The position numbers and the translations under genes were made by a program. Under the pieces are notes generated by a model. It was given only the letters and a program-made list of their open reading frames with translations. It was not told where the DNA came from and made no database searches. A stretch of DNA of 64,000 nt from Sacculina carcini (Eukaryota > Arthropoda > Thecostraca > Sacculinidae), in contig OU696585.1 in the NCBI GenBank assembly GCA_916048095.2, positions 5,739,460-5,803,459 of the forward strand, written 5' to 3'. Positions 1 to 64,000 of the stretch are shown here, one piece after another (within the stretch, counting starts at the first letter, position 1; every line of letters starts with the position of its first letter).

Positions 1-994
1 CGCATCTGAAACGCTCTCTTGGTGGAGCGAAAATCCGCTTCAGCGGTCGACCCGGGTCGAACCACACCCGTATTTTCCCCTGGAGACCTGTTCTCTTGAT
101 GAGGGAATAACATTGTCGGCGACTGCTCTCACCCAGATACGGTAGTTTGATAAAATATTTGTCTTCCTTGCTTTCAGTTTGCTTGTCTACTCTGATATCT
201 CTAATTGCCTTGTTCTTGCTCCTTTTGATCACATATTCGGGGTAGCCATTTTGTCTAAATCGGTTCTCAATGGTCTTAATGGAAGTCTGAAGTGTCGCCG
301 GTGTAGTGGCTCTTCTCGAAGCCCTCACAAATTCCCCATATGCTATTGCACACTTAGCACTTTTTGGACCATTAGACATCCAAGATGTGATTGAGCCGCT
401 GTGGTGAGGCTTCATGTATACCTCAGATACAAATTTTTCACCGTTGTAGCTGATGCTGCAGTCCAAAAAAGCCAGTCTGCCATTCTTCGGCAGTTCAATA
501 GTAAACTCAATAAAATTTGAGATGGAATTGGCGGTAGCTAGCAACACTGCGGTGTCAATGTCGTCATACCAAGCTACAAATATATCATCGATGTATCTCT
601 TGTATTTGAATGGCCGATGAAATGCCGTTTGAAATTGCTGGTCCAAATAGTCGGCGAATATGATGGCCAGTTGAGGAGCCAGTGGATTTCCCATTGATAA
701 TCCTTCGATCTGTTTATAGAGCTTAGCTCCCTGAATGACGACATCATTTGATATGGCCATATTCACCAAATCAAAAATATCCTCAACCGCCATCTCATGA
801 AACATATCGTCTTTGGACTTGTTGTTAATTAAAAAGTCACGTAACACTTCATCTAGGCCCTTATTGTTGTCATCTGAGCAGCGTGGAATAGTGCCATATA
901 AGTTTTTTATGTCAAGAGAGGCAAACCCCTTTACTCCGCATTGTGGTAGTGTTTTAAGCCACCAATTATATAGCCACACCCATAATTTAGTGAA
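1..994 (-). pseudogene. Penelope-like element reverse transcriptase, N-terminally truncated, running off the left edge
   Basis: Translating the minus strand from 994 gives about 330 uninterrupted codons to the window edge. Motifs seen in order: RT motif A (FASLDIKNLY), motif B (GLSMGNPLAPQ), and catalytic motif C (YKRYIDDIF), followed by a PLE-type region (FLDCSISYNGEKF, then YMKPHHSG). This arrangement is that of Penelope-like retroelements, whose RT is related to telomerase. The fingers region before motif A is missing: a TAA at 995-997 closes the frame, so the copy is 5'-truncated or frameshifted. A GIY-YIG domain would normally follow, beyond the edge. The family call rests on recognised motifs, not on a search. 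Confidence 0.85.
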
Positions 995-1231
995 TTATGT
1001 AAGAGTGACTAGGTAGCGTGTGAAGGCCATGACTTGGGGCATTTTTCAATGATAAATACGCACATTCACACACATTTACACAAACAATAATGTGCAAATA
1101 CGCTTTGCGAAAATGCTTATATCAACAAATTCTAGATATATTTGTTCTTGCGTGTCTTAATGTTTATAATCACTTATATCTACTAAATATGTTGTGTTCT
1201 TGGCTCGTCTTTTTGATGTATTTTATAAAAC

Positions 1232-1270
1232 AGTACTTGATAAAGCCTTGTTGAGGCGAAACGTCGTACT
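1232..1270 (+). ncRNA. Degenerate hammerhead-ribozyme-like motif
   Basis: AGTAC (1232-1236) can pair with GTACT (1266-1270) as stem I, and GCCT (1245-1248) with AGGC (1254-1257) as stem II. GAAA follows at 1258, then CGTC, which would place the cleavage base just before stem I. The expected core CUGANGA appears as TTGATAAA, so at least two core positions are changed and one base is extra. PLEs are known to carry minimal hammerheads in their terminal repeats, which is the context here. The motif is probably inactive and lies opposite in strand to the nearby PLE coding pieces. Confidence 0.35.
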
Positions 1271-1309
1271 AATACATAAATAATTGTGCCCGATGAAGTA
1301 TACTTTTTT

Positions 1310-1313
<4 letters not shown>

Positions 1314-1401
<88 letters not shown>
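1314..1401. repeat. (TA)n microsatellite
   Basis: Pure TA dinucleotide tract of roughly 88 bp. It interrupts the PLE N-terminal reading frame on the minus strand; long Ile-Tyr ORFs through it are artefacts. Confidence 0.97.
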
Positions 1402-1403
<2 letters not shown>

Positions 1404-1558
1404 TCATTCAGACAAACGAGATTAAACTGGATTGCCGCTTTGCAGTTTTCAATCTTCTTCTTTGTCGTCTCGATCGCTCGTGCGAGTTTTTGATGATCGC
1501 TGTTGAGCTTGTGCAGTAATTCGCCGATGTGTAACGTTTCGGAGCAGCCGGTCACCAC
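1402..1558 (-). pseudogene. Penelope-like element N-terminal coiled-coil segment
   Basis: The minus-strand frame reads SETLHIGELLHKL, then QKLARAIETTKKKIENCKAA, then FNLVCLNEN, and runs into the (TA)n tract. A closely similar stretch with the same order occurs on the minus strand at 50650-50790 beside another PLE. The Lys-rich heptad pattern followed by a Cys-Leu segment resembles the N-terminal region that precedes the RT in PLE proteins. Codons for SETL coincide with a CCGAAACGTTA core like that of a hammerhead. The segment lies just downstream of a GIY-YIG C-terminus (1681-1881), as expected for tandem PLE copies. Confidence 0.6.
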
Positions 1559-1680
1559 CCTCAGACAATGTGGTCAACTAAATGCCGTTTGTTCGTTGTC
1601 GAGTGTGTGTTTATATAGGTCGTCAATTGTATGTGTTATTTTCACGCCTCGTGTATGCGCGCGGTGTGCGAAATTCGCAC

Positions 1681-1881
1681 CTATGGTCGATGACGCCTAT
1701 GGCTCACGCTACTGCGCGCCGCCGTTTGTGGCACCTCGCGCATGGGCGCGTCCAGCTCACTGCTTGATGGGGGTCTTTGGGTGGGGAGAACACCATTTTC
1801 CTCCAATTGCACGTTAATTTTTGGGCGCATTGTTGTTATGTAAATTGCTTCCAAAAGTTTCAAGCGCCTGTTGTCAGTTTC
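1681..1881 (-). pseudogene. Penelope-like element GIY-YIG endonuclease, C-terminal end
   Basis: The minus strand encodes RLKLLEAIYITTMRP, then KINVQLEENGVLPTQ. This is the last third of a PLE GIY-YIG domain, including the conserved Glu (LLEA) and Asn (INVQ). A near-identical stretch occurs on the minus strand at 50840-50935. The first part, with the GIY and YIG strands, is absent: the frame is cut at about 1885 by a CAGA-rich tail belonging to the neighbouring repeat. Confidence 0.8.
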
Positions 1882-1941
1882 GTGCGCCAATAGACAAGAC
1901 AGACAGACAGACAGACACACAGAGGATCTCATATTTATATA

Positions 1942-2350
1942 CTAGCATTAAAACCCGCCCGTTGTGCGGAGCAATTCGTAAAATGAAATTCATATTTCAT
2001 TCATAAATATATGGCAAATTAAAATATATAAAGGTAAACTCATATAAATCTTAATCAATTGTAATGTATAAATTTAATTATTTCTATTTTAATTTTGAGA
2101 AAATATTATCCCTCAATCCGCCTCATATAACCCGCCCGTCGTGCGAAATAATTCAAAACACACACACTTAACAAACAGTGGAAATTCTAGTATGTAAACC
2201 AATGGCGGAACAATTCCTACTATGAAATTAATATTCAATTAAAAAATGAAGGGATACAAATTATAAAGAAAAAAGTAAACCAATTAAAAGACTTATCTAA
2301 TAGAAAAGTATAAAGGTGAATATTTTTGTTTTTATTTGCACACAATATTT
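1942..2350 (+). repeat. R1 dispersed repeat copy
   Basis: Starts with CTAGCATTAAAACCCGCCCG and contains the GTGCGGAACAATTC motif recurring across the window. It is preceded by the typical CAGACAGACA...AGAGGATCTC tail of a neighbouring unit. No coding potential. R1 units occur at many other places listed below and form the substrate into which several LTR elements inserted. Confidence 0.8.
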
Positions 2351-2351
2351 C

Positions 2352-2797
2352 CCTCAAATTGTTTATTGAATCATATTTATTTGTGTTGTTGTTACTTATT
2401 GAATCATATTTATATTTATTGTTGGATGTTTCTTTTTTGAATCATATGTATTGTTCTTGATTGTTATTTATTACTTATTTATTAATATTTATTCTTATTT
2501 ATTGATGGCTGTTTTTTAATGAATCACATATTTATTGTTGATTGTTATTATTTATTGAGGAACGTGGGCGGAGTGACATTATGGATTGTTATCGGATGAT
2601 GGTTTATTATTTATTGTTATTTATTTATTATTTTCTTTCCAACTCTCTTTCTAGACTTATTTCTCTTCGAACTCTCTTTCTCTCTTAATCTTTTGGGCGC
2701 TTCCGGTACATGGGGCCACCTTAGGGTGGTAATAGTGCTTGCACTCTTCCCATGCTACTGGATTTGCCTGTAATTAATAATAATAATAATAAAATAT
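2352..2797 (+). mobile_element. 3' end of a non-LTR retrotransposon (family X), 5'-truncated
   Basis: This AT-rich stretch holds repeated TTATTGAATCATATTTAT words, then a conserved block from AACGTGGGCGGAGTGACAT through GGGGCCACCTTAGGGTGGTA, and ends in a (TAA)n tail at about 2780-2797. The same sequence occurs inverted at 59645-60430, where it follows the C-terminal coding end of a non-LTR element, and its last 80 bp again at 60866-60955. That identifies it as the 3' UTR and tail of a retrotransposon mobilised by target-primed reverse transcription. Confidence 0.8.
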
Positions 2798-3257
2798 CAT
2801 CATATTTAAGCCCGTCGTACGTAAAAATTCAGAACTCAAACACGAAATAATGAATAATTATTAAAAATGAAGCATTTTCATCAGGATGTTTCCAAAATAT
2901 ATCTATAAGTTAAAATCATTTGCACAAGTACTAATATACTTTTAGCAGTATAATATTTACCGCCAAAAAATCATATACATACATTCATATACATTTATAT
3001 AATATTAACATTTATACATACATAATATTCCGCATTCATATTAAACCGAATATATCCTGACCCAATCCTACCAAACCCAACCCAACCATCCCATCTTATC
3101 ATATATCATCTCATCCCCTCTTAGTATCAAACACGCGGCCAACCAATAATTGTCTCGCAGCCCGCCAATATAATATAGAAGCCAAACTGTAAGCCAGATT
3201 AATTCACATTTACTGTATAATGCGATTTAATTATATATTATTTAAAATAAGTTCTCA
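2798..3257. other. AT-rich noncoding stretch with R1-like debris
   Basis: No gene is visible. It contains scattered R1-type words (CCCGTCGTACG at about 2812, CTCTTAGTATCAAACACGCGG near 3117) also found at 15770-15830, so it is decayed repeat sequence. Confidence 0.6.
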
Positions 3258-3631
3258 TCTAGCATTTAAACCCGCCCGTCGTGCGGAACAATTAATAAAA
3301 CTAAGGATATCAATTGAAAAGTCTAAATGTAATGACTTTTAGTTTAATTTTGACAAAATATTTCCCCTCATCCCGCCACATATTTAAACCCACCCGTCGT
3401 GCTGAATATTTCAGAACTCGAACACGATTTGTTCTGGATCTTGAAGTCAACTCCGTTAGTTTTGTATATGAATTCATTCTACACGGTGAAATTGAACTTT
3501 CTATTGTCTATAGTTGCTGCCCGCTGGACATTTTTATTTCATAAGCATGATCCATCGCTTCTTTCACGTTTAAAGCCCCTGATCTATACCATTGAGCCAG
3601 CGGAATTATGTCACCTCGTATTCAAGCATAC
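3258..3631 (+). repeat. R1 repeat copy, split by LTR element A
   Basis: An R1 unit from CTAGCATTTAAACCCGCCCG through CTCGTATTCAAGCATAC. The unit normally continues with CATACACAGACAGACAG; here that continuation appears at 7460 beyond element A. The five bases CATAC (3627-3631) are repeated at 7460-7464, marking the target-site duplication of element A. Confidence 0.85.
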
Positions 3632-4478
3632 TGTATTTTAATGTAAGCACGAAAAATATAAGAACAATAAAGCACAATTCCACACGATCACACCGCAACA
3701 CAATGCACTAAATACTACTCTCTCCACCGAACAACACTCTAAACCAGTGGTCCCCAGCCCCCGGGCCGAGGACCGGTACCGGTCCGTGGGTCGTTTGGTG
3801 CCGGGCCGCACAGAAATAATAAATGACTTACATTGCTTCCGTTTAAATTGATTTCGGAATCTGAACGATGTTTTATTTTGAAAAATTACACGATTCTCAG
3901 TAACATCCGTCTATGTCACTTTTGACGCAGGTCAAGGCGCTCTTCTCGGTCACGTGAAACCCAGGAGCCAGCAAATTGAGTAAAAAACAAACGTCTTTGG
4001 AAAGTTTCTTTGCGAAGGGGAAAAGGCCCAGCCATGAGACAGAAGAGGAGCCTACGACTTCCAAGAAAAAGAAAGCTACATTTAATAGACAATATCAGGA
4101 GTCCTACTTAAAATACGGATTTATCCCAACAGGCCGACACCTCGAAGGCCGGTCCCTGAAAATATTGTCTGACATTAAACCGGTCCGTGGCGCAAAAAAG
4201 GTTGGGGACCGCTGCTCTAAACCACTGCACAAACACCACACTCTCACTTCACCAGTAACGCACCGCCCAACATGCACGAGCGACCGTTGACTCCGGGCGG
4301 ATACCACCCGCGCATGCACTCACTCACAGCTCGCGCTTATGCAACGCAGCTACCTCCGCGCGCGCATACAACAATGCAGACAAGATCACACTCTCCCGCA
4401 CACACAAATACATACGCACGCACGCACAATTATATATTATACAAACGCACCAATACAATTGATAATAAACACAATACA
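3632..4478 (-). repeat. 3' LTR of element A, interrupted by a hAT element
   Basis: Apart from the hAT insertion at 3745-4214 and its duplicated 8 bp, this LTR aligns nearly base for base with 7092-7459. It starts TGTATTTTAATG and ends ACACAATACA. On the element strand the purine tract preceding it reads ATCAGGGGGATA (4479-4490), a good polypurine tract for plus-strand priming. Confidence 0.92.
3745..4214 (+). mobile_element. Internally deleted hAT transposon (470 bp)
   Basis: The termini are imperfect inverted repeats: CAGTGGTCCCCAGCC at the left, and the right end reads CAGCGGTCCCCAACC on the opposite strand. An 8-bp target duplication, CTCTAAAC, flanks it (3737-3744 and 4215-4222), the hallmark of hAT elements. 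From 3976 it encodes the start of a ZBED/hAT-type transposase (KKQTSLESFFAKGKR, then RQYQESYLKYGF), after which the frame jumps into the 3' end. It is therefore a deletion derivative. The insertion lies in one LTR of element A only, so it postdates that element. Confidence 0.93.
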
Positions 4479-4532
4479 TATCCCCCTGATTATAAGAATC
4501 ACTATGCCCGATTATAATTATACACAACATAA

Positions 4533-5061
4533 TCATTGAACCGCGCCGGACGCTGACTCTGTCGCTGTCACTGACTTGTCCTGTTTCAACCAATGACCAG
4601 GCACACGAGTCAGACAATCTGCCTTATTTTTCTCAGACGCCACCTTCATTACTTCAACCGTCAGGTCGTACTCGTCTAACAATCCACCGATGATCTCTAG
4701 TCGGTGCCTGATCAACAACTCACTACAGGCAGTTGTCCTGACACGTTGTTTTGCCGTTAGAAGTCCTCTGAGCCATAAATGCACCGTGGATGAATCTGTG
4801 AAAAGCCGTATTTTTCGAAATTTGAGCTTAATTGCTAGACCAAGCCCCTTTATCACGGCCTCTAGCTCACTGAGGTTTATGTGGTGGCCGTCCCTTCTCA
4901 ACCAGCAAGCATCCTCCACTGTCTCGCCATTTACCTCAACCAACGCACAAATGGCAATGCTGCTGGCGTCCACCCATACATTCGCCAAATCATCATCGAT
5001 CTTCCATACGCCTCTCACGGGATCGCTATGCTGCAGTTTCGACATCACCTCGTTCACATGA
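4533..5061 (-). pseudogene. Element A RNase H domain
   Basis: The minus-strand frame of about 174 codons shows the RNase H pattern of retroelement pol proteins: VWVDASSIAICALVEVNG (first Asp), HINLSELEAVIKGLGL (Glu), LFTDSSTVHLWL (Asp), and NKADCLTRVP near the end (last Asp). It digests the RNA strand of RNA:DNA hybrids during reverse transcription. It is in a different frame from the RT (5258-5809), so a frameshift or small deletion separates them. The ORF stops 54 bp before the 3' LTR. Confidence 0.88.
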
Positions 5062-5257
5062 CTATTGATTGGGGAGTCACAAATCAGTTCGTCTCAGCTG
5101 TTTGTCGCTTCGGATGCAAGTCGCTTTATGTACGAAGCGGCAACTCGCAACCAGCCACCGACAGGATAATGCGACACCAAAGTACTACACAAAGAAAACA
5201 CGACTCGTCTCGTGAGCTGTTGCGGACACTCACCCACGGCATTGTCCCTGTTCCACA

Positions 5258-5809
5258 TCAGCTTGCCAGACTCTGATAAAAAACGTGTACGCCGAGCACA
5301 CGGGTTCCGTCAGAGAGCTTTTGAATTTCCTTCAATTCAAGACCGTACTTGGCAAAGTGCTCCTTCACTGCTTCGGGTGACACAATGTTTCCATCAATTA
5401 GGACATCGCCAACATATGTGTCACGTCTTACCTGGTAGTTTTGTGCCATCACCGAGTCGACCACCGTGTGCATGATCATGGGCGCCTCACTCAACCCGAA
5501 TCCAAGCCTGGTTAAGTAGTACAGCACACCATTGAACTTTACCGTCTGGAAAGGCCACAACAAACTGTCCACTGATATCTGCAGGTAGGCTTTCTTGAGG
5601 TCCATGATAAACACATTGTCTCCCTTCATCCGCCATTCCCTCAGCCTCTCATTGCATACATGAGCATCTGCAGAACGAGTGTCAATGTGTTTATTTAATT
5701 CTCGTAAATCGAGGACCGGTCTCACTTTGTTCTTGTTCTTCTGGGTCACTGCCATCAGAGGAATTAAACAGTGAGCAGGCCCATGTACACTCTCATCATA
5801 AGGAGTCAA
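5258..5809 (-). pseudogene. Element A reverse transcriptase with a mutated catalytic motif
   Basis: Motifs in order: VRPVLDLRELNKHI, FIMDLKKAYLQI (motif A Asp), LWPFQTVKFNGVLYYLTRLG, FGLSEAP (motif B), then DTYVGDVLID where YVDD is expected. The second motif C Asp position reads Gly-Asp, so one catalytic aspartate is lost. A single in-frame TAG (5810-5812) separates it from the protease segment. The lineage (LWPxQTV...LTRxGFGL) is the same as the RT piece at 47310-47598. Confidence 0.88.
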
Positions 5810-6400
5810 CTATTTGTTGCTGATCCACTCAGTGATCTCCCTGTCAAATGCCTCCTTGGCGTGTTGCCTCACATGATACTGTGCAGTTTCGTTTGTCAAA
5901 CGATGCGGCTCGTGGTCGTCAAGCCACTTCCACTTGCAAGTCCACATGTTTTTAGCTGCATCAAACCGTGCCTCATGCCCAGGTTTTGACTCAACAATGT
6001 CACCAGCCGCAGCACAGTATGCGGCCTTGGCACTCACTTGAAAACGCACCCTACCGTCAGCACGTACACAAACATCCCCCAGCGCTGATATGGCGTTCAT
6101 TCCCAGAATCGCATCATATCCCATTGGCTTGTGCTGCACAACGAGGTCTTTCACCACAACTGACTGTTCCTCGACACTCACACAACATTCACCAACACCC
6201 GAACAGTCAAAGCTCATGCCACCCAGAGTATGCACATGAGTCGTTACTGGTGTCCATGTTTTACAAACACCACTCCACACAATACAGCGAGAACAACCGG
6301 TATCAACAATCACACAAGACTCACGTTCATCAATATACACAGTGACTGAAGGAAGCGCCTCATTGCTCACTGAGGAGAGGGTGCTGGCGCTGACGAACCC
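5810..6400 (-). pseudogene. Element A retropepsin and protease-RT linker
   Basis: The frame contains SCVIVDTGCSRCIV, an aspartic protease active site of the D-T-G type, and later GYDAILGMNAI, the usual second conserved block. This enzyme cleaves gag-pol. The frame is offset relative to the gag frame that contains the second zinc knuckle, consistent with gag-pol overlap and frameshift expression. It ends at the TAG at 5810. Confidence 0.85.
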
Positions 6401-7069
6401 TCTCCTTCCTCGTTTCCCTGGCAGTCCTTCGCCATGTGACCCAATTTGGAACAATTAAAACATCGTATCCGATATTTCCTTTTTGGGGCACTCTCTACTC
6501 AAATGACCAGTCTGGTTGCAAATATAGCATTTTCGAGGTGAAAGCGACCCGGCATTGGCGGCTAGACAGTTTGGTGGATTTTTTGTCGTTTGTAACACCA
6601 TGCGAGTTCTGCTCGTAATATCACTCAACGACAGAGACTCTGACACTGTGCTGGCACGATTACTGGTCGCCACGTGCTCGGGTAGACCCTTTAAAAATGC
6701 ACATATCAGCAGATTATCGGATACGCCACCGAATGAAACTGCGAGTTTTTTCAATTCTGGCAAATATACGTCAGGCGACTCACCTTCTTGTAGACGACGA
6801 CTGGTGAAGAGGGCGCATGCACGGAATCTGTCCACTCCAAACGCCGAGAACAAAGCCCTGCGAGTCCCTTTCGCACAACGGCGAAGTTCATCAGGCAGTT
6901 GGGACCACAAAACAAACGCGCCTTTTGAGAGACGCAGTGGCACTACGCTCATCACATCGACGCCTTTGAGCTGACACATCATATCCGTGCGAGTCCACCA
7001 TTCCACAATGTCACTCTGACCATCAAATTCTGGCATCACGCGAGCGTCGAAACCACATGAAGACTCCAT
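6372..7069 (-). pseudogene. Element A gag with two zinc knuckles
   Basis: The start is the Met at 7069 (MESSCGFDARVMPEFDG), only 22 bp after the 5' LTR. The protein has a capsid-like helical part (PEFDGQSDIVEWW...), then zinc knuckle CYICNQTGHLSREC (CX2CX4HX4C). After a 1-bp shift inside a CCCCAAAAA run, a second knuckle CFNCSKLGHMAKDC follows at about 6470-6430, ending SSAPAPSPQ. Gag packages the element RNA. The shift between the two knuckles is most simply a one-base insertion. Confidence 0.85.
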
Positions 7070-7079
7070 TTTTCGGAAT

Positions 7080-7091
7080 GGCCGGTTAGCT
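7080..7091 (-). promoter_or_regulatory. Element A primer-binding site matching a tRNA 5' end
   Basis: The plus strand reads GGCCGGTTAGCT directly against the 5' LTR. This equals nucleotides 1-12 of metazoan tRNA-Ile as I know it, so the element RNA here is complementary to the tRNA 5' end. A usual site would begin TGG, complementary to the tRNA 3' CCA end; none is adjacent. Element B shows the same geometry with tRNA-Phe at 47587-47598. Confidence 0.6.
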
Positions 7092-7459
7092 TGTATTTGA
7101 ATGTAAGCACGAAAAATATAAGAACAAGAAAGCACAATTCCACACGATCACACCGCAACACAATGCACTAAATACTACTCTCTCCACCGAACAACACTCT
7201 GAACCACTGCACAAACACCACACTCTCACTTTACCAGTAACGCACCGCCCAACATGCACGAGCGACCGTTGACTCCGGGCGGATACCACCCGCGCATGCA
7301 CTCACTCACAGCTCGTGCTTATGCAACGCAGCTACCTCGCGCGCGCATACAACAATGCAGACAAGATCACACTCTCCCGCACACACAAATACATATGCAC
7401 GCGCGCACAATTATATATAATACAAACACACCAATACAATCGATAATAAACACAATACA
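7092..7459 (-). repeat. 5' LTR of element A
   Basis: 368 bp from TGTATTTGAATG to ACACAATACA, matching 3632-4478 without the hAT. It is followed by CATAC (7460-7464), the target duplication, and then by the rest of the interrupted R1 unit (ACACACAGATAATTTA). Confidence 0.92.
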
Positions 7460-8362
7460 CATACACACACAGATAATTTATTATAAATATATATAGATTT
7501 AAAGTCGTCCGTCGTGCGGAACAATTCATAAACTATATTCATATTCAATCCATAAAAGAAAATGAATACAAATTTAAAAGCAAACAAATTAACCTGTAAA
7601 TAGGTTAACTAAAAGCAAAGTCCAAATATGGATGTTTTTATTTTATTTTGACAAAAAATTATCCCTCAACCAGGCTTTGTATTGTGTTATGAAGCAACAC
7701 GGAAATTGCAATTTTCGAATATATATATTATTCAACAAAGGCTTACACCAATAACAATATTAGAACGCTCTCATCACACCAAAACACTCACAAGTACCAC
7801 ACTACTCAAAATCTCTTGTCACCTTGTCGCTAACGCGCAGCGTATGACGCCTCAATTATTATTTACAATTATGCCACCTCACACGCTTCATATTTAAACC
7901 TGCCCGTCGTGCGGAATAATTACAAATTCAGACACAGAACAATGAAATTTGTCCAAAAAAAATTATCGTAATGTTTCCAAAATGTATTTATAAATTAACA
8001 TCATCTAGCATTGAAACCCTCCCGCTTAGCGGAACAATTACAACAAAAATTAAAATATATATTGAATTCATTCAATTAAACTAATACAAATTACAAAATT
8101 AAAAAAGCAAACCCATAAAAAGTCTTAACCAATGGACAAGTCTAAATATGAATGTGTTTATGTTAGATGTGGCAAAATATTTTCCCTCGAACAGCCTCAT
8201 ATTTAAACCCGCCCGTCGTGCAGAACGATTAAAATAGTATAATGAATCAAATGTAACGGTGAAAATTATATTTTGTGATGTTGATTTTCGTCGTTCGGCT
8301 AATCGTGATGTATTGATAGTTCCTCTTGATGTTGTGGCCGCGATAACAAGTAATGATCACCC
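7460..8362 (+). repeat. R1 fragments
   Basis: Consecutive partial R1 units, each recognisable by GTCGTGCGGAA-type cores at about 7508, 7905, 8030 (variant CCCGCTTAGCGG) and 8212, with TTTGACAAAA...CCCTCAACC linkers. No coding sequence recognised. The stretch 8260-8460 is open on the plus strand but matches nothing I know. Confidence 0.75.
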
Positions 8363-8968
8363 AGTCGAAGTTGAATTTTATATTTTCAGCAATCAGTCAA
8401 TCTACCTTAAAGCTATTCTTATATCTAATGAATTAATTACGGCTTGCCTGAGTGGGTGGTGAGTCCTACCTCGCACGTCGATAGTCCAACTAGACCAAGC
8501 CAACTGACCCACCAACAACCACAGCCCAAGCACCGCCCAAGCAGAGCCCAAGTACCACCCAAGCACCACCAAAACAAGCATTTTTATTCTTAGTAACCCT
8601 GGTTTATATACCCACGAACACATGTCGTTGGCATCATACACCACAAACAATGTCAGTTGGCCAAACAGCGCGAAATACACAACCGGGACACAAGCTATTT
8701 CTAAACATGTTCTGACTGTACATACGCGTGTTACCACGACCTGCTCAGCCAAGTCAGACACACAAAAAAGATAATTAATCAACGGTCACACGTTGCCAAG
8801 CATATCAGGCGCAGTGTACTAATGACGCCACCCTAACACATAAATTAGCCTAACGACAGCTGCACAAGCAGGCCGCGAACGAACGCGAAAGTAAACTGAG
8901 AGAAAGAGAGAGAAAACCGAGTAAACTCATAGATAGAAAACTGGTCTGATTATAACTTTGTTATATCA
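8363..8968 (-). repeat. Element E left long direct repeat
   Basis: Nearly the same sequence as 10943-11548, with scattered substitutions and small indels in the CCCAAGCACC-rich part. It includes the block GTTTATATACCCACGAACAC and ends GTTATATCA. Confidence 0.85.
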
Positions 8969-9800
8969 CAGCTGCGAGGTCTTTTAAACGAATGTGAACA
9001 CTAGGCACAATCACGGCCATCAAGCCCACCGGCTCCAATGAATCGTAAGAGCTGCAATTGTAGCAAACTGCCAGTCATTATTTGCCGGGTTTCCACATCA
9101 GGGTAGGACTGAGGCATAATTCTGATCAGTGATTATACAGCGCCATTTCTCACCATACACACATACTCCACAAGTATGTACATACAGTATTGTGCGTGTG
9201 TAATAATCAACTGTCACATCGAGTCGACAGGGCCGTACATAACACAAACAGGAACGTTCTGTGTCACCAGCCAATCGCTGGTGAATTCTGGCACATCAAC
9301 TGTCTTTTGTCGAAGTTTGCCTCATCCCAATAGTTTTGTGGTATTCCTGCAGTATCAACAACTGACAGGTAGAGCATTCAGTATTGCCCAAAATACTCGA
9401 CAGCTTAATCAAAAGTGAGGCTTTAAAATTATTCAGACCAGTTACCTTTACATTTTCATTAAAAATTATTAGCTAGAATCATCAACTAGTCATTACGACC
9501 CATTTCACCTACGTTTTCGAGTGTGTATATCAAAGTACTTAAACACAATTATACAATGCAATATAATTCTAGATTAGCGCATGTCTATGTCTATCGCATA
9601 AATTAATCGCAACTAACACAGTAACTTAAAATCTAGAACAACACGAATCTATATCTCACAAATCTACATGAGAAACTAACTTAGTTGTAATTAACGCATG
9701 GTTATGGACATATAGTTACGGATATCTGACTACACAAATTTACACAATTAAATCCAACTAGCTTCACACATTATATATATAAAATGAACAATATATCGTG

Positions 9801-10037
9801 TTAATAAAACAATTCAAACACTTGTCGCCGACCACGAACGCGTCCACGGCTCGATCCAAACAGACGGTGTTGATCTTGAATCACATCAGGCAAAAGACAT
9901 ATACCGGCGGGGTATACTGTGTTGACTCGTAGTCCACGCGCTGCTTCACCAGTCATCCAGCTGATGTCGTCGTTGTGCGCAAACACCTGCAGCACTTCGT
10001 TGTCAATAGCGTTGATTAATATCCGACCGCCCTGCAT
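9801..10037 (-). CDS. Unidentified 78-codon ORF inside element E
   Basis: The minus-strand ORF begins MQGGRILINAIDNEVLQ and ends with an Arg-rich stretch (SSRGRVRGRRQVFELFY). I do not recognise it. It lies between the two 606-bp repeats on the strand inferred for element E and may be the remnant of an element protein or a chance ORF. Upstream, the frame stays open for only a few codons. Confidence 0.25.
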   Translation of the reverse strand: MQGGRILINAIDNEVLQVFAHNDDISWMTGEAARGLRVNTVYPAGICLLPDVIQDQHRLFGSSRGRVRGRRQVFELFY

Positions 10038-10942
10038 AGTGACTCGTCCCCATCTTTATCGCAGTTGTCTTTCAGGTTGATTGGTGAACTGCTGGAGTTG
10101 TCTCGGCTCGTGCTGATGATGATTTCGGCAATGGCTTATCTCAGTCCGCTAATTGTTTTCGTTTTCGTTGTTAGTAGACCGTCAGTTCAGCACACGGTTG
10201 ATCAGGGGGTTCAGCACAATGTTGACTCAATCTCGCCTCTTCAGACCGAAAAACTGTCAATTCTCGCCAGTGACTCATAGTTCTGTGTCGGTGTGTTAGC
10301 AGGATTGAGACAGGGAGTTGAATGAAAGACACATGCAATGTCCACTTGGAAATACGAAACTAATTTACCACGAGGAAGGAAAACAGGGGCTGCATCCGTG
10401 AGAGAAAATATAGACAATTAATAGGAAACAATTAATAGGAAACAATTGATAGGATACAATTAATAGAAGCAATATCCAGAATCGTTTTACTTTTAATCAC
10501 TATGAAATATTATTGTATTTATAATTAAGCCCAATTTCAATTTATTATTAAGTTGTCATATATTTATCAAGTCTTAAAATATATTTTTCACACTTACATA
10601 TTTATGTTGTTTCGTCTGTTGTAACTTTGAGTGCACACATACTTCTGAGTATATTCTCCATGATAATTTCAATCTACTCTATTGGTCGTTAATTGATGTT
10701 GTAGCATACTTCTGTGTATGCCTCCAGTTTCAACTAACCGACTTAGTCAACAAAGTAATTGCCTGAATAACTCCGCTTGTCTATTAAGTAGCATGTTAAA
10801 TGCTTTCAACTAAATGTCTTGTGTATTTTCACAGTTAGACGGTTGACACAAGCCTCTTCTCTTGACACCATGTGTGCCTCGTACATTATCCTGTTGCTTA
10901 TTATTTAACGCATTCATACATCCATCAGTGAAGTCTATGGAG

Positions 10943-11548
10943 TGTCGAAGTTGAATTGTATATTTTCAGCAATCAGTCAATCTACCTTGAAGCTATTCTT
11001 AAATCTAATGTATTAATTACGGCTTGCCTTAGTAAGTGGTGAGTCCTACCTCGCACGACGATAGTCCAACTAAGCCAAGCCAACTGACCCACCAACAAGC
11101 ACAGCCCAAGCACCGCCCAAGCACCACCAAACCATTCAACAAGCATTCTTATTCTTAGTAACCCTGGTTTATATACCCACGAACACATGTCGTTGGCATC
11201 ATATACCTCAAGCAATGACAGTTGGCCAAACAGCGCGAACTACACAACCGCTATTTCTACACACATTTCTACAGCTATTTCTAAACACGATCTGACTGTA
11301 CATACGCGTGTTACTACGATCTGCTCAGCCAAGTCAGACACACAAAAAAGATAATTAATCAACGGTCACACGTTGCCAAGCATATCAGGCGCAGTGTACT
11401 ACTGACGTCACCCTAACACATAAATTAGCCTAACGACAGCTGCACAAGCAGGCCGCGAAAGAACGCGAAAGTAAACTGAGAGAAAGAGAGAGAAAACCGA
11501 GTAAACTGATAGATAGAAAACTGGTCTGATAATAACTTTGTTATATCA
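10943..11548 (-). repeat. Element E right long direct repeat
   Basis: Counterpart of 8363-8968, same length. It is followed at 11549 by an R1-type variant (AAATTCTTGTTTTAATT...CCGTCCTTCGTGTG) also found at 48640-48740. Confidence 0.85.
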
Positions 11549-12005
11549 AAAAGAAAAATTCTTGTAAATTTGTAAATTCTTGTTTTAATTTTTGCGAAGT
11601 TTTTTCCCTCAACACTCCTCAAATTCAAACCCGTCCTTCGTGTGTAGTAAGTAAAAAATTTAACACTATCAAAACAATGAAAATTCCTGTCCTCTCTATA
11701 CTTCCATGTTAATGCTTCTGTGGTGAACGGTCCACATACAGAAATCAACTGGTCTTTATATTGACAGCGCTTCAGCTCTCGGTAGAATCAGTCTCAAACG
11801 ATAGGATAACACGAACTTATATACCGATACACACCAACACACATACTCATTCAGATATACACCGTCAACACACCCTCGACAACCTGAGGCACACACACAC
11901 GCATACACACACACAGGGACGCGCATATACAGACACGAACATGACATACTGAACCATTGAGACACGCTCATTCACACACAGTTCACACATACACACTCTA
12001 GCAAG

Positions 12006-12046
<41 letters not shown>

Positions 12047-12119
12047 TACGGCTCACATTGTGTTCTACAAAACCACCACACTTCCGCTAAAGCAGCATAT
12101 GCATAAAGCTGGCATCACA
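11549..12119. other. R1 variant and CA-rich noncoding sequence
   Basis: The stretch begins with an R1 variant, continues as CA-rich sequence reminiscent of the CA-rich LTRs of this window, and includes a pure (CA)n tract at about 12010-12042. No gene seen. Confidence 0.6.
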
Positions 12120-13427
12120 TTGTATTGCAACTCATATGCTTATGCTACTTGAAATTACACCAATTAAATTACAGTTAAATGCAGTAGTTTACTTTGTTCC
12201 CAGTAGCATTTTACCCGCCCGTCGTGCGGAAGCATTCATGTATAAATATTGAGGACAATAATGCCTTTCTATTCAGTATAGTGTAGCCCTAGTTAGCCTG
12301 TACGCCAAAAAAACCATCAATGCTTGGAGTTAATACGATGCATTTTTAATTGTGATTGGGCTTCAGTGAAATTAAATCAGTGTATATTCATGTGTAATCG
12401 AAAGTGCGCATAATAGCTGTCAAATTGGCAATATGTCCTTTTGAACTTACACCGCCGTAACTTCCTTTAGGCACACTTTGGAAGATTAAAAAATATACCG
12501 TATTGTAGAAAACAAAATTTCTAGCACGATGGTATAATTTATTTTAATGTGTAACAAATAGTTACTGAGAAATAGTAGAAAATGAATTAATTTTAGTCGC
12601 CCGGTGTTCAAGTGTAATTTTGGATGTACTTACAACTTTTGCCAATTTTACACGTTTTTTGTCTCATTTGTGGGTATAAATTATAACTTATCTTGTAGAA
12701 GACAAAATTTTCTACACAATAGTATAATTTATATAGCTGTACCATAACTGGTTTATGAGGAATAGATAGCGGAATATTGACCAAAATATTCAGGATTTTT
12801 AGTGCTAATTTTGCCTTTTTGACTTTGTCATTTTGACTTCACACCGCCGTGACTTTTTCTTGATACACTGTGCAAAAGTAAAAATTATACCGTGTTGAAG
12901 GAAAACAATATTTCCAGAATGATGATATTATTTATTTAGATGTGTGATAATTAATTTTTGAGAAATAGAGAAAAAAGTATAGAAAATCGGACGCGTGGAG
13001 TTAAATAACATTTTGAATATAGATTGAAATTTTGTCATTTTAACATATTATATACTCACTTTTTGAATACAAAATTTAATTCAAATTGTAGAACAGCTGA
13101 TTTTCTACACAATGGTAAAATTTTTATAGCTGTACCATTGCTGGTTTATGAGGAGTAGATGGCGGAATTTTGACCAAAATTTTCGCATTTTTCAGGGTTC
13201 ATTTTGTCTTTTCATCGCTATAACTATTTTTGGTTTTGTGTTTTTAAAAATTAAAACTCAACTTATCGTGTAGACAAGTAAATTTCCAACGTGATGGTAT
13301 AAATTGTTAGCGGGTACACTAAGTGGTTACCGAGTAGCAGCTTGCAGAAAATGGACCAAGGAGAGTGGGACAGACAGACACACACACACACGGAGGTTCT
13401 CTTATATATATATACTAGCATTAAAAC
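12120..13427 (+). repeat. R2 repeat complex, copy 1 (one 340-bp module)
   Basis: A noncoding block shared with 16440-18440 and 48830-50540. It is marked by repeated words such as TTTACACCGCCGTAACTT, GGCAATATGTCCTTTTGA and TGTACCATTGCTGGTTTATG. It closes with GACAGACAGACACACAC...GAGGTTCTCTTATATATA, after which an R1 unit starts. This copy has a single version of the module beginning TGTGTAATCGAAAGTGCGC. Confidence 0.8.
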
Positions 13428-13925
13428 CCGCCCGTTGTGCGGAACAATTTATAAAAATATTGCAAATTAGAAAATAAATAAGGCAAACTCATAAAAACAT
13501 TAATCAATTGAAAAGTCTAAATTTCATTATTTTTAATTTTATTTTGACAAAATATTTTCACTCAGCCCGCCTCATATTTAAACCCGCCCGACGTGCGGAA
13601 TAATTCAGAACTCGAACACGATCCGTTCTGGATCTTGAAGTCAAATCCATTAGTTTTGTATATGAATTCATTCTACACGGTGAAATTGAACATTTTATTG
13701 TCTATAGTTGCTGCCCGCTGGACATTTTTATCTCATAAAAATGAAATCGCGGGTTCAATGGTATAAATCAAGGGCTTCAAACGCAAACGAAGCCATCGCT
13801 TCGTTTGCGTTTGAAGCCCCTGATCTATAACATTGAACCCGCGCAATTATGTCACCTCATATTCAAGCATGCATACACAGACAGACAGATAATTTCTTTT
13901 ATATATACATAAAAGAAATATATAT
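13428..13925 (+). repeat. R1 unit containing a hairpin
   Basis: A full R1 unit from CTAGCATTAAAACCCGCCCG to the CAGACAGACAGATAATTTC tail. It differs from its neighbours by an inverted duplication at 13748-13843. Confidence 0.88.
13748..13843. repeat. 96-bp near-perfect inverted repeat
   Basis: Two arms of about 45 bp around CCATCG: the left begins CGCGGGTTCAATGG and the right ends CATTGAACCCGCG; the inner parts read CTTCAAACGCAAACGAAG and its complement. In sister R1 units only the right arm is present, so the left arm is an inverted duplication that would form a long hairpin. Confidence 0.9.
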
Positions 13926-13930
13926 ATATA

Positions 13931-14379
13931 CTAGCATTAAAACCCGCCCGTTGTGCGGAAGAATTCATAAAAATATTGCAAATTAAAAATAAATAAGGCA
14001 AACTCATAAAAACCTTAATCAATTAAAAAGTCTAAATTTCATTATTTTTAATTTACATTTTGACAAAATATTTTCACTCAGCCCGCCTCATATTTAAACC
14101 CGGCCGACGTGCGGAATAATTCAGAACTCGAACACCATCCGTTCTGGTTCTTGAAGTCAAATCCATTAGTTTTGTATATGAATTCATTCTACACGGTGAA
14201 ATTGAACGTTTTATTGCTGCCCGCGGGACATTTTTATTTCATAAAAATGAGCCATCGCTTCGTTTGCGTTTGAAGCCCCTGATAATTGAACCAGCGAACC
14301 ATGAGCCAGCGCAATTATGTCACCTCATATTCAAGCATACATACACAGACAGACAGATAATTTCTTCTTTATGTATATA
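13931..14379 (+). repeat. R1 tandem unit, copy B
   Basis: A 449-bp unit essentially identical to the next one, including the shared variant CCCGGCCGACGTGCGG and the deletion around TTGCTGCCCGCGGG. This suggests a very recent tandem duplication. Confidence 0.92.
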
Positions 14380-14829
14380 CTAGCATTAAAACCCGCCCGT
14401 TGTGCGGAAGAATTCATAAAAATATTGCAAATTAAAAATAAATAAGGCAAACTCATAAAAACCTTAATCAATTAAAAAGTCTAAATTTCATTATTTTTAA
14501 TTTACATTTTGACAAAATATTTTCACTCAGCCCGCCTCATATTTAAACCCGGCCGACGTGCGGAATAATTCAGAACTCGAACACCATCCGTTCTGGTTCT
14601 TGAAGTCAAATCCATTAGTTTTGTATATGAATTCATTCTACACGGTGAAATTGAACGTTTTATTGCTGCCCGCGGGACATTTTTATTTCATAAAAATGAG
14701 CCATCGCTTCGTTTGCGTTTGAAGCCCCTGATAATTGAACCAGCGAACCATGAGCCAGCGCAATTATGTCACCTCATATTCAAGCATACATACACAGACA
14801 GACAGATCATTTCTTCTTTATGTATATAT
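14380..14829 (+). repeat. R1 tandem unit, copy C
   Basis: Direct tandem partner of 13931-14379, period about 449 bp, with almost no differences by eye. Confidence 0.92.
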
Positions 14830-15640
14830 ATAGCATTAAAACCCGCCAGTTGTGCGGAGCAATTCATAACATGAAATTCATATTCAATTCATAAAAAATA
14901 TGGAAAAATAAAAATGAAATAGGGTACACTCATAAAAATATTAATCAATTGAAAATTATAAGTTTAATTATTTTTATTTCGACACAATATTTCCCCTCAG
15001 TCCGCCTGAGTCATTTTTAAACCCGCCCGTCGTGCTGAATAATTCAGAACTCGAACACGATCCGTTCTGCATCTTGAAGTCAAATCCATTAATTTTGTGT
15101 ATAGATTAATTCTACAGGGTAAATTGAACGTTCTATTGTCTATAGTTGCTGCCCGCGGAACATTTTTATTTTAAAAAAAAAAACCTTTTTTTAAATGAAC
15201 CATTTGAAAAAATGATCTAAAAACACTTTTTTAAACCCACCCGTCGTGCGGAACAATTCATACAATAAAATTCATATCAAATCCATAAAATATAATGAAT
15301 ACAAATTGAAAAGCAAAAAATGTAACCTATAAATATCTTAACCAATAGAAAAGTCTAAATGTGAATATTTTTGTTCTTATTTTGACAAATATTATCCCTC
15401 AACCCGCCTGATATATAAATCTGCCCGTCGTGTGGTATAATTCAGAACACAAACACGAAACAAACAATGAAAGATGATGAAATCTTTTCATCAGACTGTT
15501 TCCAAACTATATTTATTACTTAACATCATTCCCCAATATCATTTGCTTAAGTACTATTTCACTTTTACCGCTATAATATTTATTGTTAAAATATATATAT
15601 TTTCCGCTATCATTAAAACCCAATATAACCTGAGTCAAAC
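14830..15640 (+). repeat. Diverged R1 units
   Basis: Starts TAGCATTAAAACCCGCCAG and has further GTCGTGCGG-type cores at about 15025, 15242 and 15427. It contains an A-rich stretch near 15172-15190. No coding sequence. Confidence 0.8.
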
Positions 15641-16560
15641 CTACCCAACCCAACCCAACCATTCAATCTTGACCGCTCTCAGCCTAGTCTGAGGTGATTT
15701 AACTTATTAGTTTGTGATCACAAAATATACTGATGCGATCATAATTTGTAATCAGAAGACTGAGATTATCTACCCCAGGGGTCCCAAACACGCGGCCCAC
15801 CAATACTTTTCTCTCAACCCGCCAATATAGTATCGGGACCAAACTGTAAGGTAGCTAAATTCACATTTGTTGCATAATGCGATATAATTTTACACCATTA
15901 TCATATTATCTCATAATTCCCGGTTAATGCTTCCACTAATGCATCATATTCATACAGTTGTTATTTTTTGGATTACATCGATAATGCAGCCCTTGATATT
16001 ACAGCCGATATTATATTATGCAATCTATATTCTGCTACGTATTATTCCTAATACATATATCATCAGATCGCAAAATATATTTAAAGGTTCACATCATTCT
16101 CCAAAATCATTTGCTTAAGAGCTATTCTACTTTTATCGCTAGAATATTTACTGCTAGCAAAATATCATATACCTCGCTATCATTTAAACCCACTCTTTAT
16201 AGATACATTTAATTCGCCCGTCGTGCGGAACAGTTCATAAAATATAATTAATATTCAATTCATAAAAAAATTAGTGCAAATTGAAAAATAAAAACGAACC
16301 CACAGGAAAGTTATAGCTAATCTAAAAGTCTAAATGTGAAATTTATGTTTCAATTTAGAAAACATGTTTTTCCACAACACTATCAAAACAATGCAACTTT
16401 CTGTCATCTCTATAATTCCAGGTTAATGCTTCCGCTAAAACAGCATAAGTTGGCATTACATGATATTGCAACCCATATCCTTATGCAACTTATGCTTATG
16501 CAACTTGAAATTAAACCAATTAAATTACACAGTTAAATTCAGTAGTTTACTTTGTTCCCA
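15641..16560. other. AT-rich noncoding sequence with R1 fragments
   Basis: It shares words with 3100-3200 (AACACGCGGCC, CCCGCCAATATA) and carries one R1 core at about 16215 (CGCCCGTCGTGCGGAACAG). No gene seen. Confidence 0.6.
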
Positions 16561-18412
16561 ATAGCATTTTACCCGCCCGTCGTGCGGAACGTTATTGAGG
16601 ACAATAAAGCCTTTATATTCAGTAGAGTGTAGCATTAATTAAACTGTACGCAATAAAACCACACCATCCATGCTTGGAGATAATATGATGCATTCTTAAT
16701 TGTGATTGGGCTTCAGTGAAATTTAATCGGTGTATATTCCTGTGTAATCGCAAGTGCGCATAATAGCTGTCAAATTGGCAATATGTCCTTTTGACTTTAC
16801 ACCGCCGTAACTTCCTTCAGATACCCTTTGGAAAATTACAAATTATACCGTATTGTAGAAGAAAAGGTTTCTAGAACGATGGTATGATTTATTTTTATGT
16901 GTAACAAATAGTTACTGAGAAATAGTAGAAAAATGAATTAATTTTAGTCGCCCGGTGTTCAAGTGTAATTTTGGATGTATTTGAGAATTTTGCCAATTTT
17001 ACACGTTTTTTGTATCATTTGTGGGTATAAATTATAGCTTTTCTTGTAGAACACAAAATTCTCTACACAGTAATATATTCCTGTGTAATCGCAAGTGCGC
17101 ATAATAGCTGTCAAATTGGCAATATGTCCTTTTGACTTTACACCGACGTAACTTCCTTCAGATACACTTTGGAAAATTAATAATTATACCGTACTGTAGG
17201 AAACAAAATTTCTAGCACGATGGTATAATTACTTTTAATGTATGACAAATAGTTCCTGAGAAATGGGTATAAAAATGAATAAATTGTAGTCACCCGGTGT
17301 TCAAGTGTAATTTTTGATGTATTTGAGAATTTTGCCAATTTTACACGTTTTTTGTATCATTTGTGGGTATAAATTACACCTTTTCTTGTAGAACACAAAA
17401 TTCTCTACCCAGTAGTATATTCCTTTGTAATCGCAAGTGCGCATAATAGCTGTCAAATTGGCAATATGTCCTTTTGACTTTACACCGCCGTCACTTCCTT
17501 CAGATACACTTTGGAAAATTAAGAATTATACCGCATTTAAAAAAATACAATTTCCAGCACGATGATATAATTTATTTTAATGTGTGACAAATAGTTCCTG
17601 AGAAATAGGTAGAAAAATGAATTAATTTAGGCGCCCGGTGATCAAGTGTAATTTTGGATGTATTTGACAATTTTGCCAATTTTACACATTTTTTGTATCA
17701 TTTGTGGGTATAAATTATAACATTTCTTGTAGAACACAAAATTATCTACACAATAGTATAATTTTTATAGCTGTACCATTGCTGGTTTATGAGGAATAGA
17801 TAGGGGAATATTTACCAAAACATTCACGGTTTCCAGTGCTAATTTTGCATTTTTGACTTTGTCATTTTGACTTCACACCGCCGTAACTTTTTTTAATACA
17901 CTTTGGAAAATTAAACATTATACCGTGTTGTAGCAAACACAATTCCCAGCATGATGGTATTATTTATTTAGTTGTGTGATAATTAGTTTTTGATACATAG
18001 AGAAAAAAGTATAGAAAATCGGACGCGTGGAGTATAAATATAATTTTGAATATAGATTGAAATTTTGTCATGTTTACATCTTTTATGTTCTATTTTTGGA
18101 TATGAATTATAACCTATCTTGTAGAACAGAAAATTCTCTACACAGTGGTATAATTTGTTTGGCTGTACCATTTCTGGTTTATGAGGAGTAGATGGCAGAG
18201 CATTGACCACAATTTTCGCATTTTTCAGGGTTCATTTTGTCTTTTCACCGCTTTAACTTTTTTTGATTTCATTTTTGAAATTTAAAATTTAATCTAACGT
18301 GTAGACAAGAAAATTTCCAACGTGTTGGTATAAATTGTTAGCGGGTAGGCTGAGTGGTGGCCGAATAATGGCTGATAGAAAATGGACCAAGGAGGGTCGA
18401 ACACACACACAG

Positions 18413-18440
<28 letters not shown>
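16561..18440 (+). repeat. R2 repeat complex, copy 2 (three 340-bp modules)
   Basis: Same family as 12120-13427, but the module beginning TGTGTAATCGCAAGTGCGC occurs three times in tandem, at about 16738, 17078 and 17417 (period about 340 bp). It then continues into the shared 3' part and ends with an (AC)n tract and AGAGGATCTC. Confidence 0.88.
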
Positions 18441-18444
<4 letters not shown>

Positions 18445-18468
18445 ACAGAGGATCTCTTTTATATATAT

Positions 18469-18521
<53 letters not shown>
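18404..18521. repeat. (CA)n then (TA)n microsatellites
   Basis: (AC)n at about 18404-18447, with a few interruptions, then (TA)n at about 18460-18519. Overlapping ORFs of Thr-His or Tyr-Ile repeats are artefacts. Confidence 0.95.
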
Positions 18522-18523
<2 letters not shown>

Positions 18524-18898
18524 GATTTGTATACATTATATCTATGGGAACGTGCATTTTCAGGATGTCTAGTACCACACATGGACACAATGTTCACGCG
18601 TTTTCCAGATACATGCTAATCGAGGTAATGTTGATAATACATGAACATATGCTTCATTGTACAACTTAACAACTGAAAATGTTTCCTGTTGGTGTGGAAT
18701 AAATATTTTAAAATTGTCAGAAATAAATTGTCAGATATAGAAAATTTACACTTAAAGCAAGAATTTGCAAAAAAGTTAAATTTATAACTCCTTGAATACT
18801 TGTCTCAGATCAATAAAAATTGATATTTGGGCTTCTCAGGATGAACAGAGTCTATGATGGAATAGTTGCATTTGCAGCAAAAACTCAACCTAGTTATA

Positions 18899-19062
18899 AC
18901 TGTACCATTTGCATTTTGAATTCAGATAAATGAATTTTGAATTTATGCAAATAAATTTTGAATTTAGGCAAATGAATGTTTAATTCAGACAAATTAATTT
19001 TGAATTCAGACAAATTTATTTTGAATTCAGACAAATTTATTTTGAATTCAGACAAATTAATT
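18899..19062. repeat. Left minisatellite inverted arm
   Basis: About seven degenerate units of TTTTGAATTCAGACAAAT(T/G). It is the reverse complement of the right arm units at 21043-21657. Confidence 0.88.
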
Positions 19063-19085
19063 TTGATTGTGATGAAAAACCTGTT

Positions 19086-19165
19086 AAAGTAATCCCTCCT
19101 ACTTCGCGGTGGTTGCGTTCCAGACCCACCCGCGAAATGTGAATTTCCGCGGAATAGAAATGAAA
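19086..19165. repeat. Possible Tigger/pogo-type terminal fragment
   Basis: TAATCCCTCCTACTTCGCGG and the later GCGAAATGTGAATTTCCGCGG resemble the internally palindromic CGCGG-rich ends of pogo/Tigger-type elements. Only this one end is visible, so it is a fragment at best. Confidence 0.35.
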
Positions 19166-19184
19166 TATTTAAGTATGCTGCATT

Positions 19185-19376
19185 GTACAAACAGACACAC
19201 AAACACGTACCGACTTGCAAAATCACGTCATACATTGGAATTCCCAGCTCACACGCATTATTCACCATTGCTATGAATATAAAAGTAACCGTTTGTATCA
19301 ATAAAGAACATACTTGACTACTCGACTGATCGTGTTTATCATCGACGTAGCTAACATTGGTGACCCCGACGTGATT
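19185..19376 (+). mobile_element. LTR end plus tRNA-Trp primer-binding site
   Basis: TGGTGACCCCGACGTGATT at 19358-19376 is complementary to the 3' end of eukaryotic tRNA-Trp. It follows, after one base, a stretch ending CGACGTAGCTAACA that has LTR features: TATAAAAG at about 19277 and CAATAAAG at about 19299. The beginning near TGTACAAACAG is a guess. No gag follows. It is the remnant of a tRNA-Trp-primed LTR element within the Tc1-type element. Confidence 0.65.
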
Positions 19377-19799
19377 GATTGGCACGTATGACACATATGA
19401 GTAATGATACAGTGTCAATGCTGAATATTCGATATCCAATCAGCATCATGATAGCAAAATTATGTAAAGCGCTTATTGGCGATTCAATGTACTTACAGTG
19501 TAATGAAGCGGGATGGCCAGATTCCATTCAATAATTGAGAAGCAGTATCGAGCTATTCTTGGAAGAGATTATATTTGTATCGCTGACATCAACCAGATCG
19601 CTGCTAGGGGACTTTCATATCAATAGACTGTGCGTTCCGCATTCATGCCTTAGCGACGAGATTAACAGTGTATTGATATGTCCAGATGAAGGCCACCGCC
19701 GGTGGAGAGAACGGCCTGAAGTCACATATGACGATTAAGTGTACTGTACTAACTACTTAATTTCACACTAAAGGAGCTGCAAGACCTCGAAGCTGAATC

Positions 19800-20582
19800 A
19801 CGGGTGTGAAGTATGCTCCAACACTATTCGCAATTGGCTCGACGGAGAGTTGTTTTCCTTGAAAACTGTGCGTCCGATTGTCCATAACATAAATTCAGAA
19901 GAAAACAAAATAAAAAGACCCGCCTACATTGAGGAGTTCTTCAAAACGAGGGCAGATGGTCGCACTCCAATTTGGGTGGACGAAGCAAATTTCAATCTTC
20001 TTTTGTAGGAGGAAACAGGGGAGATCAAAGATGGGCATACGAGCTTCTGTCGTGCTGCCAACGAGCAAAGGAGCCAACTTGCAGATAATCTGGGCGATGA
20101 CGAACTCACGAGTTGTCCTGATGTCGCTATATCGAGGCTCGTTCAAAAAATCCGACTGTGTCCAGTGGTTCCAGTCTCTCATGGATGCATGCAGAGAGGC
20201 TGAGATTCAGCAGTCGATGATTATTATGGACAACGCGCCTGCACATAGCTGTCTCGAAGAATGGTTTGAAGGACAGCAAGACTTCAAACTGCTTCAGCTG
20301 GCCCCTTACTCATATTTATTGAACCCAATTGAGCTGCTATGGAGCTCATTGAAGAGTTCCATCAAAAACCAATTGGCAGAGCGAATGCCACAAATGCTGG
20401 CTTCAGCTGGTCGAAGTGACTCGGGTGTTTCTATTACCGAACAGCGGATGAATCCGATGGAGGAAATCGCACTTCAGGCTATCAGCAATATAAATATCGC
20501 GCACCTAAAAGCTTTCACTAATAGAGTGGAGAAATATTACTCAGCAGCAATCCGACAAGACGACCTGGTCGAAGCGCCTTGA
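19800..20582 (+). pseudogene. Tc1/IS630 superfamily DDE transposase, frameshifted
   Basis: The first part (19829-20007) reads NTIRNWLDGELFSLK and then PIWVDEANFNLLL before a stop; WVDEANFN holds the first catalytic Asp (codon 19979). After a frameshift the second part has GANLQIIWAMTNSRVV, IIMDNAPAHS with the second Asp (codon 20229), and LNPIELLWSSLK with the Glu (codon 20331), about 33 residues later. It cuts and pastes the element. It sits midway between the inverted minisatellite arms. A stop and a frame change make it inactive. Confidence 0.85.
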
Positions 20583-21042
20583 ACACTCGCTAATAGCTCA
20601 CAACACTTCACATTTTAAACTCGAAACATTGTATGACAAGCTGTACACAATTTGAGTTATTTTGTTGAGAACAGGACCACCGTTTGCTCCTTATGTTAAT
20701 GTGTAATGTGTAATATACGTGTGTGCTGTTCAATTTCGTGTCTTGTTCAATAATTTGTGATGTTAAATAAAATGTTCATGGTCATCAGTTAAGCAAATAT
20801 GCACTAACATTGTAATAGCGCACCGCAAACAGAGCACAGAGGGCGTCTATCATAAAGGATGAATATTGGCCCAAATTGAGGTAGAGTGTGGGGCAGAGTA
20901 CAGAATACAGAGTGCAGAGCACAGGATATTGTTACGTTAGTTTGATGTTAGTGGCGTTATGTGCTCGAGGAGTCGTCGTTAAAATTGATCTTACAAGTAT
21001 ATTATTTAATCAACATCACTATATTTCATTTAAGAATAGATT

Positions 21043-21657
21043 CAAATTCAAAATATATTTGTCTGAATTCAAAATGCATTTGTCTCAAATGTCTCATTCC
21101 AAATTCATTTGTCTGAATTCAAAATTCATTTGTCTGAATTCCAAATTCATTTGTCTGAATTCCAAATTCATTTGTCTGAATTCCAAATTCATTTGTCCTA
21201 ATTCCAAATTCATTTGTCTCAAATGTCTCATTCCAAATTCATTTGTCTGAATTCAAAATTCATTTGTCTCAAATGTCTCATTCCAAATTCATTTGTCTGA
21301 ATTCAAAATTCATTTGTCTCAAATGTCTCATTCCAAATTCATTTGTCTGAATTCAAAATTCATTTGTCTCAAATGTCTCATTCCAAATTCATTTGTCTGA
21401 ATTCAAAATTCATTTGTCTCAAATGTCTCATTCAAAATTCATTTGTCTCAAATGTCTCATTCAAAATTCATTTGTCTCAAATGTCTCATTCCAAATTCAT
21501 TTGTCTGAATTCAAAATTCATTTGTTTGAATTCAAAATTCATTTGTCTGAATTCAAAATTCATTTGTCTGAATTCAAAATTCATTTGTCTGAATTCATAA
21601 TTCATATGTCTCAATTCAAAATTCATTTGTCTCAATTCAAAATGCAAATGGTATAGT
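21043..21657. repeat. Right minisatellite inverted arm
   Basis: Around 28 units of about 21 bp built on CATTTGTCTGAATTCAAAATT, interspersed with a variant containing CTCAAATGTCTCATTC. The last unit ends in the terminal GCAAATGGTATAGT. ORFs here (LNSKFIC repeats) are artefacts of the repeat. Confidence 0.92.
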
Positions 21658-22900
21658 CATGTACACCGATGCTAGCCTCGATTTGGTGTGCGTAAAGTGC
21701 ACACCAAATCGACACATGCGCGTTATATCCGTCATTGCAGTTAGCTTTAGACGATTACTCATCAATCATATCTTCGACGCGTAGATAGATGTGGATATTT
21801 ACCATGTACGATTCGTTCATGCTGGGCAAAGGAATTCGTCTGTTTCTGGTTGTTACTTGGCCGATGGAGATAATGGTTATTTCATGGTGTATTTCAGCTG
21901 AATTTGATAATTTCAAGGAGCCTTGTGGTAGATAAGTGTAGCCTTTAATCAACCCTTATCCGTATATTCCTGTAGGTGCTGCACATGAGGCTATGAAGCT
22001 TCTGACTCAAGACTGATCTTATGAGATGATGATGAAATAATCAAGTTTGGAATCCTCAAATAAACTAGTGTACGGATTCAGTCTTGTATTGCGTATTTTG
22101 ATCGCAAATGACAAATGACCAATGTATGAAACATGCGCAATGAAATATGTATTGTGCTTTAAATTTCCCTATTATGTTTTGGCAGGTCTAACTTCAAGTT
22201 TCCTCTACCAAGGTTGTGGATAAACGGTACAGAGAAAGACCGTATAGACACATCTGGCAGTAAGTGTCATTTCATATTTTATGCTTATATAGATCACTAC
22301 TTTAAATGCTTAAAGGTGTATGGTATATTAGGTATATTTGTGTTGAAGTTATATTTCGAAGATATATTTAATATTGGCAGGAAGATGTATTTAAGATAGG
22401 AGTAGTTGTCAATCTCCAGCAAAAGTGTATCAATATTAAATAAGCACACAAGCGCTTTAAAAAATCTTTAACTTCATATGCTTGTTTAAATTAAATTTCA
22501 CTGAGATATAATTTCGTCTAGAGCATATTACTTATTCGTAATTCGTGATAAAAACGTCACTGTAGACATTTGTCTAGACATCTCAATAACCATGAGTTTT
22601 TTCTCATAATTTTATAATTCTATTGATCGTTTTGCTACTATTTATTTCAAATTTTCCCTACACTGACCGAAATGTTTGCGTGTCCTAAGCCTTACGAACC
22701 TGGTATAACTTGATCATATAAGGGTAATTAAGTTTGTTTACATTGTCTCATTATTCTGTCTCCCTCTTGAGTACCTTATATACACTTATATTTAGCCCTT
22801 TGATTAGATGATGATGACGATAATTGGTGTTTTAATCTCGTGCCAGCCCTTGTCCTGTGCAGTCGTGTTTTCTGTGTTCCCGCTTGCTTGCTCCCCGCGT
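21658..22900. other. No feature recognised
   Basis: Mixed-composition sequence without a recognisable gene. A short inverted repeat is visible at about 21675-21712 (GATTTGGTGTGCGT and its complement CACACCAAATC). Confidence 0.5.
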
Positions 22901-22924
22901 AGCTTGAACACGTGTGTTGTCACC

Positions 22925-23483
22925 ATGGCGGTAAGATCGACCGATAGTGTCCGGCCGTGTTCCTGCGGCGATGAGGTTAGAACGGGCGCTCGCATCAAGT
23001 GTCCGGGGTGCGAGCGTACGTTCTATCCATCATGCGCCTGTCTTTCTTGGGCGGCTCACTATGCCGTGAAAATGAATCTTCTGGATGTGCCATGAATGCG
23101 CCTCTGAGTTTGCGACTGCCAGGCGCGACTGCAATCGCTCCTCTATCACTGAGCTATCGCGCAATCTAGGGTGGATGCTTTTCCAGCTGAAAGATGAGCT
23201 TCTCACCAAAAGCTAGTCCTCCTTTGGATCAACCATAGCTCCATCCCCGAACGTCATGGTGAAGGCTAGGTATTCCTATACACTGGTGGTGAGTAACAAG
23301 TCAAGCTCGCCGGTGAAGACAGACGCCGTCACGAAGGCATTTGACACGGTGCCAGTGACTCAGGCACGGAAAACGTCGTCGGGGGGTCTTGCTCATTTGC
23401 CACTCTGAAGAATCCGTCAATGACGCTGCAACGAAGCTGACGAACAAACTGGTCCTGGTCCAGTTTATTCGTCAGTTTGTGTA
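22925..23483 (+). pseudogene. Non-LTR retrotransposon ORF1 fragment with PHD-like zinc finger
   Basis: From the ATG at 22925 the frame has CSCGDEVRTGARIKCPGC, then FYPSCACLSW; after a 1-bp shift it continues WMCHECASEF. The spacing C-x-C, C-x2-C, (H/Y)-x2-C, C-x2-C is that of a PHD-type finger as found in ORF1 of CR1-like elements. A further shift leads to a Ser/Lys-rich part with YSYTLVVSNKSSS and then VLLICHSEESVNDAATKL, as in ORF1 RNA-binding regions. At least two frameshifts and one stop. Confidence 0.65.
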
Positions 23484-25039
23484 GTCCTGGACCAGACCTT
23501 CCCCATTGTTTCTGACGCCCCTGCATCTCAGCTCAAACTGATGTTCATATATATAGCTAAATAAGGCCTGTCACACGCCTGCCTATGCGGTGGTAAGTTA
23601 TAATTTTGCAGCTGTAGCTGTCGCGTGTCGTAAACGACGACTAAAGGCCGATATGTCTGGTCAGTTCTCGGCCTGCTAATGGTAATATTTAACATGGTAC
23701 AACCAGACGCATGATCATAATGTCGGCGACTAATACGTCTTTCCCCACTGCCAGTGAGGAGGGTGGCCAGACACCCAGCAGGAAGAAAAACAAGACCTGT
23801 CAAAAGGCGGAGGAGCTGTTAAGCAGCCAACGAGCATCTAAAATCTCTCCCCTGTCGGATCGGCAAACAGGATGCTGGTCGCTGAGTGTCAAGTCACCCG
23901 GAGTGTAGTGGTGGTGAAGCGACACTCGTTTGTGTCCTGTGCGCCGAACTCCCACGTGACCACTGATTGGCTCCTCGACAGTGGAGAGAATGATCCGACA
24001 CCGGCACGGGTGGCCGGATAGGGCTCCAGAGAGTCAAGAGTGTGATGCCGCGAATTGCAGTGGCGCTGCAGTTGATTATTCCAGATGGACCGGTGAGGTC
24101 ACTGCTCTGGACCCGGCGATGTAGCTCTCGCGGACTCGTAACGGGCGGAGCTCGCAGCGAAATAAGGGACATTCTGTGTCCGTACAGCGCGCTCGGCCAC
24201 TGGCGTTGCATCCCATGCTGGCTCTGTGCGGCCTTCAGTAGGGCCCCGTGCAAAGGTGGGTGGTCATGCGCGCAGAGATAATATCACCCATAACTTAAAG
24301 AAAAGTAAACTGATTTGCCATACTGAACATAAACGTACATCAACACATATAAACACATATAATATAAAGGTGGCACATGTCCGATAAGTCGAGACTCCTT
24401 ACTGACATTTGATTTATGCATACATAAATGCGCACACGCATGTACATACATGTGGACACATGGGTATACGCACACACACACTTACATACACATATACAAC
24501 ACCACTGAATAGTTTTCGCGTAATATCTAAATAGCTATACGTAAAATAATGCTTTCATACATTCAGTTTTCTTTGATTTTACATACATTGACACAGACAC
24601 ACACAATGCTTGTGATGTTGGTGGCGACAACCACCATTGTCACTATCACTGATACTCGTGCTGTTTCTGTCAAAAATGCTTTTCCAATTCTATTTTTATT
24701 GAATTCAGTAAACCATATAGAGTTATTTTTTTGTCTGGAAGGCTATTATATGTTTGATTACCCGAATAAAAGATACTGTTTTTGAAAAGACTTGTTTTGA
24801 ATATTTGGTAAGATCAAATCTAAATGAGAGTCCCGCATATTGTATTTATTTTCCGAAAATTTGAAATAACAGTTGTTGCGTACGACTCGTACAGTTCTTA
24901 GATTTGACAGCGAGACTAAGTATGTTGTCAAAAATGGTATCTTGAGCACATTTATGGTGCAGAATAATGCATATAAAGGTATATATATATACCATATAGT
25001 ACATGTGCATATATACATGTGCATATATATAAAGGTGCA
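23484..25039. other. No gene recognised; probably ORF1/EN debris and simple sequence
   Basis: GC-rich to 24290 with short open stretches that could be continuing ORF1 remains, but no motif is clear. From 24291 it is AT-rich with CA-rich words (24420-24490). Nothing supports a gene. Confidence 0.4.
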
Positions 25040-26873
25040 GAATAAATAACCTATATCAGCGATCTGGAGAGGGATCAGAGCACTCAATGGCAGCTGGACG
25101 CCAGTAGCTATGCCAATCCTGAATATAGAGGGCAGCCGTATCAGCGAGCCAAAAGTTGTCGCCAACAAAATAGCAGAACATATGGCTAGAACAAGTTGTA
25201 TTCAGGCATATCACGGCATTGAACCATCGGCAATGCTAGAGATTGAATTGCCAGACAAACGCTTCCGATCACCCCACCATGTACGAATATAATCTCGATT
25301 TTACAGCTCTGGAATTAAAAAGAGCGATCAACCGATCAGGCCATACGGCGGTTGGACCAGACAACATACATTACGATTTTTTAAGACATGTATCATCTGA
25401 ATCCTTTTATCACGTCTTAGCATTTTTTAATTCCTTGTGGAGAACACATTCTTATCCTGCATCATGGAAACACTCAACAATTGTACCACTTCTGAAGAAG
25501 GGAAAACCCCGCGATTCTCCCAAGTCCTACCGACCAATATCCTTGACCAGTTGTATGGGAAAACTTCTTGAGAGGATGGTGACAGCCAGAGTTTCTTACA
25601 TTCTTGAGACAAACAATGTGCTCGATCACTATCAGAGTGGATTTCGTCCCAGTCGATCGGCAGTAGACTCGGTAGTCAGGCTGGAAAATATAATAAGAAC
25701 GGGTTTAGTCAACAAGCAGTGCACACTGATCGTATATCTAGATCTGACCAACGCTTATGATAGTTATACCGGGAATATTGTTGCGAAAAATACACGACAT
25801 GGGCTTGAGGGGTAATATGGCGGAATATATAAAAAACTTTCTGTCAGGTAGGAGATTTTTTAGAACGCGACTCGCAGGCATATATTCGGACCAGTATAGC
25901 ATGGATACCACAAGGAGGTTGTCTGTCGCCAATCCTATTCAACTTGATGGTGAATGATATGTTCAGCGATATGCCAGCAAATATCCAATATGCGATTTAC
26001 GCCGATGACAGCGCCATTTGGATTCAATTTGAAAACGTGGCTATCATGAGCGCTCAACTTCAAGAAGCTCTAGATGTTTTAGCACTATGGGCCAAAGCAA
26101 ACCACATGAAGTTTTCTGGTCTGAAGTCGACGGCCGTGCTATACTCAATAGACAGCTATAAAATTCAGAAAACATTGAGGTTGGGTGACGAAATCATTCC
26201 GTACCGACAATCACAAAAGTTTCTAGGTATCGTGCTGGATAAAAGACTCACCATGCGGGAACATATAATAGACTTGAAGGCGCGCTGTCAGAAGCGATTA
26301 AACATATTACGTATTATAGCTGGAAATAAACACGCCGGTGCGAGTGTTTCCGTTCTCCATAAGGTTTTTAAAACATTGATTTTATCAATTTTAGACTATG
26401 GACTACAGTCATACTCATCGGCGAGCCCTTCCATTCTTAGTCTTTTAGAACCAATCCAAAACGAGGCTCTTCGGCTGATAACAGGTGCGTACAGAACGAC
26501 ACCAGTCGAGGCCCTGCGAGCGTATACCGGCTTTCCAGAACTGAGCACACGACGCAAGAATATCGTGCTACGTTACACGTTGAAAGTACACACCAGCTAT
26601 AACCACATCGCTCATCCTTATACAAATATCGTAGATAACATGCCCAATTTTTCCTCCAGAAAGCAGTTATCCAAACGGATGCTTAATAGACGAGCGAGGG
26701 AGTATATTCAGGAGCTCAATGTGGCAGTACCTCACCGAAATGGCCTAGTCTACGACATACCGCCCTGGTACAAGACAGCTCCAAAAATCCATTTCCTACT
26801 GGATGCGACCAAAGCGCAGGTATCAGATACTGAGGTCTCAAAGTGTGTTTGCGGAGTACATTTCGCATTATAG
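25040..26873 (+). pseudogene. ORF2 reverse transcriptase of the I-type element
   Basis: The linker part reads SAIWRGIRAL. RT motifs are GPDNIHYDFLRH, SYRPISLTSCMGKLLERM, SGFRPSRSAVDSV, VYLDLTNAYDS (motif A) and, after frameshifts near 25770 and 25935, YAIYADDSAIW (motif C) and KFLGIVLDKRLT. The motif B region around 25920 is garbled. The thumb reads NEALRLITGAYRTTPVEALR, typical of this group. The enzyme copies element RNA at a nicked genomic target. At least three frame disruptions. Confidence 0.88.
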
Positions 26874-27723
26874 CGACTATGCCCAAATATATACGGATGG
26901 ATCAAAGTGCAAAGGAAAGTCAGGATGCGCAATATACACCAAACAGCTGGGTAGTGCGTGCATATCAAGGTTCCGTCTGTCTTCATATGTCACGGTTTTC
27001 AATACTGAGCTGTTCGCAATATACAGAGCTTTGAGATACGTGGAAGAGCATCGGGTACAAAAAGCTTTAATTCTGAGTGATTCGAGATCTGCACTAGTCT
27101 ACATTTCCAATAGTCTTTCATCGGATTTTATACTTTTATCAATTTTAAATATTTTACATCGTATAACATCGAAATACGACTGTATACTGGTGTGGATACC
27201 AGGGCATTGTGGCGTGAAGGGCAATGAGAGGGCAGATGCGGAAGCAAAAGCTGCGTTGGAATCGAGCGACATTCACCAGTATCCAGTGTGTAAGCAGACA
27301 ATAAGACAGATTGTGAATACGGCTACATGCGAGTCTTTCCAACAAAAGTGGACCAGTCACAGACATAATTATGCACTTGGGGCCATAGAGCAATCGGTAA
27401 CTCCATGGCTGGATGACAATTTACCAAGGAAAGCGCAGCGAGTAATCGCGAGACTAAGACTGGGATGCACTAGGATAACACACAATAACTTATTGGAGAA
27501 GACATCGCCACCTATATGCTCACACTGTCGAACTCCTCTCACGTATAGTCATATAATCACGGAATGCGAGTTGTATGAGGTCTCGCGGCAACCCTTACGT
27601 TCCTACTGCCACTCCACAAACATCCATTTTAATCTCATCAATATCTTACATCCTGACCACCCGAACGCGATTCGACTACTACTCAAGTACCCTTATGATA
27701 TAGATTTGTTAGCAAAGCTTTAA
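26816..27723 (+). pseudogene. ORF2 RNase H and C-terminal zinc motif
   Basis: QIYTDGSKCKGKSGCAIY (Asp), FNTELFAIYRAL (Glu), ILSDSRSALVYI (Asp) and WIPGHCGVKGNERAD (Asp) give a complete RNase H active site in an uninterrupted frame. Later CSHCRTPLTYSHIITEC provides the CX2C...H...C motif found at the C-terminus of many non-LTR ORF2 proteins. It is offset from the RT frame, so a shift lies near 26830. Confidence 0.9.
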
Positions 27724-27984
27724 TGGGAGGTGCAACAAGTTTTCTGAGCTTCAGCGGGACGTGCAATAATAATAATAGTGTGTTTTTATTACGCCAATAC
27801 AGCAGGAAATAAACGAGGAAGTGGTACAGCGCGAAATGGCCGACACCGGCCGAAGCGCTTCTCTCAAACAACAACAACAGAATAATGATGATGTTGAATT
27901 TAACTTTGATTATGATTAATTATACTTTGATTGTTTATGCAACTCAATATTTTTTTCTGTACTCAATCTAATCTTGTGAGAAAT

Positions 27985-28600
27985 GTCGGTCAGGTGCATG
28001 TCCAAATTGGCATGCAGTAAATCAGTCGTGAATAGCACAGGGCATAATACACACTTGGCATCGCCTCTCTTGTTAATTTGCTTCTGACCTTGTATAAAAT
28101 ACCGCACAAGTTTGACAACGAGGAGACAACATTATCAATATGAATTTTCCAATTGAAATGCTCGTCTATATGTATTCCCAGAAATTTGGTGCAAGTGACA
28201 TTTTCAAGGGATGAATATTCATTTATCCCTTGAATACTCATTCATTCATCCCTTGAATACTCATTCATTCATCCCTTGAATACCCATTCATCCCTTGATC
28301 CGAATCACATCCCATTTCCCATTCATCCAATTGATTCCTGATATTCTGTTTTTCAAAGACATATTCTGAAAAAGAAAAATGTTTTGTCTTGTTAACATTT
28401 ATTTTCAGTTTATTAGCTCTTATCCAGTGTGATGTTCAGTGTTAACATCGCTCTGCAGGGTTTTCAGGTTTTCATTAGCCATTAGCAAATTGGTGTCGTC
28501 TGCATATATTACAAAATTGGCTTTTGTGCTGGTGTTCATTATATCATCAATATATACCAGAAATAAAAGCGGCCCCAATACAGACCCATTCACATGACAG
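27985..28600 (-). pseudogene. Non-LTR reverse transcriptase fragment fused to the BEL element
   Basis: The minus strand reads GSVLGPLLFLVYIDDI (motif B), FVIYADDTNLLM (motif C), ANKLKINVNKTK, and, after a tandem 23-bp insertion at 28207-28300, KFLGIHIDEHFNWKIHID and ALCYSRLIYCMPIW (thumb). It begins abruptly at motif B, where the BEL RT stops (about 28597). The tandem repeat (TCCCTTGAATACTCATTCA type) shifts the frame. Confidence 0.85.
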
Positions 28601-29104
28601 CACATCCTTACTGTCCTTCACAATACGAACGGCCTCTTCCATGGTGTCAACAGAGGTCAACCCATCGTCTACATAAAAATTATTCACAATGAAATTGACC
28701 GCGGCTGAGTTGTTTGCCGTAGCTCCGTTCAACGCCGCTCTCTTCAACTCGTAATTGGCCACACTGGGCGATGAGGACGCCCCAAACAAGTACACATTCA
28801 TTACGTGCTCCAAAGGCTCCTCATTGAAACAGATGCGATCTCCATAAACTATCCACCAAAGAAAACGAAAGAAACGTCTATGTTCTGGAGCTACTTGCAC
28901 CTGAAAGAACATATTCTCGATGTCACAAGCGATTGCTATTTTCCTTTCACGGAAACGCATTGAAACGCCAATCAGATTGCCAGTGATATCTGGGCCAGTC
29001 ATCAGCTAATTGTTTAGTGAACGTCCGCGGAACTGTGCGCTGCAGTCAAAGACCACGCGGAATTTCATTCCATTAGCCTTTTGATTTACGGCGTGATGTG
29101 GAAC
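28597..29104 (-). pseudogene. BEL/Pao reverse transcriptase (partial)
   Basis: Motifs on the minus strand: KFRVVFDCSAQFRGRSLNN, MTGPDITGNLIGV, IACDIENMFFQVQVAPEHR (motif A), LFGASSSPSVANYELKR (motif B), and FIVNNFYVDDGLTS (motif C, YVDD intact). These are diagnostic for BEL/Pao. One in-frame stop follows SLNN at 29003-29005. The frame ends in KDSKDVLS and then runs into foreign RT sequence. Confidence 0.92.
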
Positions 29105-29109
29105 ATACC

Positions 29110-29377
29110 TGTTCAAGTCTGAGACTGTATTAACAAGATAACCATAACACACAAACAACACTGTAACACAAATGAAAGTAGCGACTCGCAAGAGCAACAC
29201 ACACGAAACACGCGGGCTTCAAAACTTCACTGCCGTTCACTTAAACGGCTCAGTAGGATCAGCCGACGACCCACTCTCGATGCCCGACTGCTAGCGCTAA
29301 GCAGACGACCCACTCTCGATGCCCGACTGCTAGCGACATCTGTTGAGGTAATTTTCTTCACGCTGCGCACTCCCACA
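29110..29377 (-). repeat. 3' LTR of the Gypsy element
   Basis: 268 bp. It contains an internal direct duplication of about 33 bp (GACGACCCACTCTCGATGCC...CTGCTAGCG twice, at about 29266 and 29304). On the element strand the polypurine tract ACTAGGGGGGCG lies directly before it. Confidence 0.96.
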
Positions 29378-30700
29378 CGCCCCCCTAGTCATTTTCATGA
29401 CTTCGATGAGCCTTTGGGGACGACGACGAGAGCGAGTTGATCTCCATGGCTCCTCGCTCCTCTGTGCTGCGTCTCTTTCGGATGGTGCACTTGTTGGCTG
29501 GACGTCTGGCCTCAGAGCGTGGCCGAATCTCAGGCGAATGTGTCGTCGGTTGCGAGCTACCACTCGTCCGCTGAGCATCTTGACAAGGTTTCGACGATGC
29601 GGCAATTTCTCGACGATCACTCCATACCTGGTCCATTCCTTGGTCGCGTGACACTGGACCGCGACGTTGTTTCCCGGGCTTAGCTCGGTTAAGTCTCTGG
29701 TGCCCTGGTTGTACCTCTCCTCGGATTTGCACTCGTAAGTGTCCATCACGCGCTCCGCTTCTTCGCTGGACTTCTGCCACTCTGAGCTGAACTGTCGTCT
29801 GTGTGCAGGCACCATGTCTCTCACCGGACGACCGTAGAGAATCTCCGCCGGCGATCTGCTGTCTGGTCCAGGCGTGTTCCTCTGCTGAAGTATGCCTTTG
29901 GCCCAGCTGTCAGCGTCAAGGCCTCCTCTCCCCCCATCCCAGCACTTTTTAATCAGCGCTTTGGCCGATTTGACGGCGGCCTCGGCTCTTCCGTTCGATT
30001 GCGGGTAATGGGGTGATGAGCGCACGTGTTGGAAACGCCATAGCTCCGCAAATCGAGCGAATTCTCCCGATGTGAACTGCGGTCCTCCGTCGGAGTAGAT
30101 TATCACAGGCACGCCTACCATGCAGAAGATGGTACGGAAAGTATCAAGTAGACGTCTTGTGACCGCCGATGATCCCAGGTCGTTGACGAATTGCCACCCT
30201 GAGAGATGGTCCACCAGCACGATGAACTTGTGTCCTCCGTGTTCAGCAATGTCGACGGAGACGTATTCGAACGGTCGAGTAGCCTTTGCATGACGCGTCA
30301 TGGTTTCTGGAGCCTGTGATGGTAGGTATTGTTGGCATTTACCACAATGTTTGGTAATGTTGTCGATGTCGACATCAATACCGGGCCAATAAACGGCCTG
30401 CCGAGCTCGCTGCTTGGTTTTTTCTTTGCCCGCATGACTCGCGTGCAGGTCACGCAATATTTGTGACCTCATGGACTTCGGGATGACCAGCCGGCGACCA
30501 AGGAACACCAGATCGTCTTCCACCGACAGTCGTTCGTTTACAGGCCAGTAGCGTTGAAGCTTGTTGTTCATATCGCCTTTGCGATCCGGAAATCCGTCCA
30601 TGATGGTTTGCTGGAGCATCTGTAGCTCAAGGTCAGCTGCAGATTCCGCCTTCAGCTGCTGTAGATTGAGGTCGGGGATCTCTGGATCCGTAGTGACACA
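29330..30700 (-). pseudogene. Gypsy integrase
   Basis: The N-terminal zinc-binding HHCC is visible as HASHAGKEKTKQRA ... KHCGKCQQY. The catalytic core has FEYVSVDIAEHGG (Asp), IIYSDGGPQFTSGEF (Asp), and PQSNGRAEAAVKSAK (Glu), D,D,35E type. The C-terminus carries a barrel-like segment and a basic tail. It inserts the element cDNA into the genome. The frame is displaced by one base from the RT-RNase H ORF, with the overlap at about 30690. Its stop lies within the 3' LTR. Confidence 0.93.
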
Positions 30701-33333
30701 CGAGCGATGGTCGTGCCGTCATCGGCCCCTTCTTTCTCCGTTGCGGGCGAAACGGGATGCCGCGAAAGCGCGTCAGCGGCAGTGTGCTGCTTCCCCGGGA
30801 CCCATCGAGCGGAGAATGGTCCAATCTCTTCCAGCTTAAACCGCAAACGCTGTAGTCGCGGATTAGCCAGGTCATCGAGCGATTTTGAGTTGAGGATTGG
30901 TACTAATGGCCGGTGATCTGTCAAAACCTCGAAGTGTTCAAGACCGGAAAGAAACGGGCGACATTTTTTGAATGCCCACACTATGGCCAGCAGCTCCAAT
31001 TCGATCGCGGCATAACGGCTTTCTGCGTCGTTCAGAAAGCGCGATCCACATTGCACGACGCCCATTTCGCCATTCGGCTGTTTTTGTTGAAGCATGAAAC
31101 CAAGCCCGTTCAGACGACTAGCATCTGTATGCAGGTATGTCGGAGCTTTAGCGTCGAAATATTTCAGCACATCTTGTGATGACAAAGCTTTTCGTGCTTC
31201 ATGAAATGCTGCAGTATGCCGGTCTTCCCGCAAAAACGTGTTTTTCGTGCTCAACAATCCACGAAGAGGAACCAACCATTTTGACAGATCCGGCAAAAAT
31301 GAACCGATTTGGTTGCACAGACCAAAGAATGAGCGCAGATTCGTCAAGTTTGTCGGAACCGGAAATTTCGAGATAGCCTCGTTCAGAGCAGTGTCGATAG
31401 AATACCCGCTTGCGCTGACTTCGAATCCTGCGAATTTACACCGTGGCAGCATATACTGAACTTTGTTGCGATTCAAAGTTATTTTCCGCTGACGGCATCT
31501 GACCAAGAAATTGGTGGCACGCTCTTGAAGCTCCTCTTTTGAGCTGCCATAAATGATGACGTCATCTACTAGTCTTTGGACTCCTGTCAGTCCCTCAAGA
31601 GCCTCGTTCATCCGACGATTGTAGTGGTCAGATATCGACGAGATGCCGTACGGCGCACGGCGGAACATGTATCGACCAAACGGAGTGATGAAGGTGGTCA
31701 ACGGTTGGCTTTCCTGACTGAGCGGACACTGATGATAGCCTTTAGCTGCGTCAAACACTGCAAAATATTTTGCTTCAGCCGTTACCATAGATGCTACACA
31801 CTCCGCTGGTGTGCTGGACTGAAACAATTCTCTCTGAATGCATCGGTTGAGTTTGGTGAGATCGACACACAGACGAATTTTCCCACCTTTCTTCGGCGTC
31901 ACCACGATCGGGGAACACCATTCCGTCGGTTCTGTTACACGTGTGATGATACCTTGTGACTCCAGTGAGTGCAGTTCCTCTTTCAAGGCATCACGTAGCG
32001 GGAGTGGCACCCGACGCGGCGCTGTGACGCTGTGAGGTCTGCTACCATCGGCGACTCTGATCTTGAACGATTCACCCGGCAAGCATTTAATCTCTTCACT
32101 GAAGACGTCGCGAAATTCGCTGATGACATCTTCAGCTGACGATATACGCTTTCGATCGTTGGCCTCTGCGACGATGTTCACCGCGGACGGGTTCAGTTGA
32201 TTCGGATAGTCCCTCGAAATGATGCCCAATTCTCGACACACGTTCCACGACAGAAGCATTCCGGATACTCCTTTGAGTACATGCACGTCCACTTCGACTG
32301 ACAACTCGCCGAGGGAAACGGTCGTTGGACATATACCGACTGGACACATTCTGGTGCCATCGGCTGAATACGGTCGATCCGTGCTGGGCAGCAGGTTGTT
32401 GATGTGCTCAAATTTTTCCAGCACATCCACCCCAGCCACTGTAATGTCGGCTCCTGTGTCCGGCAACGCAGACACCGTCACATTTCCATCGACGACAACA
32501 TCCACACGGGGAGCTCGGACTGACATGACGCTTGAAACAATCGCTGCTGACACATACCTGTTTTTCCACTGTTTGTTGGCAACGGTTATGTTCTCGGCGC
32601 GATCGCTGTCATCGAGGGATGTCTTGCATTTCGTGGCAAAATGACCTAATTTGCCGCATCTTCTGCACTTCTGGTCATGTGCTGCGCACTTGCCTTTGCG
32701 CGCGTGGTGTCTTCCGCACCGTGGACACTCTGGTTCAGAAATCGAAGGTGCTCGGCTGGCATGCTTACTGAAGCTACTGCGAACACCGTGCACTCTGCCG
32801 ACTCTATCGGTCTCTATTTTCTCCGTATCGCGACTGGCGGCTTCTTCTGCTCTACAAATATCGATAGCCGTCGGAAGGTCCAAGCTTTTCACGCTACACA
32901 GCTTCTTAATGGTGGCTGTGTCTCGCATGCCCACCACGATGCGATCGCGGACGAGACTATCTTGACATTTGTCACAAAAATTACACGACATGCCCAATTC
33001 GCGCAGGCTGATGAGAAAATCGTCAAAGCACTCGCCACTTCTTTGCACACGTGAGTTGAAGTTTTTGCGCTCGAACACCTCGTTTACTTGCCCTTTGGCA
33101 TAAACATCCAAGTGTCGCAAGATTACGTCCACATTGTTCTTGTCTGTTTCGGCGATATCGAGGCTTTTTACAATTCTCAGACTTTCGTCGCTGATGCACG
33201 ACCGAAATACTGCCATCTGAACTTCCCGACTCTGACTTTTCAGACCGGAAAGTAGCACGTAGTCGGTCCAGCGCTCTCGCCACAACGTGAACGCTTCGCT
33301 TCGGTCAATAGATAGATCCAGTTTTGCTGGCAC
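30652..33333 (-). CDS. Gypsy gag-protease-RT-RNase H polyprotein (893 codons)
   Basis: A single long ORF from MPAKLDLSIDRSEAF. Gag: capsid-like helices to about residue 190, then zinc knuckles CPRCGRHHARKGKC and CRRCGKLGHFATKC (about residues 205-240). Protease: ALPDTGADITVAG (about residue 290). RT: IRLCVDLTKLN, FAVFDAAKGYHQCPL (motif A), RAPYGISS, and RLVDDVIIYGSS (motif C). RNase H: YLHTDASRLNGLGFML, AIELELLAIVWAF, LTDHRPL, and HTAADALSRHP. It is intact over its length; gag and pol are fused without a frameshift. The neighbouring LTR supplies the promoter. Confidence 0.95.
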   Translation of the reverse strand: MPAKLDLSIDRSEAFTLWRERWTDYVLLSGLKSQSREVQMAVFRSCISDESLRIVKSLDIAETDKNNVDVILRHLDVYAKGQVNEVFERKNFNSRVQRSGECFDDFLISLRELGMSCNFCDKCQDSLVRDRIVVGMRDTATIKKLCSVKSLDLPTAIDICRAEEAASRDTEKIETDRVGRVHGVRSSFSKHASRAPSISEPECPRCGRHHARKGKCAAHDQKCRRCGKLGHFATKCKTSLDDSDRAENITVANKQWKNRYVSAAIVSSVMSVRAPRVDVVVDGNVTVSALPDTGADITVAGVDVLEKFEHINNLLPSTDRPYSADGTRMCPVGICPTTVSLGELSVEVDVHVLKGVSGMLLSWNVCRELGIISRDYPNQLNPSAVNIVAEANDRKRISSAEDVISEFRDVFSEEIKCLPGESFKIRVADGSRPHSVTAPRRVPLPLRDALKEELHSLESQGIITRVTEPTEWCSPIVVTPKKGGKIRLCVDLTKLNRCIQRELFQSSTPAECVASMVTAEAKYFAVFDAAKGYHQCPLSQESQPLTTFITPFGRYMFRRAPYGISSISDHYNRRMNEALEGLTGVQRLVDDVIIYGSSKEELQERATNFLVRCRQRKITLNRNKVQYMLPRCKFAGFEVSASGYSIDTALNEAISKFPVPTNLTNLRSFFGLCNQIGSFLPDLSKWLVPLRGLLSTKNTFLREDRHTAAFHEARKALSSQDVLKYFDAKAPTYLHTDASRLNGLGFMLQQKQPNGEMGVVQCGSRFLNDAESRYAAIELELLAIVWAFKKCRPFLSGLEHFEVLTDHRPLVPILNSKSLDDLANPRLQRLRFKLEEIGPFSARWVPGKQHTAADALSRHPVSPATEKEGADDGTTIARVSLRIQRSPTSIYSS

Positions 33334-33387
33334 AGAAATTTTCCCGCTTCATGAAAATGAAGAATCACTCATTGAATGAGTATCACT

Positions 33388-33407
33388 GGATCCTGTCGGC
33401 TGCGCCA
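33388..33407 (-). promoter_or_regulatory. Gypsy primer-binding site, tRNA-Ser type
   Basis: Directly after the 5' LTR the element strand reads TGGCGCAGCCGACAGGATCC. This is complementary to a CCA-ending tRNA 3' end of the tRNA-Ser kind (…GGCTGCGCCA), as used by Drosophila 17.6/297-type elements. Confidence 0.7.
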
Positions 33408-33675
33408 TGTTCAAGTCTGAGACTGTATTAACAAGATAACCATAACACACAAACAACACTGTAACACAAATGAAAGTAGCGACTCGCAAGAGCAACACAC
33501 ACGAAACACGCGGGCTTCAAAACTTCACTGCCGTTCACTTAAACGGCTCAGTAGGATCAGCCGACGACCCACTCTCGATGTCCAACTGCTAGCGCTAAGC
33601 AGACGACCCACTCTCGATGCCCGACTGCTAGCGACATCTGTTGAGGTAATTTTCTTCACGCTGCGCACTCCCACA
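33408..33675 (-). repeat. 5' LTR of the Gypsy element
   Basis: 268 bp. Two differences from the 3' LTR were noticed, both near 33576-33580 (GATGTCCAACTG against GATGCCCGACTG). The LTR pair suggests a recent insertion. Confidence 0.96.
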
Positions 33676-33680
33676 ATACC

Positions 33681-34228
33681 ATTCAGGTTGCTCATACGCC
33701 TCTAATGATGACACCACAGAGGCATAATTATTTTTAACCATATCTTCCATGAATGAGATGTATTGTGCCGGGAAAGCACCAGAGCTTGACCCATCAATGT
33801 CGTGATGCGCACATATTCGTTCACGCTAGGAGCATTCAAGTTGTCAAGTCAAGTTTCGGTAATAAAAGACGCGTCCGACTGCTCGTGGAGCACAGCGTAG
33901 GTCAAAACTCGCCTTTCTGGACGGTCGTGGTGATACAACCACACGGGAACAATGAGATAATGTATGGCGCTGGTCACCCCGTAGCCAACCACTGCCGCAT
34001 TGGAAACCACTGGCATCACCGGATTCTGGCCACTATGTAATAGAGTGGCATGTGGACCCCATAAGACGCACACTTCGTCCTGGAACGGCGCTCTCTACTT
34101 CGGTGTCCTCGGTGTAAGCAGCTGAAACAAAGAGCTTTCCTTCTGAGAACAATTTGTCTTTCTTCTATCGTCGCCTTCTGTAGTTCAGGACATTCAGCAG
34201 CGGCGTGGGAGCCATCACAGACACCACA
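33681..34228 (-). pseudogene. BEL/Pao zinc-knuckle region and A17-type protease
   Basis: The minus strand from 34217 reads CDGSHAAAECPE, then LCFSCLHRGHRS, the zinc-binding spacing of BEL gag C-termini. The protease segment IVPVWLYHHDRPERRVLTYA is followed by VLHEQSDASFITET. The active-site block is normally L-D-x-Q-S-D in this family, so the catalytic Asp appears replaced by His. Only about 55 codons separate this from the Trp-Tyr at 33681, so the linker to the RT is largely deleted. Confidence 0.82.
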
Positions 34229-35327
34229 TCAGTGACTCACTTGACTCATTGTCATTGGCCGCCTATCCCGGTGTCCAACAGTCGGCTGGTTGCTGACAGG
34301 CACCTCAGAGTTCGTCAGGAACCTAGTCCAATTGACCGGTCGTGCCGTTTGTGCTATTGTGTTGTCCAATGCTCTCAGTGCGTTGGAAGACGTTATGGGT
34401 TCACATGCTATCCTTGCATGTTTCTTCACAAATTCGGCAAAATCAGAGAAACAGGGATAGTTGTAACCGGCATCCTCTCCCGCTGTCAAGCGACTTGTCC
34501 TCAAATCGTCTACCCAAGAAGCCCAACGAGACGCTAGGTGTGGTGGTAGCTTTTTTTGGAGCCTTTGATTCTCACGAGGGTCATCCAACGCGCGCAGAGC
34601 TCGTAACGATCTCCATGCTTCTGAACAGTGTTCTAGAAAATACGCCAATTTGCGCAATCCAAAACCGTCTTGTGCGGATATCTTTGGCCAATTGGATAGA
34701 CAATGGCTATAGGAATCGATTGTAACAAACGGGTCACCATAGCGCTCCTTCAACATGCGCTTGGCCTTCACGGAGGCATCAGCGCGTCGGAGGGGAATGA
34801 GCCCTTTTATCATCTACTTAGGTTCGTCATCCGTATACTTGTTCAGGTAGAACAAACAATCACACTTGTCTTGCACGCGATTTTCGACTATCTCTTCAAA
34901 CGACTGTAACCATAAAAGGAACGAAAATCTATCACATCGAAATACATCCAAAATAATCGGCATCCGAAATAATCGGCACCAGTGTTGGAAAGGAACCATT
35001 CGAAAGTCTACTCACCAAAACTTCAACAAGTCGATTTATCGCTCACTGTCCGCTGTATCGCTGTATCGCGGCACCCACTGTCTCCATATTCGCGGCCATC
35101 GTAACTCGTAATTTCTTCAGTGTGTCCACGAGTTCTCCACCAGCCAGCGAAGTGTCGGCCTTATCGAGGGACCGTGTGAGAATCGACACCTTCAACCGCA
35201 TTTCCTTACTAAACATAGAAGTGTGATAGGCCATCCCCTTCTCAGTCAGTTGACGGAAGCGGGTCCTCTTGGTACGCTCTAACGGCTCAGATACCTCAAT
35301 AGGATTCTCTCTTTCGCTGTCTGACAT
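34229..35327 (-). pseudogene. BEL/Pao gag
   Basis: It starts MSDSERENPIEVSEPLERTK at 35327, then a helical region (EKGMAYHTSMFSKEMRLKV). After a frameshift near 35020 comes the DUF1759-like core RFSFLLWLQSFEEIVENRV, then GLIPLRRADASVKAKRMLKE after an in-frame stop at 34814-34816, then LSNWPKISAQDGFGLRKL. This is the usual BEL gag order. One frameshift and one stop. Confidence 0.85.
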
Positions 35328-35334
35328 ATTTGAG

Positions 35335-35732
35335 TCAAAGCGCTACTTATACAACAACACCTCGCCTACACACAACACTGAATACAATAAAAACCACAAC
35401 CATAAGGTGTAACACAGTATTGCACTTATTTCTGAGCAAACTCGTGTTACACCTTGCAAGCAACACCAGACATGCAAAATACAGCACAAGCTGTTCTAAG
35501 AAAACATCAAACAATATAGTACACACTGTTGCAACAAACCTCATGAAATACAGCACATGCTGTTCCAATAATTATTGGTTGTGCAGTGGTCGATTATAAT
35601 CGACCACTGCACACACCAAACAGCTCCATCTGAATGCGACGCCGTTCCAAATCTCGCCCTGATTCATGGCAATCACCCGTTTCGGCGATCACTTACAATG
35701 AAATACCATAATTTACTGCCCTCGCAGTAACA
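35335..35732 (-). repeat. Probable 5' LTR of the BEL element
   Basis: On the minus strand the stretch begins TGTTACTGCGAGGGCAG next to the broken endonuclease fragment (35757-36090) and leads to the gag start at 35327. No second LTR copy is present to define its edges. It contains a perfect 32-bp palindrome (35581-35612) and a 14-bp one (35565-35578). Confidence 0.5.
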
Positions 35733-35756
35733 AACGTAGCAGTTGCTTCTGTTATT

Positions 35757-36090
35757 CTTGCAGGTTTCTTATAAGCGAAAACATAAAGAATGAGTGCATA
35801 AGATTTGTCAAATTCTTGAAATTTTCATTGCGTTTCAATGAATATATGTTTAAATCTCCCATAATGTGAATCTTGGTGAATTTCCGTGCATGTATTAGGT
35901 GAACGATTTCAGATAATCTATAAAGAAAACTATTGAAATTACCACTAGGGGGTTTGTAGATCGCCAAAAATAAATGTTTTTGGTTGTTTATAACTTTTTC
36001 AGTGCCAACACACTCCATAGAGTTTTCAGCTACTTTGAGTTCATCAATCGTACTTGAGGCATATCTGCCAGATACATAGAGAATAAAACC
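35757..36090 (-). pseudogene. Non-LTR APE endonuclease fragment
   Basis: The minus strand reads GGGFILYVSGRYAS, LFLAIYKPPSGNFNSFL and IHIMGDLNIYSLK: the GG(V), Y-x-P-P and G-D-(L/F)-N blocks of an apurinic-type endonuclease of non-LTR elements. It is cut on the right by the I-type element starting at about 36090 and on the left by the BEL LTR at about 35735-35757. The style of the sequence resembles the RT fragment at 27985-28600; they may be one element split by the BEL insertion. Confidence 0.8.
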
Positions 36091-36099
36091 GCCTCCTAA

Positions 36100-37665
36100 A
36101 TCTCCCACCAACCCACCTGGTGTTCGTCCATCGGGCGATGGGCCACGGCCACCGAAAGGATGCCGCACTCTGAACCAATTGCACGATGAGAGTCATGTTG
36201 CACCTATGCCGACGGTGCTGGTTATTACCGGCAAAAATGAAGATTTGATTTTGTCCTCGCTGAACCCATTCCGTCGTCTGGATGGATTCAAAAGTATTGG
36301 AAAGGCGACTGTCGAAGCCAGCCGACAGAGAGACGGTTCTTTGTTGGTCAATTACGGATCTGAGACGGCAACAGCCCGCGAAATGAAGGCCGACACATTT
36401 CGGTATCACGTGGGCTCGGGCAATGAAAAGCTTTGGGTGAGCACCACCATCTCGGTGTGTGCGCATCCGACACTTAACCATGCCATAGCCGTTATGTTTT
36501 GTCGTGCACTTGAGGGCGTTGAGAACGAGGAAATATGTTTCGGCTTGGCATCTCAAGGTTTCATCCGAGTTTAGCGCATCGTCCGACGGCGTGAGGATAG
36601 CGAAGTGCCAAGACACTTGTTTTTCTTCACGTTCGACGGTATTGATCTTCTGGGTTGTATCATGTTCGGTGGCATCCGACAGCGTATCCGAATCTGACCC
36701 TACGTGCTCAACCCGATGCGGTGCTACATGTGCCAACGTTTCGGACATATGAGCTCTGCTGGATCCGTGCAGATATCTATGGACATTGATCATCCTAACG
36801 GCGTACCGCTGCTGAGTATGACAGCGACACATAAATGTGCGTCAATTGCAGGAGCAGCTGTCATGCGTACTCGTCACGTGACTGCACAGAATGATCGAAG
36901 AGAAAAAGATCCTGGCTATTCGCGCTGCCCAGTGCTACAGTTTCGGCGAGGCGCGTGCGATGCATCGCAGCTTGCATCCGTCGGGCCCATCTTTTGCCGG
37001 CAGGGTCAGACAGCTCAACTTCCGCAGTCCGTTGACTCGTTTCTGAAGAAGCTGACTGTTGACGACTTTCTGAAGCTGGCTGGAGGAATTGGTCTCAAGC
37101 TGATCGTACCTGAGGCTGACGAACGTCAAAAATAATCACCACTGGTTGGTCGGGGGCTTGAGGAGGCTGCCGTGCCGCGGTCGCCAACGGCCGCACCCCT
37201 GCTGTCCCAGGCGTCCGCGATCCAGCAGCCTTATCAGGCTGCCTAACGGTGTCCTCAGATGAGTGCCGATTGGCTGGTCAACCGTCCGACGGTCCGTGCT
37301 GGCAAATCGCGGCGATGCCGGTTAGCCAGGTCAGCGAAAAACCGGCCGCTCAGCAGGTTTCCAATTCGGCAGAGTGGTCATCTCTGAGCCGGAGAAAATC
37401 CGGAGACTGGAGGGTGGTTTAACACAAGAACCGCCGTTCAGTCAAGTCATCATCTGAGCCGGCGATCATCTTCCTTTCACAAAGCGAGCACGGGACTTGC
37501 TTTTCCGTGCTCGGTGGCTGCTAGTGCGCCGCCTTCCGCCCACAACGGAGCTACTCCCACCACTGCCATGGAGTTGGAGAGGTCCTCTAAGCAGAAGCGC
37601 TCCGCCTCTCCATGTGGGTCCCCACCTGAAACGGAGAGAGGAAGATCAGCCAAGCGATGCGAGTA
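36100..37665 (+). pseudogene. ORF1 (gag-like RNA-binding protein) of the second I-type element
   Basis: One frame holds LVITGKNEDLILSSLNPF, DGFKSIGKATVEASRQRDG, ISVCAHPTLNHAIAVMFCRA and, across a TAG (36572-36574) and a TGA (36698-36700), FFFTFDGIDLLG and PMRCYMCQRFGHMSSA (zinc knuckle). After a shift a second knuckle reads MCVNCRSSCHAYSSRDC, and then IEEKKILAIRAAQCYSFGEA. The C-terminal tail (KQKRSASPCGSPPETERGR) ends at 37661-37663. The organisation is that of ORF1 proteins of I/Jockey-type elements, which bind element RNA. At least two stops and two frameshifts. Confidence 0.85.
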
Positions 37666-37744
37666 GGTACCTGTGCTACCTGTTTTTTAATATTTATGTG
37701 CCTTTTTGACGGGAATACTTACTTGTATTTTATTGTGTTATATT

Positions 37745-38265
37745 TTTAATGTCCATTTTGCAATGCAATATTATAGGTATTAGGTCGAATTTTAATTATT
37801 TAATGCATGTTTTACACTCCCGACAACCATCAAGTTTAGCAATACATGAGACTAAGCTGATAACTTCCTTGTATTTCAGTATTCACGATATATAGTTTTA
37901 AGATATGATAATCCCAGCCCGACTACAGCCCATGGCGGGGTCATGTTGGCTGCTCGAACTAGTGTACCTCTTCGCCGCCTGCATATTCAGTCAGATTTGC
38001 AGTTATTCGCGGTTCGGTTCTGGCTGGGTAGTAGTGGAGTGAGTGTGTGCATATTGTACCTGGCGCCTGACGGCCCGTTCCCAAGGACTGATGTCGATTT
38101 TTCAATTAGTAGGTATTTAAGCACAGGCACATATAAGTATTGCATCATGTCATCGGGAAGCATGTCCTCCATGTAGCTAAGCCTGTGCGGTCCCAGTATG
38201 CAGCCATCCACGACCTGGACCGTTGAGAACAGTCTGTATGGGAGTAACCACTTCCCTATATAGAT
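37745..38265 (+). pseudogene. ORF2 APE endonuclease of the second I-type element
   Basis: It opens with ILQCNIIGIRSNFNYLMHVL and LAIHETKL, the N-terminal endonuclease blocks. After a stop and gap comes GVMLAARTSVPLRR and VSVCILYLAPDGPFPRTD. The end reads TWTVENSLYGSNHFPI, where the family has S-D-H: the catalytic Asp is Asn here. A middle part containing G-D-F-N is deleted. It would nick target DNA. Confidence 0.8.
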
Positions 38266-38795
38266 ATGTCTCAATGAGGTAGCTAGGCTGGGAACCCGAC
38301 AACCGAGATGTAATTTCAAACGAGCTGATTGGGTCCGCTATGATTGCTTGACACTGGAAGCTATGGGCAACCCACACTTGACCCTAACTTCAAATATTTT
38401 GCTGAGACCATTGTCAGCTGTGCCAAACAGAGCATTCCGCGTTCGGCATCGCGTCCCCGGCGGTGTCCTGTTCATTGATGAACAGACGCGTGTTCTGCGG
38501 CGTTGCGAGAGCGACGTCGCTGCTGGGGTCGCTTCCGGCGCAACAGCACAGTGGGAACATGATTTGCTCCCATCAAGTTTGTATATAAAGCTCCATGAAC
38601 CATTTTTGAGAAGAAGTGTAACCTCGTGGGTGTCCTCTATGTCTAGGATTAATCGGCATTGTCCTATATCCACAAAATGCGCAATATCTGGGAAGTCGCG
38701 TCCCAACCCACTGCCTTCTCTGAAGATCAGTGGCGTGGACGTGATAGATCCCGGACATGTTGCCAAAATAATTAGCGGAGCGCTGTCGCGCAAAC

Positions 38796-39641
38796 GTGGA
38801 AGACCCTGTTTTTACAGCGATCAAACAACACTACAAGGGATCACCCGTTGATCTCTCCACTGACTGTCAGCTGCCAATCATCAACGATTTCTCTGTATTT
38901 GAGCTGAGAACAGCCTTGCGATTGCTTTGCCATGTAGTTCAATGCCGTGATGAGGTTCACAACCTCATGCTAAAACGTCTGTCGCCGCAGTGCTGTCCAC
39001 CCTGCTGCATGTCTTCACTAATCTGTGGAATGGTGTGCAGAATCAAGCCTCCTGGCGACGGGCAATCGTAATACGCATCACAAAACGAGTTTAATCGTCT
39101 GATCACCTGTCAGACTATCGCCCGATATCGCTGACCGGCTTCATCAGTAGGGAAAGCGCGAATTATTGTGCTGTATTCCGGCCCATGCTGGTATTGTAGA
39201 CAATGAAAGGGCCGACAATGCGCAAAGCGAGCTGCCGCCCGCACGTTTTACTCACATGATTTAAATTTTCTTGATACGTTTTCGGACATGAATCAAATCA
39301 TTCATCAATTTATTCGATTACGGTGGCAGGGTGTTTGGGATGGAAGTGATCCTCAAAAGCTAAAAACAGTAAAACCTGAGAAAGTACATTGGACGTGCAG
39401 TTATCGCCGGAAGAGATTTGAGGATGTGGCTTCGTGCCGACTTCGCCTCGGTCATACATACATCACCCATCACCTCCTACTGCTTGGACAACCGCAGCCT
39501 GTGTGCAGTGTATGTAACGCACCTCTCTCCATGCGACACCTCTTAGTGAAATGTCCTAATCACGAATTAAGCCGTCGTCGATTGTTTGGTAGAAAATATG
39601 CTATGGACGAGATTATTGGACAGAGCGCCGCTGTTTTTTGA
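38796..39641 (+). pseudogene. ORF2 RT and RNase H remnants of the second I-type element
   Basis: FSVFELRTALRLL and DEVHNLMLKRLSP lead, after a shift, into LLHVFTNLWNGVQNQASWRR and LSDYRPISLTGFIS, the beginning of RT. The sequence then jumps to IPAHAGIVDNERAD (RNase H end, 39172-39213), so the palm with motifs A-C is lost. From 39288 an open frame has CRLRLGHTYITHHLLLLG and CSVCNAPLSMRHLLVKC, the C-terminal zinc motif. Confidence 0.85.
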
Positions 39642-39753
39642 TGATCAGCTGTTTGCTCTCATTGAATGATAGCCGTTTGGCATTATTTTTACACCAAATC
39701 AATCATGCCCTAGAAATCGATTTTTACGATCAATGTCAATATATTTATTTACC

Positions 39754-40198
39754 ACTAGCATTAAAACCCGCCCGTTGTGCGGAACCATTCATAAAAATAT
39801 TGCAAATTAAAAATAAATAAGGTAAACTCATAAAAACCTTAATCAATTGAAAAGTCTAAATTTCATTCTTTTTTATTTTATTTTGAAAAAATATTTTCCC
39901 TCAGCCCGCCTCATATTTAAGCCCGCCCGACGTGCGGAATAATTCAGAACTCGAACACGATCCGTTCTGGATCTTGATGTCAAATCCATTAGTTTTGTAT
40001 ATGAATTCATTCTATACGGTGAAATTTAACGTTTTATTGTCAATAGTTGCTGCCCGCGGGACATTTTTATTTAATAAAAATATGCCATCGCTTCATTTGC
40101 GTTTGAAGCCCTTGATCTCTACCATTGAACCCGCGCAATTATGTCACCTCATATTCAAGCATACATACACAGACAGACAGATAATTTCTTTTATATAT
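39754..40198 (+). repeat. R1 unit interrupted by LTR C
   Basis: A full R1 unit from CTAGCATTAAAACCCGCCCG to the CAGACAGACAGATAATTTC tail. The LTR C sequence begins at 40199 within its TATATAT end. The same junction is present at 45308/45309. Confidence 0.9.
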
Positions 40199-40425
40199 TG
40201 TAATATTTGAAAAAAATGTATGTACAAATATACGAACGCAAACAGCCACGCAACACTATCACACACACCACGATCACTCTATCACACACCACAATCACAA
40301 TCACACCACACGATCACTATCTCACACAGCTACCACGCAACACTCTTACGCACAGCTCACACACAACAACCGACCTCTACGCATATCAAATTCACTCCCC
40401 TACACACACACACACACACACACAC

Positions 40426-41093
40426 ATTACATTACATTAAGATATTTATATAGCGCCCTACACCTAGAGGGTCTCTAAGGCGCTGCACACACACACACAC
40501 ACACACACTCAAGCAAAGTACATACACATTCTCAATAACACACACCAACACAGACACATACACACAGACAGAAAGAAAAAAAAAGAAAAAAAATTAAAAT
40601 AAAAACTCAAATCACAAAACACAAAACAATACACAGACAGGACATAGAATGGGACAACAAACATACACAAGAACAGGAAACACATACGCGCGCACAAAGA
40701 GAAAAAAGAGAGAGGGGGGACAAGGACACTCACACACACGCACATAAACACAATAGATAAGTACATAAACGCACAAAATAAACAATACATTCACGTTTAC
40801 AGATAGCATATTAAAACTACACAGAATATAACACATTTAGACAACACATCAGTCATACAAGGACATAAGCTCAGATTGACAACACACAAAGCAATAGACA
40901 TATTAATGCAAACAAAACTGAACGCAACACACACATAGACAGAAAGGGACACACAAACACAGATAGCGGAACTCACAGAACAATACACAGACATAACATA
41001 CAATGGGAAGACATACATAAAAAAGATAGAGAGACACATAGATGCACACACAAACAATTTATATTAGACCTAGTAGACAAGAAGAGGAAACTA
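40426..41093 (-). other. 3' UTR and tail of the CR1/L2-type element
   Basis: CA-rich on the plus strand and without coding motifs. The stem-like block TAGCGCCCTACACCTAGAGG … CTAAGGCGCTG (40453-40487) can pair its GCGCC and GGCGC ends, as in 3' ends recognised by the RT of such elements. Cys/Val-rich ORFs across 40509-41057 are shadows of the TG-rich sequence. Confidence 0.6.
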
Positions 41094-42835
41094 TCAGACC
41101 TTGTAATCACTACTAACATACGTAATATTATTAAGACAGTAAAAAGACTTAATTGGGAAAAAAATTTTAGTGTGTTTTTTGAAAAGAGAAAGAGATTTGA
41201 TTGAGCGTATTGAGGGAGATAGCCTATTGTAGATGCGAGGTCCCAAGATAGAGAAACAGCGATTGTAGTGAGAATGCCTAGAAGGAAAGGGAGGTTCAAC
41301 TAGTAGAAAATGATCCTTAGAAGACCTAAGAGAAAGAGATGAGGTTTTATAAGACAGAAGGTCAAACAGATACGTAGGCTTACGAAGATGAAGAGCTGAA
41401 TGAATAATGAAACAAATACGATACTCAATAAGAGCCTTGATTGGAAGTAACTTAACTTTGTGTAGAGAAGAAGAAACATGAGAACCCGAAGGAAGATTAA
41501 ATATCATACGACAAGCTTTATTAATAATAGATTGAAGTTTCCTAAGCTGGCGGTGGTTGAGTGATAGAAGAGAACAGCAATACTGAACTTTGCTAAAGAT
41601 GAATGAGTTAGCTAAATTGAAAGCAGCAGAAATAGTTATATATCTACGAATGGAATAGATACGCCTGAGCTGGAAGTTACAGCACCTAATAATGTCAGAG
41701 ATATGTCGATCAAAAGAAAGAGAGCTATCAAAAATGATACCAAGACTACGTACAGAGCAGGATAGAGGTATACTAAGAGAAGTAGTACTATTAGAAGATG
41801 GAAAGAGAATATACTTAATCTTATCAGGATTAAGTTTGAGATGACGAGTGAACGCCCAACTTTCATTATCAGATAGAATAGAACTGACTGAAGAGCGAGA
41901 AATAGACACGGACGAGAGAAGGATTTGAATGTCATCAGCGAATATTTGAAATGACACATCGTGATGTCGAAGTACTTTCCCTACAGAGGTTAGATAGATA
42001 TTGAAGAGGAGAGGGCCTAAGACAGAGCCCTGAGGGACACGGCAAGTTAATGGGCAAGCCTCACTACAAGAATCAGCAGAGGTAGATACGTATTGAGATC
42101 TATCAGAAAGATAAGAGCGAAAGAAAGAAAGAGCTGTGTCGCTAATGCCTAAGTCTAACAGAGTATCAATAAGAAGCAGATGATTAACAGTGTCAAAAGC
42201 AGCCGAAAAGTCTAGTTGTATAAGTAGAACATCCTTGCCAGAGAGAGTAGATTTGAGAATAGAATCATAGATATATATTAGAGAAGTTTCTGTAGAGTGA
42301 TAGTGACGGAAGCCAGACTGCTCAGGAAGAAACAAATTGTCAGACTCAAGGTAGTCAGATAGCTGTATATAGGCAGCCATTTCAAGAACTTTGGACAGCC
42401 AAGGAATTCTAGAGATAGGTTTATAGTTAGAAAGCGTGTTAGCTTCCAGATCAGATTTCTTAAGTATAGGGAGAATACTGGCAGTTTTACATGCCAGAAA
42501 TTGCCCATGAGTGAAAGAAGCATTGATGAAGTTAGATAAGAAAGGAAGAAGTAGCTCAATAGAGTGAGGAATCCTGGAAAGATCAATGGGGTCTAGAGAT
42601 GAAGAATGAATTTTAACATGCAAAATAGCTCTACAGTCAGAGATGGTTACTAAAACAAAAGAGTGAAAAACAGATGAGGCTGAGCACGGAGAGGACAATG
42701 TCAGAACAGAAGGGAACAAGCAACGAATCTTATAGATTTTGGACTGAAAAAAATTCATGAATAAAGAAGGTAATTGGTTAGATGCCAAATCAGGAAGGAT
42801 GAGACTACGGGAATTACCTAAAAGTAAGATCTTTA
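41094..42835 (-). CDS. CR1/L2-type reverse transcriptase
   Basis: About 580 codons uninterrupted. Motifs: PILKKSDLEANTLSNYKPIS, EQSGFRHYHSTETSL, LIQLDFSAAFDTVNH (motif A), VPQGSVLGPLLFNIYL (motif B), FQIFADDIQILLS (motif C, FADD), and SLGIIFDSSLSFDRHI. The C-terminal block FSILGPRIYNRLSPSI is characteristic of the CR1/L2/Rex-type group; there is no RNase H. All catalytic residues appear present. The frame is offset by one base from the endonuclease ORF at 42814-42835, so the two enzymes are no longer in one protein. Confidence 0.93.
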
Positions 42836-43575
42836 ATTAGAACAGAAGAATCAGAAAAGGAAAGGAGAAGATCAAGTGTGTGGCCGTGAACATGAGTAGG
42901 GCAGCAGATATGATTAAAAAGACCAAATGAGTCAATTAATTGTAAAAATGTAGAAGAACAAGACTTGAGATGAGGCGCATCAACCCAAATGTTGAAGTGA
43001 CCGCAAAATATTATTCTAGAAGAAAAAATTGGAAGAAGTGCGTCAACAAGCGAAGAAAACTCATCAAGAAAGATCGAGGAGGAAAATGAATTAAGACGAT
43101 AAATGATGACAATACATACAGGAAGAGTAGTTTTACCTATAACCTTACAACATAAATGTTCAAATGAATTAAAATTTATATCTACACTACATAGATAGGC
43201 ATTAATTATGTTCGAATTGAATACAAAAGAAACACCACCACCAGAGCATTTAGTAGAATTAGAGACGTTCAAAGGGCGACAATAATGAAAAGCTGAGTAG
43301 CCAGAAGGAAGCGAGTTGTCAAAAGAGGAAGTCTCTGCAACAGATAGCCATGACTCAAAAACCAGGAATATATCATAATTATGAAGAATGGACGGAAAAC
43401 GTGAAATTTTAGACCTAATAGACCTAAAATTCAAGAAAGCACATTTCAATAGACCAAGTTCATTATCAGACTTAGAACAAGAGATAATAGGAAACGAATC
43501 AGAGATAGAAGAAAGACACTTATCAGCGGATGATGAGCTGGTTGGAGGAAGCAGTACTGAAGAATCAGCGTCCAA
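42814..43575 (-). pseudogene. CR1/L2-type APE endonuclease with altered catalytic block
   Basis: Blocks in order: LLKCAFLNFRSIRSKISRF, IFLVFESWLS (E), SGGGVSFVFNS, IVIIYRLNSFSS, IFCGHFNIWVDAP where G-D-F-N is expected (Asp to His), and HGHTLDLLLSFS. Such a His substitution should abolish target nicking. The frame ends KDLTFR, where a 1-bp shift leads into the RT. Confidence 0.88.
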
Positions 43576-43622
43576 TTCAGAGTTAGATTGCTGTACACAA
43601 TCAGTCAGGCTGGTGGTCCCAT

Positions 43623-43945
43623 CTAGTTTCCCGAATTGAGATCCTCGACGGTCTGAGTCCGGTTGATCACATGGGTCCTCGATGTCCAGAAGCAGGGGCA
43701 GGCAGAGTCAAACGCTGCATGGTAGACGTTGTCACGACCCGCACGAACACAGTTGATGCACTTGCGGGCATTCTTCCTCGAGCACGACTTGGTGGTGTGT
43801 TTTCCAGCACACCACCCACAAGTGGCCTCCTGGGATCGACATTTGTCAGCCGTGTGACCATGACGTTGGCATTTGACACACCGAGTAACCCAAAAGCGGT
43901 CATACACCAGGCACCTTTGGTCACCCAAATAGACAAATCCGGACT
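43623..43945 (-). pseudogene. ORF1 zinc-knuckle region of the CR1/L2-type element
   Basis: CVKCQRHGHTADKC, CGWCAGKHTTKSC, and CINCVRAGRDNVYHAAF…C form three successive knuckles as in ORF1 of CR1/Jockey-like elements. A related piece lies on the plus strand at 59136-59504. The upstream part is replaced by (CA)n at 43950. Confidence 0.85.
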
Positions 43946-43948
43946 TGA

Positions 43949-43949
<1 letters not shown>

Positions 43950-43992
<43 letters not shown>
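43950..43992. repeat. (CA)n microsatellite
   Basis: Pure CA tract followed by GTGTGTGTG, giving a small inverted pair. Confidence 0.95.
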
Positions 43993-43993
<1 letters not shown>

Positions 43994-44290
43994 GTGTGTG
44001 TTTACTCTTGTTCCCTGAAATAGCGTAGTTTATTATTATTCTTTAAAAAGTGTATCTTGTTATTACTGTTTACATGCACCATTATTATTGATCCATGTAC
44101 GTCTCACATGTAAGTGCCAGTGCGTCCAATGCTCTGGCACCGATAATTCCGTAAAAAGCATTGCTCATCGGACTTTGTCACTACTGATTTGTTTTTTTTC
44201 AATTGTATGCATTGATACTGGAATGTGACAATACACTTACTTACTTACTTAATATTCATATTATAATACAATAATATAACATAATACTTA
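43993..44290 (+). mobile_element. Non-LTR/SINE 3' end with (CTTA)n tail
   Basis: The stretch ends in TACACTTACTTACTTACTTA at about 44233-44251 after a GC-balanced body (GTGCCAGTGCGTCCAATGCTC). It looks like a short retroposon 3' end in plus orientation. A second run of CTTACTTAC at about 44287 precedes the resumed LTR C. Confidence 0.45.
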
Positions 44291-44471
44291 CTTACACGCA
44301 CACACACATTCACACACATCTAGTGAACTAAACGAAGCGAGCGCGAAACACACATACAATACACACTGTGAGCCATACTAAATGCGACAAGAGCACACAC
44401 GCATACACACACACTCACACACTTACTCGCGCTATCTCTCTCACAATACAAACACAATACACAACACAACA

Positions 44472-45025
44472 CCTCCGCCTGTTTCCAAAGAAACAAATAC
44501 AAGCAACTAAAATAAACAATTCGATGCAAAATCCTGACACAACATTTCACAACCAACGATGGCCCAGCTAAACGCAGACAAAACTTAGTAAAGGCGACAA
44601 CAGTACACAATACGCAGCACCATACAAAATCACGACCTATTCTCGCAGCAATAACGAGCGGGTGGACGTCGCACCCGTTCACTCCGTCGCAACTGCCTCG
44701 TCAGTGCTTGGGTCTCATCAGCTGGCGTTTTTTCTGAGCCGCCTGATGGTACAGCTCCTGTGAATTCATCAGTTTCAATATCACCGTCCCGTGAAGACAC
44801 TGGTGTAGATGCACGCGCTTGCTGGGTTGCATCTCCAACCAGTATCGGTGGTTCATCAGACTCACCAAGTGGCGGTTGATGACCGCGTTGACGGATGTCT
44901 TTCACATGACGAGGCATTCCGTTCACATCAACAACATAATCAGACACAGTATCGGTAATGACACCAGGCTGCGACACGTCAGTACATCTGGTTCCTTTCC
45001 TGCGAGTCCACACCAAATCACCAAC
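44472..45025 (-). pseudogene. LTR family C integrase C-terminus and 3' non-coding part
   Basis: Minus-strand ORF 45016-44630 reads MVWTRRKGTRCTDVSQP, ITDTVSDYVVDVNGMPRHVK and, near the end, LRRSERVRRPPARY, the usual C-terminal tail of this Gypsy lineage's integrase (compare VEVDGMLRHVRDLRPR of element B). Catalytic core absent. The polypurine tract at 44472-44480 follows downstream. Confidence 0.8.
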
Positions 45026-45308
45026 TCAGAACTCACAACTCTGAATGAACAACTCAGAACTCGAACACGATCCGTTCTGGATCTTGATGTCAAATCCATT
45101 AGTTTTGTATATGAATTCATTCTATACGGTGAAATTTAACGTTTCATTGTCTATAGTTGCTGCCCGCGGGACATTTTTATTTAATAATAATAAGCCATCG
45201 CTTCATTTACGTTTGATGCCCCTGATCTATACCATCGAACCCGCGCAATTATGTCACCTCATATTCAAGCATACATACACAGACAGACAGATAATTTCTT
45301 TTATATAT
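45026..45308 (+). repeat. R1 fragment before LTR C, right copy
   Basis: It matches 39936-40198 almost base for base and ends at the same LTR junction (TTTTATATAT followed by TGTAATATT). Confidence 0.9.
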
Positions 45309-45702
45309 TGTAATATTGGAAAAAATGTATGTACAAATATACGAAGGCAAACAGCCACGCAACACTATCACACACACCACGATCACTCTATCACACACCA
45401 CAATCACAATCACACCACACGATCACTATCTCACACAACTACCACGCAACACTCTTACGCACAGCTCACACACAACAACCGACCTCTACGCATATCAAAT
45501 TCACTCCCCTACACACACACACACACACGCACACACACATTCACGCACATCTAGTGAACTAAACGAAGCGAGTGCGAAACACACATACAATACACACTGT
45601 TAGCCATACTAAATGCGACAAGAGCACACACGAATACACACACACCCACACACTTACTCGCGCTATTTCTCTCACAATACAAACACAATACACAACACAA
45701 CA
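45309..45702 (-). repeat. LTR of family C, right copy (394 bp)
   Basis: TGTAATATTGG … ACACAACACAACA, flanked by TATAT on both sides (45304-45308, 45703-45707), so it looks like a solo LTR with its target duplication. CA-rich on the plus strand, like families A, B and D. Confidence 0.9.
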
Positions 45703-45717
45703 TATATACATAAAAGA

Positions 45718-45747
45718 AATATATATATATATATATATATATATATG
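45718..45747. repeat. (TA)n microsatellite
   Basis: Pure TA tract inside R1-type sequence. Confidence 0.95.
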
Positions 45748-45926
45748 CTGAACGTGCTGAACAATTCATACATGCATACAACTATACGTGCTGAACAATT
45801 CATAAAGTATAATTCATATTCAATCCATAAAATATACTGAATACAAATTAAAAAGCAAAAAATTTAACCTGTATATACGTTCACCAATAAAAAACTCTAA
45901 ATCTGAATAGATTTATTATAAATTTG

Positions 45927-46398
45927 TGTAGTGGAAATAGAGATGTATTCAATGAAGATGAGCACGACGATGAAATGATAGCACTGAAATGCACTCTTGA
46001 AAACAAAACTTATAATAAACAATAAACACTTTGTGGCCTCGCACCAATCACAATTACAAATACACTACCAACACACGAACACCACCAACACTCACAACGC
46101 TCAAGACCAGACTCATTGTAGCTCGCTTCAGCCACACGCACAGGCGTCACACGTCACAATGTCAAAGTACACCGACCAATCAGCACCCAGTACTCGAGTC
46201 ACTTGACAAGTCAAGTCACATGAACCACTCACACACGCAGACATATACACGCAGATACACGGTAACTCGCATTCATGGAAAAGAGCAGGCACACCATTAG
46301 AGCACTTGGACATACACATACATACAGACATACAAACACACCTACGCGGGTACACGATTTCATCACACTGTACATACACAATATGAATACCTATTACA
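45927..46398 (-). repeat. 3' LTR of element B
   Basis: 472 bp, same length as 47599-48070 with scattered substitutions. Polypurine-type GGGGCA lies at 46399-46404 on the element strand. Confidence 0.93.
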
Positions 46399-46497
46399 TG
46401 CCCCATTGGTGTTCATACCAATCAAATGCAATATATGATCTAACCAATACAGCGGCAACAAAAACCTACACATGATACAGGCAATCAATGATTAAAA

Positions 46498-47310
46498 CTA
46501 GTGCATAACATAGTCACGGTGCCAGACAGGAGCTCTTCTCTGTCGTATAGGGCGGCTGTGACTCACCGATTCACTGGCTTCTGCAGACACATCATCACCG
46601 TCGTCGCCGCTACGAGGTCTGAGGTCGCGCACGTGACGCAACATGCCGTCCACCTCGACCACCTGGTCAGACGCCAACGCCGTAACACGACCCTCGACAG
46701 TCGGCTGAGTTCACCTCGTACCACTGTTGCGCACCCACCCTGGATCATCGGTGTCCAATGCATCAATTGTCTGACGCGGCGTCATACACGCTCCCTGTTC
46801 GCCCACAATATCACGCCATTGATAGTTGTACAGTACCTGTGCAGGCGTTCCCTTGCGGTCACTGAAAGGACTCGTATAAATTACAGATGTACAGCTTCAC
46901 CGATGGAACAATTCTTGCGAGCAGCAATCACCTTCACAGTGCGGTGATTCCTTTCTATAATACCATTGCCACTGGGTCTGCACGCCGCTCGAAATTGCAC
47001 CTCAATACTCCACTTTGCTGCAAATGCTAGAAACTGCTGACTTCTGAATATAGTAGCATTGTCACACAATAGCTGAGTGGGGAAACCTGGCTCAAGGAAC
47101 ATCTCTTCAAGGTGTCTCGTGATATTATCAGCGTCGGATCGCCTCAGCAATCGCCACAAAGAAAATCTTGATGGTCCACAGTCAATCACGGACAGATATT
47201 CTTGGCCTTGAAAGTGTGTGACGTCTATAGTGAGTCTGTGCCATATCTCTCCAACTGATAATTCACCTCTTGGCCATTTTCGCGGGGCAGTAATGCAGCA
47301 GTGCTGGACT
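46498..47310 (-). pseudogene. Element B integrase
   Basis: KWPRGELSVGEIWHRLTIDV followed by VIDCGPSRFSLWRLL (first Asp), TQLLCDNATIFRSQQFL (second Asp) and GNGIIERNHRTVKV (Glu) give the D,D,35E core. The frame then shifts: the remaining part reads FSDRKGTPAQVLYNYQWRDI and, after another shift, VEVDGMLRHVRDLRP and RRAPVWHRDYVMH to the stop at 46498. Two frameshifts. The N-terminal zinc domain is cut at about 47300 by the inverted RT piece. Confidence 0.88.
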
Positions 47311-47598
47311 TGGAAAAACATGTCTGCAAATTCACGTCGAAAAGGAGTTGTGGCCATATCAGACAGTGATATTTGACGGCAAGCGATACTGCTTAACGAG
47401 GATGGGTTTCGGTCTGAGTGTGGCACCCGCCGTTCTGCAGACAATACTGGATTATGTGTTGAAGCAAGCTAAGTGTGTGAGCGCAGGGACTTCCGCATAT
47501 CTGGATGATATTTTTGTTGACCTCAATGTAGTCAGCGCGGAATAGGTTCGTGGTCATCTTGGAAAATGTGGTTTGGTGAGCAAGAAGCCGAAATAGCT
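47300..47598 (+). pseudogene. Element B RT fragment, inverted relative to the integrase
   Basis: The plus strand reads VLDLEKTCLQIHV, LWPYQTVIFDGKRYCLTRMG, FGLSVAP, and SAYLDDIFVDLNVVSAE (catalytic YLDD intact), then VRGHLGKCGLVSKKP up to the LTR edge. It is the same lineage as element A's RT (LWPFQTV…). Opposite orientation to the LTR-defined strand and to the integrase means an internal inversion or template switch. Confidence 0.87.
47587..47598 (-). promoter_or_regulatory. Element B primer-binding site matching the tRNA-Phe 5' end
   Basis: The plus strand reads GCCGAAATAGCT directly before the 5' LTR (TGTAGTGG). This equals nucleotides 1-12 of eukaryotic tRNA-Phe. As in element A, the matching segment ends at tRNA position 12 and abuts the LTR. 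The inverted RT fragment joins this site through a shared GCCG. Confidence 0.65.
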
Positions 47599-48070
47599 TG
47601 TAGTGGAAATAGAGATGTATTCAATGAAGATGAGGACGACGATGAAATGATAACACTGAAATGCACTCTTGAAAACAAAACTTATAATAAACAATAAACA
47701 CTTTGTGGCCTCACATCAATCACAATTACAAATACACTACCAACAATTGAACACCACCAACACTCACAACGCTCAAAACCAGACTGCTTGTTTTTCGCTT
47801 CAGCCACACGCACAGGCGTCACACGTCACCATGTCAAAGTACACCGACCAATCAGCACCCAGTACTCGAGTCACGTGACAAGCCAAGTCACATGAACCAC
47901 TCACACACGTAGACATACACACGCACATACACGGTTACTCACATTCATGGAAAAGAGTAGGCACACCATTAGCACACTTGGACATACACATACATACAGA
48001 CATACAAACACACCTACGCGGTTACACGATTTCATCACACTGTACATACACAATACGAATACCTATTACA
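47599..48070 (-). repeat. 5' LTR of element B
   Basis: 472 bp, counterpart of 45927-46398. It is followed by R1 sequence AGTTGACAAAATATTATCCC, the continuation of the unit broken at 45926. Confidence 0.93.
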
Positions 48071-48830
48071 AGTTGACAAAATATTATCCCTCAATTCGCC
48101 TCATATTTGAACCTGCCCGTCGTGCGGAACAATTCATACTATTAAATTTGTATTCAAATCATAAATGAAAAGAAATATGAATTAAAAAAGAAAAGAGTGA
48201 ACCCATACAACATCAAAATTTATATATTTTTATATTATTTTGACAAAATAGTTCGCCTAAACCGCCTCATATTTAAACCTGCCCGTCGTGCTGAATAATT
48301 CAGAACTCAGACACAAAACTATGAAAAATGACTAAGCTTTTTTATCATAATGTTTTCAAAATATATTTATAACTTAACATCACCATCTAGCATTAAAACC
48401 CGCCCGTTGTGCAGAACAATTAATAAAGTAAAATGAATATTGAATTAATAAAAAGCGATTAGAAATTTAAAAAGAAGAAGTAAACCCATGAAAAGTCTTA
48501 ACAAATAGAAAAGTATAAATATGAATGTTTTCATTTTAGATGTGACAAAATGTTTTCCCTCGAACAGCCTCGTATTTATACCCGCCCGTCGTGCGGAACT
48601 ATTAATAAATATAATTAATCAAAAAGCAAAAAGCTTATCCAATAGAAAAATATAAATTTGTAAATTCTTGTTTTAATTATTGACGGAGTTTTTTCCCTCA
48701 ACACTGCTCAAATTCACACCCGTCCTTCGTGTGTAGTAATTCAGAATTGTAACTCTGAAAACGATGAAACTTTCTGTCATCTCTATAATTCCAGATTAAT
48801 GCTTCTGCTAAAACAGCATATGCATATAGT
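48071..48830 (+). repeat. R1 units
   Basis: GTGCGG-type cores at about 48115, 48285 (variant CGTGCTGAA), 48405 and 48590, with AT-rich linkers, then the CCCGTCCTTCGTGTG variant at 48718. No coding sequence. Confidence 0.8.
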
Positions 48831-50540
48831 TGGCACTGCATGATATTACAACCCATATCCTTATGCAACTTAAGCGTATGCAACTTGAAATTAAACCAAT
48901 TAAATTACACATTAAAATTCAGTAGTTAACTTTGTTCCCAGTAGCATATTACCCGGTCGTCATGCGGAACAATTCATGTGTAAATATTGAGGACAATAAA
49001 GCCTTTCTATTCAGTATAGTGTATCATTAATTAAACTGTACCCAATAAAAGTACACTATCCATGCTTGGAGCTAATATGATGCATTCTTAATTGTGATTG
49101 GGCTTCAGTGAAATTTAATCAGTGTATATTCCTGTGTAATCGCAAGTGCGCTTAATAGCTGTCAAATTGGCAACATGTCATTTTGACTTTACACCGCCGA
49201 AACTTTCTTTAGGTACACTTTGGAAAATTAAAAATTATACCGTATTGTATAAACTAAAATTTCTAGCACGATGGTATAATTTATTTTTATGTATAACAAA
49301 TAGTTACTGAGAAATATTAGAAAAATGAATTAATTTTAGTCGCCCGATGTTCAAGTGTAATTTTGGATGTATTTGAGAATGTTGCCAATTTTACACGTTT
49401 TTTGTATCATTTGTGGGTATTAATTATAGCTTATATTGTAGAACTCAAAATTCTCTACACTGTAGTGTATTCCTGTGTATTCGTAAGTGCGTAAATTGTG
49501 ATTGGACTTCAGTGAAATTAAAACAGTGTATATTCATGTGTAATCGCAAGTGCGCATAATAGCTGTCAAATTGGCAATATGTCCTTTTGAATTTACACCG
49601 CCGTAACTTCCTTTAGATACACTTTGGAAAATTACAAATGATACCGTATTGTAGAAACTAAAATTTCTAGCACGCTGGTATAATTCATTTTAATGTGTGA
49701 CAAATAGTTTTTGAGAAATAGGTAGAAAAATGAATTAATTTTAGTCACCCGGCATTCAAGTGTAATTTTGGATGTATTTGAGAATTTTGCCAATTTTACA
49801 CGTTTTTTGTATCATTTGTGGGCATAAAGTATAACTTTTCTTGTAGAACACAAAATTATTTACACAATAGTATAATTTTTATAGCTGTACCATTGCTGGT
49901 TTATGAGGAATAGATAGCGGAATATTGACCAAAATATTCACGTTTTTTGTGCTAATTTTGCCTTTTTGACTTTGTCATTTACACTTCACACCGCCGTAAC
50001 TTTTTTTAATACACTTTGGAAAATTAAAAATTATACCGTGTTGTAGATAACACAATTCCCAGCATGATGGTATTATCTATTTAGATGTGTGATAATTAGT
50101 TTTTGAGAAATAGATAAAAAATATAGAAAATCGGACGCGTGGAGTATAAATATAATTTTGAATGTAGATTGAATTTTTTTTATTTTACATGTTTTTTATT
50201 TAATTTTTGAGTATGAATTACAATTTGTTGAGCAGAACAGAAAATTTTCTACACAGTCGTATAATTTTTATAGTTGTACCATTGCTGGTTTAGGAGGAGT
50301 AGTCTTCAGAAAATTGACCAAAATTTTCACATTTTTCAGGGTTCATTTTGTCTTTTCACCCCTATAACTTTTTTTGGTTTCATTTTGGAATTTAAAATGT
50401 AATCTAAAGTGTAGACAAGAAAATTTCCAACGTGATGGTATATATTGTTAGCGGGTGCGCCAAGTGGTGGCCGAGTATTAGCTGATAGAAAATGAACAAA
50501 GGATGGTGGAACACACAGACACACACACACAGACACACAG
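48831..50540 (+). repeat. R2 repeat complex, copy 3 (two modules)
   Basis: Same order of words as 12120-13427 and 16561-18440; the TGTGTAATCGCAAGTGCGC module occurs twice (about 49133 and 49535). It ends with ACACACAGACACACAGAGGATCTC as in copy 2. Confidence 0.88.
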
Positions 50541-50551
50541 AGGATCTCTTT

Positions 50552-50554
<3 letters not shown>

Positions 50555-50596
<42 letters not shown>
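50555..50596. repeat. (TA)n microsatellite flanked by an inverted repeat
   Basis: TA tract followed by TATACTGCCTGG and its complement CCAGGCAGTATA (50592-50623), a 12-bp perfect inverted pair around TGTAG. Confidence 0.92.
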
Positions 50597-50623
50597 TGCC
50601 TGGTGTAGCCAGGCAGTATATTT

Positions 50624-51323
50624 TCGCGCTTACAAATGAGATTAAAGTCAATTGCAATTTCGCAATCTTTTTCCTGGTGGAATCTAAATCTCTTGCCAGT
50701 TTCTGGTCGCCTTGACTCAAACACCTAAAAAGCTTCCCTATATTCTGTAACGTTTCGGAGTTTGCTGACTCCATCTTCAGAAAACTCATGAAAGTACAAT
50801 ACAAATGATGGTACAATACATGTACAATACAATTTACTTCCAACCTCGCTGGGTTGGACGTAAACCATTTTCTTCCTGTTGAATGTTCATTGATGGCCTC
50901 AGCTGGGTGATGTACACTGCTTCAAGCAGGCGCAGTCAACGTGCGTCGTTTGCATACGCCAACACCTCAGTACCACGTACAATATCCTCACGTGTCAATT
51001 TTTGTTTGTGAGCCGAGCTTAAATGTTTTTTATGGCGCCGTTGCTCAGGTGGCAAGTCAGCCGCCGCGATAGCGTGGTCGTCGCCATACCAATATAACTT
51101 TGAGGTTTACACCCCTCAACATTGAATGTGAATCGGTAAACGATGTGATGCTGCTCCAGCTGCGCAGGCTTGTCACATTCTGGTTTGTTGCGGAGAACCA
51201 AGTTTGCCATCTTCTGCGTTTTGTAATAATCAATTTCACTACAGTGTTTTCTTCAGTGACCTTCACGTTATTCTGGACAATGTTTTTCATCACACGTTCA
51301 TCCACTCTGTGCGAGGTCGACAA
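50624..51323 (-). pseudogene. Penelope-like element linker, GIY-YIG endonuclease and following N-terminal segment
   Basis: The minus strand reads HRVDERVMKNIVQNNVKV, then in a second frame MANLVLRNKPECDKP and HHIVYRFTFNVEGCKPQSYI G (the GIY/YIG strands as IVYRF and SYIG). After a third frame come LTREDIVRGTEVLAYA and, past a TGA, LRLLEAVYITQLRPSMNIQQ with the catalytic Glu and Asn. Beyond a gap the segment SETLQNIGKLFRCL … QKLARDLDSTRKKIAKLQ matches 1402-1558. Three frame breaks and one stop. Confidence 0.82.
50745..50790 (-). ncRNA. Hammerhead-like motif of the second PLE
   Basis: On the minus strand CTGAAGA (core), GGAGT/ACTCC (stem II), GAAA and CGTT follow in the hammerhead order. Stem I pairing is poor. 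It occupies the spacer between the GIY-YIG end and the coiled-coil segment, where PLE terminal repeats carry such ribozymes. Probably derived from, or a decayed form of, a functional one. Confidence 0.35.
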
Positions 51324-51352
51324 TACGTTTTTGTAATAGAGCTGAATGTTTT

Positions 51353-51757
51353 TTGTGTCTGGGCGATTCGAAGTATCTACGTCGCTATCTACGCTACTTC
51401 GACGATTTATTCATCAAAGTGCAGTCCCCATATGAGATAGAGAATCTCCAATCAGCACTTGAAAAAGAAACGTTGCTAAAACTGAACAAAACGTACGAAC
51501 AAAATAATCGCTTGCCATTTATCGATGTGGCGGCTCAATTGAATGGTGAACGAATAGACACCAGTGTCCACACCAAGTCCACCAACGCAGGCCTGTGCAT
51601 GAGCGGCCAAAATGAATGCCCAAACAGATACCGGCGAGCAACGAGTTCTGCATACGTGCGATGTGCTCTGGCACACTGCGCAACGTGTCAATCAACTCAC
51701 AGTGAACTGGAGCGAGGTACGCAAGTCTTGGTAAATAATGGTTACTGCAACAATTAA
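51353..51757 (+). pseudogene. Penelope-like element RT C-terminal part
   Basis: The plus strand starts at motif C (RYFDDLFIKVQ), continues RLPFIDVAAQLNGERIDTSV, then HTKSTNAGLCMSGQNECPN and ELERGTQVLVNNGY. This is the thumb side of a PLE RT. Motifs A and B are missing. It points away from the GIY-YIG half at 50624-51323, so the two halves are in divergent orientation. Confidence 0.85.
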
Positions 51758-51759
51758 AT

Positions 51760-52281
51760 ATCAGACGTCATCGCAGAAACGCTGAATAAATTTTTCCATA
51801 AAGATACTTCGAATCACCCAGACAAAAATATAATTCATGTTCTTTTCTGTTGAGATAATAATGACTTGTATGTGTCTTCATTGGATACTAAAGCAGTTTT
51901 CCTCATTAAAGGGCCATAGAAAGCAGTTATATGCTTCACTCACCCTAAAACCAATGTGAGGAGACCCAACAAAAATGAAATTGATGAGATGTTGAATTTG
52001 AAATAAAATTTTAACTATGTGAGTATCCCCATTAAATGAAACTCATGAATTGTTGATTTTACAATATAATTTTGAATTTATAATGAGATTTGATAACATT
52101 TTCCCAGCCACACGTTAATCTATGCCAGCTCTATTTTGTGTCTTTTCCCTTGGATGCCTTCTAAACATCAAGGGGTCTCGGCCCATGCACACAGAAAGTA
52201 TCACTTTTTATCCAAGCGTTGAACCGGTTCCCGTGACATACGGATCCGGAACCGTGAGTATCAATTTTTGCGATTCCAGCC
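51760..52281. other. No feature recognised
   Basis: AT-rich sequence without gene or repeat that I recognise. Near 52200-52260 words such as GAACCGGTTCCCGTGAC resemble the minisatellite at 57419-57590. Confidence 0.4.
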
Positions 52282-52800
52282 CTAGTCTATACCGCCATAT
52301 CTACCGCTGATTACTGGTAGTTTGCTGTTGCCTGTTCTGATTTTGATTATGTATATGCGTTGTCGCTTACTCAGTTTAGTTATGTACTCTTCAATTTCGT
52401 ATTTTTTCTTGTACAACCTGTAATTACTACAAATTGACTGGGTAGATTTACTTGTAAACCAGCGGTTATCCAAATTTATCTGAGTGTTTTTTTAAAAGTT
52501 CTGAGTGTTCTTGAGTGAGTGTTCTGAGTGTTCTGAGTGTTCTGAGTGTTCTGAGTGTTCTGAGTGACTTTGAGTGTTCTGAGTGTTCTGAGTGACTTTG
52601 AGTGTTCTGAGTGTTCTGAGTGACTTTGAGTGTTCTGAGTGTTCTGACCATTGTCTTAATCGGGCTGATGACAGTTTGCAACATCCAGACACCAGAAAGG
52701 CCGCACTCATTGCAACTATTCCTGATGTACAATAGCCGAACTGATATATATTTTCCGGTCTGGCTTAACTTTAACAAGAAGCTGTACATAATATAATTTA
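52282..52800 (-). pseudogene. L2-like non-LTR ORF2 C-terminal fragment with a minisatellite inserted
   Basis: The minus strand reads CNECGLSGVWMLQTVISPIK, then a tandem TCAGAACAC array, then DNRWFTSKSTQSICSNYRLY, KKKYEIEEYITKL and IKIRTGNSKLPVISGRYGGI. These are the blocks that follow the RT in L2/CR1-like elements, before the terminal CX2C…H…C motif. It stops after GGI; the missing continuation resembles 57606-57887. Confidence 0.75.
52498..52640. repeat. GAGTGTTCT minisatellite
   Basis: A 9-bp unit GAGTGTTCT, in part organised as a 27-bp higher-order unit with GAGTGACTT, about 15 copies in all. It lies inside the L2-like coding fragment. Confidence 0.93.
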
Positions 52801-53738
52801 GCTTCGTTCGTTTTCCAGTTATCATCTTTATCCAGTGGTTGATTGTTTTTCATTTTTTATATACGTCCACAGAGAATATGCCTGTCTCACCCCGTATCAT
52901 ATCATTGCTAGTTTTCTCATGTACTACATGTATGTAGAAGTGCAGATTTAATAAAATTCATTTGCAGCAGCTCAAGTTCTCTCACTGCGTCATTTGCCTA
53001 TACTTCGCAGGCGCATGTCATTACCAGAAGTCGGAAAAATATGTGATCACATAAGAAAAAATTATTCCTAAAACCATTTTTACGGCATAAAACATAAAAT
53101 GTAACGTATTCTCCATAAACTTGAGGCTCTCATAATGCACATATGGGTTTATACAGCTTGCACCTGACCCACTCGGCTCTCCTTTACTCCTCAATACTTC
53201 TCTCGCATAACAGGTGCGAATTCTCCTCCACTTCTTTTGAACGTGATTCGCTGAATCAAACAAAATAAGCAAGCATACTACATAATGCAAACTAAGCATT
53301 TATCACAACCAAATGAACAACTAACAATCAAAATAAACAAGCATATCAGTGTTATTAAACCAGAAGTGCACGTAGTAACTGCGTAGTAAATTGGTTGGTA
53401 AGCTTGTATAAGTCAACATGTTTCAAAAACCCATCGATTTTGTTTTTTCAGCGGGTGAGAATTCATCAAATTCCTGTACGAAGTACCTCACTACCTCAAT
53501 CCACGCATTTCTACGTTCGTTTTTGCTACTCTACTCATCTTTCGATGAATCCCACAATGCAATATGTTTCTCTATTAAGAGAATAAACTCCTCCGTGTTT
53601 ATTTTCTCTACCATATTTGCACAATTCACCTTCTTCATACCACATCTCAACACACACCGACTCTACACTGCACACTGAATGAACACTGAACCCCCGACTA
53701 CAACTGAATGAACACTGAACATCATGCGTCATCGTCAT
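52801..53738. other. No feature recognised
   Basis: AT-rich sequence with only short chance ORFs. Nothing supported. A short direct repeat of AACTGAATGAACACTGAAC occurs at about 53670-53720. Confidence 0.4.
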
Positions 53739-53992
53739 ACAGTTGACGCAAACAGTGTGCTCGTGTGAAGGGCTTCATTGGAAACAATGTTTCGCAGGCA
53801 GTCGCGTCAACTGACAGTTGTCTCAACAAGTTGCGCGAGCTATCAACTGACAAACTCAGTTGACGCAACTGGTAACTGCAGTTGCATCGTGTGAAAGGCT
53901 CCATTGATAAGCATGGCGCTACAAACTAGCTGGCTAAACTAGCTGCGACAACTAGTTGACGCAAATTGTTGCATCGTGTGAAAGGGGCTTAT
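53739..53992. repeat. MITE-like repeat with AGTTGACGCAA palindromes
   Basis: AGTTGACGCAA occurs three times (about 53740, 53857, 53952) with its complement TCGCGTCAACTG at 53802. TCGTGTGAAAGG-type ends appear at 53760, 53888 and 53973. The arrangement suggests nested or tandem short inverted-repeat elements. Confidence 0.55.
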
Positions 53993-54112
53993 GCGCTGAT
54001 TGTGCGTATATCAATGGTTGTGTGATTTAGCTTGAATGACTGGTGTGTATATGATTTACACGATTCGGGTTTGGAATTGGCAGTCTGGGCTATTGACTGC
54101 TCGTACCAGGTA

Positions 54113-54921
54113 TTAGATGCGGTGAAACAGCTTCCCTGCAATCGCACCCCTGATCTGTGGAAATAACCAAAAATCACAGGGAGCAAGCTCAGGTGAGTAG
54201 GGTGTATGGGGTAGAAGCGTCACTCCCTGCTTCTCCAGGAACTGCTGAGCGAGGCAAGTTTTGTGGGGCGCAGCATTGTCGTGGTGCAGCAAAAGGCGCC
54301 ATCGGCCGTGCAGACTTGGCCTGATGCTCCAGGACTTGAGGAAGGACTTGGTCAATTTAGTACTGGGCTGTGATAGTAGATTGTTGAAACATTACATCCA
54401 CACACATTGGGTCCTGATAATCGAAGAAGATGGTGAAAAAGTGCTGACTGCTGTGAAATCCTTCCTTCAAAATCTGAGGTCTAGGCTCTTCATTACTTAA
54501 CAACACCATGTTGATTGCTTGTCTCTTTTGGTGAAGAAACAAGTCCAACATTTGTGTCCAGTAGCAACATCTTAGAACCGTTTGGACCATTTGGTTCGAA
54601 CTCAAATAGCCAATGACGACAAATTTGTACCCGTTCGCATTTCTGCTCTTCCGTTAGCAAATGGAGGATTCATCGGGCACACTTCTTCCTCAGCCCTAAG
54701 TGCTGAAGCATGATGTCATGTGCACTCCCATAACTGACGTTAAGCTCCAAGGATAAGAACCGAAGTGTGAGTGCTGGATCCTCGTCAATGTTGGCTCGCG
54801 CACGGGCAGTTCTTGATTCGCAATTTAATATTGACATAATCGCACAGCGCAACAAGATAATGCGACCAAGGCAAACGGCGACAGTCATGTAGCAACAGGC
54901 AACCCCGCGCACCCCTCCCAC
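54113..54921 (-). pseudogene. mariner transposase
   Basis: Helix-turn-helix part: SRTARARANIDEDPALTLRF, LELNVSYGSAHDIMLQHLGL. Catalytic part: FFTIFFDYQDP (first Asp), LLHHDNAAPHK (second Asp), and YSPELAPCDFWLFP (third Asp), the DD34D signature. Two frameshifts split it. Length is near the usual ~345 residues if joined, but the C-terminus is cut. Confidence 0.9.
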
Positions 54922-54984
54922 CTAGCGCTTATTGTCTCTCAGCTACGAGTCCTACTGTCATTACTTTCTGATCACCCCTCGTAA
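54113..54984 (-). mobile_element. mariner transposon, broken
   Basis: Transposase pieces lie in three frames on the minus strand. The right end (54959-54984) reads TTACGAGGGGTGATCAGAAA on the element strand, a mariner-type terminal sequence next to TA. No matching left terminal repeat was found before 54113, so the 3' end is truncated or diverged. Confidence 0.8.
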
Positions 54985-55882
54985 CTAACAAAATAGTTGT
55001 CCTTAGCCGCGTACAACCATGTCAGTCTGTTGATTTCATTCATAACATAATTTGAGTGAAAACACAATTTGTACACAAATATGACATAATTCATCAATGT
55101 CCACACAATCTGACTACCATCCAGGATTTTCACGTGCATTTCATTCGATACAAACAAACTTAGGAGGCATCTATCTCGCCTGGTTCACACCTGTATGTGT
55201 TTTTACATTCTTTATAGGCGACACGCCAAATGTGATCGATGTACCGTGATCAAAGTCTTGGTCATGTATGCTAAGAATGGGTGGATTCTTTACTTTTTCA
55301 AAAGTATAACTAGTACCAAGTTGCGGTAGATACATTTTTTCATGCCCCTTCCGAAAATATATATTTTATCGGATTCAATGAGAAAAACCTTCCCGGTAGT
55401 CAAGTTTAAACATTCATTTTGTCGTAAAATTGCGATCGTGTAGCGTTTAATTGACTGCCCGGATTTTTTAATTATTGTTGTTTGTTTGTTTTGGTGTTTG
55501 ACTATTGAATTGTAATTGAAGTCACCATGGAAAGGATGCTGTTTTCACTCGAATTTAGAAAAATGTTGTATCAAAATTCATGCGATACTTATTCGCTAAA
55601 ATTTCCTGAAAATGCGGTTATTTAATAAAATTCGGGTAATCATAAGTCAAAATAATATATTAATAATAGATTTAATAAATTAAGTGTAATACATAATATG
55701 TATTTAATTTAGTATTTTACCTCGTGTAATATGCCTCTATGCGCACGGACTTACTTGCAAAAATTTACATGTATTTCATATAAAAATACAACATAATACG
55801 CATTTTTTGAATACACGTCACAACTGCATTCACCGCAATTTAATACTAGCATTAATTATGAAACCGATACACCGTAGTGTTC
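54985..55882. other. No feature recognised
   Basis: AT-rich unique-looking sequence without ORFs longer than 60 codons or recognisable repeats. Confidence 0.4.
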
Positions 55883-55890
55883 ATGTAGTG

Positions 55891-57364
55891 CAGCGGTTCT
55901 TAACCTTTTGGCTTCCATTTCCCCCTTTCACGTCAAGCTTAAGAACCATTTCCCCCTTTATTTTCAATTCCTCAACCCCTCCTCCCAACTGCCAAAATGT
56001 AGTAATTCTTACTATAAAACAATCATTTACTACAAATTTTATTCGTTGTCAGAAATTCAACAGAACAGATGACACATTGAGGGTTCTGGTACATTGCTGA
56101 GCCATTAGTGTGTGTGTATGTGTGTGTGTGTGTGTTTGGGCTAAGATGTTTGCGTATGCAAGTGTGTATGTTAGCGCGAGTAAAAGTGTGCACCTGTTTG
56201 TGTGGCTGTGGTCCTTGCGCGAGCGGTAGATATGTTTGTTTGTGAATGCGTGCGTGTCTGTATGCGCAGCACTGGTTGTACAGGCAGATGGTGTGCACGT
56301 GTGTGTATGTGTATGCGTGTGACTGTGTATGTGTTCGTGTGTTGGTGCGCGTGTGTGCTGAACTTTGTTGGTGACTGTAACTAGGGGAAATGGGAGTCGG
56401 TCTTGGGGAGTGTCTACGGGTGGTGTGGTCTTGTAGGCGAGCGTGGTACAGCGAAGTCCCACGCGCGCCTGTCTCTTAATGCACATTAACTTTGTTCGGC
56501 AGAAGTTGTTTTGTATTGCGACAAGGGTGCTCCGGACCATTCTTCACCAGATATGTGAATCCAAACTCAAGGTATGAATCATGGTACAACCGTTTCTTAG
56601 ACATCTGAGAAAATGTGAAACATTAATTAGTTGCGGATAGAGAAGATTAGACTAGCTACCAGAAAAAATTACATGAAACAGATAAATTGTGAAGAACACT
56701 TATTTATGATAATAATAAATAATTGAATTACAAATTTAATTGCCAGTACATTGAGAATTAAGAATGGAAACTAGATCGTGAAAGCGTGGGGAAAGGGGAA
56801 GTGAGTATACCACACGTACTTGTTTCGGTGTGCGTGGAACACATGCGAATGATACAACTGTCAATACACAACTGTATATTAAGCGGCATTATTGTGTGTG
56901 AGTGTGACAATTGATGGATGGCGCATATGTATGATGCATGCCTGGACCACGTGAGGATGTCGCTGACGTATCTGAGTCATGCTACAAAGCCATTCAGCAC
57001 AACACTGAACGAATCACGACGTTTGCACGCGCAAACCGTAATACTCGCTTTGAAAGTGCACAGACATACACGCCTTGCACACTAACACAAACCGGAGTAG
57101 CATCGATCACATGTTTGACAATTGAAATGATGATGAAACGATATCCACCACAAACCGCCATGATGGTGATTGATGTTTCATTTTTAATCATTTGTCTGTA
57201 TCACAGGATATTTATCAAGTCCAAATCGCTTCGGTCAATTAAAATTGCAGGACGACACCCAGCCAGACCAACCAAGCATAGACCGTCACATCGAGCTCCC
57301 ATTTCTCCCCGGGAGGTGTCAAATTTCTCCCTGGGGGGAAATTTGCCCCGGTTAAGAACCGCTG
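55891..57364 (+). mobile_element. Non-autonomous hAT element (1474 bp)
   Basis: The left end CAGCGGTTCTTAACC and the right end GGTTAAGAACCGCTG are perfect 15-bp inverted repeats. An 8-bp target duplication ATGTAGTG flanks them (55883-55890, 57365-57372). The interior has a (TG)n-rich part (about 56106-56360) and no recognisable transposase; the open frame at 56938-57603 runs past the element's end and has no motif. Mobilised presumably by a hAT transposase elsewhere. Confidence 0.95.
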
Positions 57365-57418
57365 ATGTAGTGTGTGCGCAATGCGCATACTTTTTCCTGT
57401 CAGTCCTAATCCTAAGAT

Positions 57419-57560
57419 CCGTGCGGACCCGGGCTCAAGAATCGGGACCGTGTGGACTCGGATACGAGAATCGGAACCGTGTGGACTCGGATCTGAGAAT
57501 CGGAACCGTGTGGCTCGGATCCGTGTGTACCCGGTTCCAATATCCACGTAGCAGAATTGG
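57419..57560. repeat. 28-bp minisatellite (GAATCGGAACCGTGTGGACT)
   Basis: Three to four tandem units of about 28 bp, followed by the palindrome-rich GAACCGGTTCCGGAACCGG at 57571-57590. Confidence 0.88.
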
Positions 57561-57605
57561 CAGAACCGGTTCCGGAACCGGTTCCTGCCAAGCCATAGTA
57601 TAGTC

Positions 57606-58075
57606 ATAGAACAAATATACTGCAACAAATGCAATAAACTGCAAGTAGGTGATGCATATCACTTAATAATGCAATGTGAAAATTCAACAATGGTACAGTT
57701 GAGAGAAGAAAATATACCGGACCAATACAAAGCGAGCAGAGGAAAGTACAATTTCATACAGCTCATGCAGTGCAAAAACACAGACGTGATGACACGCCTG
57801 TCTAAATTCATAACTGCGTGTCTTGGACTGTATAATCGAAAACTTGTGAACTTATTATTGCGCAATGACCGTGTTGATGTGTATTAAATTGTTACTCTAT
57901 GTGTAGGAATTGCTGATGTGTTACTTATCTAAATTCATAACTGAATCTCTTGGACTGTGTAATCAAAGACTTGTGAACTTGATTGATGTGTATTAGTACG
58001 TGTATTAATTGTACATGTCGGGAGCAGCGCTCCATATATCGGTAATAATAATAATAATTATAATAATGTTTATTG
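57606..58075 (+). pseudogene. Non-LTR ORF2 C-terminal end, 3' UTR and (TAA)n tail
   Basis: The frame reads IYCNKCNKLQVGDAYHLIMQ then C, the CX2C…H…C motif, and ends KFITACLGLYNRKLVNLLLR … at 57885. Such C-termini belong to L2/CR1-like ORF2 proteins. A 3' UTR follows, with an imperfect duplication (TCTAAATTCATAACTG at 57798 and 57930), and then a (TAA)n tail at about 58042-58065. Only the last ~95 codons remain. Confidence 0.8.
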
Positions 58076-58312
58076 ATCACAAGTCCAATAATTACGAAGA
58101 AAAATATAACAGAGGTATAACAGAGCTCCATTGAATCCCACAACAGAACACCAACACACACAAACACATATAACGGTAAAGCATCACTACGACATCAACA
58201 CACCGAAAACATCTACTGATATACACTTAACAAGGCATCTATAATATAGCAAACCATGTCCGAGGGCTAAGCCCACAATTGGCCTCGTTTGATCACTGCT
58301 TTACGTGAAAAA

Positions 58313-58436
58313 GGTCACACGAGGTCAATTGTTGGCCAATCCAACGATTGGCGTAGCCAACTGTTGGCCTGCAGCGGACAATCGTTGGCGTGGCCAACAA
58401 TTGGCTTGCGTGTGGTCACACGAGGCCAGTAATTGT
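58313..58436. repeat. MITE-like palindromic element with GGTCACACGAGG
   Basis: GGTCACACGAGG at 58313 and again at 58424. Between them CAATTGTTGGCC (58325-58336) and GGCCAACAATTG (about 58393-58404) form a 12-bp inverted pair. The complement CCTCGTGTGACC occurs at about 58971-58982, so the whole element may span 58313-58982. Confidence 0.6.
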
Positions 58437-59135
58437 CCAAGCCAATAGATGTGGTGCAGAGTATATCGATGTGGTTTATTTTGCTCTCCTGACTATACGA
58501 TTTGAATTTGTATTTAATCCAGGTGTATTCTTGAATGTATAGATCAATTATATACTCTGATTGTATAATACACAAGTTGGACACATTCTACAGCTTCTAT
58601 ATATTTTTACCTATATATTCATCAAAAATGAATCTAGTGATAAACCAAACATGAACTTGTGTTATACAAATATTATATTACAGACTCCACCTCAACATGA
58701 TGAAATCGTCACGAACACAAAAACTTACAACACATTACAGGCCCACAAACTGACTTGAATTCGCTGTACGCGTTGCTTCATCGCCATGTGGTGAAAAACG
58801 GAGGATCTAATATTTGTCTTGCGCGATAAGTATATCATTATCAGTGAGACAGTGCGCGTTAATTGCAGGGAAACGTAGCACCCTCTTGAACCAAGCAGCT
58901 GAAATGCAGGCCAATTGCCTTGAAAGTTGACAATTTTCAACATCGGTTTTCGGCTTAGCCGACAGTTCGCCTCGTGTGACCACGGCTGAAGTAGCATTGT
59001 TAACTTTTCTGAAAGAGCACTTTTCATACGTCTCACAATAGAATTGAATCCTTTGCTTGACGTTTCACTTCTCCCGAAGTCCGCCGACTGATCAAAACCG
59101 CTGGTGATCTTCTGTATGTGGACCTCCGTTGTTGC

Positions 59136-59504
59136 CCAGTGTAAGACCATTACTGGGTGGCACACTGTTCGCAGTGCTCTGAACTTGGCCATAAAGGTGA
59201 CCGCTGCTCGTCAAAGACTGCCACCTGCGGCCACTGTGCTGGTGCTCATCTTTCAAGTGCATGCCCTGATATGATCAAGTCATCCTGAGCTAACTGCGCC
59301 AAACACGGACACCCTGCTGACCATTCATCTTTCTCGTTACGCTGCTCTTCTTTCCTGGCTGTACGTAATTCAATTATTCTTCGCACCATTATTGCATATG
59401 AAATTATAAATCACGCAATTCCGCCTTCTGGACAGTCTTCCCTTGAGGCTGTTTCGAGTGATTTACTATATCAGGGCTGCCAGCCATGCATTGAGCCGCC
59501 CTAA
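59136..59504 (+). pseudogene. Non-LTR ORF1 zinc-knuckle fragment
   Basis: In one plus-strand frame: CSQCSELGHKGDRC, CGHCAGAHLSSAC and, past a TGA at 59287-59289, CAKHGHPADHSSFSLRC, then IIRRTI-like sequence to IPPSGQSS and a stop at about 59502. Same three-knuckle order as 43623-43945. One stop codon. Confidence 0.75.
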
Positions 59505-59644
59505 CAAGTAATCAGTCCACTAGTCCCGCATTTGGTATCTCAGTCTCCATGTTCCGCAGATACGCTTCTTTATTTATATGCACATGGTACAGCTAATACT
59601 GTACAACATCTACATTCTCAAGCGCCTGATCATTTCATAAAAAT

Positions 59645-60840
59645 AGTTTATTATTATTATTAGTATTAATTACAGGCAAATCCAGTAGCATGGAAAGAGT
59701 GCAAGCACTATTACCACCCTAAGGTGGCCCCATGTACCGGAAGCGCCCAAAAGATTGAGAGAGAAAGAGAGTTCGAAGAGAAAAAAGTCTAGAAAGAGAG
59801 TTGGAAAGAAAATAATAAATAAATAACAATAAATAATAAACCATGATCCGATAACAATCCATAATGTCACTCCGCCCACGTTCCTCAATAAATAATAACA
59901 ATCAACAATAAATATGTGATTCAGTAAATAACAGCCATCAATAAATAAGAATAAATATTAATAAATAAGTAATGAATAACAATCAAGAACAATACATATG
60001 ATTCAATAAGAAACATCCAACAATAAATATAAATATTATTCAATCAGTAACAACAACACAAATAAATATGGTTCAATAAACAATAACACCAATAAATATG
60101 ATTCAATATACAACAACAACAATAAATATGATTCAATAAACAGCAACAACAATAAATATGATTGAATAAACAACAACAACAATAATTATGATTCAATAAA
60201 CAGCAACAACAATAAATATGATTCAATAAATAACAACAACAATAAATATGACTCAATAAACAGCAACAACAATAAATATGATTCAATAAACAACAACAGC
60301 CAACACTGAATAAAAGTATAATTTAATAAATAACAACAACCAATAATAAATAGTAATAAATAGAGAGTAAAATAGGAATAAATATAAATAAATAGAAAAT
60401 AAATAACAATAAGCATGAATAAATAACAATAAATATGAATAAATATACAATTAATAAGACTCAACAGTCAATTCCGCTCTTTCAGTAGCATTTCATTTAC
60501 TTTGGCCTTGAATTTGTTCAAATTGTTCTGCGAGAAAGCCTCCTCCTTCAACGTGTTCCAAGTAGACACAGTGGCCGGAAGAAAGCAACGTTGGAATTGT
60601 TTTGTACGACAACGAATTGGAGCCATGCACTGTGTAGTGTAGTAAATGAGTGATAGTGGTCACGAAGCAGCGTTGGCGTTTGTGCGCGTGCGTTCGTCCT
60701 TGAAACGTGTATGTATGAGTGATAGCATAGCGAGCGGTGTAAAGAGCGTTGGGTGTTGCAGCGGGTTTCATGCGGTACGTCGCCATGGTGACGATGGTGC
60801 CGTGCTCACGAGTGTATTGTGTATGTATGTGTGTCTGTAG
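59645..60840 (-). mobile_element. Non-LTR retrotransposon family X, 3' part
   Basis: On the minus strand the end of ORF2 (60660-60478) reads RTKQFQRCFLPATVSTWNTL then FKAKVNEMLLKER, a CR1/L2-type C-terminus. An AT-rich 3' UTR with ~30-bp tandem units follows, then the conserved GTGGGCGGAGTGACATTATG block, and CTGGATTTGCCTGTAATTAA into a (TAA)n tail at about 59645-59660. The 3' half is shared with 2352-2797. Confidence 0.82.
60020..60300. repeat. 30-bp minisatellite in the family X 3' UTR
   Basis: About nine units of AATAAATATGATTCAATAAA plus CA(G/A)CAACAAC. The reverse orientation words at 2360-2530 are a shorter version. Confidence 0.9.
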
Positions 60841-60863
60841 TTTGGCGTGAGACTGGATGAGGC

Positions 60864-60865
<2 letters not shown>

Positions 60866-60896
<31 letters not shown>

Positions 60897-60955
60897 TATC
60901 ACAGGCAAATCCAGCAGCATGGGAAGAGTGCAAGGACACTATTACCACCCACACT
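60866..60955 (-). mobile_element. Family X 3' terminus, very short copy
   Basis: (TTA)n (60866-60898) followed by CACAGGCAAATCCAGCAGCA and GTGCAAGGACACTATTACCACCC in parts, the same as the end at 59676-59725. It is a severely 5'-truncated insertion of about 90 bp. Confidence 0.85.
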
Positions 60956-61462
60956 ATTACTCGGCCATCAAACTGGACAAGTCTCTTATTTTTCACAGGC
61001 TCAATTAATGTAAATCTCTTTACCATAAAATTCCTCGCTCGTCTCTCAAAATTCCCCAGCGCATTTTATCCAGACCTGCCGCTTTGTACTTCATCCTTCT
61101 TCATGTCGTCATACATCTTCTTACCTTTTCCAGCCTCACTGGCTACCTCTCATTCCATGAATCCACCATAGTCTTTGTTGCATTATCTAAAAATGTATTC
61201 ATAACCCAAATCGACCTCTACCTCTCTGACCTCCTATCTCTCTCTAACACTTTTCTCCCCGTATGTCACTTCCTCTTATCTGTCCTCGAGCCATCAACGA
61301 ATTAACCTGGTCTGCGAAGTACTTCTTTTTCTTGGGCCCAAGATTATTCAACTACATATTACTTTATGATTATTACTTACTTCCTCCTTACATCGTTTCA
61401 TCTACGTCGTATCGATCATTCTCCTATTCGCTATTGAAATATCTCTTCTTTCTTTTTAAATC
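60956..61462. other. No feature recognised
   Basis: Pyrimidine-rich (TCTCT, CTTCCTC) on the plus strand, possibly non-LTR debris on the minus strand, but no diagnostic motif. Confidence 0.35.
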
Positions 61463-62464
61463 TGTGGCGGTTGGCTCGCCACTGAGCGTTACAAGCACAC
61501 AGGATGAGTTCTCTGGACCGACTGTTTATTGCAACATATGACAATTACACATACGCACGGCTGCACAGCGCTTGCAATGCAGAGGATGCGTGCCCCTGCT
61601 CCGAAGACACACAATGTCGCCAGGGCAGAGGACGCTTTGCGCTTGCCTCTGGCGGGCTCCCCGAAGTGGTGGGTGACGCTGTTGCACGTGGCGCACCACA
61701 GAGCTCCCCCACCAGAAGCGAAGCGGTATTGATGAGTCAGTGAGTCGGTGATGAATGCGCAGGCGTGAAAAATTGGCGCGACATAATTCGCCGCAGCACG
61801 ATGCCAAGTAGATTGCACACAATGGAGTCGATGTCGTGCTGCGCAGTCCGGTGGCGAAACAAGTTGTTATAGAGACTGTAGCCAGCAAGGAGTCGAGCCA
61901 ATCTTGATTTTGTTGACCCCTTGCTGCGCCGACGGTTGCTTCTGATGTTTTAACGTCCAGCGGTATCGGAAGAACGATTGCGTACGCGCTGGGCGGAGTC
62001 GGTCCTCGATGGTGTGATGCTGGTTACTCCTGTCAGCAGCTTATGGTGCGTGGCCCTCATAGCGAGGCACAGACGGCTGTTGACAGAGGCGTGATGCGAA
62101 TAGATGACGCATGTAGTTGACGCGTATGCAGAAGACGAGTATATAGACGACGGAAATGTAATTCAAGCGATTAGGCGCCGTAGAAATTATCACTCAGCAT
62201 CACACCATCCTCACTCGGGGCACCAAAGTGGCGATTGGCTCGCCACGGAGCTACACAAACACACGAGGCGAGTGTTCTGGACCGACAGTGTATTGCGACA
62301 TAAGACAATTACACATACGCACGGTTGCACAACGCTTGCAATGCAGAGGACGAGTGCCCCTCCTCCAATGACACACAATGTCGCCGGGGCAGAGGACGCC
62401 GTGCGCTTGCTTTTGGCGGTTTCCCCGAAGTAGTGCGTGACGCTGTTGCACGTGTCGCACCACA
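61463..62464 (-). mobile_element. TRIM-like miniature LTR retrotransposon
   Basis: LTRs 61463-61700 and 62227-62464, 238 bp each and clearly related (TGTGGCGGTTGGCTCGCCAC … GCGCACCACA). On the element strand a polypurine tract TGGTGGGGGAGCTC precedes the 3' LTR (61701-61714). One base after the 5' LTR comes TGGTGCCCCGAGTGAGG, a TGG-type primer site (62209-62225). The 526-bp interior encodes nothing recognisable. No clear target duplication. Confidence 0.8.
62008..62209. repeat. 15-bp perfect inverted repeat inside the TRIM
   Basis: GATGGTGTGATGCTG (62008-62022) and CAGCATCACACCATC (62195-62209), 172 bp apart, the latter abutting the primer-binding site. Confidence 0.85.
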
Positions 62465-63366
62465 AATATTTTAACAGATTCGCTAATTCCTTATGCTTCT
62501 ATATAATCTCTCACGCCAAGCCTCTGCGATATTTAATTTTATTTTTAGTTTGCAGTTGTCTCTCTGATCCTACTTCTGTATAATATTGAGTATATGATAA
62601 GTTTCTCCACGCCACGTGTGACTGTTTCTTATATATTTACTCATTGCTTATTTATTTGTTCAAGTGTCTTCTTTGTGCCCATGTTATTTTGTGTTTTGCA
62701 ATTGTTTCTTAATGTTCACTCGTGCACTTTTCTGCCTGGTTCTGGGTGCGAGCTTTTGTACTTGTTAATATTTTACTCCACTTAATCTGTATCAAATCTT
62801 GATTTTGTCATTGAAATGCGCCATATCAAATATATGTTGCTGTTGTTAGTAGAAATCGAGCGTTCATTGAATGACTGTGACCGGCGCACAGATGCGTTGA
62901 GTGAGGCTGGGTAAACATTGTGTTGTTTCTTTGTGTTTTGTGCTGTGTTTCGCGGTGTGAATATTTAGTATTGAGGCTGTTTACTTGTTGTGTTATTGTG
63001 TGATCGTATTATTTGTATTTCATCGTTTTATGTAATTCAACTACATGTATTCTCAATATGCCTCCGTTTACACTATGGAAAATTGATATATGGTGAATAA
63101 TCATGAACGATGAACGAACATGAACATGAACGATGGACGATGTTGTTGTGTTTTTGTAGAGTATATCTTCAAGATGTGTACGATGCTTGATACGATTGGC
63201 TTCGATTTAACAAAAATGGTCTGCAGGGACAATCATCCTAAATACTGTGAATCTAGTGAGTATGATTTATGTTGCTATATATTACTTGCATATTATACAT
63301 AGTTTGTTAATAGGGTTCTCAAAAATTAACCTAAAAATAGAAAAATAACATAATTTTTTAGAAAAA
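62465..63366. other. No feature recognised
   Basis: T-rich sequence with short chance ORFs only. Nothing supported. Confidence 0.4.
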
Positions 63367-63796
63367 TGTATGTAACGAGACCGAAAAATATAAAATCACA
63401 CACGGTCTGTATTCTGTACGTGCATGCACACGTGCTCACAATACCAAATTCTCCACAGCACGATGACACGCGAACGCACACACCACCGAAGCACAACAAC
63501 AACCCTGCATTCGCTCGTGCAACGCTGCAACGCAAGTATCACACACTCACAGACATACATGTATACATGTGCATTCATGAGCCAACATCTGACAATACCG
63601 GATCAAGTTGCAAGACAGCGAACGACTGGACACATTTGGCAGAATCATTCATTCGCAAGATCAAGGCCACATACATTAACACACACTCGCACATACACTC
63701 ACGCGCAAGCATGAACATGACTCAGCATCGTTTAACGCAGATGATTAGCAACACATAACATGAATCAATAGACCAATCTGCAAATTGCACACAACA
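63367..63796 (-). repeat. 3' LTR of element D
   Basis: About 430 bp from TGTATGTAACGAG to TTGCACACAACA, CA-rich on the plus strand. On the element strand it is preceded by the purine tract AGGAAGGAG (63797-63805). The other LTR lies outside the window, so edges are inferred from TG/CA ends and the tract. Confidence 0.65.
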
Positions 63797-63867
63797 CTCC
63801 TTCCTGATTTTCAGGAATCAAATCATCCCTCATAATCACTCAACCAATCGGGTGGCCTTCGAGCTCT

Positions 63868-64000
63868 AATTGGCAACTGGCGACTCTCGTGGTCTCCAGC
63901 AGGCATCCTCTATAACAGCGCCATCCGTCGATTCGAGCACGACTCCCGTGGCCAGTGAACTCTCATCTGTCCACACGATTGCTCCGTTCCCTCTGACTGT
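63868..64000 (-). pseudogene. Element D RNase H fragment, running off the right edge
   Basis: The minus strand reads NGAIVWTDESSLATGVVLES, then DGAVIEDACWRP and a stop (TAG) at 63868-63870. It aligns by eye with element A's RNase H start (VWVDASSIAICALVEVNG … VEDACWLR). After the stop only about 60 bp remain before the polypurine tract, so the rest of RNase H and all of integrase are deleted. Confidence 0.85.

What the first reader, a model, noticed from the sequence alone, without database searches (positions are those of the whole stretch)
47587..47598. Element B independently shows the same geometry with tRNA-Phe nucleotides 1-12
Next to the 5' LTR of element B the plus strand reads GCCGAAATAGCT, exactly the first 12 nt of eukaryotic tRNA-Phe. 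In both A and B the match ends at tRNA position 12 (…TAGCT) and abuts the LTR TG. Two unrelated 12-mers both ending at the same tRNA nucleotide are very unlikely by chance. This points to a lineage-wide mechanism in which the tRNA identity can switch while the cut position stays fixed. Elements with ordinary TGG sites in the same window (19358, 33388, 62225) are an internal control.
Basis: partly seen in the sequence, partly recalled or inferred. Interest (0 to 1): 0.88.

Follow-up and report, generated by a model that had tools for sequence, protein, structure and literature searches.

The report
Retrotransposons primed by tRNA 5' ends
A large group of virus-like jumping genes in this animal genome appears to start copying itself from the first 12 letters of a transfer RNA, which differs from the primer types described in the papers read here.

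Summary
The + strand reads GCCGAAATAGCT at 47587-47598 against the LTR of element B, and GGCCGGTTAGCT at 7080-7091 against the LTR of element A. In the elements' own (minus) sense these are primer-binding sites (PBS) directly after the 5' LTR, complementary to nt 1-12 of tRNA-Phe and tRNA-Ile. The window's B copy is rearranged, but separate genomic B copies keep the site. Genome-wide, ACA+PBS has 2,256 matches against 9 for the reversed control. Of 20 loci picked by RT similarity, 14 carry the exact Phe site, 4 have 1-2 mismatches, one has 3 and one lacks a 5' end. About 21 LTR-end groups share the site. The base just past position 12 is unusually variable in both families, as expected at a primer end. 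The elements' own LTRs lack the primer sequence, against Tf1-like self-priming. Best reading: minus-strand DNA starts from a tRNA 5' fragment ending at nt 12. The primer RNA was not observed, and no intact tRNA-Phe gene was found in the assembly; tRNA-Ile genes were.

The parts
47587..47598 (-). PBS of element B: element sense AGCTATTTCGGC, complementary to tRNA-Phe nt 1-12; abuts the 5' LTR
   Evidence: conserved in separate copies
47599..48070 (-). 5' LTR of element B (472 bp, TG..CA)
45927..46398 (-). 3' LTR of element B, 94.5% identical to the 5' LTR
47283..47590 (+). Inverted RT fragment inside B, joined to the PBS at GCCG (47587-47590)
46725..47290 (-). Integrase remains of element B, about 96% identical to other B copies
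7080..7091 (-). PBS of element A: element sense AGCTAACCGGCC, complementary to tRNA-Ile(AAT) nt 1-12
   Evidence: tRNA genes
7092..7462 (-). 5' LTR of element A
4215..4481 (-). Partial 3' LTR of element A (96% identical over 267 bp)
6455..7073 (-). Gag frame of element A with zinc knuckle; its ATG is about 7 bp from the PBS
5258..5809 (-). RT of element A, 55% identical to the relative P0019
4533..5093 (-). RNase H-like frame of element A
33388..33407 (-). Control: TGG-type site of an unrelated Ty3-like element, against its LTR at 33408

Best explanation
A and B belong to one lineage of LTR retrotransposons whose PBS is complementary to the first 12 nucleotides of a host tRNA (Phe in most sites, Ile(AAT) in some) and abuts the CA end of the 5' LTR. 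Shown: position, sequence, recurrence across the genome, two tRNA identities with one fixed end point, and extra variation just past position 12. Inferred: the tRNA 5' end pairs with the PBS and its strand is cut between nt 12 and 13, in the D-stem; the new 3'-OH primes minus-strand DNA into U5. Plus-strand copying of the primer would stop at tRNA nt 1, so an untemplated or mismatched base at strand transfer would explain the variable next base. Which nuclease cuts is unknown; the element's own RNase H is my first candidate, by analogy with Tf1.
For: Exact 12-mers at the LTR edge in A and B. 2,256 genome matches against 9. RT-selected loci: 14 of 20 exact, 2 with 1 mismatch, 2 with 2, 1 with 3. 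About 21 LTR-end groups among 56 sites, most of which had been chosen by the site. In the fetched DNA and window the Phe 12-mer is preceded by ACA in 46 of 47 cases, the Ile 12-mer in 31 of 36; the other 5 read CTG (those 5 were not identified). tRNA-Ile(AAT) genes begin GGCCGGTTAGCTCAG in 5 of 5 fetched. Position 13: three states in 9 B copies while none of 670 other columns has three; highest entropy of 352 columns in 29 B copies; one of 4 three-state columns of 617 in A. LTRs are TG..CA with 5-bp target duplications in 3 independent B insertions.
Against: No primer RNA was seen. No tRNA-Phe gene was found: 0 exact 15-mers, 0 25-mers within 3 mismatches, only two 3' pieces by BLAST; the Phe identity rests on a recalled sequence, helped by a 3' piece ending TTTCGGC. 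Position 13 is not unique: B column -9 is close in entropy, column -58 needs more changes (5 against 4) and two columns tie. One family matches only nt 3-12 (L114, L116, L125), so the site is not always renewed to nt 1. 12 base pairs is short for a primer.
Confidence: 0.78

Rival explanations
1. Self-priming as in Tf1: the 5' end of the element's own transcript pairs with the PBS and is cut to a short primer.
For: The length (12 nt) is close to the Tf1 self-primer (11 nt, recalled). Self-primed elements also have the PBS right after CA (passages of PMC10085805).
Against: The primer sequence is absent from the LTRs: best match 4 mismatches in A and 5 in B, no better than shuffles. One 12-mer on many unrelated LTR ends is not expected. 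Full LTRs of the other groups were not read.
Confidence: 0.04
2. The primer is a separate small RNA with a tRNA-like 5' end (for example from tRNA-derived repeats or a dedicated gene), not a cut product of mature tRNA.
For: No tRNA-Phe gene was found in the assembly while over a thousand Phe-type sites are implied.
Against: Ile sites match 5 of 5 fetched tRNA-Ile genes exactly. Phe and Ile sites end at the same tRNA nucleotide, which a common tRNA-cutting step explains more simply.
Confidence: 0.1
3. The 12-mers are regulatory or incidental (box-A-like sequence, target of tRNA fragments, signal next to the gag AUG), not primer sites.
For: TAGCT begins the tRNA box A (recalled); in several families the gag ATG follows within a few bases.
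Against: The match includes the acceptor-stem bases of two tRNAs, starts at nt 1, and fills the slot where TGG-type sites sit in other elements of the same window.
Confidence: 0.05
4. The 12-mer in the window is only a coincidence of the inverted RT piece and filler at a rearrangement.
For: GCCG is RT coding sequence and the RT piece ends there.
Against: RT homology stops at 47590 and separate B copies without that piece have the same site.
Confidence: 0.01

Closest known systems
Half-tRNA priming (Drosophila copia; plant Osser, Bryco, Bianca)
   Same: A 5' part of a tRNA with a new internal 3' end would prime (half-tRNA use: passages of PMC5371799, and PMC6317226).
   Different: In copia the pairing is near the anticodon of initiator tRNA-Met and the fragment is about 39 nt (recalled). 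Here nt 1-12 of tRNA-Phe or tRNA-Ile pair and the end lies in the D-stem.
Tf1/sushi self-priming (Tf1, Tj1)
   Same: A short primer taken from the 5' end of an RNA, PBS directly after the LTR CA (passages of PMC4600332, and PMC10085805). The title of Levin 1996, seen in a reference list, gives RNase H cutting of an RNA duplex.
   Different: The RNA would be a host tRNA, not the element's transcript; the LTRs of A and B lack the sequence.
Conventional tRNA 3'-end priming (retroviruses, most Ty3 and Ty1 elements)
   Same: A host tRNA is the source of the primer.
   Different: Opposite end of the tRNA; no TGG; 12 nt rather than about 18 (the 18 is recalled).
LTR elements with PF23088 (DUF7047) in Trichuris, crabs and barnacles
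   Same: RT region 52-64% identical in the 120 listed of 419 hits; same domain set.
   Different: Their PBS could not be read here.

Membership tests
LTR retrotransposon | Paired LTRs TG..CA and target-site duplication | tested here: met
   LTR pairs of B and A; 5-bp duplications in 3 independent B insertions (a fourth pair repeats one of them), window B has 4 of 5 matching bases
LTR retrotransposon, Ty3-like gene order | Gag zinc knuckle, protease, RT, RNase H, integrase in that order | tested here: met
   L002 frames; the protease match is below its curated cut-off
Conventional tRNA 3'-end PBS | TGG-type site after the 5' LTR | tested here: not met
   A and B; 19 of 20 RT-selected loci have the 12-mer or a worn form in that slot, one has no 5' end
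Half-tRNA (copia-type) priming | Primer is a 5' tRNA fragment with an internal 3' end | not testable with these tools
   Inferred from the PBS only; no RNA data
Half-tRNA (copia-type) priming | PBS pairs with the anticodon-arm region | tested here: not met
   PBS pairs with nt 1-12
Tf1/sushi self-primed elements | PBS complementary to the 5' end of the element's transcript | tested here: not met
   Best LTR match 4-5 mismatches, as in shuffles
Tf1/sushi self-primed elements | Chromodomain in integrase; pretzel RNA structure | not tested
   None

The most novel reading that the evidence does not exclude
A further class of LTR-element priming: the elements anneal the 5' end of a host tRNA to the PBS and RT-RNase H makes a measured cut 12 nt from that end, a trans version of Tf1 self-priming. 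The tRNA can then change while the cut stays fixed, throughout a lineage that also occurs in nematodes and crustaceans.
Probability: 0.4. Interest if true: 0.9.

Novelty: new variant of a known kind. Interest (0 to 1): 0.82.

Why it matters
A plant survey (passages of PMC6317226) says its elements use all three primer types described before: tRNA 3' end, half tRNA, self-primer. A 12-nt tRNA 5' end in the primer slot at over 2,000 sites of one genome would add a further type. It raises a concrete biochemical question (what cuts tRNA in the D-stem after nt 12) and gives a reason why PBS finders that look for tRNA 3' ends would miss such elements. The variable position 13 offers a sequence-only way to look for primer ends in other lineages.

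Tried and rejected
The inverted RT piece first suggested that the 12-mer was only RT coding sequence; RT homology stops after GCCG and separate copies carry the site without it. Self-priming: rejected for A and B. My first guess that element A was the repeat at 8364-11548 was wrong; A is 4215-7462. Lys and Tyr 12-mers after CA: 0 in 128 loci plus the window; other tRNAs were not tried. Relatives in viral contigs and genome contigs: none confirmed. The first B pattern had one N too many and found 2 unrelated places. Two tRNA-Phe 3' pieces were searched for a 5' exon: none, but L088 proved to hold another element with the Phe site. An RT tree of 4 elements of this genome and 10 database proteins puts the two Ile users together (support 0.959) but is too small to count switches. 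Papers: ten searches were answered (two searches found no paper). In the titles and abstract starts they list I saw no tRNA 5'-end PBS. Passages only were read of PMC4600332, PMC7472051, PMC6934838, PMC7773854, PMC5371799, PMC10085805 and PMC6317226. Most subscription papers are not held, so absence from print is not established.

Full report
Check of the observation. The + strand reads GCCGAAATAGCT at 47587-47598 and the LTR copy begins TGTAGTGG at 47599. The two LTR copies are 45927-46398 and 47599-48070, 94.5% identical. Integrase remains on the minus strand make the right copy the 5' LTR, so in the element's own sense the sequence after the LTR end ACTACA is AGCTATTTCGGC. The companion in element A is GGCCGGTTAGCT at 7080-7091, in element sense AGCTAACCGGCC.

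A complication in the window copy. The letters left of the 12-mer are an inverted RT fragment, 47283-47590, 97% identical to RT of other B copies, joined at GCCG (47587-47590), 4 nt shared with the PBS; the other junction overlaps integrase homology by 5-8 nt. This is what would be expected if plus-strand strong-stop DNA, ending at the copied primer end, mis-annealed to GCCG in the RT sense strand and copied it. It is one event, and other recombination could give it.

Separate copies. The window lies in an unnamed 264-Mb genome of 43 contigs. The B LTR query gave 40 scored matches and 30 loci; 9 besides the window copy show a 5' LTR with the site, 7 exact and 2 with ACCG at its start. A pattern with 11 PBS letters free gave 45 places, 39 exact; the next base, read on the tRNA-sense strand, is G 20, T 17, A 8. 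For A, 25 of 30 fetched loci show the exact site, and a pattern gave 41 places, 39 exact by my count.

Breadth. ACAAGCTAWYYSGSC gave 1,127 plus 1,129 matches against 2 plus 7 for the reversed pattern. The pattern admits 32 sequences; of the 100 places listed, by my count, 81 are exactly Phe, 15 exactly Ile and 4 variants. 29 regions of those places were fetched (read). Clustering 56 sites by the 67 bases before the final ACA gave 22 groups, one of them (L039:3113) a chance site outside an LTR edge, so about 21. In several the gag ATG follows within a few bases. Group 1 holds 8 Phe sites, 3 Ile sites and 2 variants; 2 of the 8 Phe sites are the second site of tandem pairs. Its Ile-type and Phe-type LTR ends are related: 3 of 4 Ile-type members score 19-27 against five Phe members where shuffles reach at most 16; the fourth, L089, scores 14-18. 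L107 and L108 carry an Ile-type and a Phe-type site 19 bp apart.

RT-selected test. A 238-residue RT piece of a crab relative found 3,298 candidates, 150 scored. I picked 20 of the 150 by hand to cover different score classes and read 1,401 bp upstream of each. 14 carry the exact Phe site after CA, L111 and L117 have 1 mismatch, L114 and L125 have 2, L116 of the same family has 3, and L120 is preceded by another repeat and shows no 5' end. They form about 5 groups by LTR end. No Ile user was among them.

tRNA genes. tRNA-Ile(AAT) genes begin GGCCGGTTAGCTCAG in 5 of 5 fetched (L071, L076, L077, L081, L082). tRNA-Phe was not found: 0 exact 15-mers, 0 25-mers with up to 3 mismatches, and a 73-nt query gave only two pieces, both starting at nt 38; that DNA search skips very common words. 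That GCCGAAATAGCT is the animal tRNA-Phe 5' end is recalled; the 3' piece in L085 ends TTTCGGC, which pairs with GCCGAAA.

Primer end. In the 9 B copies with full LTRs, position 13 has three states while none of 670 other columns does. In 29 B copies it has the highest entropy of 352 columns, with column -9 close behind; there 31 columns have three and 4 have four states. On a quick tree it needs 4 changes (mean 0.75 of 287 columns), less than column -58 with 5 and equal to two others. Nearest neighbours share its letter 46% of the time, so it is partly inherited. The B set was selected by a fixed ATAATCATCGC after that base, which hides variation there. In A it is one of 4 three-state columns of 617, but 23 of 25 copies agree. 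In two RT-selected families it also differs between copies. In the family of L091 it is A in 9 of 9.

Rivals. Self-priming would need the primer sequence in the LTR; the best matches have 4 (A) and 5 (B) mismatches, equal to shuffles. Other elements of the window have TGG-type sites; the Ty3-like one at 33388-33407 directly abuts its LTR and its polyprotein is only distantly related to this lineage.

Lineage. L002 carries gag zinc knuckles, a protease match below its cut-off, RT, DUF7047, an RNase H-like domain and integrase. The RT region has 419 hits; the 120 listed are 52-64% identical, named sources being Trichuris, Petrolisthes, Amphibalanus and Chionoecetes. Viral contigs and genome contigs gave none.

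Place among known kinds. PMC6317226 (passages) names three primer types: tRNA 3' end, half-molecule tRNA (Met or Ile), self-primer. The present site is nearest to half-tRNA priming in implying a 5' fragment, and nearest to Tf1 in length and in using an RNA 5' end. I file it as a new variant of tRNA-fragment priming. The ten paper searches named in Tried and rejected did not list a report of it.

Noticed in passing
L114, L116, L125: A family whose site matches only tRNA-Phe nt 3-12 (AGCTATTTCGCA), the same in two copies and one base off in the third.
   Followed up: partly
L107 and L108, positions 161-194: Two sites in tandem: Ile-type, then 7 bases TGTAACA or TGTGACA, then Phe-type.
   Followed up: partly
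L085-L088 (G000 C19 near 4480881 and C12 near 8527627): Two tRNA-Phe 3' pieces, both starting at nt 38, the usual tRNA intron border; one lies upstream of an element with two Phe-type sites, the other between the arms of a large inverted repeat.
   Followed up: partly
whole genome G000: No tRNA-Phe gene could be found by pattern or DNA search, although tRNA-Ile, Lys and Tyr-like genes were.
   Followed up: partly
window 12081-18503 and 48752-50595: Long related repeat arrays with units near 340-400 bp at two places in the window.
   Followed up: no
window 8364-8968 and 10944-11548: A 90% identical 605-bp direct repeat 2 kb apart with no long reading frame between.
   Followed up: no
window 25240-27723 and 41094-43707: Long frames that look like non-LTR retrotransposon RT (judged by eye).
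   Followed up: no
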